Source: Bryoerythrophyllum caledonicum (taxonomy: Eukaryota > Streptophyta > Bryopsida > Pottiales > Pottiaceae). From it: 64,000 bases of DNA. Positions 1 through 64,000 of this stretch are shown in pieces (position 1 is the first letter of the stretch; every line of letters starts with the position of its first letter). The notes under the pieces are model-generated. The model did no database searches and had not been told where the DNA came from. It was given only the letters and a program-made list of their open reading frames with translations. The DNA lies in assembly GCA_963971425.1 (NCBI GenBank), contig OZ020525.1, positions 16,126,187-16,190,186 on the forward strand, read 5' to 3'. The position numbers were made by a program, and so were the translations under genes.

Positions 1-110
1 CCATATTTCGGGACTGCTAGAATTTTTCAAACCCTGTAATGCCTGAGTTACATGATAGCACATCCCATATTTTGGGACTGCTAGAATTTCTTTTAACCCT
101 TTAATGCATA
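1..110. repeat. Two tandem imperfect ~64-bp units
   Basis: Two related blocks begin at positions 1 and 65. Both read through a shared core GGGACTGCTAGAATTT and end near TAATGC. The first unit may start outside the window. No coding sense is visible; this is probably a remnant of a local tandem repeat. Confidence 0.6.
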
Positions 111-2269
111 AGTGGACCATGAGAGCCTGGGAAAATCTATGAAAGTAATAGATTAGGGAGAATATCATCTACACAGTGGGTATGTTTCAACATGACCCCA
201 CTTCATGGAAATTATTGTAGTTTGCTGATGCTTGCATGGATTGGAGATTGAAGAGATCCTGGGAAGGCTAACGAGGAGTTCAAAATGCATTCAGAGGATG
301 TGAGAGATGACGGCCAATTGTGGATAAAGTTAGAAGAGCAAAAGCACCAAAATCCACCCTACCAGAGCCTCATAGGCATTAAAGGGTTAGTGCACATGGA
401 AAACCCTAAAACTGTCCATTTTACAAACGATAAATATTGGAGGAGGTCCGGACTTTGGAGCGCCTTGGTATCACTAAGGACTTTCAGATGTCTAAATATG
501 TGTGTATGTTTTCGAGTGTGTAAAATGAAATAATTTATTATTTTGATATTTATTATTTACTGAACTCTCAAATTGCTTCTTGAAGTACATTTCCAAATTC
601 ATGTACATCTTCAAATAGAGAATTTGTTGTTGTCATTTAATTTAAGTCGTGATGGTAAAGATACAACATGATTATTAGTGGGGAGTCTAAAGTACCTTGA
701 ATGGATTAGAAAATATTTAAGTTGTGGATGGATTTTGGATGAATCACAACAGTGAAAAAAGCATGTAGGGAATTCGTTTAATACTTCAGTAAGTATTAAA
801 TGATCTTGACTCAAAATCTTTGTCTTGATTTATGTGAAAAATATAATTTTAAGGTTTTTTTAAAAATATTGCAAGCTAGTATGCTACACAATTTGTGTTA
901 AATTGCCATGCATTAGCTTTTACCAACAAATGAAAATCTTGTTGAATGAGAGGTTATTTGGAAATCCTAACTTAGGGATAATTGGGGTTGTTGTTCAAGG
1001 GTCAAGTTTCATTTCTACAATTATAAAATAAATATTTGTAAAGTGGTTGTCAATTTGGGTGGTTGAGTTTTTCTTAATCTGATGTACAGACTGAAATTTT
1101 TCTAGCTTGTAATATGGCTCTGCTTCTTCATTACATTTTTTAAAGTAGTAGATTAGTTGTTCACTATAATTTTTAATGTAATTTTGATGGAACTCTTAGT
1201 TCTTGCCATCCAATTCCTAGCCTGTAACCCTTAAGGAAACAAGGCATTGTAGAGGAATCTCTGCTCCATTGATTAAAATTGCCGACGTGAGCTTTTTGAG
1301 AATGTAACCGTGAGATCTGCTTCTAAACTTATATGAAATGATGTGGTAAATAAATTGTGAATTTTGACACTACAAATTGAAAGATAATTGTAGTCAAATT
1401 TCAAGAAAATTGTCCCCCCACATACACTTGGTCCTTTAGGGGTTAAAAATGTTTAATAATGCTTGGATTTCTTCAATATAAGACTAGAGATAAAACATTA
1501 CAAATTGTGTAACTTTAATTTTTGCAAACAACTTGAAAAAACATTTCACAGGGTATATAGAATAAATTCTAGGAAAAACATTTGATTGAAGCCCATTTCT
1601 TATTTCCAAATTGTTACCAGGGCACACAAGCACAAAAATTCAAGACCAGAGTGTTTCTTTCTTCCTTTCTTTCTTTGAGGCTGGCAAGAAACAATGATAA
1701 CAACCAAGCTTTCAACCTTCACTTTTTCTGGTCAGCCCTGGAAAGAAACCCTGAAAGGTGGGGGCAGAATTTCAATAGCCTGCAAAGCACACAACGAGTA
1801 AAAGAAGCCATTTCCGTAGCTGCCATGATGTCGGAGACGCGCATCTTTTGCTCAAATATCATTCACAACAAAACGTAACAAACAAGTCAGCATTACACAT
1901 GATCACGGTAGAGGAAGGATGCTTCCACTTGAGAGAGAAAGTCTGGATCTTGTGGGCTTTAGGACATGACCCCCCTCGAAGTGTGCCAAACCGTCACAAG
2001 TTCCAAGAGATGCCCAATTCCTCGAGCAGCTCTATCTAGCCCTAGACAACCGTGCCTTCCTAAATGTGCACATCAAGCACCACAAACTCACTGTTCATTT
2101 CTCTCCTCCCACATTGGAAAATGGATGTTCAAGCTGTACGGAAGTCTATTATGGAGGGAAATCGATCTCGTCAACGAAATTCAAATTTCTTAGGTACTAC
2201 CCTACTTGCGGGTCACTTTGGTACAAAAGAAGAACTCCGGTCCATGTTAGGGGACCCAAGTGAATCAAG
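111..2269. other. AT-rich stretch with no recognisable gene
   Basis: I see only short open frames with no family signature, no convincing splice pattern and no RNA gene. The right part (about 2120-2269) may be the outermost 3' end of the LINE that follows, since weak similarity to the second LINE copy at 21.9 kb may reach this far. Confidence 0.5.
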
Positions 2270-2803
2270 TGTCTATTCGTTCCACCACTAAACCAATGTC
2301 CACAAGACAAAGGTTTAGTTGTATGGAACTACTCCCTCCTCTCAAGGATGGACACTATGTAACCAAAAATGAGTAACCAATAACCAAGGACCGAGGACCA
2401 AATTAGAGCCACAAGGCACATTTTGAGGGGATGAAATGTGGAGGTTAAGTGTGTACTTTTAGGAGGTATCATTTCGTTCGGGGAGAGGTTGGGTATTTTC
2501 AATTTTTGGCTTGTGAAGGAGGATGAACATCACATGTTGGATAGCAATGGTGTTAATATTTGTGAATGTCTTTTTAATATGATTGATGGGGATATTGAAT
2601 GTTTTTTTACACTTTTCATGGATGGGATAAAGGTGGTAGCTCTAGCTTCGGCGGCGATGACAATAAGGGGGTCAACTTTCCATCCAAGAGCTGTAATGTT
2701 ATTAAGAAGTGGTTGGTATTTATTAAATTTGTTTTCAATTGCGTCCGGAGTAAATATGTCATTATAGAATTTTAATTCGATGAATTGGATAGTGATGTTT
2801 GTG

Positions 2804-3190
2804 TTAATATGGTCTAGTGGGGGGAGGCTTTATATGGTAGTCCTCTGACGCATAGCTTGTCTGGTTTAAATCTGGCATTGCAATGACATCTTTGGGTTCC
2901 ACATGCATAGAAGTAGCCATGGGGGGGACTGTGTTTTCTTGCGGATTATCGTTGAAGGTTCCGGCATACATAAGTATAAAGCACTGGGATTTTTTTGAGG
3001 ATATAATTAGTTTCCGGATTTTTGATACTGCTTTATTGTGTCTTTTGACGATTAGGGAATGTATGTGATGGTTTTGGCATTCAAGGAGTACATGTAGCCA
3101 TGTATCCGGGTCCGTGGAGGTGCATGTAGGGCATGTGATGAATGGGAATCTTTCTATTTCAAAGAAGAGTTGTTTGCGGGCATTTCCCAT
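2804..3190 (-). pseudogene. LINE ORF2 C-terminal zinc-knuckle-like region
   Basis: This 128-codon frame contains CPTC followed by DTWLHVLLECQNHHIH, a Cys/His pattern like the zinc-binding end of plant LINE ORF2 proteins (zf-RVT type). It is followed by a basic stretch (IVKRHNKAVSKIRKLI). A diverged copy of the same segment lies at 22587-22790, with MGNARKQLF, CPIC and DTWLHVLL-CQ conserved, which confirms that it belongs to a repeated element. It is separated from the RNase H region by stops and frameshifts. Confidence 0.65.
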
Positions 3191-3663
3191 GTATTGTCCA
3201 ATACAAAATTTGATAAGGCACGTTTTTAGTGAATCTGTAATTGTAGGATTTTCCCAAAAGTTTGTAGAGAGTTTGTTATCAATGTTGTTGTTACTGGTCC
3301 ATTTGTCTATGTTGCGGAAACTTTCCGAGATTAAATCAAGGTTGTGGATTAGGTCTTATTTTTGAGATATTTGTCCAAAACTCTAATGAGGCCTTCGTCC
3401 AGTGTGTCTTCTATAGAAGACCAACTATCTCTGATAAGTTGTATGGGGGTAGTGTGGGCATGTTCAAGCGGGTGTTTGGCATTTTTGTGATATTTGCCTA
3501 GTCGTCCTTTAGCTAATTTATCGGCTTATTCATTTCCTTCTACATTGACATGTGCTCTAACTTTATGGAGGGTTGTAATTTGTGTGCGGTTTTGTAGCAT
3601 TTGAACCATAGATGTTAGTATGGCTTGGTCTAGGTGGCTATTGTGGAGGGTAGGGTGTTTTAT

Positions 3664-4047
3664 CTATGTATTTAATAGATACAATACATTTATACAATCT
3701 GTAATGATGCATGCGGGTTCATTAGCGTATTGTGTAGTGATAATTTGGAGTGTTTTATGGAGGGCCATCATTCCTGCTCTAAGGATATTTTGAAGTTTAT
3801 GTAATCTTTTGGATATATATATATTTTTGGTGAGGTTGTATATGCCATATTTTGCTTTTTCTCTATGCCAATGTCCTAGACTTATTTTAGTTGGTTCTTT
3901 AAAGGAACCATCTATGTAGTAACTATATGCGGGTTCAAATTTTAAAGAAATGTAATCACGATACGTGGGGAATGGGGGTGGTGTAGTAAGGCAGGCGTGT
4001 GTCATGTTTGCACATTTGAGTTGGAACAATTTTCTGTTGCAATTCAT
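3664..4047 (-). pseudogene. LINE ORF2 RNase H domain, probably inactive
   Basis: In this 127-codon frame YYIDGSF supplies the first RNase H aspartate (about residue 46) and ITDCINVLYLL a later one (about residue 117). The position that is normally glutamate (in RAE-x-x-AL) reads RAGMMAL, with Gly near residue 92, so one catalytic acid appears lost. RNase H would degrade RNA in the RNA-DNA hybrid during retrotransposition. The frame lies in the expected place between the reverse transcriptase and the C-terminal zinc region. Confidence 0.65.
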
Positions 4048-5926
4048 CGGGGTTTGAAGAGGTGTAGGTGGGGCTATTTTTGTGAATAGTTGGCATATGT
4101 TAAGGTTGTTTGTGATGGATTTTAGTGTAGCAAGTTGTTCTCGGGTACCAATATTATTATTTTGGTGGTGTATGCATAGTTTTTGTATGGTGGATGGCTC
4201 AAGTCTCGTTTTTTTTACAATTTGGATAGAATGGTGGGTTCTTTGTGTGGTATTGAGTCTGCTTTAAATAACGCAATGATGTGGGAGTCTCAAAATGGGC
4301 CTTAATGTGGGTTAAAGTTTTGATACTAGTTATTATCTGCTCTAAAAATGAGAGTGGAGGTGTATAATGGATCATTTTTGGCCGCAAATCTTCCCGAATG
4401 TATTGCTTGTTGGATATCTTCTACATTGTGGGGGTGCGCAAAATAATTTCCCATCCATTTGTGGTCAAAGGTATTTCCTAGTGATCCAAAGATTTTGTCT
4501 CTTTCAAAAGGTGATTGGAAATTAGTAAGCTGGATGGGGCATGTGACGGGGGATGAGAAGTACGAGTGGTGGATGTTGAAGGTTGAAATTAGTGAGTCTA
4601 GAATGGGCGTGGGTAATGTGTATCATGCAAGTTTAAGGGGGTCATTTATTGGAATGCGATATTTATATCTTTGATATAGCTAGACTATTTCAGTTTCAAA
4701 TGTTTTAGTTACTTGCTCTATGTTTGTGGAGGTTTGTAATTTGTTATGGTACTAGTTCCATAGCCATTTGAGTCTTGTGGCGGGGATAGTGATTAAATGT
4801 CTTCCATTGTCTTCGTATATGTGTGCATGTTCCTCATTTATTTGAATTGTATTACGTGATGTAAGAATGTTTTTTTTTGGGTTACATTCCATTGTGTGTG
4901 TGTTGAGGAGGGGAATGGTGAAGGGTTGGATAATGGATCTTGAGTCACGGGATTGCTCTTGGGGGTGGTGTGCTTGAATGATTTCTGAGTAGAATTTGTT
5001 TTGGGTGTTTTGATAGTACTGTGTTAATTGTGTAGCGTTGTAAATGGAGGTGTTTTTTCATGCTATGGGAAGAGGTTTTGTTGGGGTAACCATTTGTTGT
5101 AGATGTTGTTATTGTGCTGCCATTGGCAAGGTATTTGGTATCATCTTTATAATTTTGTTCGAGTCAATATATTTTCTATGTTTATGGTCAATAATGAGAT
5201 TTATAGGAGATGTAGATGAGTTTTTAAGGATGCATGTTGGGGGGAGGAAAGGAAGGGTGCGGTTGGTGGAAGGGGGTGAATTGGTGGGGGTTGTTTCTGG
5301 CATGATTGTTATTGTTGGTGGTGACATATGCGTCTCTAAGGGTATGGGGGCTTGGGTGTATGGGGCATGGTGAGACACATATAATAGGGCATGGGGGATA
5401 GCAAAATAGTTGTTGAGCAATGTTAAGAGCATTTTTTACTAATTTGGATGGCGTAGTATGATGTGTTTTGAAGTCTTTGTGGTTCAAACTGTGTGTTTCA
5501 TTAGGTAATGTGATTTTGTTTTAAGTTGGTAATATTTATTGAGAAGAGTTTTTGTAGAAGTTTTTGGGAGAGATGTTAGTTAATTCTTGTGTCATATTGG
5601 ATTTCATGTATCCACATTTGTTCCAAAGATGAGGGCTCTAAGAAGAAATCCGTGAGTGTGTTGTTCAAGTATATTGTTGCTTCATTTTTTAGTAGAAAGA
5701 ATGTACAGTGATTGGTGATCTAATGCAATCAGCTTTGTTTATTCTAGGAATGTTTTTAGCACCACCTTATTTAGCAAGAATAGGGCGTGTGAGTCCTTTG
5801 TAAATCTTTCCAATTCTATCTTTGTTGTTGAGTGCATTTTGAAGTTGTTCCCCTATACATCAAGGATAAGCATTTTAAAGGGAAAAAGCTTCTAACCCAA
5901 ATAGATTATGAGGGATTTGGGTTATA

Positions 5927-7233
5927 TTATTTGACATACATTTGGGAAGGCCACAAATGGATTTTTGGGTGGCTATGATTTTTTTGTCTAGTTTTTTTAT
6001 AGCGGGCATAAAGTATGGGACTACATAGAATTGTGTCTAATATTTTAATTTTTTGTTTCATAGTGGTCAGGCAAGTCATTAGTTCTTTGCATTGTTTGGT
6101 GAGTTTTGTGGTAGTTGTGTGGATTTGTATCTTCAATTTTAGTGATGGGACAAGGTTTGTGCCTAGATATACACATGGTTCGATTTGGTGTAGTACAGGA
6201 ATGGGTTGATTACGGTACTTTATGTTGGCAGTTTGCACATGCGCTTTGAATGCGTGGGGTTCATTTTGGATTTGTTTGAACATCCCGTGGCGGCACATTT
6301 ATAAGTGCCAACATCTATATCGGACCAGTCACAAAATTTGTCAATTTTATTGAGTTGGATTTGTAGTGATTTTAGTTTACCGGCTATAACGAGAAGGTCG
6401 TCCGCGTAGGCAGCCGAGTTAATGGTGACGAGTGATGTTCCAAAGGTATAGGCGTTATTTTCGCTTTGCATCCATCTTAGTAGTGGTTCTATGAAGATAA
6501 TAAATAGATACGGGCTTAAGGTATCACCTTGAATAGTTCCGCGTTGTTTGGAGATGGGAAGAGTTGTTCCAACGTATTCTCCAATGTATGATGTGGACGA
6601 GTGGGAGTAGATGTTTCCAACTAGTGCAACTGCATCGGTGGAGTATCCAAGGCTAGACATAATTGCTATTAGTCTTGCGTGGTCAATGAAGCCAAATGCA
6701 TTTTTGAGATCAATATATAGAATATAAATGTTTTGGTTTATGAATCGTGCGTCTTTGAGTGCGGCTATCATGGTTTGGAGCTGTCTAGCGGTACTTCTTT
6801 CCACACAAAAGCTTTCATGGCTGTCGTGTAGGATTTGGTGATTTTCTCCATACGAGGATAATATGGATGTGAATGTGCTTGTGAAGAGTTTATAAATAAT
6901 GTTGGCTAAGGCAATTGGTCTATGGTTTGAGAGCATTGAGGGATCCCTTTTTTTATATAGTAATATTGTAGAATTAGTTTTCCATGAGGTGGGGATTTTC
7001 TTTTGTTTGTAGTAGTGAGAGAAGAATAGTTTTAGTATGGAGTTTGGAATACGGTCTGGCCCTCGGGCTTTATTATTTCCTAGATTTTTGAGGCATGTAT
7101 TGTATGTGGCTTGGTTATAGTAAGTGTGTATCGGGATTTGTGGTTCACCACGTATGTCTATAGTGAAGCCATCAAGGTCATGCCATGGATATTGTCTCAT
7201 CGCATATGTATATGTGGGTAAATGGTCTGGCAA
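5927..7233 (-). pseudogene. LINE ORF2 reverse transcriptase core and thumb
   Basis: Two overlapping frames cover the domain. The upstream one (7233-6220) has the palm motifs in order: GPDRIPNSILK, the fingers signature HRPIALANIIYKL, motif A YIDLKNAFGFIDH (Asp about residue 175), the QRGTIQGDTLSPYLF block, and the catalytic AYADDLLVIAG (Asp 278/279). The downstream frame (6298-5927) continues with YLGTNL and TMKQKIKILDTIL, as in the region after the palm of plant LINEs. A frameshift near 6.25 kb separates them. This enzyme primes cDNA synthesis at the nicked target. Several adjoining frames are broken, so no functional ORF2 remains. Confidence 0.85.
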
Positions 7234-7413
7234 ATGATTGCATGTGGATATGGTTGGTCTGTTATTTTTTGTTTATTGATTATATATCTCATTTGTGATG
7301 TCTTTTGGACTAGTTAGTATACTGTTATCTTGGTTGGTGATACAGTCCAGAGGTGGAGATTCATTCCTTTCTAAGAGTATTCTATTGATTTTCTTTGGGT
7401 TGGTTTCATATAG

Positions 7414-8449
7414 TTATCTGTATTTAGATATGGTTTTTTTGATATTTTCTCTGGTATACTTGGTAGTTATTTCCCTAGCTTGTTTGTTGGCAACTTTTGC
7501 GATTAATGCAATATCATGGAGCCATCTATCTCGTGATATGTGTGGGGGTGGAATTTTGGTGTGTTGGAGGGATTGTACTTCTTGGCAAATGGGGTGGATA
7601 AACCATCTTACATTATTTTTCACAATTCGAATTGTTTTTCAAATGGTCGGTGGTTAGGTGTTGTTTCCACATTTTTGAGAGTTTGCGTGGTAAATATCCT
7701 TTTTGATTGGATGTTCTATTTGTTAGTTCTTAAAATATATGTAAGGGAGTTGATCTGTGTGGAGTTTGCTTGAAAAACATTGTGTTGAAATCTTGTATGT
7801 TGTTAATAGGGATGGGATTATGAATTCTAACACTTTTATTGTTGGTTCTTATTGGTGTTCTGTTAATGAGTACGTTACTAGGTAGTTTCAGTTGGATTGG
7901 CAAATGATCTGAGTTGAGAATAATGTTTTTTTTTTGTTGTGGAGGTGTATTGTGCTTGGTTGTTAGTGTGAATATACATTCCGTCAATTAGACTCCAGTC
8001 TTGGTAGTCATATCCCCCTTGTATAGAGTATTGTGTGTTTGTAGAGATATATTTAAGGTTTAGGTTATCAATAAAGTTGCGCCATTGGTAGTCTATGGAT
8101 TGTGGGGGAGTCATATAGTTTCCGTGTTGTCTACCAATTAATACGACATCTCCATTTAAATTCCCGCATAATATATGTGTGTGGATTTTGGTTGTTACTA
8201 ATACATGTGGTAATAGTGCTTTTGATGTCTGTAATAAATCTGACGTCTTTCTTGTGGGATGGCATATAGATGTGGTATATTAGCCATGGTTGGAGAGGCT
8301 GATTGTAGATTTGTAGGATCTATAAATAGAGGGAGATGTGCGTGGGTGTAGGGATTTTGGTAATAATATCCAATAATGGATAAGATTTGTGTATTAATAT
8401 GAGGAGACCGCCTCTGGCTAAGGCATAGCGCATGCGTTGTTGTATACAT
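7414..8449 (-). pseudogene. LINE ORF2 endonuclease region, fragmented
   Basis: Frames at 8449-8198, 8114-7878, 7987-7730 and 7623-7414 cover the AP-endonuclease-like part. Near 8.17-8.10 kb the minus strand reads CGNLNGDVVLIGRQ, in the place of the usual GDFN motif. Near 7.91 kb it reads ILNSDHLPIQLKL, the SDH-x-P signature that closes the active site. Frameshifts separate the pieces, so this is a relic. The domain would nick target DNA before reverse transcription. Confidence 0.6.
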
Positions 8450-9157
8450 CTCGTGAGTGCATGTGTATTGTTAAAATGGAGCTTGTATTCAGGGATAATC
8501 TTGGGATGTACTTGGTGGATTTAGTGGCGATAAGTCTAGTTTTTTAGATGGTGATGATGGCCGGAGGTGTTGTTGAATTGGTGACTAGGTTTTGGAGGCA
8601 TAGAAGGACAGTGTTGAGTGATAGGGCATTTCATGTGAAAATACTTACATTACCATCAAAATTATGTGGGTTTGGATTTTGTGGAGGGATGTATGGGGGT
8701 GGTGGGGGTGGGTGTGTGTAGTCCAATATAAGTTTGAAGCATCTATTTGTTTCTCTAATAAGTTTGTGGGGGAGATATGGGAAGGTTTTTTAATGAGTTC
8801 TAGTGTTGGAGGTGGATTTTGACTGTGGATGAAGTTGTATAGTTTATCATGTATTGAATAATTCTGTTGAATGATTTCTTGGTTTTCGACAAGATTTTTT
8901 TTATATAAGTGTAGTGTGAATGTGCCTTTTTGATGGGTTGTGTACGGTGGATAAGTTGCTCAGAAGAGTGTTGGTCAAATGGGTTGAGTTGGAGTTACGT
9001 AGGGCTAGTATATGGTTCCATTCTACTAGAGAAGGGTGGATAGTGACTATTCTAGCATAGAGGATATGTGGTGATGGGTGTATGTGTATTTGTTGGATGT
9101 ATTTGGCAATGTGTGGGAATGCGGCGTTTTGTGTGTTATGTCGTGCGTGGGTATTGT

Positions 9158-9660
9158 TTAATAGTGGTGCAAATGTGGTAGAGATATGTTGGTATTTTCT
9201 TTCTTATTTTTTGTATTTTCTTTCGTATTTGTATGTGTATTAGGTGGTGTATTTGTTTGTGTGTGTATTTGCGTGTTTATTGGTGTAGTATTGTGTATAT
9301 TTGTATGTGAGTCTATTTGTATATGAGTGTTAGCATATGTATAGGTATGAATCATTGGAATTGGTATTTGGTATTTATATTTGGTATAGTATTTGGTAGA
9401 GTATTTGTATTTTGTATAAAATACATAGTAATTTACACATATGTGATAGATGGTATAGTAGATGTATGGCATATTTATATACATACAATGTGTAATAATT
9501 TTATTAATACCAGATTGGGAAACAATACAATATTTGTATGTAGTATTGAAGTACATATTTACTACAACATATGTAATACTAGTATATATTGTGTATTATA
9601 TACTAGTATTACATAGAGGATAAGATACCACATGTAATGAATATTATGTATTAGATGGTA
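9158..9660. repeat. Low-complexity TATTTG/TATGTA-type tract
   Basis: The stretch is dominated by short alternating motifs such as TATTTGTA and GGTATTTATATT, with no stable unit length. It lies between the LINE ORF1 and ORF2 parts. Open frames here encode Tyr/Ile/His/Thr-rich strings and are by-products of the composition. Confidence 0.6.
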
Positions 9661-9681
9661 AGTATGGATTATCTTGTTGTT

Positions 9682-11401
9682 CTCCTCCAAGGCTTCTTTC
9701 ATTTTTTTCTTGGTGATGGTGGCGGGGGCATCTAGTACCTTGAAGGTTGCAACGGTGTTGACCATTGCGGCATTAATGTCGTTAAACCCGAAGGCCTTGA
9801 TTTGCTCCTTGGTGAGGGGTTGCCTTCCTTTCAAGCTCTTCCAATGTGGAGCAAAGTCCACAAAGTTGTCACCTATGCCAAATTGTTTTCTAATAAATTG
9901 CTTGTACACAATGGGGTTAGTGCACTCCACATTAGCTTTGCCATTATGTCTACCCTCAATTTTGTTGCGGAACCAGACAGATTTAATGTTATTCTCACCC
10001 ATGATTCTTTGAATAGCATTAGTAGTATCTTGTACATTCATGAGAAGAGGCAAAGGGGAGAGGGTGAGTGAGATGACATCCTTCTTTGCCTTGACTTTGG
10101 GAGTCATGCGTCCACCAAAGTAGGTTTTCCTTGCTTTGATGCTCTTGTGATAGGTGGGGATGTATTGTAGTTGTATCTTGGACGCTTGAAGGGAGGTGGT
10201 CGCCGCAATGAAGGCCAATGAGTCTCCTTCCACCATAGTCACCTCCATAATTCCATAGCCTTGGTTGCCTTTGAAGCTATTGTAGAGGATGTTTTTGAAG
10301 AGTTGATAGGAGGATGTACCTATCAATGTACCACTTCTCACTTGCACGGAGAGGTTAGAAGAGTTAGCAATTTGACGGTAGGATTTGAACACTTTTCCAA
10401 TGATGTTTTCAAGAGTGAAAATGAAAGGCCTAATGCCTTCTAACAACATAAGAGCATTAGTTTTTGGATTAAATATATGTAATTTAAGCATCCCGATCCA
10501 AACGCCCTTTTGTCCACCTCTCTTGACACTATGGCATTGAATCTATATGGGATCGATGACATTTGAGCATACCTTAATGTCCAATACATGTAGTCTATGA
10601 GTTATCATTTTGTAGACATCCTCATGCAATAAGAGGGAAGAGAGTGGTTCGAAGTAAATTTCCATGTGGAAGTCAAGCGCCAAACCTGTGACACCGGTTA
10701 TTTTGGTGCTTTTGGGGAGTTGGAATAATTTTGTAGTGTTGTTCATCGCTTTCTGGTCTTGAAAGTGGATAGTAGAGCTGTAGGATCCTTGGAAACGCCA
10801 CCTTTGCGGCTTTAAACTCCTTTGCCTCATGCTCTTGGAATCCTCTAGTCATCATATCCTCAACTTTCTCATCTCGTGGAAGTTCCTCTAGCCTATCTTC
10901 GATTGCAAGGCACTCCATAACTTCAAATCCTAGCCAAAACTTAAATGTCATGGTTACGGGGTCAAGGAGAGGGGACGTACCTTCTTCTTTGCTGGCCCCT
11001 TTGCTCTTCTTGCTGCTACCTATGTCCTCCGTATTTTTCCTTATTACTCTCTCTTTCGAGGTCAATTCTTTGTTTACAATTCCTTCATCAATGTCCATTA
11101 TTTCCCTGAATTGGAGGTTTAGGGTTTGTAGCTCTCCCAAGCTGTTGTTGGAGTCTATGAGGCGGCCTTCACTCCTCGTGGATTGGGTGCACTTCTTCTT
11201 GGTAGTGATTGTGAGCGCCTCTCGAGGGTGTTTATGCTTGGTGTGTCTCAGGTTATGGTCGTGTTGTTCTAGAAATTGGAGGTTTTTGCGGATCTTGTAG
11301 GCCGGGAGTAGTGTGTGGGTGTTGCTATTAGACGAGGGAGAGCGGGGAGAGAGGTTGGAGGAGGTTTGAGAGTGAGGTCGGAGGGGGTGCTCTGATTGCA
11401 C
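9682..11401 (-). pseudogene. LINE ORF1-like (gag-like) protein, broken
   Basis: Two frames on the minus strand, 11401-10673 and 10491-9682, precede the endonuclease part. The second contains a segment (IQRIMGENNIKSVWFRNKIEGRHNG and following) whose pattern suggests the RRM-like fold of LINE ORF1 RNA-binding proteins. The first is charged and low in complexity, with a possible coiled coil (about residues 90-140). No ATG opens the upstream frame; an in-frame stop lies just upstream of the GTG-type start, and a frame change separates the two parts. ORF1 proteins coat LINE RNA. The assignment rests mainly on position relative to ORF2. Confidence 0.5.
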
Positions 11402-14260
11402 TAGGGTAGACTCCGGTTGCGATGGGGTCGCTTATAGTCTGCTGGTGCTATTGTCTTCTTGCGTCGAGGCTGACTGCGGTCTCTAGCTGCTACCATTGTT
11501 CTCTCCCTTCGTTGCGTCTCTCTGCGGTCTCCTACTGCCACCGTTGCTTTTGAATGATGATTTGAATACTTTGGAGAGCATTATTTGAGCAATAGTCTTT
11601 GTTTTGTTTGGAAGTTGCTCTTGGTGCAGACCCCAATTTCAAAAGTTGATCCTTAATGTTGTTGGCGTGCAGGTCCCTACTCCAAGTCTGCAACATGGTC
11701 GACAACACTTTCTCGAGGTGCAGCCTCTACTAGTATTTTTGTGATGATGCTTGCTAATAAAAGTGTGTGTGGTGTAAGAACATCTAGGGTTTAGGGTGTA
11801 GAGGGCGCTAAGGATTTCAATATTAGTGCTATTGCTAGTTGATGAAGATGTAGTGTGCAAAGAATGAAAAGGAGTTTGTGAAAAATGGAGTGCATGATAA
11901 CAAGAAAGGAGAGGGAGGTTTGGAGGAATTTTATTTGATTTCTGTTGAAGCTTGCTAGAATGTTGTAGATTCCAAGTTTGTACGTTGATCCTCACTGTTG
12001 TGCAGATTTGGACGTCGGGCTGGTTTGGTGCTATGCTATAAAGCTGGTAATCAGGTTGGGCCTGATTAGACGGTGCTTGTAGACATGTGTGCAAATTGCG
12101 GGGTCGCGGACATGAAGTCTCCAATTGCAGAAGTGTTGAGCCTTTCTATTGCCTGTCTCTGCTAAGATATGGTTAGTGCTTTTTAGAACTAGATTACAGT
12201 CATAAATGTTGCGGAATGGAATTTCTGTACATGTCGATGGGAGATATTCTAAGTTTGATAATGGTAAAGAACTACTTGAACATTCACTATTCAGAGAAAG
12301 ATAAAGGGTAAGGGAGGCAAGCTTGATGAAGCGAATGTTACTGAGGTCTTTTGCCTCTTCGCATGTGCTAGATTGCGCCTCCTGTCTTCTATCCTCCTCC
12401 TGGTTAACTATTTTGTTTGTTCTTGGTTTGATCCTCACAATCTATGTTAATACGTGCTTCTTGGATGTGCATTGAGTTGAGGATGATAAGCTTGAAGGTA
12501 CAGTCGGCGTGGTTCGGGCGAGGGGCTGATATTCTTGGTTGTTGTTGTTGTTGTGTATCCTTCGTTGTTGAGGAATGCTCCAATTGCGTTACTCTACTCC
12601 TTTTGTGTCTCTCTTGCCTATTGTAGGTGTTGAGATCTCGATCTTGGGTGGGTACCGTTGCTTGTGTTTGAACGGTGCAGTGGTGCCTACTGAGTTTGTA
12701 CGCTCAGATCTAAGTGTGAGTGTGTCGAGGGAAGCAAAGACAACATTAATGCAAAACATAGTTCATACAAATAGAGTGCAACAGAGAGAAATAGAGTAAG
12801 AGGTAGCCTGAGAGGGAGCTTTATTGTCGCCGTGCAACAAAGCCAAATAAGTCTCGACTGCAATCTTGTGCGTTGGGCGCATGGGTCGGGCGAGGGGGAT
12901 TATGTGGAAGGCTACATATTTAATCTATTCCACTCCAGATCTGGGATAGAGTAGGCGTGTGAGTCAGCTAAAAGGGCCAGATCTATGCTCCAACACAATT
13001 GTTCCTTGCTTCACATCTCACATAACAAGATCTGACCGTATACACGCGTTCACAAAGCCTCTAACCCCATATCTAGAGCTAGAGCTTCACCAACATACAC
13101 ACTCTGCTTTCCAACGCCTAACCACTTCCAAAAACCAAAGCTTACGCCGACTCTCACACATGGCCAACCACCTCTTGATGTGCGAGACCTAAGGTTTTGT
13201 GACTAAGTCCCTTTCGTCCCCTCACCAGGAAACGCGAAGCTCTATTCAATGTTCATCCTTGTCGTCCTCCTGATGCCTAATGGATAAATTCAGAAGGAGG
13301 TGGTATTAGAGGACCACTTTTGTACATAATTAATTCACAATGGAAAACGTCCAACATTTAAAAAAATTCAAGAGTAATACGCATGTAATGCCTAGGTGAT
13401 ATCCGTATGGTGTCTAGGTAATACATGTGTAATGCCCATTGTATGCAAACCTCTGCAATTTGGATAAATAATCAATCTGACTACTAGGTTCCGAAACCGA
13501 CCAACGCCAAAAAAAAATTCAATTATTGTGGTTTTACTCTCTATATACTCAAGGTTATATAGTACCACTCAAATGACATTTTAAAAGTTAACAAATAAAA
13601 CCATGCTTTTATAATTTTTGGCGTAGGGGTTTCACTTTTTTTTCACACAAAGTTGGATTACTGATGGATGATGTTTTGGAATGATGGGGGCATGACTTTG
13701 TGGGTGTAGAAGTGGGGGCTTTATGGTGTGGGTGTGTGGAGTCATAAGGCCATCATAAAGGACTTGGGAATGCAGTCTTGAATGAGTTAGGTCTGGGTAA
13801 AGAGCTATCGAGGTAGTGCTTATGCTAGTGGTTACCTGCTTCCGCTCATTAATGCCATGTGAGTAGAATGTGGAGAAATTCGAATCTCGCACACTTGTGA
13901 CTAAGTTACTGTCCTTTAAATTGACCAACTAAAGTCAGGAGAACAGTGAGCAAAAGATCAGCTCAAACTGTAGACTGGTTACAGTTTTTAAATTTCAAAA
14001 AACAAATCCTTCTTGGTTTGGGTTCGAGAGTTCCGGAATGGTATTGTAATAAAAGTTCATAATTGGGTGTTTTATTTGAACTACTTGGCTCAGCATGAAT
14101 TAGAAGCACCCAGCCTTGATTTCATGAACTCAGATACCCATAGAAGTTATAAATGTCCTATATTTTGTACCTACTATGACCCTCAACACTTCATCACATT
14201 TTACACTTAGCTTGGTGATCCATGTGGTACCTATAAGGTAAACCCCCCATAACCGACAAG
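11402..14260. other. No recognisable gene; possible LINE 5' leader then AT-rich DNA
   Basis: 11.4-12.4 kb has modest GC and minus-strand open frames rich in Ser/Thr/His/Cys without family motifs; it may be the 5' leader of the LINE. 12.4-14.26 kb shows no coding signature. Around 13.37-13.45 kb lies a short ATGCCTAGGTGATATC-type sequence resembling, in reverse complement, part of the 23.6-kb minisatellite region. Confidence 0.4.
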
Positions 14261-15165
14261 TTAACCCCTAAAGGCCCATTTAATCCTTGGGGATGTTTTT
14301 CATTTTGGGCAGGTTCTTAAAGTTTGAAAACAAATAAATTTTCTTTTGAAAAATTTATATTGTCCCTGATAAGATATTTGTGGAAATATATTATTTAATT
14401 TTAATTTTAATTATTAGCCTTTAAAGCAAAATTGGGGACTTTGGGCAACTCCAAAATTTTTGCTAGAAGTTTCTATTGACATTGAGATTTTTCATACACA
14501 TAGAAAATATTAGCCTCCTTGAAGATGTCAAAAAAAATCCTTTTCTTTGAGTAAATTTTTTTTTAACCCAAGTCAAACATCTCACGCATTGTTGGGCACC
14601 CAAAGAACTCTCCTTTTCTACATTAAAACCTAGAGATCTTCATATTTTTCACTTTTTTTATTTTGACAACAACATGTGGTGAAAACCTTTGAACCGTTTT
14701 TAAACATTTAATAAATTTTAAACATATTAAGTTCACAATGAAACAAAACACGAATTGGCAATTTTTGAACCTCCACGTATTGCACACTTGTTTTAAATAT
14801 GCTACACCCCTTCTTTATCTCCAAAAATTAGTGTGTAAGGAACTAACATCATGCTTAACACAATGGTAAAGGATTAAAACCTTGTATAGTGCAAAAATTT
14901 GACACCAAGTGAAGTCAAAGTCTATTGATTCACTCAATGCAGGGAAGAAAATGAAATATTTTCTTGACTTCAAACACTATAATCTTCATATCCATGTAGT
15001 GGATTGTAGCCAAAAAATATGGTAAGTTCATATAGAATTCCTTTTTAAGAGCTTACGATTAAAAGTCCAAATTTGTACTTCAAATTAAATTTTCTCACCA
15101 CTTTTTGATAGTGGCAGTTTTGGAGTGTTTCTCGAGGGAAAATGCCTTGGGCTCTTTGGCGTTAA
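14261..15165. mobile_element. TTAA-flanked non-autonomous element (piggyBac-like MITE), copy A
   Basis: The block is bounded by TTAA at 14261-14264 and at 15162-15165. Inside these, the left end reads CCCCTAAAGGCCCA and the reverse complement of the right end reads CGCCAAAGAGCCCA. About 905 bp long with no coding frame. Its interior is the reverse complement of the element at 49027-49959, including a shared AATATGCTACACCCC core. TTAA target duplication plus a CCC-starting inverted repeat is the hallmark of piggyBac-class transposons; the assignment to that superfamily is inference, because no transposase is present. Confidence 0.7.
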
Positions 15166-16200
15166 GCAATGTGCATATATGAAGAGCAAATAAAAATTAT
15201 TCTGTCTTTTCAGTGATAGCCAATAGAATTTCAATTTCAATGCAAGTGATTTCATATTTTTCCAATGAAGATTGAGCTAGTTATGAATTTTGAAATTGTG
15301 CTGCCATGTTTAGTGGGTGGCCACCAATAGGCAGCCCCCATAAGTAATGACCAAAAGCAAGGGTTCATGACTATAAACAAACCTCCATTTGGAAGTGAAT
15401 GGATGGTATTGGGATGAAGTGATTTGAATATACCCCAATTTTATAGGCATTGGTTAGGAGGAGTTTCCTTGGTAAGGGTCACTCTCCACACTATCCGAGG
15501 TCCTAGGATGGAAGGCAAGAATTTGGACATTCAGTTGGAGAGTATAGCGAATTGGTATTAGTTGGTATTCTAGTAAGAGCCAAGCTCTAAAAATAATGAA
15601 TTTTTATTATACCATGATAAACTAATATCTTTAGTTTAGCAACAAGTATTTAAAGAGAATCTTCCAATATCCATATAGTAAAATTATGGTAGAAATTGAA
15701 GTTCTATCATGTTTTGAAAATAAGCATGGAAAAACATGTCTATATTCATTGTAATAAAGTTATTTGTTAAATATAGAAACTCTTATATATATTCTTTTGA
15801 AAGGTAATTTTAGCTACTGTTCAGAAAGAAAAAAGAGAGATCATGAACCATGATTATTTCTCTATCTTCCTCCTTAATAGCTTATTGGAGAATGAATTCA
15901 AACTATTTAGTGATAAAAAAATGAGAAAGAGATCATAAGCTCATGGTCTCTTTGCCTCACTTTTACAAATTTAACTCTAACGTGTATGAAATAGAGGAAT
16001 GTTGTCTTGTGAGCGCTAAATGGTGGGAAGTGAACATTGAACAATCAAATTTAGGGTTTAGGATTTATATTTTAGGGTTTATGCTTTAGTAATAGACCAC
16101 ACATTCATATAAAACAAATTATTTTTTTAATTCTAATTTTGTTAGTACTCACTGCTTACTGCTCATTCAAAACATTGCAATTCCAGACCCATGTGAGGGC
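15166..16200. other. AT-rich spacer upstream of the 5-phosphatase gene
   Basis: No coding or RNA gene is recognised. Short GTGAGC/AGTGAAC-like sequence near 16.0 kb and ACTCACTGCTTACTGCTCA near 16.15 kb belong to a dispersed motif also seen at 23.16, 27.36 and 56.24 kb. Confidence 0.45.
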
Positions 16201-17531
16201 CTTTCATGACTAAACAATTTTCCAAACCCAAAAAGGAAAGAGGAGGAAAAAGAAACGGCGAAGAAAGAAAAAGAAACGGTGGCGAGGAAAAGGAAAATGA
16301 GAGGAATCCCGACGACGAAGGAGCGGGCAGCCACGAGAGAAAGAAAAAAATACAAGCCATCGTCGTCGTCTCCTGGAAAAAAGTTGGTGTGTTGCGTAGC
16401 TCGCCTGGAGTCTCGCCATCGCCACCACCAGATCCATACCTCCATTACGTCTCCCGGGGAGCTCCGCGGCGCCTCCGCGCCCCGCCCGCCTCCTCCCCTC
16501 GCCCACACCTCTCCATCGATCCCTCGCGCGCCGCCTCTGGTGCACCACCGCCGGAGCTAAGTAGCGTCGAAGCGCGCCAGGCTGGCACCGCGGCTCCCAC
16601 ACGCCAGCGGCGGGCGTTGCTTGGATCCGGCGTTGTTTGCGCTTCACTCCGTGGATCCGTGGCTGCGCAACTAGTCTCCTCCTCTCTCTCCTGGTTAGCC
16701 ATATTCCTCCCCCGCTCTCGTGGGGAGAGTGCTAGCATCGACGTCGTTTGAGATTGGGCGAGTACTAGCTTCGGTTGCGTGGTCTGTGGAGTGTGTGAGT
16801 GGAAGCGTGCAGTGTTTGGAAGAGAATTCAGTAGATAAAGCAATCGACTGTGAATCTGACAACCTGGGTGAGATTGGGCTTTTCGGTTGCAGGGTGTGGA
16901 GCTTTCTACGAGAGTTTTAGCATCTGATCGTCGTGTTTCCGAGAGTTTGAGATCTTGGTTGTGAGGACACTTTCCGAGGGATGCATTTTTCTGTTGTGCG
17001 TTTCTCTTCCTCCAGCGCTCCTGCGAATTGCATCCTGTGTGTCCTTAGTGTGAGGATTGACGGTCTGTGAAGACAGTGTTGGAGGTGAAGAGAGGTGATT
17101 CGGTAGCTTCACTAGTTGGCTTTAGGTGTAATTTTAGCAAGGATGCTGCCATGCGAAAAGGACATCATAGACTTGGAACAGCCTGGACGAATCGGAGTCT
17201 CAAAATACTAGTCGTGAGTGAGGCGCTTCTGCAGCGGCAGCAATTTTGAATTGGGTAGACCTTTTGAAGCAGGGGTTCAGGTAACACACAGATCCTTCTT
17301 CTATCGCCTGTTTGCTGTGTATTAGAAACTCTTATGGCTTTCTTCAGATTGGTTAGTTACTTTGAAGCAATGTCAGTCGGCGTCGGAAGATCAATTAGGC
17401 GAGGGTGGGATTCTCGGATGATGGCTTAAACCGTTGTTTGTTGCTACGACGGAGATGTCACAAGGTGTTTTAGGAGCCTGGCAATTGCAGGCACTTTACT
17501 GATGCTCTTTTTACTAGTTGCAGGTTGTGAG
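16201..17531 (+). promoter_or_regulatory. Promoter / 5' leader of the 5-phosphatase gene, with leader intron
   Basis: Base composition changes sharply from AT-rich to GC-rich and purine-rich at about 16.2 kb, as expected at a plant promoter and transcription start. A donor CAG|GTAACA near 17280 and an acceptor TTGCAG ending at 17523 suggest a leader intron of about 240 bp. Joining these leaves an in-frame TGA just upstream of the chosen ATG, which supports translation from 17532. A 181-codon frame at 16206-16751 looks like a composition artefact of the leader. Confidence 0.5.
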
Positions 17532-20500
17532 ATGGAGCGGTCTAATTCAATGCAAGACAGGCAACCAGAGGTAGGTTGTTCCTGGTTCGAGAGAGCAACA
17601 TACTTATCTTTCTGCTATCAAGAGGCATGTAGTATTTTCTAGTGCTTGCTTGATTAATGTTCTGTAGAGCTAGAGCGGTGGATTAGTGAATTTGCAAAGA
17701 TGCCAATTCGTAACCCTAATAATGGCGCAATTAGCAATGGGATGATTTCTTAGTGCCCCGTTAACACACGGTTTGATTCTGTATCTTGATCCCCTTAACA
17801 TATATGTATTGTGATCCTTGCAGTCGTGGCCTCAGCTATTGCTCAAGAAGTGGCTCAGCTTTAAAGAGACCGGAGACGACTTTGACCGAGACAGTTTCCC
17901 GAATGCTGAAGAGTTTAGTGAATCAGAAGAGTTTGACGATAGCGATGGTAAGCTTCAGGAATTGTTTGCCCGGATGAACTTGTTCAACAGCTACTAGCAT
18001 TATTATGTGACTGCCACCACTTTGAAGCTGCTCTCACACTTGCATCTAATGCCACCATGTCTACTGTAACTTCCTGTTAGGTGTTGAAGGGTCTGGCGAT
18101 GAGGATACAAGTAGGGTCCTGACTGAATCGGACCCTGACACAGACACCTCACCAAATGCAGGTCAAAATTCTCTCTAGAAATACCAGCATTATCGGATAA
18201 TGTTATGTCAAATTGCAGGAAAGGATTTCAGTATCTAATTAATCATTACTTGGCTTGATGAAGTTGCATTTTACCTTGCTCACAGACTCACAACAGAAGA
18301 ACCCGCTTTTGAGAGCGCCATCCGAGATTCTCCGCGAGCAATTTGTGGTGAACAACGAATATAAGTAAGTTTGTGATAGACTTTTGCATTTTGTCAACTT
18401 GTCCGGAATCTGGTCATTGTGAGTCATATTTTTCTCACATTCTGATAATAGACGAAGTCCACATAATTTAGGATTTTCTTTTCGCTTCCCTTAACGAAGT
18501 GTTGTATTGTTGCAGGATCGCAGTTGGGACCTGGAATGTTGGAGGGTTGCTTCCTCCAGATGACGTCGATCTAGACGGATTCCTAGACTCCTCTGACCCT
18601 GCAGACATCTACGTACTAGGGTAAGCGTTTCGGATCCATCAATTGACCTTTCATGATGCGTTCAACAGAGAGCTTGTTCTGACCGTTCCTTTTTGTGGAT
18701 GAATCTTTTCAGGTTTCAAGAGATTGTGCCCCTGAGTATCAGTAACGTGTTGTGTGTGGAAGACGACGCCCCCACGGTGACATGGGACGGCCTGATCCGG
18801 CAGGCTCTCAACACCAGGGTCAAGTGCTGCGAGAGAAGGCCCCACAGAAGCCGCAGCATGCTAGCAGAGAGAGACGCCGTTGTCGATGTCCCTGAAGTCT
18901 CCGACGTGCACGGTTTGATGAGTACAATCGTCTCCGAAGACGCCGTCGAGTCCTCTCTGCTCCACCACCACAAAGTTCCACCTTCCAGGGCAAGAAGATC
19001 GCGGAGCGTGGACCAGACTACTGTGAAGGAACTGACTAAGAACGTCAAAACTGCAGAAGACTGGCTCTGCGAGGCGAACATGCCCGATGACGATGATGTC
19101 ACCGAAGAAGAGACGCCGCTGGAGAATGACACCTCCCGAAGCATTAAGCACTCTCGTAGCCAGTATTGCCGAGTTGCAAGCAGGCAGATGGTCGGAATCT
19201 TCATCTCGGTTTGGGTGCGCTCAGACCTGCGACGTTATGTCAGCAACGTGAAAGTCAGCGTTGTCGGTTGCGGGATCCTGAATTTTCTGAGAAACAAGGT
19301 ATGTTGTTTGTCCATTCCCCTTGAAATCAACTCTTTATGGACTTGAATCAGTGATGGATTGATTGGTTGCTCTTGTGCAGGGTGCGGTTTCTGTGAGTAT
19401 GTCTCTTCACCAGACCAGTTTCTGCTTTGTGTGCACACACTTGACGTCTGGGCATAAGGAAGGCGATGAACTTCGCCGGAATGCCGATGTCGCTGACGTG
19501 CTCCGCCGCAGCTCGTTCCCTAGATTGGTGAAGCTCTCAGGAATGCAGCTCCCAGAAACAATCATGGCACACGAGTAAGCAAGCATAGCCTTTTGTTACT
19601 GTCTCATGGAATGTCTTACTGATCCTTCTTGTGAGCATGGTATGCTTTTGACGAGACTATCTCTAATTTCTCAACCTGACTTGCAGTCGTATTATTTGGT
19701 TGGGAGACTTGAACTACCGGATTGACCTGCCGGACGATGAGACATGGGCGTTAGTCAACCAAAGTGACTGGAAGAGTCTGCTTCCTAGAGACCAGGTAAT
19801 ACCATTTGTCAACGCTTAATGTTGTCCTGTTTTCTGACAACCTACAATTGACGTGAGCTTCTGAAGCTGACTTGTGTGGAAAATTAACCAAGTTTCTTGG
19901 CTGATTGACTCATGCAGCTGAAAGTAGAGAGAGACAGGGGGCGTGTCTTCCAGGGCTGGCATGAGTGTGCTATAAATTTCCCACCCACATACAAGTTTGT
20001 GGTGGAATCTGACGAATATTTTGGCGAAATTACTTTCGAAGGGGATAAGCGGCGCACTCCTGCATGGTATTAAAGACAGAGCAGAGCCTCTACTGTATTC
20101 AGAAGCTGTCTTCATCATGGTGTGCTCATTGAATTTCGTGTTGTGTTTTCCAGGTGCGACCGGATATTATTCCACGGAAGGGGTCTGCGACAGTTGAGCT
20201 ACTTGATGGTGGAAGCGAAGCTCTCCGACCATCGACCCGTGATTGCAAGGTTCGTCGCGGATGTGGAGTCTGTCAGCGGTCGCAAGCTCAGAAGAGCTTG
20301 CAATGATGCTAAAGTGGACGTTGAGGAGCTCTTGCCTCGACCCATTCCAGTTCACGCCGTAAATCACAAGTCAGAGGTAAATTGGATTGTCATTTCTTCA
20401 TTCAACAATTCTTTCATCTAGCACTTCTGGCAAATCTCATTCGCTTCCCCCATCTGGCTTTTTACAGGATATTGAACGTTCTGGCGAACACTGTCGCAAA

Positions 20501-20533
20501 ACACGCCAGGCTACCAGCAGAGTCATTTTTTAG
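17532..20533 (+). CDS. Type I inositol polyphosphate 5-phosphatase (11 coding exons)
   Basis: Exons by GT-AG rule and frame: 17532-17570, 17824-17947, 18081-18161, 18286-18364, 18516-18620, 18713-19298, 19381-19574, 19687-19795, 19918-20066, 20154-20376 and 20468-20533. They join to 585 codons without a stop (584 residues), close to the usual plant type I length. The N-terminus has the plant [11 protein letters not shown] motif after 13 residues. The catalytic domain shows GTWNVGG (Asn115), GFQEIVPL (Glu146), [13 protein letters not shown] (His358), [11 protein letters not shown] (Asp410, Asn412), WCDRILF (489-495) and LSDHRPV (Asp514, His515). All expected metal and catalytic residues are present. 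A Ser/Arg/Asp-rich insert (about 170-310) sits between the Glu motif and the core, as in plant type I enzymes. The enzyme removes the 5-phosphate from Ins(1,4,5)P3 or Ins(1,3,4,5)P4 and so ends calcium-linked signalling; exact substrate choice cannot be read here. No signal peptide or membrane segment is evident. Confidence 0.93.
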
Positions 20534-20950
20534 TGCAATTTCAACAGGCTTGCCTCAGGTGCAAGCGTATTGAAGGATATGGCTCTATTCTTCAGCGTTT
20601 GGTTGAACCGTGGTCAATTCTTTTGAAGGTATGGTTGAATCATTATGAGCTTCTGATTGTTATGCTTACATATAATCTTTCAAAGTGAGGAGTTCTTTAT
20701 GATTTACACCAAGATGTATTGTTCTTGGATGCAGGATGCGGTGGCGGGAGCTGTGCCCAACTAGGTGTTGTGTAGTTTTATGACAGGTATATGTATATTA
20801 TTACAATGAAACTGGCCCCATGTGGGTTACTATATTAACGATGGAGAGCCAGCAAGGCGGTCCATTTGTAGCATAGTTCGGGATTCACCTTTGTCATCGC
20901 ACTTTTCCAACATAGTATGAGCTTAGATACATAGCAGGTCCCAAATTCGA
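20534..20950 (+). other. 3' untranslated region of the 5-phosphatase gene
   Basis: Sequence after the TAG remains less AT-rich than the spacer. A donor AAG|GTATGG at 20629 and an acceptor ATGCAG ending at 20734 could define a 106-bp intron in the 3' leader. The end point is approximate because no clear polyadenylation signal was fixed. Confidence 0.35.
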
Positions 20951-21068
20951 CTTGTGCCTACTTAGATTAGATCTTCATTACCTCTGTAATAATATCTTTG
21001 CTGAGCCAAGAACTTGTTCAGTTCTGCTCACGCGACCTGAGTATGCGCAAGAGTGGGCTCATGTCTAC

Positions 21069-21160
21069 ACTCATCCCTCCCCTAAGTTTACAGTCATCCC
21101 TCCCCTAAGTTTACAGTCATCCCTCCCCTAAGTTTACAGTCATCCCTCCCCTAAATTATA
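21069..21160. repeat. 23-bp tandem repeat, four units
   Basis: Four consecutive 23-bp units share the core CATCCCTCCCCTAA, followed by GTTTAC in the first three; the last unit diverges at its end. It lies downstream of the 5-phosphatase 3' region. Confidence 0.9.
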
Positions 21161-21196
21161 ATGCCGCTAACTTATAACCACTGCTAACGGTTTCAC

Positions 21197-21235
21197 CACA
21201 GCCTCCCTCCACAGCCTCCCTCCACAGCCTCCCTC
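21197..21235. repeat. 13-bp tandem repeat, three units
   Basis: CACAGCCTCCCTC is repeated three times head to tail, close to the 23-bp array, which is also rich in CCCTC. Confidence 0.9.
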
Positions 21236-21974
21236 AACCTCACTGCACCTCTAAGGTAGAATGATGGCTGCGCCTCTAAACAGTGCGAGTGGATGAAGGT
21301 GCAATAAACAGTACGAGTGGAGTTACCAACCATCTACTAAATCCACTACCAACTTTTAACCTCTGTAACATTCTTACCACCTTCATTTACCGGTGCCATA
21401 TATAGCTATAACTTGTAGGACGGATGAGTGTATTTCATGTAAGTTTACCTCCCAATAGATTTGGTGGATGGCATGTGTAGAGATGATTATGTCCGAGGAA
21501 TGGAAAAGATTTTGAAAAACAAATCTACACATTTGTTCCCATCTCTACTTCAAAGTGATTCTAGATATTGAAATCACTTAGAGCTAGGTTTGATACAATT
21601 CGAAATGGAAAGAAAAGATGAATATCCTATTCAAACTTACCACGGCTTATTATTTAACTCCAAATTCCCCGAATACAAGTGATTGTTGTTTAAGCTTGTC
21701 TTCAAAGAATGCACAAAAATTATTTTTGTCATCCTAAAACTTCAATATCCAAATTTGCAAATTTCAAACCTCTATGTTCTCTATGTGAAACCATGATAAA
21801 TTAGCTCAATCCAAAATATTCTTTCAATGTAAGAGTTTAAGGTTGTATCTTGGAAAAAGTAAATTGCACAGGACCTCTAGAAAGAGGTTTCAAGGAACAA
21901 AATATTAGGTTTTAGATAAGGAAAAAAAGAAGGAGAACTGTAGTCCTTGAAGGGGGCCGGCGTGGATAAAGTAT

Positions 21975-22870
21975 ATGTTTGTTCCACCATGAAGTCTATG
22001 TCCACTAGACAAAGATTAGTGGTATGGAACTACTTCACCGTCTTGAGGGTTGGCACTATGTAACAAGTAACAAGAAATAAAAAACACTAGGGACAAGATA
22101 CACAAGATCAATGGTACTTGTATTAGGTTTATGGTGTCAAAAAGTTTTATGGATTATTTTGTAATTCTAAGAGGGGTTGGTTGTTTTTGCATTTTCTTCT
22201 ATGTAGAAATATAGAGCACCAACTTTGATGACAATAAGGGGATCCACCTTCCAACCAAGTGTAGAAATGTCATTAATAAGTGGTTGGTATTTTTTTTTCA
22301 ATAGCAGCAAGTCAAAAATCTATCATTGCAATATTTGAATTCAATGAATTGGATGGTTAGACTTGTGTCTATGTGGTCTGGTAGGGGGTCTATGCATAGT
22401 ATGTCTTGCTTAAATCTAGCATAATGGTGACATCTTTGGGTGCCGCATGTGCATGGTAGTAGTTACTGAGGGACCGTGTTTTCTTATGGATTATTATTGA
22501 AGGTTCCAGCATTCATGAGTATGAAACATCGAGATTTATTTGAGGATACAAGTAACTTTCGAATTTCTCAAACCTCTTTATTGTGTCTATTGACAATTAT
22601 GAAATGCATGTGATGATTTTTGGCATTTAAGTAGTACGTGGAGCCATGTGTTTGGGTCCGTAGTGGTGCATATTGGACATGATACGGATGAAATTTTTTC
22701 TATTCCAATGAAAAGTTGTTTGCGGGCATTTCCCATATATTGTCCCGTGCACAAGTTGTTTGTGAATATGTGATTATAGGGTTCGTCCAAAATTTTGTGG
22801 AGAGTTCATAGTCAATATCTTTATGGCCGGTCCATTTTTCAAAGTTGATGGAGAAATACAATTTTTTAAA
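21975..22870 (-). mobile_element. Truncated 3' end of the same LINE family
   Basis: The minus-strand frame at 22790-22587 reads MGNARKQLF, CPIC and DTWLHVLL-CQ, matching the C-terminal zinc region of the LINE at 2804-3190. Similarity continues through the 3' part: GTATGGAACTACT and CACTATGTAAC occur in both copies (about 22.02-22.07 and 2.32-2.36 kb). The copy is cut off at about 22.87 kb before RNase H, as expected for incomplete reverse transcription. It has diverged considerably, so both copies are old. Confidence 0.75.
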
Positions 22871-23608
22871 ACCATGACAAATTATGGATTAAGGGTTCCT
22901 TGATAGTTGAAATGAGGGTATAACATGAATACCCCTCTTTATTGGAGAGTAGAGTCATATTTGATATCAATGCAAACATGCCCATTGTGGCAGCCATGAC
23001 CACACAACATTGAGCATGACACCACCCTTTGTATCCGGCATGCCAATGCCATCCCGGTCTACCGTCACGGTGGATCTCCAATAGTACCAAAGACGGTACC
23101 AGATGATGAACATGTTAACCCTAGAACGACAGAGCCTCAACAACGCTATCTTTTGAGTGGTGAGCAGCGAGCGGTGAACAATTTTTTTGAAAACTAGAAA
23201 AAAATGGCAATTTTTATTTGAAATTTGAAATTTCGAAACAACTACAGATGTAGGACACAAGTTTTGAAAAAATTACTAATTTAAAAAAGCACCCTATGAC
23301 TGTGGACACTGTTGTTCGTTTTTTTGGCCTACCTCTCTACTCGTGCTTGAGTTATAACCATTTTCTATTTCTATTTTTTTAATTATCTACATTTATAGAA
23401 GGCATATTCGTAGTCTAAGAAGAGTTTATGATTTGCAATTGAGAGTGTTGTGCTAATATATTGCACTATATTGGTTTAGCGTTGGTTGAATTAATTCTTT
23501 ATTAATATCGCACTCATTTGGACACATTGGGTATCAATGGCTATGACAAAGGTATTATGAGGGTATTGAAGAGGTTTCAAATGGATATTACCATAGCATT
23601 ACATGGGT

Positions 23609-23663
23609 ATCACATGGGCATCACATGGGCATCACATGGGCATCACATGGGCATCACATGGGT
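23609..23663. repeat. 11-bp minisatellite, five units
   Basis: ATCACATGGGC is repeated four times and followed by a fifth unit ending in T. Flanking half units (ACATGGGT) precede it. Confidence 0.95.
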
Positions 23664-26600
23664 ATCACCTAGGTAAATCCCTAGAAATTTTCCAAAGGGA
23701 TAGGCACTTTCTCTTTTGAATTAGTTAGATAAAAAATTGACCATTACGTATTGTAGTGTATGTGGAGTATGAAAATTTGTTGTTTATAACAAAATGAGAA
23801 CATAAATTATATGAATTTGTGATTGTTAATCACAGTCATGAAATCCAATATTGATTCAACATGTACCCTGCCAAGCTATCTATGAGCAATCTAGATTCAT
23901 ATATATTTTCAAAACCTCCGACTCCATGGCCTTTCCCACACTTTGTCGACAATGTTCCCAAGCACTAGAATGTGCATGACTTCGTTGAAGCTGTAACTTA
24001 GAGCATGCATGAATAACTCTTCATAGAAGTCCAACTTACAAAGGTAACGTAAGATGTAATACACATGCTTGCAATACATCCATTTCTCGTTCTTCCTCAA
24101 TGCCTCCGATGGCATCTTCAAGAAACTAGGGCACAAACAGTGAGGAGGCCTGTGAAGGTGACACAATAGGACTTGTCTTTGCCTATGACAAGGGTGATAA
24201 CGCATTCCCATGTTGGGTACGGAGGGCATCGAATTTAGAGACGTAGCAGTTATTTATAAGAGCAACGCTTGACGGCTTGTTGCATTGCTCAATCAAAGGG
24301 AGATCCATCGATCTCCAAATCGCATAGCCGTGACGGAAGGTGTCGTAAGAAGTTGGATTTGGTGGAACGGGGAAGTGAAAACCCAGAAGGGGCATGTCCA
24401 TAGATACTTGGAACTTTCTTTGCAGTGAAAGAGCTCCACGTTGCTACAATTGGAAACTGGCTTCGTCCAATGCTAGTACCTCCCTCACTATTAGAGTAGT
24501 GCGACGCAACCTTGTGCCCAAGTCAAACAGTCACGCAACCTTGCGCCTCAGTGCCCATATGAGACTGCATCTATGTATGAGGAACACAAAGTGAGTGCTT
24601 GTGAGTTGAGGTGAGTGGGTGACTACGTGTACAAGAACTCTATGTGAATGCTTGTGAGTGAGTTCCCGTGAGAGCTTGAGTGCTTGACCACGTGAATGTC
24701 ACTCTATGCATGACTGCCCGTTAGAGACTGCGTGCTTCGATTCGGATCTAGAGAGCTATGTGTATAGAGGTGCGCGTCGATTCTTCAACTTCGAGCTCAG
24801 TGCGGTGAGTTGTTTGGTTATTTAGTAGAGTGGTTCACTACAAATGCTCAATATTCGGTTGCACGTGATTCTAATTCTGAGCTTAGTGTTGGGTTTTGAG
24901 AGTTGTGTAAGTTGCGTTGAGATCCCATTGATGGAAGCTATTTGTTGAGCTAAGAAACTTCATACCGAGAGTGGTAAGTGGCGCAAATCACATGGGTCTT
25001 CAGCTTAGGTTTTTGGGTTTACTTCATCGGCGCAATTCCCATGAACCTCAAGTAGCTTTTGCAGTTGGTAGTCATTGGTCACTCGAACTTATAAGGACAA
25101 CTCTTACACTAAGATAGACATCAAAGTGGGACGTGCGGAGACTCCAAACCTGGAGGTATTGTAGGCTGATTTTGTGATAATCTATCATGGAGTCTTGTGT
25201 CATGTCTGTGAAAGTCTTCAATGTGGAGTCTTCATTACAAGGTCTCTTCCAATTCTTTGGAGGGCAGATTATTGGCAGACAGAGAGGAGCCTCGTCAGGG
25301 TAGCAACGTGCCCATGTGGTCGTTTGTATTTGCTTGTGATCATGGTTTCCATTGTCATGCAATGTCTTTTCTACTTGGTCTACTCTCCTCCTACTAGACT
25401 CCTAGATTTCTCAATTTGTTTTTAATTTTTGTGACACTTGAGACCTACCTTCGAATCCAAAGTTGGATTTCAAGGGTGAAGATTTTATTTTATTTTATTT
25501 TTATTCAAAAAATATAGTGACCCCTAAGATCCACCTTTGAATCCAAGGGTAGGTCTCAATTGTCACAATTGGTCAACCATGATTTTAGACAAAGTTCAAA
25601 TTGCAATAAATTATTCTATTTCATGTATTTTTCAAAGTTTCAAAATGGAAACTAGACAATATAAACTTCATTTCATTAGTTGGATTCAAAATTTTAAAAA
25701 AATGACTCACATTTCAGATTTAGAGCTAGAGCTAGAACTTTCTAAAATTCACTACATTAAGATCCATGCACAAACATTTTCTTCTATAGATATGACACAA
25801 TTACCTCAACAAGGCAAGTTTCATCAACATCTAATACCTACACATTCAATGAACTCTTCACAAAAAGAATTGGATGAAAAACAATTGTTTACATTGATCA
25901 TCATCCTCAAATGTCATCCAAGAAGCTACTTTTTGGCTTTTCAAATGTTCTAAAGTTAACTAAGAGAAACCTATCACTGTGCCGCTGATGAATGATGCAT
26001 GAAGTTGTCCATGAAGGGCATGAGCCTGAATATGGTACATTCATCACCAATACCACCAAGAAGAACACAACCGCAAGCAACCTTTGTGAAGTCTTGTGAG
26101 ATAAATCTCTCATTGTATACAATATGGATGTATTATTGAAGTGTGTGCCAATCAACAATTGCATGTTAATTTCCAAATAGTGTAGAAACTCAAACCACTC
26201 TTGTCCACACTATATTTAGTGAACAATGTAGTAAAACATCATTACTACCACTACTTTGGCTGTCCAAATACAACAATGTGACACCATTGCGGAAAACATT
26301 CTATGCCACAACTGATACTGTTCCATGTGCTTGAAAGTGAATATTGTGGTCCAAATGCGTTATCAATCTACACACAATCTTTTTCTACTTAAAAAAAACC
26401 TTGAATAACTAAAAAAATTCTATATCGCAACATTGTTTTATTCAATGTTGTATAAATTTGTTGCCTTTTTTACTTAAGCCATTTGTTTTCCACCTATTGG
26501 TTCAACTTGGAGGGCTTTGGGTGTTGTTGACTGCTGGCGAGTTTTGAGCTTGTCTTGGCTCTTCCACTATCATGTTTGCACTCATCAACCTTCGGAGTAC

Positions 26601-27625
26601 TTGAGCTTGTTTTGGCTCCTCAAGCCATTGAACACCATCATGCTTGCACTCACCAAGTTCGTTCTCAGGAACAAAGTAATCAAGGTACATCTCAAGCCAT
26701 TCACGATCCTGCTTCAAATTACCAACCTTTTCAATAACCAAGTATTCGACACCATCCTTCTCAAGGCACAAGTAATCAAGGTACATCTCATTAGCTTTGC
26801 TTAGAGGCAAACCTCTCTTCAAACAATGAACCACAAAATCAATGAAATTTAAATCTCTTGAATCCATGTTGATGTATGAACAGAAAAGCAATGGAACTTG
26901 AAAGTAGTGAAATATGGAATTTGAAAGTAGTGAAGTATGAGTGAAAAAAGAAAATAATGAGGAAGTGCCGGAAATATGATTAATTATATGTTTCCCTAGA
27001 TGTGTTATTTTTTACTTTGCTTTTACTCTATTTTACTTTATTTTGCTTGACTTGGCTTCACTTTCATTTTTTACTTTCAAGTTGTAACTAGTGTTTTGCA
27101 ATAGTAAAGTAAAAGATAAAATAAAAGTGAATTAGTAAGATTCTATGTGATTCCAATCTGGTACCCTGTAACACCCGGTTAATTGCTATTGAGGCACTCA
27201 TGTTTAAATCAACCATAAATAACAATGTTGGAAACTTGGAAAGGCAGATTGTGAGGAGATTCAACGGAAACATGCCATGTCTTGAATTGTGAATTTATGA
27301 TCATGAATTTTGGTTTATTTGAAGCTCTTGCGTGGGAATTAAAATGCTAACATGTGAGTAGTGAGCAGTGAGCAATTTTTTCTTTCAATTCGGCACCCTA
27401 CGACCATACATTTGGTATGATTTGCAGGATTTTTTCCCAGGTGCTAACCTATTTCCGCAGTGCAAAAAAGGTCTAAATTGGTGAAAATGGGCTTCAAAAC
27501 CTCTAGAATAAGATCTTTGAAGAAGATGGATGAATGTGGATGAATGATAATCATCAGTGGTGGATCCCATATTGTTTGGCAGTTCACCTTTGGTCAAGTA
27601 CGTCACAGACGATAACCTAAGTTTC

Positions 27626-27679
27626 AATACGGTTTAGGGCAACTTTGGATATAATACGGTTTAGGGCAACTTTGGATAT
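27626..27679. repeat. 27-bp tandem duplication
   Basis: Two adjacent 27-bp copies begin AATACGGTTTAGGGCAAC, at 27626 and 27653. Confidence 0.95.
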
Positions 27680-27839
27680 ATTATGCAATAATATTTGTGC
27701 TTTGATCCAAAGTTGTACTTGATTCCTTCCTTCACTTTTTGAGTTTTGGATCATTACTAAAAACTTTAGTTCATGAAATTATTTGAGTATGATATTTATT
27801 AACTCGTAAATTTACAAGATAATTTTACACCAAAAAAAC

Positions 27840-28015
27840 TTTGAAATTGTTGGTTTTGGTGAAATGAGTAAGAAAGGAAACAAAAAAACTTATTTCCAAT
27901 TTCAACTATAGGATCTCAATTAAGACTTATAGATTGACATATTCTCAATAATTCATAGCCTTTAATTGCACGGATTGAAAGATTACAGTGTCTAATGTTA
28001 GAAAAAAGATGTGCC
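27840..28015. repeat. Fragment of the TTAA-element family beside the PAL duplication
   Basis: The motif TTGCACGGATTGAAAGATTA and surrounding sequence match the interior of the elements at 49.03 and 50.45 kb. No inverted-repeat end is visible. The fragment stops about 25 bp before the left boundary of PAL duplication copy 1. Confidence 0.5.
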
Positions 28016-28127
28016 CATCACTAGGTGCAGTGAATTAAAAGTAATTGAGTTGGAGTTATTTGTAAAGTGTGGTTGTGATTGCTTCATGCACCACCTGGAG
28101 ATCAGGCAGGGGCCTCTCCCCCGAGGG

Positions 28128-28414
28128 GAATTTGCCTAAAAACCCCGGTCAAGCGTTGCATCAAGCCTCAGGCTTGGAAGGGTGGGGGAGGGAAGGGACA
28201 AAACCGGCCCCTATTTTCAAGTTGGAGGGGGGCCATACTTGATCCTAGGGGACACCGTAGGAGGTAATTTGAGGTCGCAGGCCCCAATTTTATAAAAATA
28301 AAACCAAAGGAAGCCTCTAGAACCCTAAATCGGGCAGGGCCAGAAAAATGGACCCACCCGAGGTTGAGGATAGGTGCAACGCTGGACCAGGGCCAATAAA
28401 GAGATCCCCGAGGG
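28128..28414. other. 287-bp segment absent from PAL copy 2, flanked by 9-bp repeats
   Basis: CCCCGAGGG occurs at 28119-28127 and again at 28406-28414. Copy 2 has a single CCCCGAGGG with the outer flanks joined exactly, so one repeat plus the intervening DNA is missing there. This fits deletion by short-repeat recombination. An insertion with a 9-bp target duplication is the alternative, but the ends show no inverted repeats. Confidence 0.9.
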
Positions 28415-29033
28415 AGGGAGCCTGGATAGCATCAGAAGTATACAATACCACCAAACGGAGCGATTATGCCCGCGCCACGAGTGCAATCAAGCTCATGCGA
28501 GACAACGTCAGTCCCCGAACCACTGCGTCCCCGAATCACGAGACAATACATGAGCGTGCGAGAGGAGCATCGGGAATCATGCACCACTATCGGTGACATG
28601 AATAATATGTAAGGATTCAGCCGACAACTTAGTGCGTGACCACCTCATTGGTCTACAGATTCTTTCATCTACTTTGGCACGTGAACTAGCGGGCTGAACC
28701 TACATGGCATAACCACTAGTAAGTTCTGATCTTCAATAGCCACCTTCATTTACACCACGGGCATCTAGACACATTTCATCAAACAACATGGTACTCAAGA
28801 GGCTGTTGTGAAGCAAATCTGTGAACAAGTTTCGTCGTGTTCAAAAAATAATATACAATGCAGAATGAGCTTGCCCAATGCGGGAAGAATCCGTCATCTC
28901 GCAACCAGAAGTTGATCTCCGAGATGTACCATGCTAAGATGAGATCAGCTGAGATGGATTAATTTTACAGGACTGCCTGCCTCAAAGAATAGTTTCTACT
29001 TGTACCGTAATCAAAATTGGGGAAGTGAAATTT

Positions 29034-31166
29034 TCACTGTCGTTGAGCTGGAAAAGGTCCGGGGGCGCCGTTCCATCCCTGCACGCATCGGAGAAGAGGG
29101 CGGATGAGCTTGCCCTCGGACATGGCCTCGAACACCTTCTGGATCTCGGTTCCGGGCGACACGGTCCGCAGCCCAGACAGGAGCTGCGTCCCGAGCTCGC
29201 CCCGCACGAATTCATACAATGGATACGTTCTGCAGCTGTGGATCCTGTTGGCGACGGAAGACAATCCCTTGTTGTCGTACGCTTCTCGGACGAGCGGCAC
29301 CACGATGCGCAGCCGCTCCTGCACCTCAGCTTCGAAGGCGGGGATCTGGGCGAACACAGAGCTGGAGGCGTCCTTGTTGACTAGCTTGAGCGCGTGGGAG
29401 ATGAGCGCCGCGCGCAGCTTCTCCATCAAGGGGTAGGACTCGCTGGCGGCGTCGTCGATGTAGGAGAAGACGGGCTGGCGCTCGACGACGAGCAGGAGGT
29501 CCTTCTCGCAGAAGCGCGACGGGAGGAGCGTGCCGTCCTTGCTCATGAACAGCGTCTTCTTGGCTGCTTGCGAGACGACCTGCTTCACGGCCGCCTGCAT
29601 GGTTTCCTCCACATGGCGGAGGTCGATGGCCTGGCAGAGCGCCACCAGGAACGACGAGCTCATGAGCTTGAGAATCTCCACGGCCTCCTCGGTTTTGCGC
29701 GCGGACACGAGCCCCAGGGAGTTCACGTCCTGGTTGTGCTGCTCGGCGCTCTGGACGTGCGTGGTGACCGGGTTGGCGAGGTAGTTGAGCTCGGAGAGAT
29801 ACGACGCCATCGCGATCTCGGCGCCCTTCATGCCGTAGTCGAGGCTGGGGTTGGGGCCCCCGGAGAGGTTGGAGGGCAAGCCGTTGTTGTAGTAGTCGTT
29901 CACGAGCTCGCTGAACTGCGCGAACATGAGCTTGCCGATGGCCGCCACGGCGAGCCGCAGGTTGTCCATGGAGACCCCGATGGGTGTCCCTTGGAAGTTG
30001 CCGCCGTGGAGCGCAATGCCTCGCGCGGCGTCGATGATGGGGTTGTCGTTCACGGAGTTGATCTCGCGCTCGATGGCGTGGGTCGCAGCGCGCACCACTT
30101 CGACCTGCGGCCCGAGCCACTGCGGGGACGTGCGCAGCGCGTACCGGTCCTGCTTCGGCTTCTTCAAAGGATCGGTCTCGTTCACCTTGGCGGCGGCCTT
30201 CATGAAATCGCTCCCATCCAAGAGCCACTCCATCACGGCCGCGGCCTCCATCTGCCCGGGGTGATGCTTCAGCTTGTGCGTCAACGGATCAGCGAACTCC
30301 GGCTTCCCCTGCATCACCTCGCAGAAGAGCGCGGACAGAACCTCGGCGAGGAGCGCGAGCAGATTCGCGTCGAAGCAGACGGTGGACGCCAGCGCAGACC
30401 CCACCGCGGTGCCGTTCACGAGCGCCAGCCCTTCCTTGGGCTGCAGCTCGAACGGCTTCTTGACGCCGGCGATGCGCAAGCCCTCCAGGGCGGACACCTC
30501 ACGTCCGTCCTCCGTGATGGCGACGGAGTTCGGGCGCGCGGTGAGCAGCCCGGCGATGTACGACAAGGGCACCAAGTCGCCGGACGCCGTCACGGTCCCG
30601 CGCAGCGGCAGCTTGGGCGTGACGTGCGCGTTCAGGAGCTTCTCCATGGCCGCGAGAATCTCCCACCGGATGCCCGAGTAGCCCTGCATCAGCGTGTTGG
30701 TGCGCACCAGCATTGCGGCGCGGGCGGTCTCGGCCGGCAGCGAGTGGCCCTTCACGAGCACGCCCGCGTTCAGGAAGCGGATGAGCTCGCGCTGGAGCTC
30801 CACGCCCTGCTGCGTGCGGCGGTGCGAGGTGGCGCCGAACCCCGTGGTGACGCCGTAGATGTCCCCGCCGCTCATGATCTTGCTGAGCACCCAGTTGGAC
30901 GACTCGTCCACCCTCGCCTTCGCATTGGCCGCGTCCAGCACGACCTGGACCTCCGGCCTGCGCGCTATGGCGGTCACTTGGCCCACGGTCAGGTTCACGC
31001 CCTCGATCGCGACCTCGTCGGAGTCGAAGTATGTCGCCACCATGCGCTTGATCTCGTCCAAATGGTTGCCTTCCATGGCCGCCGCTGTCTTGGCCCAGTT
31101 GAGGGGATCCGCGCCGACTGATCCATTGCAGAAAGCCGCCTCATCGAGCTTCATCTGTGGAGCCAT
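29034..31166 (-). CDS. PAL: Phenylalanine ammonia-lyase, copy 1
   Basis: An intronless 710-residue protein, within the normal plant PAL range. It removes ammonia from L-phenylalanine to give trans-cinnamate, the entry step of phenylpropanoid synthesis; plant PALs are cytosolic tetramers. The Ala194-Ser195-Gly196 triad (in [14 protein letters not shown]) forms the MIO electrophile. The catalytic tyrosine loop is YGVTTGFG (Tyr104). FLNAG at 131-135 has Phe where tyrosine-using enzymes have His, so phenylalanine is the expected substrate. NDNPI (373-377) and the [16 protein letters not shown] stretch (about 475-490) are conserved. The start at 31166 gives a short N-terminus ([12 protein letters not shown]) with no transit peptide. 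Codons are strongly GC-rich compared with the AT-rich surroundings. It differs from copy 2 at K236, P395, A535 and L625. Long opposite-strand frames across it are shadows of its GC bias. Confidence 0.97.
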
Positions 31167-31560
31167 AGAGCTCAGTGTGCTGCACGTTGTCCAATTAGAA
31201 ACCTCTCAGCCTGTGATGTCCCAGAATGCTGAATATTTATTTCTGGCTGAAGAGTTGATCTTAGAAATCTCTACAGAAACGAACGATTGAAGCACCTCGA
31301 CTGAGATCGATGAGGAGCTGGAATGTGAGACCAAGGACATATATGAGAATGAATGATCGAAGCGCCTCGACTGAGATGAGGAGTTGGAGTGTGAAGCCAA
31401 GGATTTACATGAGAATGGACACGGAGAGAAACGACGTGACTTTGAATTCCACGGCGACTGTGGGGTCAAATGGGGCTTGCATGAGGACGTCCGCGTTTCC
31501 TTTCATAATCTCGGGGCACACTTTTTGACCTCTCACTGAGAAAGTTCAGAAAAAGGGGGG
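31167..31560 (-). promoter_or_regulatory. PAL copy 1 promoter and leader, with internal ~68-bp duplication
   Basis: On the minus strand a TATA-like AATAAATATTC lies at 31242-31232, about 65-75 bases upstream of the ATG, implying a short leader. Farther upstream, two adjacent related blocks (about 31285-31354 and 31355-31420) share CCTCGACTGAGAT and AGTGTGA/AATGTGA-type sequence. A TGACGTACGT motif at about 31573 is a candidate bZIP site. All of this is repeated in front of copy 2. Function is inferred from position. Confidence 0.5.
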
Positions 31561-32009
31561 CCGTCAACGTGGTGACGTACGTAAAATTGTAGTAAACAGT
31601 TGAGGGCTTGAACCGCCAGTGCGTTGTTGGATGAGTTATTGACCTGGAGTCGTCTTCATTATGGGAGCCCAGTTGAAAATACAGGGTGACCTTTTCCGAG
31701 CTCGACTTTCAGATTCTCTGACTGTTCATGCTATTGGGGTGAAGAATGATTTGTGGTTTCCTTTCCTCGGCGCTGTTCATGGACGCGCTCTGCCGCGACG
31801 ACAAATCACGGAGCTCGCTGAGAGAATATTCGCCTGACCAGGCTGCCAATACAGCTCTCACCATCCCTGGAAAAGGATGAGACTCCACAGTTTCGCACCC
31901 TTTTCGTGGATCATATTGGACAAGACACCGATGGTGCGTGAAGTTTTCTGGGGTGATGCACTGATGTACAAGTGTGAAGTATTCCTGGCGTTCGGCATCG
32001 CTTTGGTAT

Positions 32010-35000
32010 CCCTCATGCTAGGTGGACGTACTGCGAGGCTGGGATGGGTGAGGGTATGCTGGTGAGGATCTGGGAGTCTGGTTGTGAGTTTGATTTGGAG
32101 CCTGATGGAAAGAGTATACAAATCTAGTGAACGTCGGAAGTAGTTTCGGTGGTCCTTCAATAGTAAACTCCATTTAGTATATTTTGCAACTCATTACCAA
32201 ACTCTCGGTGTTTACCTCCTGACTCCTACCCTTGAGTGATACCTCTAGTGTTTGTCCTTCGTGGTCAACCATGGCAAGTCAAGTTTTGTCTGCTGGTGTC
32301 GTCTGGCCACGTCACCAAAACCGGTCCTCCATCCTAGAGTTTGAGTGACTTATCAGCACGTTGAGTGCACTGGAAGCCCTAGGCACAAAAAAGTGATTTT
32401 CGTGAACTTTGTGAATTTCATGAAATTCGTAAAACTACCGCCGTCACGCTGGTGGCCATTGTCATCCAATGCATCTTCTACTTCGCCTGCAAGTCGTATC
32501 ACCAGGAAATCATCGACTTGGCCACGTTGGCGGAAGACCTGGAAGGTTGCCTGAGAGATTACTTGCCCCTCGCTGGACCTGCAGACTCACTTGGCGCTCT
32601 AGATGCCCAGCTTGAAGATGCCGAGCTTGAAGAGATTTGAAGCAAATAAGGAGTAAAGAGTTTAGTCGTAGTAAGGCTTGATCAGTTGTACAACTTTCCT
32701 AGTATCCCATTCACGGAGTTTCTGACTGAAGAGGACTTACTGTGTCGTCGTTTACTGAGGACGCCGCACAAGTCTACTCATCTCGACGTTTCCTTCCTCA
32801 TCTTCATAGACTGAAACGAGGGCTTGGCGCTCCTACAGCATGATTGGCAATGTTTTGCAAGCAGACGGTCGCTATATATGTTATTTTGTTCATGCATCGA
32901 TAACTGGGCCCTGTTCCAAGTTGGCAGGGGTGAGACGAGATTTGCGATGCAGGTTGATATGTTTGGGATGATTGATCGCGGGATAGATGGCATGGAGACT
33001 TGACCCAGGCTCATGGTGTTAGGGCACTGGTTGTTGTTGTTGCAGCATGATAATCTCCCGCGCGTGTTGAAAGGTGATTGTGCCTGCTCTGATTAGAAAC
33101 CTCTTCCACGTGCCTTCTCCACCATTGTCGCGAACCCAGAGATCCTGCAAGAGGCACTGAACTACTGCAACTTTTGGCAGAGGGAAAGTGATACAGAGGT
33201 CGTACGCACGTCGACAGTGGTAAAGGAGCCTGCATAATTCTTCAACATGTCTTGGGAGCCATCCACCAAAGATCTGAAATGACAAATCTGTGAAACTGCA
33301 TGTCATATTAGCTCAAGCAATGTTTTGAAGGACAACCACCTCATGCGCAACGACATTGAACTAACCTGGCATAGAATGCAACAAATCCAGATGCCACAAC
33401 AACTGGTAAAGAGAAGGCACACTGCTCCTGTTCTCTCTTCAACATAGTATGTGGCATGGTATTCATTGTATTTTTGTGTATTTTATGTACTTTGCATTGT
33501 ATTCCTAGCTTTTCCATGAGTTCTATACCTCCAAATCATGATCTAGATTTAGTAGAGTGTTCTTGTAATGTGTGCGCAACTATGAACTTCAAATTTCACA
33601 GCCTAGCTAGTTCCTTATGGATGCCATGCAAATTGAGATTTAACACATCTAGAGTCCACATTTGCGTCTTGTGGGCTCCAAAGGGTTTAAAACGCAGTAT
33701 CCCAATACCAATTATCCATAAAACGCCAGAAGCATACCATAATAAGAACTCCGAAGCGTGCACCTATTCACCCGTCGCATGATAAAAAGCAAAGCAGTCA
33801 ACTCAAAGACCTTGCCAACCCTTAAATGATCAGACTTGATTAGAGAAATCGAACCCGCAGGCAGCAATGGTGAGACGCACCTGCAAGTGGGGATGAGATG
33901 CGGTTCCATGGGCGTCAGGAATGCGAGAATCAAGTGCGATGGCGAGGACGGGAACGAGGAGAGTGAGGATGATCGCGGACTGCCGGAGAAAGCGGAGGCC
34001 GGGTCTGGTGTGGGTGACGACGACGAGGAGCGCGGGTGAACGCCGGAAACAGTTGCAGCTCTGCAATCGGAGATGGCCATGTGCCGGTAAGATATGGTGT
34101 CTGACTGTTTCAAAGGCACATTCCAGTGCGTCTTCTCCGTCAGGTATAAGAGCACCTCCACCAGGGACGCGCCAGCCCGGTGGAGACTGCCGTGGGTTTT
34201 GGCCGTGAACCCTGCCCCGCGGTCGGGCTATAGGGCGCCTAGCGCAACGCCAACTGGGAGCAAGGTTATCCGGCGTGGAAACCTGGCTCTCATAATAAAA
34301 GCCTTGTTGTGGGTCCATGCAAAAACACGTCAGTGAATGGATTGTCAGCGGCAGCCACTCCCACAGCCATTGTTGCTCCACCACGTGCTAGAACCAAATT
34401 GGTAGCCTAGCCCCGGAGAAATTTTCAATCCCCCGCCATATTCTCTCCTTTTTCAGGCTTGCTCCCAACTCCCTCCATCCTGCCTGACCGGTTTGGCGGC
34501 CTTGACCAGCGCGGTGGGGGAGCACCTTCCTCTAGACCCACCAAACCTGACAGGTCTACCGGGATGGGAGCCCGCGGTGGAGGTGCTCTAAGTGTGCGCG
34601 CTTGCTGTCTCTGAGAGCTCACTCGCTAGAGAGGGTTTGTGGCGTCGTAGTTGAGAGCTTGAGTGTTTGGAGCGAGGGGTGAAACGAGGATTCTTGTGAC
34701 TGGGGTTTCGGCGGAGCTCTCTTTTGTGCTCTTTTTTTGTTGGTCGGGTTTCTCCATTGCTGTGTGTGGGCGAGGCGCTGTCTTGATTCGTAGCCATCGT
34801 GGGTCTCCAGCTTGTTGTGGAAGGGACGCTGTTCTTGCACCTACCTTTTGTACTTATCCATCTTGTCGCGGTCATCTTGCTTCCCAGTTGTGGACTTTGG
34901 TTGGCTGGCTGTGGGTAGAAGTATATTTGCCACCGGATAGTGAGTTTTGAGGAGGAGTTGGTGTGTGTTGTGCCTTCCTATAGCGAGATCTGGGACTTGT

Positions 35001-35039
35001 GGTGGACTTGGTGAGAAGAGTGTTTTCGAGATCTCGGCG
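32010..35039. other. Gene-poor stretch with scattered coding-like pieces
   Basis: At about 32.42-32.64 kb a plus-strand frame has a hydrophobic helix (TLVAIVIQCIFYFAC) followed by an acidic Leu-rich tail ending at a TGA; it could be an exon of a small membrane protein but no start or splice partner is clear. A possible minus-strand exon at 33.02-33.27 kb is listed separately. 33.83-34.6 kb is GC-rich and may be an old promoter or exon. 34.64-35.04 kb is the upstream region of the kinase pseudogene. Confidence 0.35.
33019..33273 (-). CDS. Possible terminal exon of an unrecognised gene
   Basis: A good acceptor (TTTGTCATTTCAG) precedes an 84-residue open stretch beginning IFGGWLPRHVEELCRLLYHC and ending LQQQQPVP at a TAA. 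The sequence is amphipathic and balanced in composition, unlike the random frames nearby. A phase-0 donor (CTTGCAG|GTGCGT) at 33881 could join it to an upstream exon with a hydrophobic segment (SAIILTLLVPVLAIAL), but the start codon and the intron are uncertain. I do not recognise the family and cannot assign a function. Confidence 0.2.
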   Translation of the reverse strand: MFGGWLPRHVEELCRLLYHCRRAYDLCITFPLPKVAVVQCLLQDLWVRDNGGEGTWKRFLIRAGTITFQHAREIIMLQQQQPVP

Positions 35040-36308
35040 ATGGGGCAGTGTTGGCTCAAGGCTTGGGCGGAGGGGAGCTTGGGGGGTACAACGTCTCTCG
35101 AGAGCTTGACTCTGTCCGCCACAACAGAAGGACCTCAACGTTGTGGTGGTGAGGGTGCACCTGGTTTTGCGGCGTGGTCTTCTAACCCTGCACAATTGTC
35201 GAAGTACTTCTCGGCTTGCATCCAAGAGATGATTGAGAGGAGGGGTGAGTATGTGATGGCTGTGGATTTGGAGATCAAAGCGTCGGAGGTGCATTGGAGT
35301 GAGCTGCTGGAGATGGCGGAGAGCGACAAACAACGTTCTACGGAGGCACACAAGGCCTTCTTTGAGAGCCTTCGACAACAATATGATCAGGGTACTAGAA
35401 GGAATTTCTTTGATTACTTGTCAAAAGATGGGTGGGAATTGGAAGAGAAGATTGCAGAGGGAGCACAAGGTGTATCGGTTGTGAAAGTGTTTAAAGCAGA
35501 GGCAGGGAGTCTGGAAGCTCTGCATAAGCAATGGCCCCCGGGGATGCTCAAGGCTATATAGAATCATGAATACTTGCAAATGTTTTCTTCGTATGGGTCA
35601 TGTGCATTATTCCTTGGGGTGATGTTGGAAGATGGGAGGTTTGGGTTTTTGATGGGGAAGTATTGGGGTGATTTGCGGAAGATGATTGATGGGCGAATGA
35701 TGCACAATGGCAACCAAGCATCGCCCTTTGATAAGACCATGTTTATAATCATGTATGATATTGCTGTGGGAATGAAGGGGTTGCATAAGAATGGTATTAT
35801 CCATCGGGACCTTAAGGCCTCCAATGTGCTCATTGAACCTAGAAGACAACTTAACCAAACCAGTTCATGGGATTTATTTGATCCATTGAATGATATGTTT
35901 GATAGTTATGTTGCGGATTTTGAGTCTTCAGCTATGACTCTTGGAACTACATTTTGGCGAGCCTTAGAGATATTGAATGCATTGAAGAATTCCTCTTTTG
36001 AGCCAAACATATATACTGAAAAGTCAGACATGTATAGTTTTGGTATGACATGCTATGAAATATTGACAGGGAAGATACCTTTGGAGGGGGTGCTCTCAAG
36101 TAACTATGACATAGTACTTGGGGGTAAAAGACCAGAGCTGCCAAGTGATACACATCCATGGATTCGAGGCATGATAAATAGATGTTGGCATCATGTGCCA
36201 TCCAAGAGGCCTTCGTTTCATGAAATAGTGGAGGAATTTTATGCCCTTGGAAATCAGTGGTCAAGTTGTGGTGGAATTTTAGAACGGTTAAAGTGGAGAA
36301 AGTTTTAG
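35040..36308 (+). pseudogene. TKL-type protein kinase-like gene with an in-frame stop
   Basis: One frame runs from ATG 35040 to TAG 36308 (422 codons) with a single internal TAG at 35559-35561. The N-terminal third has a helical region (ACIQEMIERRGEYVMAVDLEIKASEVHWSELLEMAES), then WELEEKIAEGAQGVSVVKVF in the place of the glycine loop, degenerate because GxGxxG is lost. After the stop come MGKYWGDLRKMI, the catalytic loop IIHRDLKASNVL (Asp at 35808-35810), VADFESS instead of DFG, GTTFWRALEIL instead of an APE motif, YTEKSDMYSFGMTCYEILTGKIP and RCWHHVPSKRPSF, the C-lobe order of a kinase. I recall bryophyte kinase families that normally read D-F/Y-E here, so DFE may be ancestral, while ALE and the missing Lys region suggest decay. 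Activity is unlikely. Confidence 0.75.
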
Positions 36309-37915
36309 GTTTAAATGAAGAAGTTGAGTAAAAGTAGGTGCATGATAAAAATGCGTGAGAGTATGTTGATCACAAGATACTCTATAGTAACTCCTATTCC
36401 CACCATTTAGCGCTTTAAACGATGTTTTAATGTAGCCTATGATTTAGAATTCGAATATGATCAAATTTCTTAGGCAAAATATGAATGACAATGGTGAGAG
36501 TGATGGTAGTTATAGTGAGAGTGTAAGAGATGGTAGACTATTGGGACATGTTCTAATGCGGAATGATGAAGTGTACTAAATGGTCTCATCTGTAAAATAG
36601 AATATCTTATTGTGACATTCTATTATGTAATAAACAAAGTATCATTAACATGATATGAATTATTCAAATGTATTGTATATTTTTTTTTATATGTAAAAAG
36701 TAACTAGCGTTTTGGATTGAGCATTTATTTCTTTATGGAAATGTTGTTAACATTTACCTACTTAAGATCTACAGTTTTCACTACCACATGTATCCATTAC
36801 GAAGATGAATTGAAGAACCAATTTTGGAAAAGTATAATGTGCAGAAACTATCTTATTATCACTATAGAAACATGATTGTATCTAGGATTGCAATGCAATA
36901 TTGTAAAAGGTGATATAAAAGATGCTAATGTGTATTTGGAATATTAAATTTTCATCATTGAAGAGAAGTTTAGATAAAAAATCCTTGTATTCAATATCAT
37001 AGATTTATTGCAAATCCATTATTCAGTGATATTTTGAAGTGAAAATTGTCTTCGAGAGGGATGGTTGTTGCTAAGAAGTTAAAAGCTTACTAGTTGATTT
37101 GGAAAGCAACAATTTTTGTCATACAATTTACATATAATTGTGAACATGCATATAATTCAATGATTCAAAAATATGTTATTTAAATTCATAAGCCAATAAA
37201 AATAATAATATGATAGATTCAAAAGATTCAAATTCAAATTCAAATTAATAATTTTGCTTGAAAAATTATACAAGTTATACTAAATTTTTAATGGTCAATA
37301 AAATAGTTGATTTTTTAATCTCTAGATTTCTCAAATTATGTCTCACAAATATCATGCTTTAAAAGATGTTCTTTATAACAAAGTTTAAGAGCATCTCTAC
37401 TTTGAACTATACGACTTGAAATCAAACCACTCGTTGAATAAATTGTTTTGAATATCATTATTATATATAAATTTGAAATAATATTATAAAAGTAATTCAG
37501 ATGACACTTGTAACATTTGTATATTTGGAATTACTTCTATAATGTACTTGTAGCACTTAATACAAGTTAAATAATTTATAATGCATTTGAATTACTTTTA
37601 AAATGTACTTGTAGCACTTTATACAAGCATCAAAATTTAGAACTACTAAGAATATGTGGAATTTTCAAAAATAAACGGCCCAATTCCAAAGTCTAAAACA
37701 TTCTTAACACATATTCCTTTGTTTTGCAATTTATTTTTGTGTAAATTATTGTTTGAAAAGATGACATTCTAGACAATCTAACATTCTGAATAATGATCTT
37801 TCTAGAAGTTGATATATAAGATAGAAGAATATTCTTCATTCATGTTTTGACAAATAAAATATGTTGGCATAGTGACATCTAGGTTCAAAATTGTTGGCTC
37901 TTTTTAATCAAAAGT
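36309..37915. other. AT-rich spacer, no gene recognised
   Basis: No coding pattern is visible. At about 37.49-37.63 kb the phrase AATGTACTTGTAGCACTT occurs twice with related flanks, indicating a short degenerate tandem repeat. Confidence 0.45.
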
Positions 37916-37923
37916 CTTATAAA

Positions 37924-37953
37924 CACGCAATTAAGTAATTATGCACTTAGCCA
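37924..37953 (+). repeat. Left terminal inverted repeat
   Basis: Reads CACGCAATTAAG, then T, then AATTATGCACTT, then A, then GCCA. The right end, read in reverse complement, differs only at positions 13 (C) and 26 (G). A further AGTGCACT motif follows just inside on both sides. Confidence 0.85.
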
Positions 37954-38594
37954 AGTGCACTCGTTGTTGGTTGCAAACCGCAAGTTATTTGCTCATAACT
38001 TTTTTTTAAATCAAAATTAGGCAAAAGTTTAGTATGTTTTTTGTCAAAAAATTTTGGGTGTTTGTCGTGTCATACATTGGCATCTTCATGTTCATATCAG
38101 TAATATATTTTTTACATTCGCTACCTTTTTTTAGAAAATATATGATTTCTAATCTAATTTGCAAATCCTGCTACAAAATTATAATCATGTGCCCAAAGAG
38201 ATTATAAATGTCTTATGAGTTATTATAGGATTTTAGAGTACTGCACTTCAAATACAATGTATAAGAGATACAAAAATATATATGCAATTTCCTAAGATAG
38301 TGTAAAATACCTCACTGTATTTTATGATGCAAAAACATACATAATCAAGCAATTCCACACTATTGTTGAGGAATTCTAAAATCAAACATATCATATGGAC
38401 CACCCAATATATAAATATATACCACCCACCGAACGATACACATCTCAAACTGTATTATACTAACACTTGCCACCTAAATTGCGTGCATGCTCTACTATAG
38501 TATATAGCTCCAAGGCTCAGAGTTCATCTTCTGGTGCAACGACTCCCTCCACGTGTCCAATGGCGCTACCTACCATAGCGGACAGTTCATGATC

Positions 38595-41500
38595 CTACAC
38601 TGGACGATCTTTCACATCTTCGATGCCAATGGACGCACACTCAACATATCGGTAATTGCCAGGAACACCCTCCCGCGTATGCCTTACCCTATCATCATTG
38701 TAGAAAAAGCCATCCTCTTTATTGAAGGACATCTCTCGCTCTGATGAGAAGGCCCCCTGAAATGCAATGATGTCCTCGGATACGCTAGATCTTGGAACGG
38801 AAGGCAAACCTAGTCCGGTATCACTCTGAGTACCTCCGAACGTCTCTCGTGTCTCTGATATAGGCTCTGATTGAGAAGGCATCGAAGGCTGTGGAATCCT
38901 CCTTTGCACCGAAAAAAATTCCAATGAATCAAATTCTTCTTTCTCCATCTCCAGCCTAGGACCATCAAATGTACGCCCCCCTCCTGCCCTTGCCGCCAAA
39001 CTAACATCTACTACACCGGTATCTTGCATCCTCTCTGTAGGTATTGCAGATGTCTCCCCTGAAGTATCTCCCACCGCCCGCTGCGTTGATGGAATCCTCT
39101 CTCTTGGAGGAGACTGGTTCACTCCATCTTCATCGGCGTCTGAACTACTGCGAGATGAGAAATCTTCAGTGGTACCTAAACGTGGCAATCTCTCGTGTAA
39201 ACCACCTCCATCCTCATTGTCGTCTTCAATCCTCACTCCACCAACCGCCTCTTCGGTCTCAGATACGATGTTGCAACCAGTACTTGTTCCACCAGTCTTG
39301 ACCAACAGTTGTCCTTGGAAATTGTCAGACAACTCTCTGTACAGGAATGAAGCTCTGTCTGTACAATTTTCAATGATGAAAACCTCAGATCCCTAGAAAT
39401 CTCCTTCAACGATTGTGGGAATGGCCGTAGATATGTTACGCGCCACTAAAGCCCAACCACGGGGCAAGTATGAGCCCACTAGTCTTGTCAGCTCTGATGA
39501 AGATCTCTCAAGTGAATCAACTTCAGAGGGTTGGTGTGCCTCACTCCAGTGATCCAAGAAAACAAGTGGAAGTGGAACATCTCCAGAAACATAGTTCGGG
39601 CCAGGAGAGGTACCCACATGGTGCTGCATACAAATCACAACATCGCCAATCGGTTGTACTATTTGCTCCAGACACCCATTCTCTGTAAAATCAAGAGCAT
39701 AGGGATTAACCGAGTTTAAATCAAATGCCTAACATCCACGTCGCATAGTACATCCCTCTGGAAGCTTCACCTTCGTGAAAAACTCTTCGTTGGTATACAC
39801 GGCGGCTGGTAACAAGAAAATGACGTTCCATCGTTCAATATTTGCCATCCATAATGTCAGTTGTGCAAAAATTGCGGATATTTGGGCGTCTCCCCAATGA
39901 CCATCTCCATGCCTCCCACTGCCACGTCGACAATCAATCATCCACAAACATGGTTTCCCCAACTCTATGTAGTCGGTGCGGAATAACCCTCTTCTACACA
40001 GAACCGGAAGAATCTTTTATGTGTCGCTCTGGTCTGGCCTCTTGACTTCCATCTGCCATTCCCAATTAGCAGTAGCTTGTCCTCCCACATCCACGGACAG
40101 TCCAATGTATCCACGCCCCCCTGCTGCAATGTCACCATAATGAAACCTGATGGAAGAGGGGATGAGGTAGCCTATGTCTTCCAGTTTAGACACCTTCCCT
40201 CGCACATGAGTAATCCAAGTTTTTTTCGAGGTAGCATTCAAAAGCTTCCCAAACGTATCAAGTTGTGCGTTACTCCTCGGAAAATACTTCCCTATACGGA
40301 TACGAAAGAACTCCTCCATGGAATCAGGTGTACTTTCCTTGTTCTCCACCATCAACCAACGGATGGAATTCATCACAGCTTCTCGTCTCTGATATCGGTC
40401 AACCACACCACCAATCATACGAGGATGTGGATTCTTGTCTTTTACACCGTCGAAGTAATATGTTTGACGTGGTCTTACTCTATCCTCCCCCACCGGCTTC
40501 GCTGCTGCAGACTTTGACAACCGAAGATAATATGGATTCGGAACCCTACCTAATGGCCTCAACCAATTCTGGGTCATCTCCTTTCTTGTTGGTCGTACGT
40601 CCACATTTGGATCCAGCTCTTTCTTCCTCGCCATGGCCTTCCACTTGTCCTCTTGCTTCTTGCTGTAAAAGAGAATGTCATCTTCGTAGTCCTTGCATAC
40701 TTGAATGATAGCTTCGAAGCAGTCATTGCTCGGATTCCATGCATGATTGGTCAGATCTTCCATGTTTTTGGCCAACCTCTTCACCGTGACAACTCCATCC
40801 CCCTTGGGCAATTTATGCACTACACTTGCCGCACTCACCAAAGCAACAGCCCTCCGTGCATCGTCCGCACGTAGTGTGCTATCACGCCTCCCGTATAGAT
40901 CCCAAATCTGACGGAGCTTCCTCAAATCCTCCTCCATGATAGAATATGATTGTCTCTGGAACTCCGCCACGTTGATCCGCGCAGATTTCTCAATGTAAAA
41001 ACGACGATCATCATACATCACAAAAGAGGCCTCCCGCCGCTCGAACATGTCCAGGTACTCATTTAAAGGCATAGTACCATCTCTCCACTGCTGCTATGCA
41101 AATTTACAAGCTGCTACTATGTGTTGCCCATCCACGAGTTTCCAAATGATACGATCTTGAAGCCAAGAATATTGGGATTCCATGGCACCCTGTGCAGAAG
41201 CTCTTCCGTGTGCAATGAACATGCGCTCAAACTCTCGTGCGGTTGCTACCAACGGAAATGGCAATTCCTGCTTCTCAACGACACCATCATTGGAGGTAGT
41301 ATCCACGATGTATCTGATTGGTCGAAGTACCAATCTACTCACCCGAGTCGCGGCTTCAGGGTCTCTTAAGCGGTTAAATACTTTTTTGACCCTCTTCTGT
41401 AATAAAACCCGGTGGTTCGTTTCCGGATTCTCCACAGAGATAATGCAGTCTATGTGTGCCTAAAATACAAAATTCCCCACACTGATCCTTTTGCAATCTC

Positions 41501-42481
41501 CTCCGTTGTCGGCACTGGTGCTTTTAAATACATTGAAGTTGGAACATCCCGTGGTATCTCTGCATTGTCTTCAAAATCCTCTGGTAGACTATCTGATAGG
41601 TTGTGAAATGTTTCTTCTTCCGGCGCCATGGCTGACAAATCAGCTAAATCTCCCGGTGTAGATGCAGATGCTCTACGATGACCATCAGACATCCCGAGCG
41701 CCGACCTAGGAACCCTGCCACCCGATCTTACACTTCTCCCAATCAACCTCCTCCCGCTTGGATCCAAACCTGAGGGGCCTTCTGTTGAACGAAAAGCTAC
41801 ATCACTCTCAACGCGTCGTGGCCTCTTCGTAGGACGTCTTCTCGGTAACGGGGGATCAGATAATGTTTGTACCTCAGAAGTTGTGCTAAGGTGTTGGGCT
41901 CCACTTCCACTCTCTCCCTTCAGTGGTCGCCAATTCAATTGCAATGGCTGAGCAAGAATTCGATACACTTCTGTTTCTTCTGGTTCCGTTGGTGGGGCTC
42001 GAGTTGTCGCACGTGATGGGTCCCTCTCATATAATGCCTCATATCTAATATGTTCCTCCATAATCTTCTTAGCCTTCAGTACCATCTCCGGTGATAACGC
42101 TAAACAGGCTAAGACATTATTGTGTCTAGCAGTACGTACCGCAAGAGAGATGTTCAACCAAAACGTCTGCAATGATTTGAGAAACTTCATTTCACCTGGA
42201 TTTTGAAGAAGATTCAAAGGGACAGGTGCAAGAAGCAACTTCTTCGAAAGAGAAGTCTTCAACTCCGATTGATCTGGATCCATTGCGCAAGTTACGTAAA
42301 CCATATCATCACGTCGAAGAGTTATTGCCTGGATTTTGCCAAAACTCTTCCCCAACGCCGATGAACGCTTCCCCAGCTCAAAGGGATAATCCGTCACCCA
42401 CAAGAAGGCGCTCGACTCATCTACTTCCGCGATCCACGAGCCGTGGCTCTCCCACATTCTATCAATTTTTGGTGGTGCCAT
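38595..42481 (-). pseudogene. Large unrecognised element-encoded protein (left gene), decayed
   Basis: From ATG at 42481 (MAPPKIDRMWESHGSW) a frame stays open to 41450. A frameshift near 41440 leads to a second frame that continues to 38595, broken only by in-frame stops at 41094 (TAG), 40017 (TAA), 39729 (TAG) and 39393 (TAG). The full length is about 1,295 codons without introns. The N-terminal part has a basic nuclear-localisation-like run (PRRRPTKRPRR). The middle has charged helical segments (EEDLRKLRQIWDLYGRR; YYFDGVKDKNPHPRMIGG). Around 39.94 kb it reads LWMIDCRRGSGRHGDGHWGD, then a hydrophobic IERWNVIFLLPAAVY; the order loosely recalls adenine methyltransferases with a D-x-P-Y/W motif, but the proline is absent, so I do not assign that function. 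The C-terminal 240 codons are Ser/Asp/Glu-rich. Composition and the long shared frame support a true former gene. Confidence 0.6.
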
Positions 42482-42552
42482 AACGCTACGCTCAAAAAAC
42501 CTGTATATCATTATAAAATGATAGTCTTTATTAGTATGGAATATGAACTTTT

Positions 42553-43235
42553 GAACCTCCATTCATTGCACAATTTTATTGAATATGCTACACCCTTTGT
42601 CCACTTCTAAAAACTTTTGCACTACACAAGATATAAATCCAATACCATCGTGTTAAGCATGTTGTCAGTTCTTTGGTTAAATAGCATACTAATCCAAGTC
42701 AATTATTTTCGCACATTGTCACACATTTTCAGCCACGGTACCAAAACATCTTCTACCTTTCCATATAAAACTTTGAGATCTTCGTATGATTCACTTTTGA
42801 TTTTTCCTACGGCATTATGTGATGTTAAGCTTCTTATTGACCATTTGGATTCTCAATTAATACAATATAAAGGTCACAAAAAAATATTAGGTGAATTGTG
42901 AATTATTGAACGTGCACTGATTGCACAATGTTTTTGAACATGCTACACTCCTCCGCTACGTCCAAAAATTGGAATATAGGAATAAACATCATGCTTAACA
43001 TTATGAAAATTAATTGAGACCTTTTAAAGCGCAAAAATTGGACACCAACTGATGTCAAAGTTTGCTAATCCAGTAAACGCAGTGAAGAAAATGAACCCTT
43101 TTCTCTACTTCAAACACTATAATCTTTCAATCCGTGCGGTCAAAGTTTATGAAATTTTTTGAGTATCTTACTTAATAAGTCATAATTGAGATCCTACGGT
43201 TTAAACTACAATTTGTTTTTTTATTTTTACTTCCT
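42553..43235 (+). repeat. Two partial TTAA-family copies at the left gene start
   Basis: Segments at about 42553-42670 and 42895-43235 both carry the GAATATGCTACACCC / GAACATGCTACACTCC core and neighbouring phrases (ATCATGCTTAACA, CTTTCAATCCGTG) of the element at 14.26 kb, in the same orientation. Neither has both ends. Confidence 0.6.
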
Positions 43236-43295
43236 TATTCATTGCACTAAAACGAGCAATTTTAACGAGTACTATGTCTTTAGAAATTCTTTCAT

Positions 43296-43456
43296 ACCTT
43301 GGTATCGAGTATCAATCAGGGTATTGGGTATCAACCAATATATTAAATATCAACCAGGGTATTGGGTATGAATCAGAGTATTGGGTATCAACCAAGACAT
43401 TGTTGTTCAAGTGGTATTGGGTATCAACCAATGTACTGGGTATCAACCAAGACATT
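43296..43456. repeat. Degenerate GGGTATCAACCA minisatellite
   Basis: Variants of TTGGGTATCAACCA recur about every 16-30 bases. Similar units appear again at 43.92-44.02 kb embedded in CCCGGGTATC phrases, and at 46.98-47.04 kb on the other side of the CCGG-rich block. Confidence 0.75.
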
Positions 43457-44328
43457 ATGGATGTTGTGGGAGTCTAAAACTCCCACTTGGTCGCCCCTAC
43501 CAAAAAAATTAGTTAAAATAGGGTTTTTAGTATTAGTTAACTAGAAAAATAGTTAGTATTGTGTGAAATTAGATTAGATAGCGAATAGAGAAAATAGGGA
43601 AATGCTTAAGTAGTTAATTAGGTTTATAGTGGTGATAAAACCAGGTCTTAAAATCACTAATTTAAGTCCCGGGAAACAATTTCAAAAGAGTCCCGGGAGA
43701 TATCCCGGGACGTAAGTCTAAAATCACCACTTAAATCTAAATTAACTAGTTGAGTTTAGAAGGTAGTTAGAAGTAGTTGAATTCTTCTAGATGCTAATTC
43801 TTGTTTGAATTAGTAGTAGTGGTAGAGAAAAGAAAAGAAAAGACAAAAAAGAAAAAGATAAAAGAAAATGAAAAAGAAAAGAAAAAATTCCAAAAATTAA
43901 AATAAAAAAAATAAAAAATACATACCCGGGTATCAACCCGGGTATGAACTAGCCCGGGTACCAACCCAGGTATGGGATGATACCCGGGTACTCGGATATC
44001 ACCCGGGCAGCAGCCCGGGTATCTCCAGCCGTCATGGTCGGCCTCTCTCTCCCCGAAATTTCACCTGTCTTTTCCAGAAACTTTTTCCCCCCTCTAGAAC
44101 TCTTCTTTCCTCCCCTTCCTTCTCTAAAAATCTCCCCCCCTCAAATTTTCTCCTCTATCTCCCTATCTAGTTCTCTCTCTCTCATAGGTTCTTTCTCTCT
44201 CTCTCTATTTTGCCTTTTTGGAGTTGGGGTTTGAAGAAGTAGTCAAAGGAGTGAAGAAGAGGTGGTGCAACAAGGAGGAAGAAGAAGGAGAGGAGGCTTT
44301 TCAAGTGTCTTGGAGGTGCGCAGACTAG

Positions 44329-44535
44329 GGTTTGGTGGAAGAGATGCGCGAGCTACGGTTTGGTGGAAGAGGTGCGCGAGCTACGGTTTGGTGGAAGAGG
44401 TGCGCGAGCTACGGTTTGGTGGAAGAGGTGCGCGAGCTATGGTTTGGTGGATGAGGTGTGTGGACTAGGGTTTGGTGGAAGAGGTGCACGAGCTAGGGTT
44501 TGGTGGAAGAGGTGCGCGAGCTAGGGTTTGGTGGA
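44329..44535 (+). repeat. 28-bp tandem repeat, seven units plus a partial
   Basis: Each unit begins GGTTTGGTGGAAGAGGTG and ends CGAGCTAC/T/G. The fifth unit is the most diverged (GGATGAGGTGTGTGGACTAG). Because 28 is not a multiple of three, the array rotates through all reading frames, which argues against a coding role. Confidence 0.95.
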
Positions 44536-47367
44536 GATTTTAGGGTTTTGTGGAAGTGGAGGAGATTTATGGCCGAAGCGAGAAGATAAAAAAGACAAAG
44601 GAAGGAGGTTGCGGGTGCAACAACAAAGGTGACTCTTGCCCATGTTGGGTTTATTTTGTTTGTGCAAAATTCTTGTTTGTGAGTTTTTTCCTCTCTTGTC
44701 TACCGGGGTGACTCCCCCGGTAACATCCTCCCCGGTCTAGAGAAAAAGTCCCCCCGGGGACTTCATCGAGACCTCATTGTGTTGTTTACATGTGTAGTTG
44801 TTGTCGATTGTCCTAGCCTTGTGGCAAGTTGTTATCTTGAGTTGTCTCCCTCCTCTTATCATTTTAGGTCTTGCCCATAATTCCTATCTTTTTTCCAGTC
44901 TTCCCGGTCAACCGGGAAGAACCTCTTTTTAAGTCCTTGTCTCCAAAGTCCTCTCCTCGTTATCATTATATGTGACCTTGTGTTGTTAGTATGTTGCTAG
45001 ATGTGTGAGACACCCATATCCACATACTCTAGTAAAGTATTCCGAAGTTGTCTACCGGCTGACCGGTAGATTTGTGTTTCTGGGCCGGACCGGAGTTTGT
45101 GACAAGTTAATAGGGAGATTAGTGGAAGTACAGGCATTTTGAGGAATCTGTCTGCCCGGGACTACATGGCTCTCCGGTGAGTCGGGTGGATTTCCCATCT
45201 CCAAGGAGTGGGACTTGAAGGTCTATGAGAGAAAAAGAAGCCTCCCGGTAATTTCTACCGGGAACGAACCGGTAGACCTCCCTTCCTCAACCCCGGAGTC
45301 CTTGGTGGAGTCCTCTGCGGCCATACTAATCGAGTTTAAAGAGACTCCGTATGTATCTATAGATACACCCGACCTTCCGGTGGATACCGCCAATCCACCG
45401 GTAGACCTCCCGGTTGAGACATCCGGCCTCCCGGGGGATTCTCTTGACCATGTTGGTACTTCCAGACGTGGTGACAATCTCTATACGTCTCAACCGGAAG
45501 AGTCTTCCGGTTGAGTCTTCGTTATATGTTATGTGTTGGTTTACCTCACCGGTTTGTGAGATGTTGTTTTAAGTTGCTAGAATTACACACTAGGGTGAGA
45601 GTAGTGATGTCGATGGGGCCCCATTGCGCACCCGGTCACTACCACTTGAGTGGTTTCTCCGGCTACTTATTTTTGTTAGGAAAAGGTTCACCGGTCCCGG
45701 GACCGCCGGACCGGGAGTCTTCCGGTCTACCGGTCTTCCAGTTTACCAGTCTACCGGTAATCCGCCGGTGACTAGGCTACCCTTGATTTTAGGATCTAGA
45801 TGCCGTTTTGTCTTTTAGTGGAGCTACTTTTGGAGGGTAGCTATTGACTTTAGTGCACCTCCTAGATGCCATTTCGTCCTTTTGCGGTCTAGTTTTGGAG
45901 CGTAGCTATTGACTTTAGTGCACTCTTTAGATGCCATTTCCACCTTTTGGGGATCTAGTTTTGGAGGATAGCTAGTGGCCTTTGTTTACTTAAAGGCCTT
46001 GGGCTCTTGTGTTATGTACTCTTCTCTTTGTTGATCTCCTCGTGTCTTGCCTTCATTGCTCGTGTCTAGAGTCTTTGTTGAGCTTGTGTGAGTAGATCGG
46101 GAGAGGGTTGAGTCCTCCTAGTGTGTCTTTGCTAGGTGTGCAAGATTGTGACTTATTGTGTGTTAAGTGATTGAGTGTGAGTAGAGACATCCCGAGGGGC
46201 TAGGATATCCGGGTTAGATAGGTAGAGTGAGGTCCGGGACTTGTGCTCTAGACTTTTCACCGGTGGGACCGGGAAGAGTTGCTTTAGCGGATGGGATCCG
46301 GGAAGCCCACGGCTATTTATGATAGCCTCCTTTAAGTGGGAAGTGTTCGGATTGGTGGGGAGTAGGGGGTGACATCCCCCTTCTCTCGGTACACCGGGAG
46401 ACATCCCGGCTAAGCCTGAGTCCGGAAAATACCGGGATTATTACCCTTGCAGTGGATGAGTTCCGACGATCCCCGTGGAAGGTTGTTTTGCTCATATGAT
46501 TTGCTTAGTACTAACTTGTTGTGAGTCTTGTATTTTCTTGCTTTGATTCATTGGGTGTGGTTGTAGTTGGAACCCGGGCTTGCGTGACCGGTTTACCGAG
46601 ACAAGTTCCCGGTAGATTGTGAAGACCGGTAAACCGGCTGCGACCTTTATAACTCTTTCAAGGTGTAGGGTTAGATTGTGGATATTGTGGCCTCTGGACT
46701 GCGAGAACGGAGGGCAGTGACTTTCCGGGCACTGTAAAAACTTACCGGAAATCTACTCTGATGCTCAACAGAGTTTAACTGAAACACATGTGGTTACTTG
46801 TTACCGGTTACTAAGGTACCGGGGAAGCCATCCTCCGGGATGTGCCGAGGTATTATGTGTGGATTATTGTTAAGATTTAAAGAGTTTGATGCACGATAAA
46901 AATCCCTAGAAACAATCTGGTAAGGTGGGCTTGCTTAAGGTTAATTTCGGTTAATTTTGAGAATAACAAACCACTAGACTACGACAGATGTCAATCAGGG
47001 TATTGATACAACCTGGGTATCAACACCGGGTATCAACAAGGTTTAGGATTTGCTAGTCTTACATGGGGTATGCGCGCGCACACCCCTGCCGGCATACCCC
47101 TGCGGCCGTGAAGGAGAGGGTCCGTGTGAGAGCTCCGATTTGGTTTAGAGTGAGAGGAGATAGGGTTTTACGTGAGCGAGAGAGAGGCTGTGTGGGCTGT
47201 GTGAGAAGGGAGGGTTTTATGTGTGAGGAGGCGAGGATTTTCTGTGAGGGAGGTTTTTTTTTGAGTTGAGTAGGGAGAGGAGGGTTTTCTGTGCGGTAGG
47301 ATTTTCGGTGATGGACCGTTGAGGGTCTAGGAAAAAGGATCTGGGAGGGAGAGGGGGGAGGATCAGT

Positions 47368-47482
47368 GAGAGAAAGGAGGGAGGGTCAACGAGAGAGAGG
47401 AGGGAGGGTCAGCGAGAGAGAGGAGGGAGGGTCAGCGAGAGAGAGGAGGGAGGGTCAGCGAGAGAGAGGAGGGAGGGTCGGC
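47368..47482 (+). repeat. 23-bp GAGA-type tandem repeat, five units
   Basis: Five consecutive units of 23 bp combine GAGAGAGAGGAGGGAGGG with TCAGC or TCGGC. Purine-rich on the plus strand. The deduced protein frame is an artefact of the repeat. Confidence 0.95.
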
Positions 47483-49026
47483 GAGAGGAGGGAGAGGAGG
47501 GAGGGTTGGGGAGGGAGAGGCGGGTCGGGAGGTTTACCACGGTGTGTTCAATGTGCAGTATTGGTGGCGAAGCGAGAGCGACGACCTGTGGGTCGAGAGC
47601 GCTTGCCAAAGACACGCGTAGACAGCCTCCTCACGCGCGCAACCAACCTCCTCACACGCGCAGATACGCGCAGACAGTCTCACGCACGCACACACCCTCC
47701 AGCAGCCTTCTGCGCGTCGAGATCTCCAATAGTAGCCTGCGAGCCTTATGCGACGTGTGCGCATTCGAGCCTTGTGCGTCGTGAGGGTTGTCCAACAACG
47801 TTGTTGATGCCGTCGAGCTGTTGGAGGGTGTGCGCGCGCACTCCCATGGTCGGTCTCCTGTAGGTCGGTGATTAGGGTCGGCGGTTTAGGATATTCGGTC
47901 GGCGGCTAGGGTTACAGGTTCGGTTCCGACTAGGATTTTTGGTTGGAAGTAGTTGGCCAGGAGGGCGAAGGCGCATGTGCGGCACGTAGCTCCACACCCG
48001 CTCAACTACGATCCTGCTTGATCGACGCTGCTGCTGAAGAAGTTCGCTTGACAAGTCAGTATGCTGGAGTGAAGCAATCAAGGTGGAGTCCTTGGCAGCA
48101 AACCCCACTTGAGCAAGTTTTGCTGCCCTTGCGAGTGTCCCCTCTGAAGAAGGTGAACCCTCTTCCCTCCTCTTTTGTTGCTTATATTTGTTGACAAAAA
48201 ACTTCAGCTCATCAACAGAGTTATTAGAAATCTCTTATCAATAGAGTTATCAGAAGCATAAGTCTCTTATTCAAACTTCAGGAGACTTTATAAATAACTC
48301 TAGCATGTGAAGATGTTCTATGGACTTGTGTTGAATGCTAGCGAATGCTCTAGCATGCACAGGTGCAACGAACGTTGTTGTAGCATTGTTCGGGAGTTTG
48401 TGGTGTTTGATCCTTACCAGAAGGAAGAAGAAGAGGAGCAACAACCGGAACTGCAGGCACTGGTCCGGGTCTCCGAGGAAGTGTCCTCCGCCTTCGCGGC
48501 TTTGCAAGCGAAGAAGTGGGATGCGCCTGTAGATGTGCTCGGTGCTCTGAGTAGAGCGCTCTGGGGAACCTTGTTGAATGACTGTCGCATGTGCTTCCTT
48601 CGCTCAGTGTGGTCTACGTTCCGTTCATGGATTCGTTGCTGAAAAAGCAAACGGAACAGATGTGAATGAGGTGCAGTACTTTATGAACACAATTTTAAAT
48701 AGGATTTCAACGGAGGCTTGCTGAAAAAGATGATCCAGTGCTTGCGTTTGTAGGCCCTCCAATCTAGGGTTGCATTTCTAGGAATCTTGTCGAGTTGTAA
48801 CTACGAGATAAGTTCCATTTTCCCTTGCATATGCAGTACAGTACTGGAGTGAATTGCTTCCACAGGTCTCGAGAGTACCATATCACTTTAAGGTAAGCGC
48901 CCCCCCAAACTAAAAACTAAAAAAAAAAACCAACAGGTTAAGGAATGTGGATATATGTTAGTTTTGGACTTCGTTGCTTGCTTACAAAATCTTAGAGGTA
49001 AGCTAAGGTGACCCAAAATCATTCTC

Positions 49027-49959
49027 TTAACCCCTAAAGGACCACGACCTATTTTGCTCTAAAACCAGTCCAAAACTGCCACTGTCAAAAAGATACATGA
49101 AAATCACATTTTCATGTGAATTTTTAATTTTCATCCGTAAGATCTTAAAATAGAATTCCATATAAACATGCCATCAAATTTTGGTTGCAATCCACCGCAC
49201 GGATTGATAGATTTTAGTGTTTAAAGTCAAAACAATGGTTCATTTTTATCCCTGCGTTGAGTAGATCAGCTGACTTTGACTTCATTTTTATTCAAATTTT
49301 TGCATTGTACAAGGCCTAAATCTCTTACCATTGTCTTAAGCATGATGTTATTTCCCAACACAACAATTTTTAGAGGTAAAAAAGTGGTGTAGCATATTCA
49401 AAACAAGTGTGCAAGGAGTGGAGGTTCAAAAATTGCCATTTCACATTTTATTTTTTTGTGAACTACGTATGTATTCAAATGATAATCCAAACGGTCAATA
49501 AGAAGTTTTTCACCACATGTTGTTGTTGAAAAAATAAAAAGTGAAAAATATGAAGATCTCTAGGTTTTATGTAGAAAAGATGAAGTTTTTTTCCCCCGTT
49601 GCCCGACAATGTGTGAAAATGTTTGACTTGGAATAAAATGCCTTTTTACACTAAAGACAAGATTTTATTTTGAAATTTTTTAAATAAGGAAATATTCTTT
49701 ATATGTGTGAAAAATCTCAATGTCAATAGAAACTGTTGTCAAAAATTTTGGAGGTGCCCGAAGTCCCACTTTTGGCTTTAAGTGGTACTTACTTTCAAAC
49801 CACAAATCCAAAAATATATAAATAAATATCTCCACAAAGCTCTTATCAGATCCTATCTTGAAAGAAAAATTCAATTAAAAAGGATTTTTTTTTGAATTGT
49901 AGGTACATGCCCAAAATCCAAAATGACCCCGGGGGGACGTTTGGTCCTTAAGGGGTTAA
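49027..49959. mobile_element. TTAA-flanked non-autonomous element (piggyBac-like MITE), copy B
   Basis: TTAA stands at 49027-49030 and 49956-49959. The left end continues CCCCTAAAGGACCA; the reverse complement of the right end continues CCCCTTAAGGACCA. At 933 bp it is the best-preserved family member here, with nearly perfect inverted ends apart from one extra T. Its interior matches the reverse complement of copy A. It contains no coding frame and lies inside the larger element, so it inserted later. Confidence 0.75.
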
Positions 49960-50029
49960 GTCAAATGGGGACCAAAATCACATTGTATGTCAAAAGGGAC
50001 TATGCAATTGATACAAAATTTATAAGCGA

Positions 50030-50740
50030 GAAAACCACGCGCGTTGTGAACTATGCTTTAGAATATGTGGCACTTGTTTTGAATATGCTATACCCCTTAT
50101 CTACCTCTGGAAATTGGTGTATTCGGAACTAACATCATGCTCAACACGATGGTTTAAAAGATTTAGAGCTTCTGTAGTGCAAAGATTTTATACCAAGTGA
50201 AGTCAAGTCTGTTGATCCACTCTACGCAGGGAACAAAATCAACCATTTTCTTGACTTCAGATAATAGAATCTTTCAATCCGTGTGGTCAAAGTGTATGAA
50301 TTTTTTTGAGTATGTTACTTTGTAAGTTTTGATGGAGATCCTACGGTCAAAAAGATAAATATAAGGTTTAATTTCCTACCTTACCCATTACACTATAATC
50401 AACAATTTTGAAGTGTTTTTGGTGTTAAATGGTCATGGGCTTTTAGGGCTAAAGGAACATATACACAAAGTTTCCTAGAATTTGACTGCACGGATTGAAA
50501 ATTTATAGTTTTTATAGTAGACAACATTGGTTCATTTTTTCCCTAGATTGAGTCGATTACTGGAATTTCAATCTACTTGGTTTCAAAAGTTTGCGTTACA
50601 TAGGGTCTAGATTCATTACCATTATGTCAAGAATGATATTAGTTCTTTATACACCAATATTTAGGGATGGAGAAGAGGTGTAGCATATTCAAAGACACTT
50701 GCAAGAAGTTGACGCTCTACAAATGTTAAATTTTTTCATT
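50030..50740. repeat. Inverted duplication of a TTAA-element half
   Basis: The left arm (about 50030-50450) carries GAATATGCTATACCCC and CTTTCAATCCGTG. The right arm (about 50450-50740) carries the same sequence inverted (CACGGATTGAAAATTTATAG, GGTGTAGCATATTC). They meet near 50445-50460 at GGGCTTTTAGGGCTAAAGG, the eroded element end. The arms are clearly related but not identical; the right arm lacks about 130 bp next to the junction. Confidence 0.7.
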
Positions 50741-50907
50741 TCAAATAATTTTATCAGAAGGTTCAATATCATCATCATAAAATGAACATTAAATATGTGA
50801 TCAGAAACATATCTTCTATCAGATAGATGGTGCTTTAGACGCTAACAATTTGTACATGTATTTTGACTAATGTGCAACCATAATGTTTTTTTTTTTCAAT
50901 AGTGATA

Positions 50908-53900
50908 ATGGAGAGCTGTACAATTCAGGCTCCTTTGATACGGCCACACATCCAAAGGGATAATATGGTTTCCAATAGCTCTGTGGGGGCCCGATTAGTA
51001 CGAGCAGCACGTGCAAGGCAAATTTAACAAAGATCTGTTGAGGTCATGACATCTGAATTGGAAAGGGCAGTAGAATTGTTCTCTGAAAGAGAGGATGTGG
51101 TGGGCTTAGCAAATAGGGAGCATGCATTCAAAAGCGACATGGAATTGAATGGATCGAAGTTGTTTCCGTTCGAGGTGGCGGTGCATATCACTAGGGTAGA
51201 TGATGCATTGCATTGGACCGGAGAGATTGTAGGAGAACGCCTTGGCATGTGTGTGGGCTTGATCATTCGTTGGCACCGGTCTTTGCTACGTATATTGGCT
51301 GTAGAACCTAATATTCCAAGTGCCCATAATGACCTTGGATCACAAGCACCGCCTACAGGAATGATGGCTCGAGAATTTTTTTTTCCGAGTTCATCAACAG
51401 AACAGGATCCACCGAGGAGGACTTGACGCAGTAGCGAAGCTTCAAACGCCATAGATGAAAATTCGCCATTTTCCCATTCTACACCTTCAAACATTCAGGA
51501 TTTGCCCCATGTAGATGGATTTGCTTATGTTAGACTAGCACGTCGTCCCTATTCTATGCAAAATAGGAGAAAGAGAGATTCAGTAGAGCCATCTTTGATA
51601 GAAGCTGCACCATCTAAGGTATCCCTTAGAAGCGTGCAAATTGCAATGGCACAAGGAGGATGCAAACGCAATTGTTTGAGGGACGTTCCAGCAAGGTATC
51701 TATTGGACATGCGATATAATGCATGGGCCAATGAGTTTTCAGTACGAAGTATATGGATGAGACACATGCTGGTTTCTTTTTATACAAGGACGGAAGGACC
51801 TCGTCGAGACAAGTTTGTAACAAAGTTAGATGAGAAAGAAGTTTGCAATGCTTGCTACGCTCTTGGGGTTGGATATTCACAGAGGCGCTTTAAGCAATTG
51901 AAGAAGGAGTGTTTAATATATGGAAGAGTGACATCGATTCACGGCAATACCATTTCAGATCCGATTAGAGAGAGTACTAGAATGTCTGCGACAGAGGCTT
52001 GTTTTAAATCGTTTGTTGATGAAGCTAGTTATCCTCAACCTCATCGCTGTATTCGCCGTAAGAGTGACAACGAAGTAGTGCCTCTTATTCTCCTTCCTAT
52101 GAATACTGCCAAATTTGATATATTCAATTACGTGAACGAGGAGGTCAAGAGAATTTGTAATGGGGAAACCATTTCTATGAGTTCGTTCCGGAGGATGTGG
52201 CGCATCAAGTATCCCCACGTTCAGGTACTTCCATTCTCGAGATTCTCAAAGTGTTATCATTGTTGGGAGTATAAATGTGCCATAGAGGGAACCACCAATG
52301 CGGATGCAAGGATAAAGATAAAGGAGTTGTTTATGTTGCATCTGCGCAACCAGATGGAAGAACGTAGGCATTATTGGATATTCAAGAGGTCGTGTTATAT
52401 TAGCCCAGAGTTGTACATGTGCATCATAGTGGATGGCATGGACCTAAACACAACCATGGTACCCAGGATGCGTCAGACTGTGAAGAACATTGAACACCGG
52501 TTTGTGAAGACCCACCTGTACGGAGCTCTTGTACATGGGATCGGTTTATTTTGCGACGTGTGGTTTGGGGCTCACCACAAACATGATAGCAACCAAGTCG
52601 TGAGTACATTGTTGTACGTGATAGGAGATGTGTTGCGGAGGAAGGGATTTTTGCCACCAACACTACGAATCCAGGCGGACAACTACACACGGGAGAACAA
52701 AAACATTTATATGTTTGCTCTATGTGCTACAGTGGTGGGATTGGGGTTTTTTCAGGAGGTAGAGCTATCTTTTCTCATAATGGACCATACACACAAAGAT
52801 ATTGATCAACGTTTCAGTTGTATATCAAATACGTTGAAGAGGTCGGACGTGGACTTGTTGAAGGAAATGATGAGTCTTATTGAACAAGGAACATCTCTCA
52901 CAGAGGCATTTGTTAGCGCCCGGCTGCTAGAGAATGTATGGGATTGGAAATAATTCATAACTCCTCATTTACTGACAGGTCAGGATTCATTAGTGGGCAT
53001 AACATTTCCGCACCATATGCGATTCTATATGGACAATCGAGAAGGGGCTCGTGAGGTTCGAGTACAACACAAACATTATTGCAAGGATCCATGGGGACCG
53101 GAGGCAAGGACAAAAATGTTGAGGTCGTTGTCAAGTAGGGATGAACGATCATCGTTTGCGGAAGTATTTGCAGCGGACGAACGGGAGTTGAAGGCATTGG
53201 ATGACTTCATTGTATATAAACAAAGGTGCATCCAAAAATTGCAGCATGAGGACAAGAATCGTGAGGCAAAAGTAGAGGCTAAAGGATTGATACTCTATAT
53301 AACAGAATTTCCACACAAAGACCGTAGCAATGAGCATCGTTCCTCACCGTTTTGGCCATCAGAGTTCTTTAACACCGGACCTACAGAGAGTGCATCTTTG
53401 GATGTAATGGATGGTGCAAGTGAAGAAAATCACGAGATAGATGTCGTAGAGCAGGTAGTGGCGATGCTTCCAAATGCCGAGGCTCGAGGATACTTTGGTC
53501 CTCGTAGAAGAAGACCCTCTAATCAAGCTGTGCGCAGGGCACAACGAACACAGCGCAACTATGTTGAGGAACGAGCCGAAGAAGGAGCAATGAATGAAGG
53601 TAACCACGACCCATTTCCACCATTTAATCCACAATCTGATATCTGTTGTGGACAATTTGTAGCCTTGAGTGTTGATCAAACAGAAATAGAAGGCGGTGTA
53701 CCATTCTATGTGGGGAAAGTGATTGAGGAAGGAAAAAACCGATGGAGACTTAAGATAAAGGTTTGTTGGTATTGGCCCAGCATCCAAAGGGGGATTGTTG
53801 ATGGACATGGGTCTTCTGCACAGCGGTATGCAAATTGCATGGACTCAATCTGGGAGCCATCTGGGGAGAGCCATAGTTGGGTAGAAAAAGATGCATGCAT

Positions 53901-54099
53901 TTTTTCATGGGTAGACTCTTTGGAAAGAACCATGTTAGGGGCCAGCGGGTGGAGAAAACGCAATGTATTTGGAGTGCAGGTTGAAAGCAGGATTCGCATT
54001 ATTCAATCGGCAAAGGCTCACATACTACAATATATTGCAATGCAAACCGAAGCTATCGATGACGACCGTTTGCAAGCAGCCCTAAATTCTATGGAGTAG
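50908..54099 (+). pseudogene. DDE-like transposase candidate (right gene), three in-frame stops
   Basis: A single frame from ATG 50908 to TAG 54099 (1,063 codons) contains three internal stops, TAA 51025, TGA 51424 and TAA 52951, and no frameshift. Numbering from 51502: an N-terminal Cys pair (GGCKRNCL, 54/58), a CYHC knuckle (251-254) followed by a basic helical region ending HLRNQMEERRHYW, then VDGMD (Asp 311/314), IQADNYTRENKN (Asp 393) and HTHKDIDQRFS (Asp 433/435). Spacing and hydrophobic strands before each acid suggest an RNase H-like DDE/D fold. The combination CxxC, DN-x-x-RENKN and HTH-x-DIDQ is one I remember from uncharacterised eukaryotic proteins classed as DUF7869; the name is from memory. 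After the third stop the frame continues through ITFPHHMRFYMD and VPFYVGKVIEEGKNRW to the end. Its place beside the right terminal repeat makes it the likely mobiliser. Confidence 0.65.
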
Positions 54100-54639
54100 A
54101 TAGTGTGCCTTTTTGAGAGTATACTAGTTGTGTATGGTAATTGATATATAGTGTATGTGTAAGAGTAGTATATTCTGAGGGTGATGTAAGACGTTATGTC
54201 ATTAATCCTTTAGAGTAAAGTTGTGTTTACTATTGGTGCTAAGTCCAATTGTAGAAGCATCTATATTTAGTTTTCACCATTGTATGCATTATGTACTACG
54301 TAGAATATCTATTAATCAACTGCCAACCCTTGCATAAAGTATGTTTTTTTGTAATTACGCCTATTTATATACTACAATCCTTCAAATCTATCTTTGAAAT
54401 ATTGTGAAACTATATTAAATACACATTTATCTAGTATTAACGAGGGGCCACCAAAAATTAGTTGAAAATGCCAAAAAATCGCTTCCAATATGAACAACCA
54501 TGATTGTACGTAATATTGTTGCAGAAGCTCAATTTTTTTTCCTTTAAAAAACATTTTTTTTCTTTGATTTTTTTTTTTTTTTTCAATTTTGCCACTATTG
54601 TTCGCAATGGCCGCCGTTGTACCCAAGTGCACTTTTAAA

Positions 54640-54669
54640 TGGCCAAGTGCATAATTGCTTAATTGCGTG
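54640..54669 (-). repeat. Right terminal inverted repeat
   Basis: Ends AATTGCTTAATTGCGTG on the plus strand; its reverse complement matches the left terminal repeat at 28 of 30 positions. Followed at once by TTTATAAA, the candidate target duplication. Confidence 0.85.
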
Positions 54670-54677
54670 TTTATAAA

Positions 54678-57600
54678 GAAAGATTTGTAAAGCCATTTTA
54701 AGTTTGAAAACACAATTCCTCCAATCTGTATAGTGATATTTGTTCACTATTATTAGATGTTGGAATAATGAATTAACTTCTTTAGCCAAGTTGTGATCAT
54801 AATCTTTTCAAGTTTATAAAACCTTTGCAATATTGAAACTCAAATAAGAGTGGAATTGGCTTGTTTTGAGATAATGAAATGAAAAGTTAGGATTAGAGAC
54901 TATGAATATTAGTCACCTTTCTCTTCTTTGAGTTGATTTTTTGATATTGATAGATGTTTAACATTCATTCTTATATTCATCATACAAGTACATTAATGTA
55001 TTACTCGAAATTTCACAAACATTTCAAATAATTTTAGTAGTAAGTGGTCTTTTGAAAATTCAAATCTACTATCAAGTCCTAAATTGAGGTGTTCTTCTAG
55101 AATTTTTATAGGCCCTTACATAGTGTCTCTACTATGGAACACCACAATGCTTTTTTAAAGTACTTTCTTGTCAAATTAGAATTTGATGTTATATTATTTA
55201 AGAACCTAGGGTTCAAATTTTGAGTAATAAGCATTTTCACTAAATTTTGTGATGTCAATTTCTTTTTTATTATGAATAATTATCAATTCCTCATGGCATT
55301 CACAACTTCAATTGTCACTTAATTGATTTGAAACATCTTTACAAGAAAACAAGGAAGTAAGAGCTAAACAATCATCATAAATTATGTATATATTATGTTG
55401 ATTTCACATAGTTGTACATGTCAATGTGAAGCTATCAACACAACATGTAGAAGTTCCATCTAGTTATAAGATTTCTTGCAAGATTCAAATGATTGGTGTA
55501 ATATTAGTCTCTCCATATCTGGCAGCTCTTACAACCAATATACATTGATGACTTTTACCTCTAAACGATCCACATTTAATTGGATTTCAATTGAAATCTT
55601 CCATGTTTATTTTCATGCATTATTTTCATCCATCCACTTTTTAAAGATAATATTTTCTTTTCCAACCTGAATGTAGGGATACTTTACTGTACGATCTTAT
55701 AACTTGTTAAATAACATGCTCAAATTTTTGTTTTGTCGTGCACGGGGTGCTATGTTGGCAATTGGCAGCAGTTCTGTCAAGTAAGACAAAATATTGTAGC
55801 CAAGATTTGAACGCGCAACCACTCCATTTGGAGAATCTGGGTATCTCCTATCATTACCCAATAGTTTAGAATCATCTGGGACCGTTGATACATTAGTAGA
55901 AACATCTTGTCATATTGTTTGAAAAATAAAATATATGGCTCCATACCTGCCACTTTGGCACTTTGTTTGCATTCTAAGTTTTGACTTTTTGATTCTGTAT
56001 ATATGAGGCCCCTATAATGTTATCTTTCAAGAGAAACAAAATTTTAAAAACTCAGGATTACAATTTGAGTCCAAGAGTAACAATTTTTTTTGTCAATGGT
56101 TAATGTATCCATGGCTATACAATATTTTCTTAATTTACCAACTTTTTCTGTCAAAATTTATAGTTACACCATTAATTTCCTTGAAAAATCCATTTATTTT
56201 TTTTAAATGCATTTTTTTCCCATTTTCAATTTTTTTTCTACTCACCGCTCACAAGATAGCGTCGCTCGGCCCGTATCTTAGGTCACAAATTTTCACCCTT
56301 AGATGTCGGTTGACATATGGTTGAATAGAAGATGTGAGTAGCCACACTCATGTCTTGCTTCAAAAGAATTATATATTGAATCATTTCTTTTCAAATATTG
56401 AAGGCGTGCCTGGTTTCATCAACCAAATCCAAAACCCAACCCTTGGACTTTAGGTCTTCAATGTACCCTACTACTGAGTTGTACAAACAAAATTTTATCC
56501 AATCCTTCTCTTGAGCATCCACCATCCATATGTTATTCTTCTCTTTTTAAAAATAATGTCAAATTAACATGGCATATGACACTTAGCCAACATCATGCTC
56601 AAATGGGGCCACTTCACGGTCACGTGGTTAGACTCCTTGGGCGAAAAGTAAATCAGTTGCAACTGTATGCTCTCCAAAACGTTGCTGGCAACAAGAAGCT
56701 TAGGACGGGATTGCTGATAAATTGTCCAATCCCCCTAAGAATCCCTTTAAAAAGCCTTCACTTGCAAATTTGACAATGATGCTAGCCCCTTACCATTCTT
56801 GGCCTGCATAATCTCCAATTTTACACAAATTTTTTATCAATGTACACATACCACTTCCAAACCAATACATAAATCACAACCCAATGTAGATTAGCATATG
56901 ATTTTACCAAAAAGACCTTGTCAAGAAAGACCTTATCAAAAAAGCTCTAGGTGTTTTTGCTCAATCTTTAATGACTTTTCTCTTGTGCCAAGGTTTCTTC
57001 ATATAGACAATTGTACTCTCACTGTCCTTGGCGATAGCGAGATCTCCTAAGTCCAATAGAGAATTTCTGTAACATGATCACGGCATTGTCCAGGCAAATT
57101 TTCTCCGCAAAAAGCTTAAAATTCAACTTCTTAGGACACTCATCAAACGTAAAATAATGTCCATCATCCGAGAAGATAGATCCTTGACTCCCAACCAATT
57201 CCAAGGCAACACCTGCTCCCCAACAACCCTAAATCTAAGTCTCGGTCTTTACAACAATGAATAAAATTGTGACAACCTATTCAAGAGAAAAGTGCATAAA
57301 GAAAAAGTATGTAAAGAAAAGTACATAAAAAGAAAGTACATCAAGAAAAAAGAAAAAAATAGTAGAGGAATTTTCCAGACACATCACCCTCACGGAAAGT
57401 CTAAACTAGAAGCCTGAACTAAAATATCAATAGCTAAATAGGCAAGATTCAAACTCAACTTAAACATGCAAATGCCAAGTTACTGTAGCAACATTAATAG
57501 AAATTAAATACAAGTTAAAGAAAACTAACTTACACAATTCTACACTACAACGCAAAATTGAGACCACAATTATACAAAAACATTCAAGCATACACATGCT

Positions 57601-58485
57601 CAAACAGTCTAGAAGCAGGAACAACAAATGAAATCAAGATGAACAAGATGACCCTCAACTACAGCACTAGAATTGAGACAAAAAAAGAAAACACCTTGAA
57701 TCAAACTAGAAAGAAAAGACAATAAGGTAGAGACACCCAATTCCAATTGGCCTCCCAATTCCGATCTGTAGAGTATGTATGAAATGGTGCATGAAGCGAC
57801 CCTAAAACCAATAAGTCAAACTCTGAAAACCCCAGCCATTATCGGCATTGGGTCATGAAGTGTGCAATTTCAGTCGCTCCACCTCAATTGAGCTCTCATT
57901 GGTGGCCTTGCCTCGAAAGTTGAATAAGGCCGTTCAGCATTGGGTATCCCCATGGGTTGGTTATCCGTGGCATGTCTTCTCTCTTTTACTCACTATCACT
58001 CATTGGCTTTGAGCAAGAAAGGACACCAAATCTCACCTACTCTACCATTTGATTATGGGCTCCGGTGATTTTTGGGCTTCTAAATTCAATATCAATTCCA
58101 GATCTTTGAGATTAAATTTGAAAAAACATTTGTTGAGTTTCATTCCTAATTCCGCATGTTTCTACATGAATATATTTGACATACAATGTCATTTGAGTCC
58201 CCAACTGGCTTCAGTGATTGGAATTGGGAGCCTCCACCTTAGAAGAAGTGAAACTGCCTCAACGGAATCCGAGAGAGCAATACCAATCACTTCCAAGAAC
58301 AGACTTACTTGATCGCACCAGCACAATGCAAATCATTGCAAACGCGCACGAGAACTCCAGGTCAATGAAGTCTGCAAACTAAGATGGAGAGAACAACCTT
58401 CACCGCAACCACCAACTCTAGAATCGTAAACCTCGGAGTCCACAGCTACGCAAGCACCAACCAAAGCTCTCGCTCGCCGTCAACC
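54678..58485. other. AT-rich stretch, no recognised gene
   Basis: No family motif or plausible exon chain is visible. At 56.19-56.30 kb a segment containing ACTCACCGCTCACAAGATAGCG is the reverse complement of one at 23.14-23.26 kb. At 57.29-57.36 kb short AAAGTACATAAAGAAAA-type units repeat. GC content rises after about 57.7 kb. Confidence 0.45.
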
Positions 58486-58855
58486 TCCGCACGGCACAAA
58501 ACAAAGAAGCATATCCCGGACCAACTGCACACCCAATCAAAAAAGAAACGTCGAATCCAGATCGCATGAAACCCTAAGTATCGCAAGAACTCAAACTCCA
58601 TCACTTTCCCTCATTCCGCACGGCACAACAAAGTGAAGATTTCTTGAGCTATTGCGCATGAAATCGACGAATCCAGACGATCCCCAGAGCGCATGAAACC
58701 CTAATTATTGCAATAACTCAAACTCCATCACTTTCCCTCACTCCAGACCATAAATCACCACACCGCACTACAACGTGAAGCATTTTGGAGCTAATGCACA
58801 CGCAATCGACGAATCCAGACCATCCCTAGAGAGCATGAAACCCTAATCATGGCAA
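58486..58855. repeat. Three ~125-bp tandem units each with a telo-box
   Basis: Three degenerate units share CATGAAACCCTAA near their ends, and the first two also share CTCAAACTCCATCACTTTCC. The middle and last also share ATCGACGAATCCAGAC. AAACCCTAA is the plant telo-box, often found near starts of growth-related genes; here it is simply repeated with the unit. Confidence 0.8.
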
Positions 58856-60312
58856 AAAAATATTACACCGGCGTCTCCTGGTTTCGATCGAGTTTACAGA
58901 AAATGAAGCGCTCCGGTTCCAGCCTGCGTGGCTGTTTTCCACGTTGACTTACCTCCTTGGATATACGCCATAGCTGCGGCTGGTCGATCGATCGGCACTC
59001 CTCCGCAATGGATCACAATGCTCGAAGATCAGACGAGGATCACGTCAATCACTGTATTGCAATGTACGTAAACCACGACCACAAGAAGAGGCAGCGCCGC
59101 AAGAAAAACCAAGACGCCGCATCGAGAGCACTCCGCAAACTCATCCGGATGGCGCGAACGAACAAATGTAAAAACATCCACGGAGAGAGCGGAACAAACC
59201 TCGATTTCAACTTCAGAACCTCCCGAACAGGTAATTAGCAATTAACCTCTGTTGTTTCAAAGAGCGAAACAAATCCGAGCAGAGTGCAGAACAGATCTCT
59301 CGAATCTGCCTCCGTTGTTTCCTGAAACCCTAAGACCTTGTAACTTAGTCCTAACACGCTGTGAATTGTATATTTTCCAGAGATCTGAGCGACAATCAAG
59401 CTTTCCCTACCAAAATTGAGAATCTCTGAAAGGTATTTCAACGGCAGCGTAGCTACTGAGAATTTCGACAACGTGACGGAGCTGATATTCATGTAGATTA
59501 TAATCGAGATGACTTAGGGCTGAGTGCATTTGACGGAGGTTGATGAAGGGACCTCTCGTGTAACTATTTCACAGAACTGCTACCGCACGAACGATATGTG
59601 ATGCGTCCATCAAAACCGTCATCAAACGAATATTGTCCATCTGTTCAACGAAATGCGTTGCGGTCACCGAGACCGTCGTTGGACGAATACCGTCCATATT
59701 TGAAACGAACTTCGTTGGTTTTGCGCCTTCTTACCCAAGAAAACTCCGACGAGAGAGAGACAATAGAGGTTTTCGCGAGGTTTTGGGAGGATACGATATT
59801 GCGTGCCTGGAAATCGTTGTTTTCTCGAGTTTTCAAGGAGATTCTGAACTTTCAGCTGCAGCCGACCACAACAATGCTGAGCTCGACTTCGAAGGTCCAA
59901 ATTCTGGGGAGTGATGACGACGTTGTTGCAGTGTTCGTGGCCATGGATCGCCGCTCCCAAAGACGGCGACACAGCGACTCCTGCGTCGCGCCCGCGCCGG
60001 CAGCGGCCTCCTCGCGTCGACCTTCGTAAACTTCTGGACCGCGCTGCAGTGGCCAATTCCGACTCTTCCTCTTCTGCAGGTAGTGTGCTTGTTGTCAGGG
60101 TTTGAGGGTAGAAGCTGTTGTGGAAATGTAATCGTTAAACGAGGCAAGGACTCCATGAGTTTTGACATCTTTTCGCACTTCTAAGTATTAGTAATCAGCC
60201 CCCTCAATAATTCACAAATCATCTTCAATTGAAGGTCCTCCTTGTTGTTACGGTGGTCCTGCTTGTTGTTAGGGTTTAAGAGATGGAGATGTTTGGAGCT
60301 GGTTCTGAAATT
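58856..60312. other. GC-richer stretch with gene-like composition, unassigned
   Basis: Overlapping frames on both strands (such as 58957-59238, 59598-60029 and, opposite, 60056-59664) have no recognisable motif. Near 59.61-59.71 kb an imperfect ~50-bp tandem repeat occurs (ACCGTCATCAAACGAATA / ACCGTCGTTGGACGAATA). The region could hold the first exon or promoter of a gene, but I cannot choose a strand. It ends at the left boundary of PAL duplication copy 2. Confidence 0.35.
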
Positions 60313-61018
60313 GTAATTGACTTGGGGTTATTTGTAAAGTGTGGTTGCGATTGCTTCATGCACCACCTGGAGATCAGGCAGGGGCCTCTCCCCCGAGGGA
60401 GGGAGCCTGGATAGCATCAGAAGTATACAATACCACCAAACGGAGCGATTATGCCCGCGCCACGAGTGCAATCAAGCTCATGCGAGACAACGTCAGTCCC
60501 CGAACCACTGCGTCCCCGAATCACGAGACAATACATGAGCGTGCGAGAGGAGCATCGGGAATCATGCACCACTATCGGTGACATGAATAATATGTAAGGA
60601 TTCAGCCGACAACTTAGTGCGTGACCACCTCATTGGTCTACAGATTCTTTCATCTACTTTGGCACGTGAACTAGCGGGCTGAACCTACATGGCATAACCA
60701 CTAGTAAGTTCTGATCTTCAATAGCCACCTTCATTTACACCACGGGCATCTAGACACATTTCATCAAACAACATGGTACTCAAGAGGCTGTTGTGAAGCA
60801 AATCTGTGAACAAGTTTCGTCGTGTTCAAAAAATAATATACAATGCAGAATGAGCTTGCCTAATGCGGGAAGAATCCGTCATCTCGCAACCAGAAGTTGA
60901 TCTCCGAGATGTACCATGCTAAGATGAGATCAGCTGAGATGGATTAATTTTACAGGACTGCCTGCCTCAAAGAATAGTTTCTACTTGTACCGTGATCAAA
61001 ATTGGGGAAGTGAAATTT

Positions 61019-63151
61019 TCACTGTCGTTGAGCTGGAAAAGGTCCGGGGGCGCCGTTCCATCCCTGCACGCATCGGAGAAGAGGGCGGATGAGCTTGCCC
61101 TCGGACATGGCCTCGAACACCTTCTGGATCTCGGTTCCGGGCGACACGGTCCGCAGCCCAGACAGGAGCTGCGTCCCGAGCTCGCCCCGCACGAATTCAT
61201 ACAATGGATACGTTCTGCAGCTGTGGATCCTGTTGGCGACGGAAGACAATCCCTTGTTGTCGTACGCTTCCCGGACGATCGGCACCACGATGCGCAGCCG
61301 CTCCTGCACCTCAGCTTCGAAGGCGGGGATCTGGGCGAACACAGAGCTGGAGGCGTCCTTGTTGACTAGCTTGAGCGCGTGGGAGATGAGCGCCGCGCGC
61401 AGCTTCTCCATCAAGGGGTAGGACTCGCTGGCGGCGTCGTCGATGTAGGAGAAGACGGGCTGGCGCTCGACGACGAGCAGGAGGTCCTTCTCGCAGAAGC
61501 GCGACGGGAGGAGCGTGCCGTCCTTGCTCATGAACAGCGTCTTCTTGACTGCTTGCGAGACGACCTGCTTCACGGCCGCCTGCATGGTTTCCTCCACATG
61601 GCGGAGGTCGATGGCCTGGCAGAGCGCCACCAGGAACGACGAGCTCATGAGCTTGAGAATCTCCACGGCCTCCTCGGTTTTGCGCGCGGACACGAGCCCC
61701 AGGGAGTTCACGTCCTGGTTGTGCTGCTCGGCGCTCTGGACGTGCGTGGTGACCGGGTTGGCGAGGTAGTTGAGCTCGGAGAGATACGACGCCATCGCGA
61801 TCTCGGCGCCCTTCATGCCGTAGTCGAGGCTGGGGTTGGGGCCCCCGGAGAGGTTGGAGGGCAAGCCGTTGTTGTAGTAGTCGTTCACGAGCTCGCTGAA
61901 CTGCGCAAACATGAGCTTGCCGATGGCCGCCACGGCGAGCCGCAGGTTGTCCATGGAGACCCCGATGGATGTCCCTTGGAAGTTGCCGCCGTGGAGCGCA
62001 ATGCCTCGCGCGGCGTCGATGATGGGGTTGTCGTTCACGGAGTTGATCTCGCGCTCGATGGCGTGGGTGGCAGCGCGCACCACTTCGACCTGCGGCCCGA
62101 GCCACTGCGGGGACGTGCGCAGCGCGTACCGGTCCTGCTTCGGCTTCTTCAAAGGATCGGTCTCGTTCACCTTGGCGGCGGCCTTCATGAAATCGCTCCC
62201 ATCCAAGAGCCACTCCATCACGGCCGCGGCCTCCATCTGCCCGGGGTGATGCTTCAGCTTGTGCGTCAACGGATCAGCGAACTCCGGCTTCCCCTGCATC
62301 ACCTCGCAGAAGAGCGCGGACAGAACCTCGGCGAGGAGCGCGAGCAGATTCGCGTCGAAGCAGACGGTGGACGCCAGCGCAGACCCCACCGCGGTGCCGT
62401 TCACGAGCGCCAGCCCTTCCTTGGGCTGCAGCTCGAACGGCTTCTCGACGCCGGCGATGCGCAAGCCCTCCAGGGCGGACACCTCACGTCCGTCCTCCGT
62501 GATGGCGACGGAGTTCGGGCGCGCGGTGAGCAGCCCGGCGATGTACGACAAGGGCACCAAGTCGCCGGACGCCGTCACGGTCCCGCGCAGCGGCAGCTTG
62601 GGCGTGACGTGCGCGTTCAGGAGCTTCTCCATGGCCGCGAGAATCTCCCACCGGATGCCCGAGTAGCCCTGCATCAGCGTGTTGGTGCGCACCAGCATTG
62701 CGGCGCGGGCGGTCTCGGCCGGCAGCGAGTGGCCCTTCACGAGCACGCCCGCGTTCAGGAAGCGGATGAGCTCGCGCTGGAGCTCCACGCCCTGCTGCGT
62801 GCGGCGGTGCGAGGTGGCGCCGAACCCCGTGGTGACGCCGTAGATGTCCCCGCCGCTCATGATCTTGCTGAGCACCCAGTTGGACGACTCGTCCACCCTC
62901 GCCTTCGCATTGGCCGCGTCCAGCACGACCTGGACCTCCGGCCTGCGCGCTATGGCGGTCACTTGGCCCACGGTCAGGTTCACGCCCTCGATCGCGACCT
63001 CGTCGGAGTCGAAGTATGTCGCCACCATGCGCTTGATCTCGTCCAAATGGTTGCCTTCCATGGCCGCCGCTGTCTTGGCCCAGTTGAGGGGATCCGCGCC
63101 GACTGATCCATTGCAGAAAGCCGCCTCATCGAGCTTCATCTGTGGAGCCAT
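61019..63151 (-). CDS. PAL: Phenylalanine ammonia-lyase, copy 2
   Basis: An intact, intronless 710-residue PAL. Relative to copy 1 it has E236, S395, V535 and I625; every other residue agrees. The MIO triad (194-196), Tyr104 and the FLNAG selectivity motif (131-135) are unchanged, so it should also deaminate phenylalanine. Of the four changes, 395 (HGGNFQGTS against GTP) lies next to the conserved HGGNFQG segment near the active site; the others are conservative or on less conserved stretches (K to E at 236 reverses charge). Identical promoter architecture suggests overlapping expression. Very recent duplication or gene conversion would explain the near identity. Confidence 0.97.
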
Positions 63152-63545
63152 AGAGCTCAGTGTGCTGCACGTTGTCCAATTAGAAACCTCTCAGCCTGTG
63201 ATGTCCCAGAATGCTGAATATTTATTTCTGGCTGAAGAGTTGATCTTAGAAATCTCTACAGAAACGAACGATTGAAGCACCTCGACTGAGATCGATGAGG
63301 AGCTGGAATGTGAGACCAAGGACATATATGAGAATGAATGATCGAAGCGCCTCGACTGAGATGAGGAGTTGGAGTGTGAAGCCCAGGATTTACATGAGAA
63401 TGGACACGGAGAGAAACGACGTGACTTTGAATTCCACGGCGACTGTGGGGTCAAATGGGGCTTGCATGAGGACGTCCGCGTTTCCTTTCATAATCTCGGG
63501 GCACACTTTTTGACCTCTCACTGAGAAAGTTCAGAAAAAGGGGGG
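63152..63545 (-). promoter_or_regulatory. PAL copy 2 promoter and leader
   Basis: Virtually the same as the copy 1 promoter, including the TATA-like AATAAATATTC (63227-63217 on the minus strand), the ~68-bp internal duplication and the TGACGTACGT motif. One visible change is CCAGGA for CCAAGG-A in the outer repeat near 63.38 kb. Confidence 0.5.
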
Positions 63546-64000
63546 CCGTCAACGTGGTGACGTACGTAAAATTGTAGTAAACAGTTGAGGGCTTGAACCG
63601 CCAGTTCGTTGTTGGATGAGTTATTGACCTGGAGTCGTCTTCGGGTCTTCATTATGGGAGCCCAGTTCAAAATACAGGGTGACCTTTTCCGAGCTCGACT
63701 TTCAGATTCTCTCACTGTTCATGGTATTGGGGTGAAGAATGATTTGTGGTTTCCTTTCCTCGGCGCTGTTCATGGACGCGCTCTGCCGTGACGACAAATC
63801 ACGGAGCTGGCTGAGAGAATATTCGCCTGACCAGGCTACCAATACAGCTCTCACCATCCCTGGAAAAGGAGGAGACTCCACAGTTTCGCACCCTTTTCGT
63901 GGATCATATTCCAAGACACCGATGGTGCGTGAAGTTTTCTGGGGTGATGCACTGATGTACAAGTGTGAAGTATTCCTGGCGTTCGGCATCGCTTTGGTAT

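Follow-up and report, generated by a model that had tools for sequence, protein, structure and literature searches.

A giant two-gene DNA transposon, probably Sola-like, in the moss Bryoerythrophyllum caledonicum

Introduction

The little-studied Sola group comprises DNA transposons described as having a DDD transposase and generating 4-bp target-site duplications, and it is known in the moss Physcomitrella (PMC10741241, PMC9033089). The published range for the group covers inverted ends of 11–1124 bp and lengths mostly of 2–9 kb, with some elements above 15 kb (PMC10741241), while the Sola1 elements reported from bivalves have a mean length of 5,445 bp (PMC10294476). Sola1-1_Ec32 of Ectocarpus reaches 21.5 kb and carries, on the strand opposite to its transposase, an accessory gene for a protein of 1,104 aa with ParB-like and DNA-methyltransferase domains; in the same account, the giant families of this alga mostly carry nested insertions, and their transposase genes are frequently broken (PMC12477816). 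Sola2 elements, for their part, have been described as carrying passenger Fanzor genes (PMC3627910).

The element analysed here lies in a window of 64,000 nt from Bryoerythrophyllum caledonicum (GCA_963971425.1, OZ020525.1, positions 16,126,187–16,190,186). Like Sola and Sola1 as these sources present them, it duplicates 4 bp of target, has inverted ends some tens of bases long and exceeds 15 kb, and its putative catalytic acids would be of the DDD type (PMC10741241, PMC9033089); its 32-bp ends and 16,750 bp fall within the ranges given for Sola (PMC10741241). It contrasts with Sola as described in its symmetric CAY-NNNN-RTG target and in a second gene without a nameable match. A close architectural parallel, within what is reported of it, is Sola1-1_Ec32, likewise a giant DNA transposon with an opposite-strand accessory gene (PMC12477816); the protein of about 1,320 aa encoded here differs from the Ectocarpus one in having no significant ParB or methyltransferase match.

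Ends and Target Site

The first-pass annotation had placed a transposon of about 16.7 kb at 37916..54677, with 30-bp inverted ends matching at 28 positions and an 8-bp duplication. Recomputation gave the same 28/30 and extended the match to 30/32 over the first 32 bases, and the measured length, 16,750 bp, agrees with the estimate; the boundary itself was moved by comparison of many copies (30 left-end and 30 right-end loci) to 37922–54671. The features at the two ends are the following.

37918..37921, no strand: left target-site duplication, TATA; its 4-bp length comes from seven paired copies and from symmetric flanks
37922..37953, plus strand: 32-bp left terminal inverted repeat, matching the right one at 30/32 positions; its edge is common to copies elsewhere
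54640..54671, minus strand: right terminal inverted repeat, from the inverted-arm search and the right-end loci
54672..54675, no strand: right target-site duplication, TATA, matching the left

The inverted arms were detected at 37917–37953 and 54640–54676 (95% complementary). At the element start, AA precedes a CACGC-like sequence in 29/30 left-end loci (L029 is altered there), and a T directly follows GCGTGT in all 30 right-end loci, where L039 reads GCATGT and L048 reads GCGTAT. Since these bases are conserved across both sets of loci, the element is read as AACACGC...GCGTGTT.

Both ends could be read in seven copies, five of which have an exact 4-bp duplication (TATA three times, CATG and TTTT). 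One more matches at 3/4 positions (TAAC/AAAC), and the last, C11, whose left end is mutated, does not match when read in register and was scored as a miss. For comparison, 4-bp matches occur in 18 of 754 combinations of left and right flanks, a count that includes two true pairs. Matches of 8 bp are found in 0/754 combinations and 0/7 paired copies, which rules out the longer duplication; its proposed copies, CTTATAAA and TTTATAAA, resolve into the 4-bp TATA, the AA/TT of the inverted ends and neighbouring bases.

Across 57 flanks, the insertion sites exhibit a symmetric pattern, CAY-(4 bp)-RTG, centred on the 4 bp. The triplet RTG stands at outward positions 5–7 in 21/57 flanks against 75/2,109 control positions (binomial P = 2e-16, an after-the-fact value, given that the triplet was first read from nearly the same flanks), and it is seen separately on each side (8/29 left flanks, 13/28 right flanks). 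The pattern and the 4-bp duplication suggest the target rule of the family; no description of it was found in the literature searched.

Copies in the Genome

A search for further copies with both ends, which the first-pass annotation had proposed, was successful, and it is from these that the seven pairs with duplications of 4 rather than 8 bp were read; an empty site was not encountered. The element is abundant in the genome: scoring covered 40 ends on each side, out of 984 left and 1,600 right candidates, and copies at different sites share the same sharp ends. Short copies, in which one or both genes are largely missing, are also present. Where copies of 16–17.5 kb would finish, none of 20 stretches (1.5 kb each) held a right end, so that copy lengths must vary and a fixed element length is ruled out. 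Two pairs of right ends, L050/L051 and L057/L058, have identical flanks, which implies that some copies were duplicated together with their surroundings. A plant genome here harbours a giant DNA transposon at high copy number, and the element encodes a large and well-conserved second protein.

The Right Gene

Two large intronless genes diverge from the centre and run toward the ends, as annotated from the sequence and borne out by tblastn. The right one is:

50908..54099, plus strand: right gene, putative DDD transposase, from tblastn and frame translation (Pfam PF25273, E = 4.7e-41)

This family, DUF7869, is the only one in Pfam above the cut-off in the proteins of the element. The whole frame, of 1,063 aa, is found in C12, a second full-length copy. 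By tblastn and translation, the window gene keeps to a single frame (89.3% identity), which is interrupted by three premature in-frame stops; frameshifts were considered for this gene and ruled out by that alignment. Over the last 1.3 kb, 17 of 23 aligned loci carry a stop or frameshift, and most of these 23 copies are consequently dead in the right gene; codon changes relative to C12 amount to 584 synonymous and 701 non-synonymous.

The protein has 67 database relatives, with best local identities of 35–93%. In an alignment of 28 of them and two window pieces (numbering of relative P0003; counts over rows with a letter at the position), the conserved acids are D291 (25/26), D294 (26/26), D373 (20/23) and D413 (20/20). 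Asparagine replaces D291 in one row and D373 in three, and E412, adjoining D413, is present in only 15/20 rows. Judged from this conservation, D291 or D294, together with D373 and D413, would be the catalytic DDD acids. Transposase is thus a plausible function for DUF7869, a Pfam domain of unknown function, of which no mention was found in the literature searched. Solved structures searched with the protein sequence gave no match beyond one at E = 0.77, and no viral contigs carrying the transposase piece of the window were found.

The Left Gene

The left gene occupies the opposite strand:

38532..42481, minus strand: left gene, protein of about 1,320 aa, from tblastn of relatives P0070 and P0072 and stop-to-stop frames

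In the window it is broken by a frameshift near 41.47 kb and by at least four in-frame stops (41094–41096, 40017–40019, 39393–39395 and 38595–38597). Ten relatives, 36–66% identical, were found among 8,000 candidates scored, and a profile search recovers eight of the same ten. No Pfam family lies above the cut-off, none of the libraries searched names the protein, and no description of it was found in the literature searched.

A reading by eye as ParB-like plus methyltransferase-like was unsupported by hmmscan, PHROGs, PDB sequences and hhalign. Four segments of the protein gave no ParB-like or N4/N6 methyltransferase match in hmmscan. Against nine phage methyltransferases, several of them with ParB domains, hhalign stayed below 1% probability with both the full-length protein and the candidate regions, and reached at most 2.4% in sliding windows; as positive controls, YhdJ was found at 99% and P1 ParB at only 10%, so that the ParB half of this comparison is weakly powered. 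When two proteins of the left family were compared with phages by tblastn, one gave five matches at E = 3 (a tail-terminator gene) and the other none. It is improbable that the left protein descends from a ParB-methyltransferase fusion like that of Sola1-1_Ec32, its methyltransferase turned into a reader. Were it true, plant giant transposons would rely on a domesticated methyltransferase, devoid of catalysis, for recognising either their own DNA or how that DNA is methylated.

Methyltransferases have the motifs DPPY and, for binding SAM, DPFxGSGTT. The left family has a DCRR motif (D851–R854 of P0070), identical in 8/8 aligned relatives, which in the fusion reading stands at the place of DPPY, and a different conserved stretch would there replace DPFxGSGTT.

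Affiliation and Mechanism

The shared ends, the two outward genes and DUF7869 uphold the annotation as a two-gene transposon with a DDE-like protein and a large second protein without a recognised domain. Its superfamily is a separate matter. Elements of the hAT, MULE, CACTA, PIF/Harbinger and piggyBac types have inverted ends and an RNase-H-type transposase. The hAT elements duplicate 8 bp of target, CACTA and PIF/Harbinger 3 bp and Academ 3–4 bp, Kolobok and piggyBac use TTAA, and Ginger is integrase-like. The first-pass annotation had set this locus apart from the first five groups, and with DUF7869 as the sole Pfam family and a duplication of 4 bp that separation stands. The count of 8-bp matches rules out hAT; the 4-bp duplication and the lack of such Pfam matches rule out CACTA and PIF/Harbinger; and TATA, CATG and TTTT are at odds with the TTAA of piggyBac and Kolobok. 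The same duplication length and the lack of a MULE match in Pfam rule out MULE, for which duplications of 7–12 bp are reported (PMC10741241).

Most probably, the element is a large DNA transposon of the cut-and-paste kind and a Sola1-like member of the Sola superfamily (a probability of roughly two in three), a name given by traits that other groups could share. This reading follows from the 4-bp duplication, the putative DDD acids, the size, the occurrence of Sola1 in moss and the opposite-strand accessory gene of Sola1-1_Ec32; most likely, then, the element belongs to the Sola group or sits close to it. Several observations count against a Sola-like identity: two of the seven paired copies lack an exact duplication, empty sites were not seen, the DUF7869 protein matched no solved structure by sequence, conserved acids are missing in some rows, most of the 23 right genes aligned over their last 1.3 kb are dead, the Sola1 mean in bivalves is far smaller and the left protein is unlike the accessory protein of Sola1-1_Ec32.

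The first-pass annotation proposed that this may be an undescribed superfamily; Sola, which it had not considered, fits better than the other groups considered. A superfamily of its own, unrelated to Sola and sharing with it only the 4-bp stagger, in which a DUF7869 transposase depends on a second gene (about 4 kb, about 1,320 aa), is a real but clearly less probable alternative. All recognised relatives of the left protein belong to its own family, DUF7869 is part of no named transposase family in Pfam and is not mentioned in the literature searched, and the tests did not place the accessory protein with the ParB-methyltransferase type of Ectocarpus, all of which would suit it; the traits in common with Sola and Sola1 as published, moss occurrence and opposite-strand gene included, weigh the other way. 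Another group with a duplication of about 4 bp (Kolobok, Ginger or Academ) is quite unlikely, for it is suggested by that length only, and the exact duplications are not TTAA and no integrase core or other Pfam family besides DUF7869 reached the cut-off. Two host genes enclosed by an inverted repeat of segmental or chance origin, instead of a transposon, would agree with the broken genes of the window and the identical flanks of the two right-end pairs. This alternative is refuted by identical sharp ends that recur in different flanks, by the 4-bp duplications and by the common target pattern, and its probability is negligible.

In the Sola-like reading, the DUF7869 protein would bind the inverted ends, cut them with a DDD active site of the RNase-H type (in P0003, D291 or D294 with D373 and D413) and join them to target DNA cut with a stagger of 4 bp, while the left protein, on the opposite strand, may act as a dedicated accessory factor. 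Both genes of the window copy are broken, and for that reason it could be mobile only with proteins from other copies. With the intact right gene of one copy beside many broken ones, both excision and whether it requires the second protein are directly testable.

The Variable Centre

Between the two genes lie the following features.

42968..50690, no strand: variable centre, 7.7 kb, compared with the centre of the C12 copy
44257–44563: tandem array with a 28-bp unit, within the variable centre
47329–47512: tandem array with a 23-bp unit, within the variable centre

Between the centres of the window and C12 copies (a run of N in C12 lies outside the comparison) no homology was found except scattered copies of dispersed repeats and one stretch of 35 bp, and nested elements are perhaps contained here. 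The arrangement recalls the Sola2 elements with Fanzor genes, which are described as having AT-rich 4-bp duplications and a terminal module that is conserved from family to family, the rest being unrelated (PMC3627910); in the moss element, no Fanzor gene was noticed, and the variable part is the centre and not one end.

Ends of the Element and Its Copies

When the 400 bp from each end of the element were compared with the whole 437-Mb genome, in which the window lies at C14:16126187-16190186, 40 left ends (the best of 984 candidates) and 40 right ends (the best of 1,600) were scored, with identities of 94-100% and 96-100%, respectively, 100% being the window copy in both cases; the copy number is a lower bound because the best-matching ends alone were scored. 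The homology has a common stop point in 30 left-end loci, AA precedes the CACGC-like sequence in 29 of them (L029 is altered at that spot), and T directly follows GCGTGT in all 30 right-end loci (with the variants GCATGT in L039 and GCGTAT in L048), so that the element is symmetric, AACACGC...GCGTGTT. The inverted ends claimed by the first-pass annotation exist and are placed as follows, together with the parts of the element:

37922-54671: the element, 16,750 bp, TATA on both sides
37917-37953 and 54640-54676: arms of the inverted ends, 95% complementary
42481 to 38532, running outward: left gene, protein of ~1,320 aa
50908-54099, running outward: right gene (tblastn with the C12 protein)
42968-50690: variable centre (window copy against C12 copy, BLAST)

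Two pairs of right-end loci, L050/L051 and L057/L058, have identical flanks; these copies owe their number to segmental or tandem duplication rather than to insertion.

Target-Site Duplication and Insertion Site

Seven copies were read at both ends, and four of them (C15, C11, C7 and C8) were chosen since internal deletions at single-end loci put the other end near.

Flanks (left/right) of the copies read at both ends
Window copy: TATA/TATA
C12, the second full-length copy: TATA/TATA
C6: CATG/CATG
C15: TTTT/TTTT
C7: TATA/TATA
C8: TAAC/AAAC
C11: left end mutated, no match in register

The duplication had been described as one of 8 bp, a length at which none of 754 left/right flank combinations match (29 distinct left by 26 distinct right flanks, distinctness judged on 8 bp, the true pairs of the window and C12 included); the exact duplications are of 4 bp and occur in five of the seven copies. 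A 4-bp match is found in 18 of the combinations, and a match of at least three of four positions in 87. Partner ends sought at a fixed distance from known ends were found in 0 of 20 attempts, and the sequence examined for the pairing of L060 with L107 fell short of the left end.

Fifty-seven distinct flanks, 29 on the left and 28 on the right, were read outward, and R, T and G stand at their positions 5, 6 and 7 with 0.44, 0.38 and 0.51 bits of information; no other position among 1-20 exceeds 0.15 bits, and the value for control positions 21-60 is 0.114. RTG as an exact triplet is present in 21 flanks (8/29 left, 13/28 right) and at 75 of the 2,109 positions used as control (binomial P = 2e-16, a value after the fact, since the triplet was picked once earlier flank counts were known). 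The mirror-wise presence of RTG on both sides is a stronger argument than the P value: it makes the insertion site symmetric, CAY-NNNN-RTG, and this symmetry, by its centre, indicates a stagger of 4 bp with no need for paired ends.

The Two Genes

All 1,063 residues of the C12 protein align to the right gene of the window in a single frame (tblastn, 89.3% identity), in which the window copy has three premature stops and the C12 copy is intact. A piece of the window gene matches DUF7869 in Pfam (E=4.7e-41), and 67 proteins of the public collection match the right protein. When 28 of these relatives and two window pieces were aligned as 30 rows (residue numbers of the relative P0003), the acids conserved among rows with a letter are D291 (25/26), D294 (26/26), D373 (20/23) and D413 (20/20), and E412, neighbouring D413, is conserved in 15/20; from this pattern we infer a putative DDD triad with spacings of 81 and 39 residues. 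Codons were compared in 23 of the 30 right-end loci, those with more than 900 bp aligned within the gene's final 1.3 kb, with C12 (L032) as reference. The frame is open in six of the 23 (reference included; L057 and L058 are duplicates), and the changed codons sum to 584 synonymous and 701 non-synonymous, or ~1.2 non-synonymous per synonymous change. Roughly three would be expected without constraint, and the ratio fits a gene that was once under selection and is now decaying in most copies. By eye, the C-terminal 250 aa (GQFVALSVD..FYVGKVIE..WYWP..WEPSGE) resemble a small barrel of the chromatin-reader type; the corresponding stretch of the window protein has no Pfam match.

In the window, the left gene carries a single frameshift and no fewer than four stops, and it is likewise broken in C12 (one in-frame stop and a frame change). 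Its protein has at least 10 relatives among 8,000 candidates scored (36-66% identical, 584-1,488 aa), and a profile search returned eight, all among the same ten. No library searched (Pfam, NCBIfam, PHROGs) gave a named domain. Pfam had no match for the left-gene pieces or for the family proteins P0068 and P0069, gave six single-member matches (E 0.1 or weaker) for 13 alignment members, and matched DNA_pol_alpha_N (E=0.0017, below the curated cut-off) in one of four protein segments; NCBIfam matched trigger factor (E=0.12) in one of two segments, and PHROGs matched the family protein P0079 to a family of unknown function (E=0.0018), others being weaker.

Classification and Known Systems

We put the probability that the element is Sola1-like at about two in three, the class being set by its traits as described rather than by a comparison of transposase sequences. 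Ginger elements also make a 4-bp duplication, but they are integrase-like. According to extracts of a review, seven inverted-repeat superfamilies are named for plants (PMC10741241), and the same extracts and a table describe Sola as the one that makes 4-bp duplications and encodes a DDD transposase, its members being mostly 2-9 kb long, some over 15 kb, and present in the moss Physcomitrella (PMC10741241, PMC9033089). That the element forms a separate superfamily is considerably less probable. In the literature searched, no mention of DUF7869 was found, which is weak evidence as most subscription papers lay outside the search; for Sola1 together with Physcomitrella the review PMC10741241 alone was found; and in the Sola literature on moss, fern and giant transposons nothing was recognised as this element from titles and abstract beginnings, an absence that is also weak evidence.

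For the Sola1-like reading, the closest published parallel found is Sola1-1_Ec32 of Ectocarpus, which is described as 21.5 kb long and as carrying a 1,104-aa gene whose strand is opposite to that of its transposase. Its accessory protein is given ParB-like and methyltransferase domains, whereas the left protein of the element in the window has statistical support for neither. A ParB-like motif, WEPVDGQHIVAAC, had been noted in it by eye before this parallel was known, and an invariant DCRR (8/8), read afterward, stands at the place of the DPPY that methyltransferases carry. Against nine phage methyltransferases (ParB_N in two of three scanned, one of them below the cut-off, and one more so annotated), the left protein scored less than 1% in hhalign, both over its full length and in the candidate regions, and no sliding window exceeded 2.4%. 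As positive controls in the same set-up, E. coli YhdJ reached 99% and P1 ParB just 10%, so that the ParB half is weakly tested. These statistical tests support neither reading, and it is retained as a bare, rather doubtful possibility that the left protein may descend from such a fusion.

Variable Centre and Shorter Copies

What the centres of the window and C12 copies have in common is a dispersed repeat, present in scattered copies, and a single stretch of 35 bp; BLAST found no further homology between them, part of the C12 centre being N and outside the comparison. Their lengths are similar (~7.7 kb in the window and 7.5-7.9 kb in C12, according to where one counts a repeated stretch).

14421-15143, 27841-28008, 42546-43265, 49051-49781, 50071-50347 and 50452-50709: dispersed repeat, ~0.7 kb, 71-84% alike
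43300-47055: 3.7-kb part of the centre with GGTATCAACC-type repeats at both borders (by eye), which suggests a nested element
47060-47850: GC-rich ends resembling GGTATGCGCGCGCACACCCC (by eye), perhaps a second nested element

The dispersed repeat occurs inside the element, outside it (14421-15143) and in the flanks of other copies, and it adjoins several deletion junctions of short copies.

By their coordinates, C6 spans ~12.6 kb, C15 ~6.2, C11 ~5.5, C7 ~8.9 and C8 ~9.8. Most of both genes is gone from C15, C11 and C7, and C8 keeps the left gene and has lost most of the right one; these statements on gene content cover the four copies named, C6 being known from its coordinates. The shorter copies look like ordinary internal-deletion copies. 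Ends without both genes, which the first-pass annotation had held to count against its proposal, do occur in C15, C11, C7 and C8, which is what a family mobilised in trans should show.

Neighbourhood in the Window

29.0-31.2 and 61.0-63.2 kb: two aromatic amino acid lyase genes (phenylalanine-ammonia-lyase type, Pfam PF00221)
6223-7272, minus strand: reverse transcriptase ORF (RVT_1), within 2807-10542

The lyase copies (28041-32009 and 60313-64000) lie ~32 kb apart, flank the transposon and are nearly identical (97-100% in repeat blocks); the pair is a recent tandem duplication or gene conversion. The presence of these genes points to a plant genome. The two strands of 2807-10542 differ very strongly in composition (GC skew as high as +0.47, AT skew ~-0.25), and the stretch is a LINE-like element on the minus strand.
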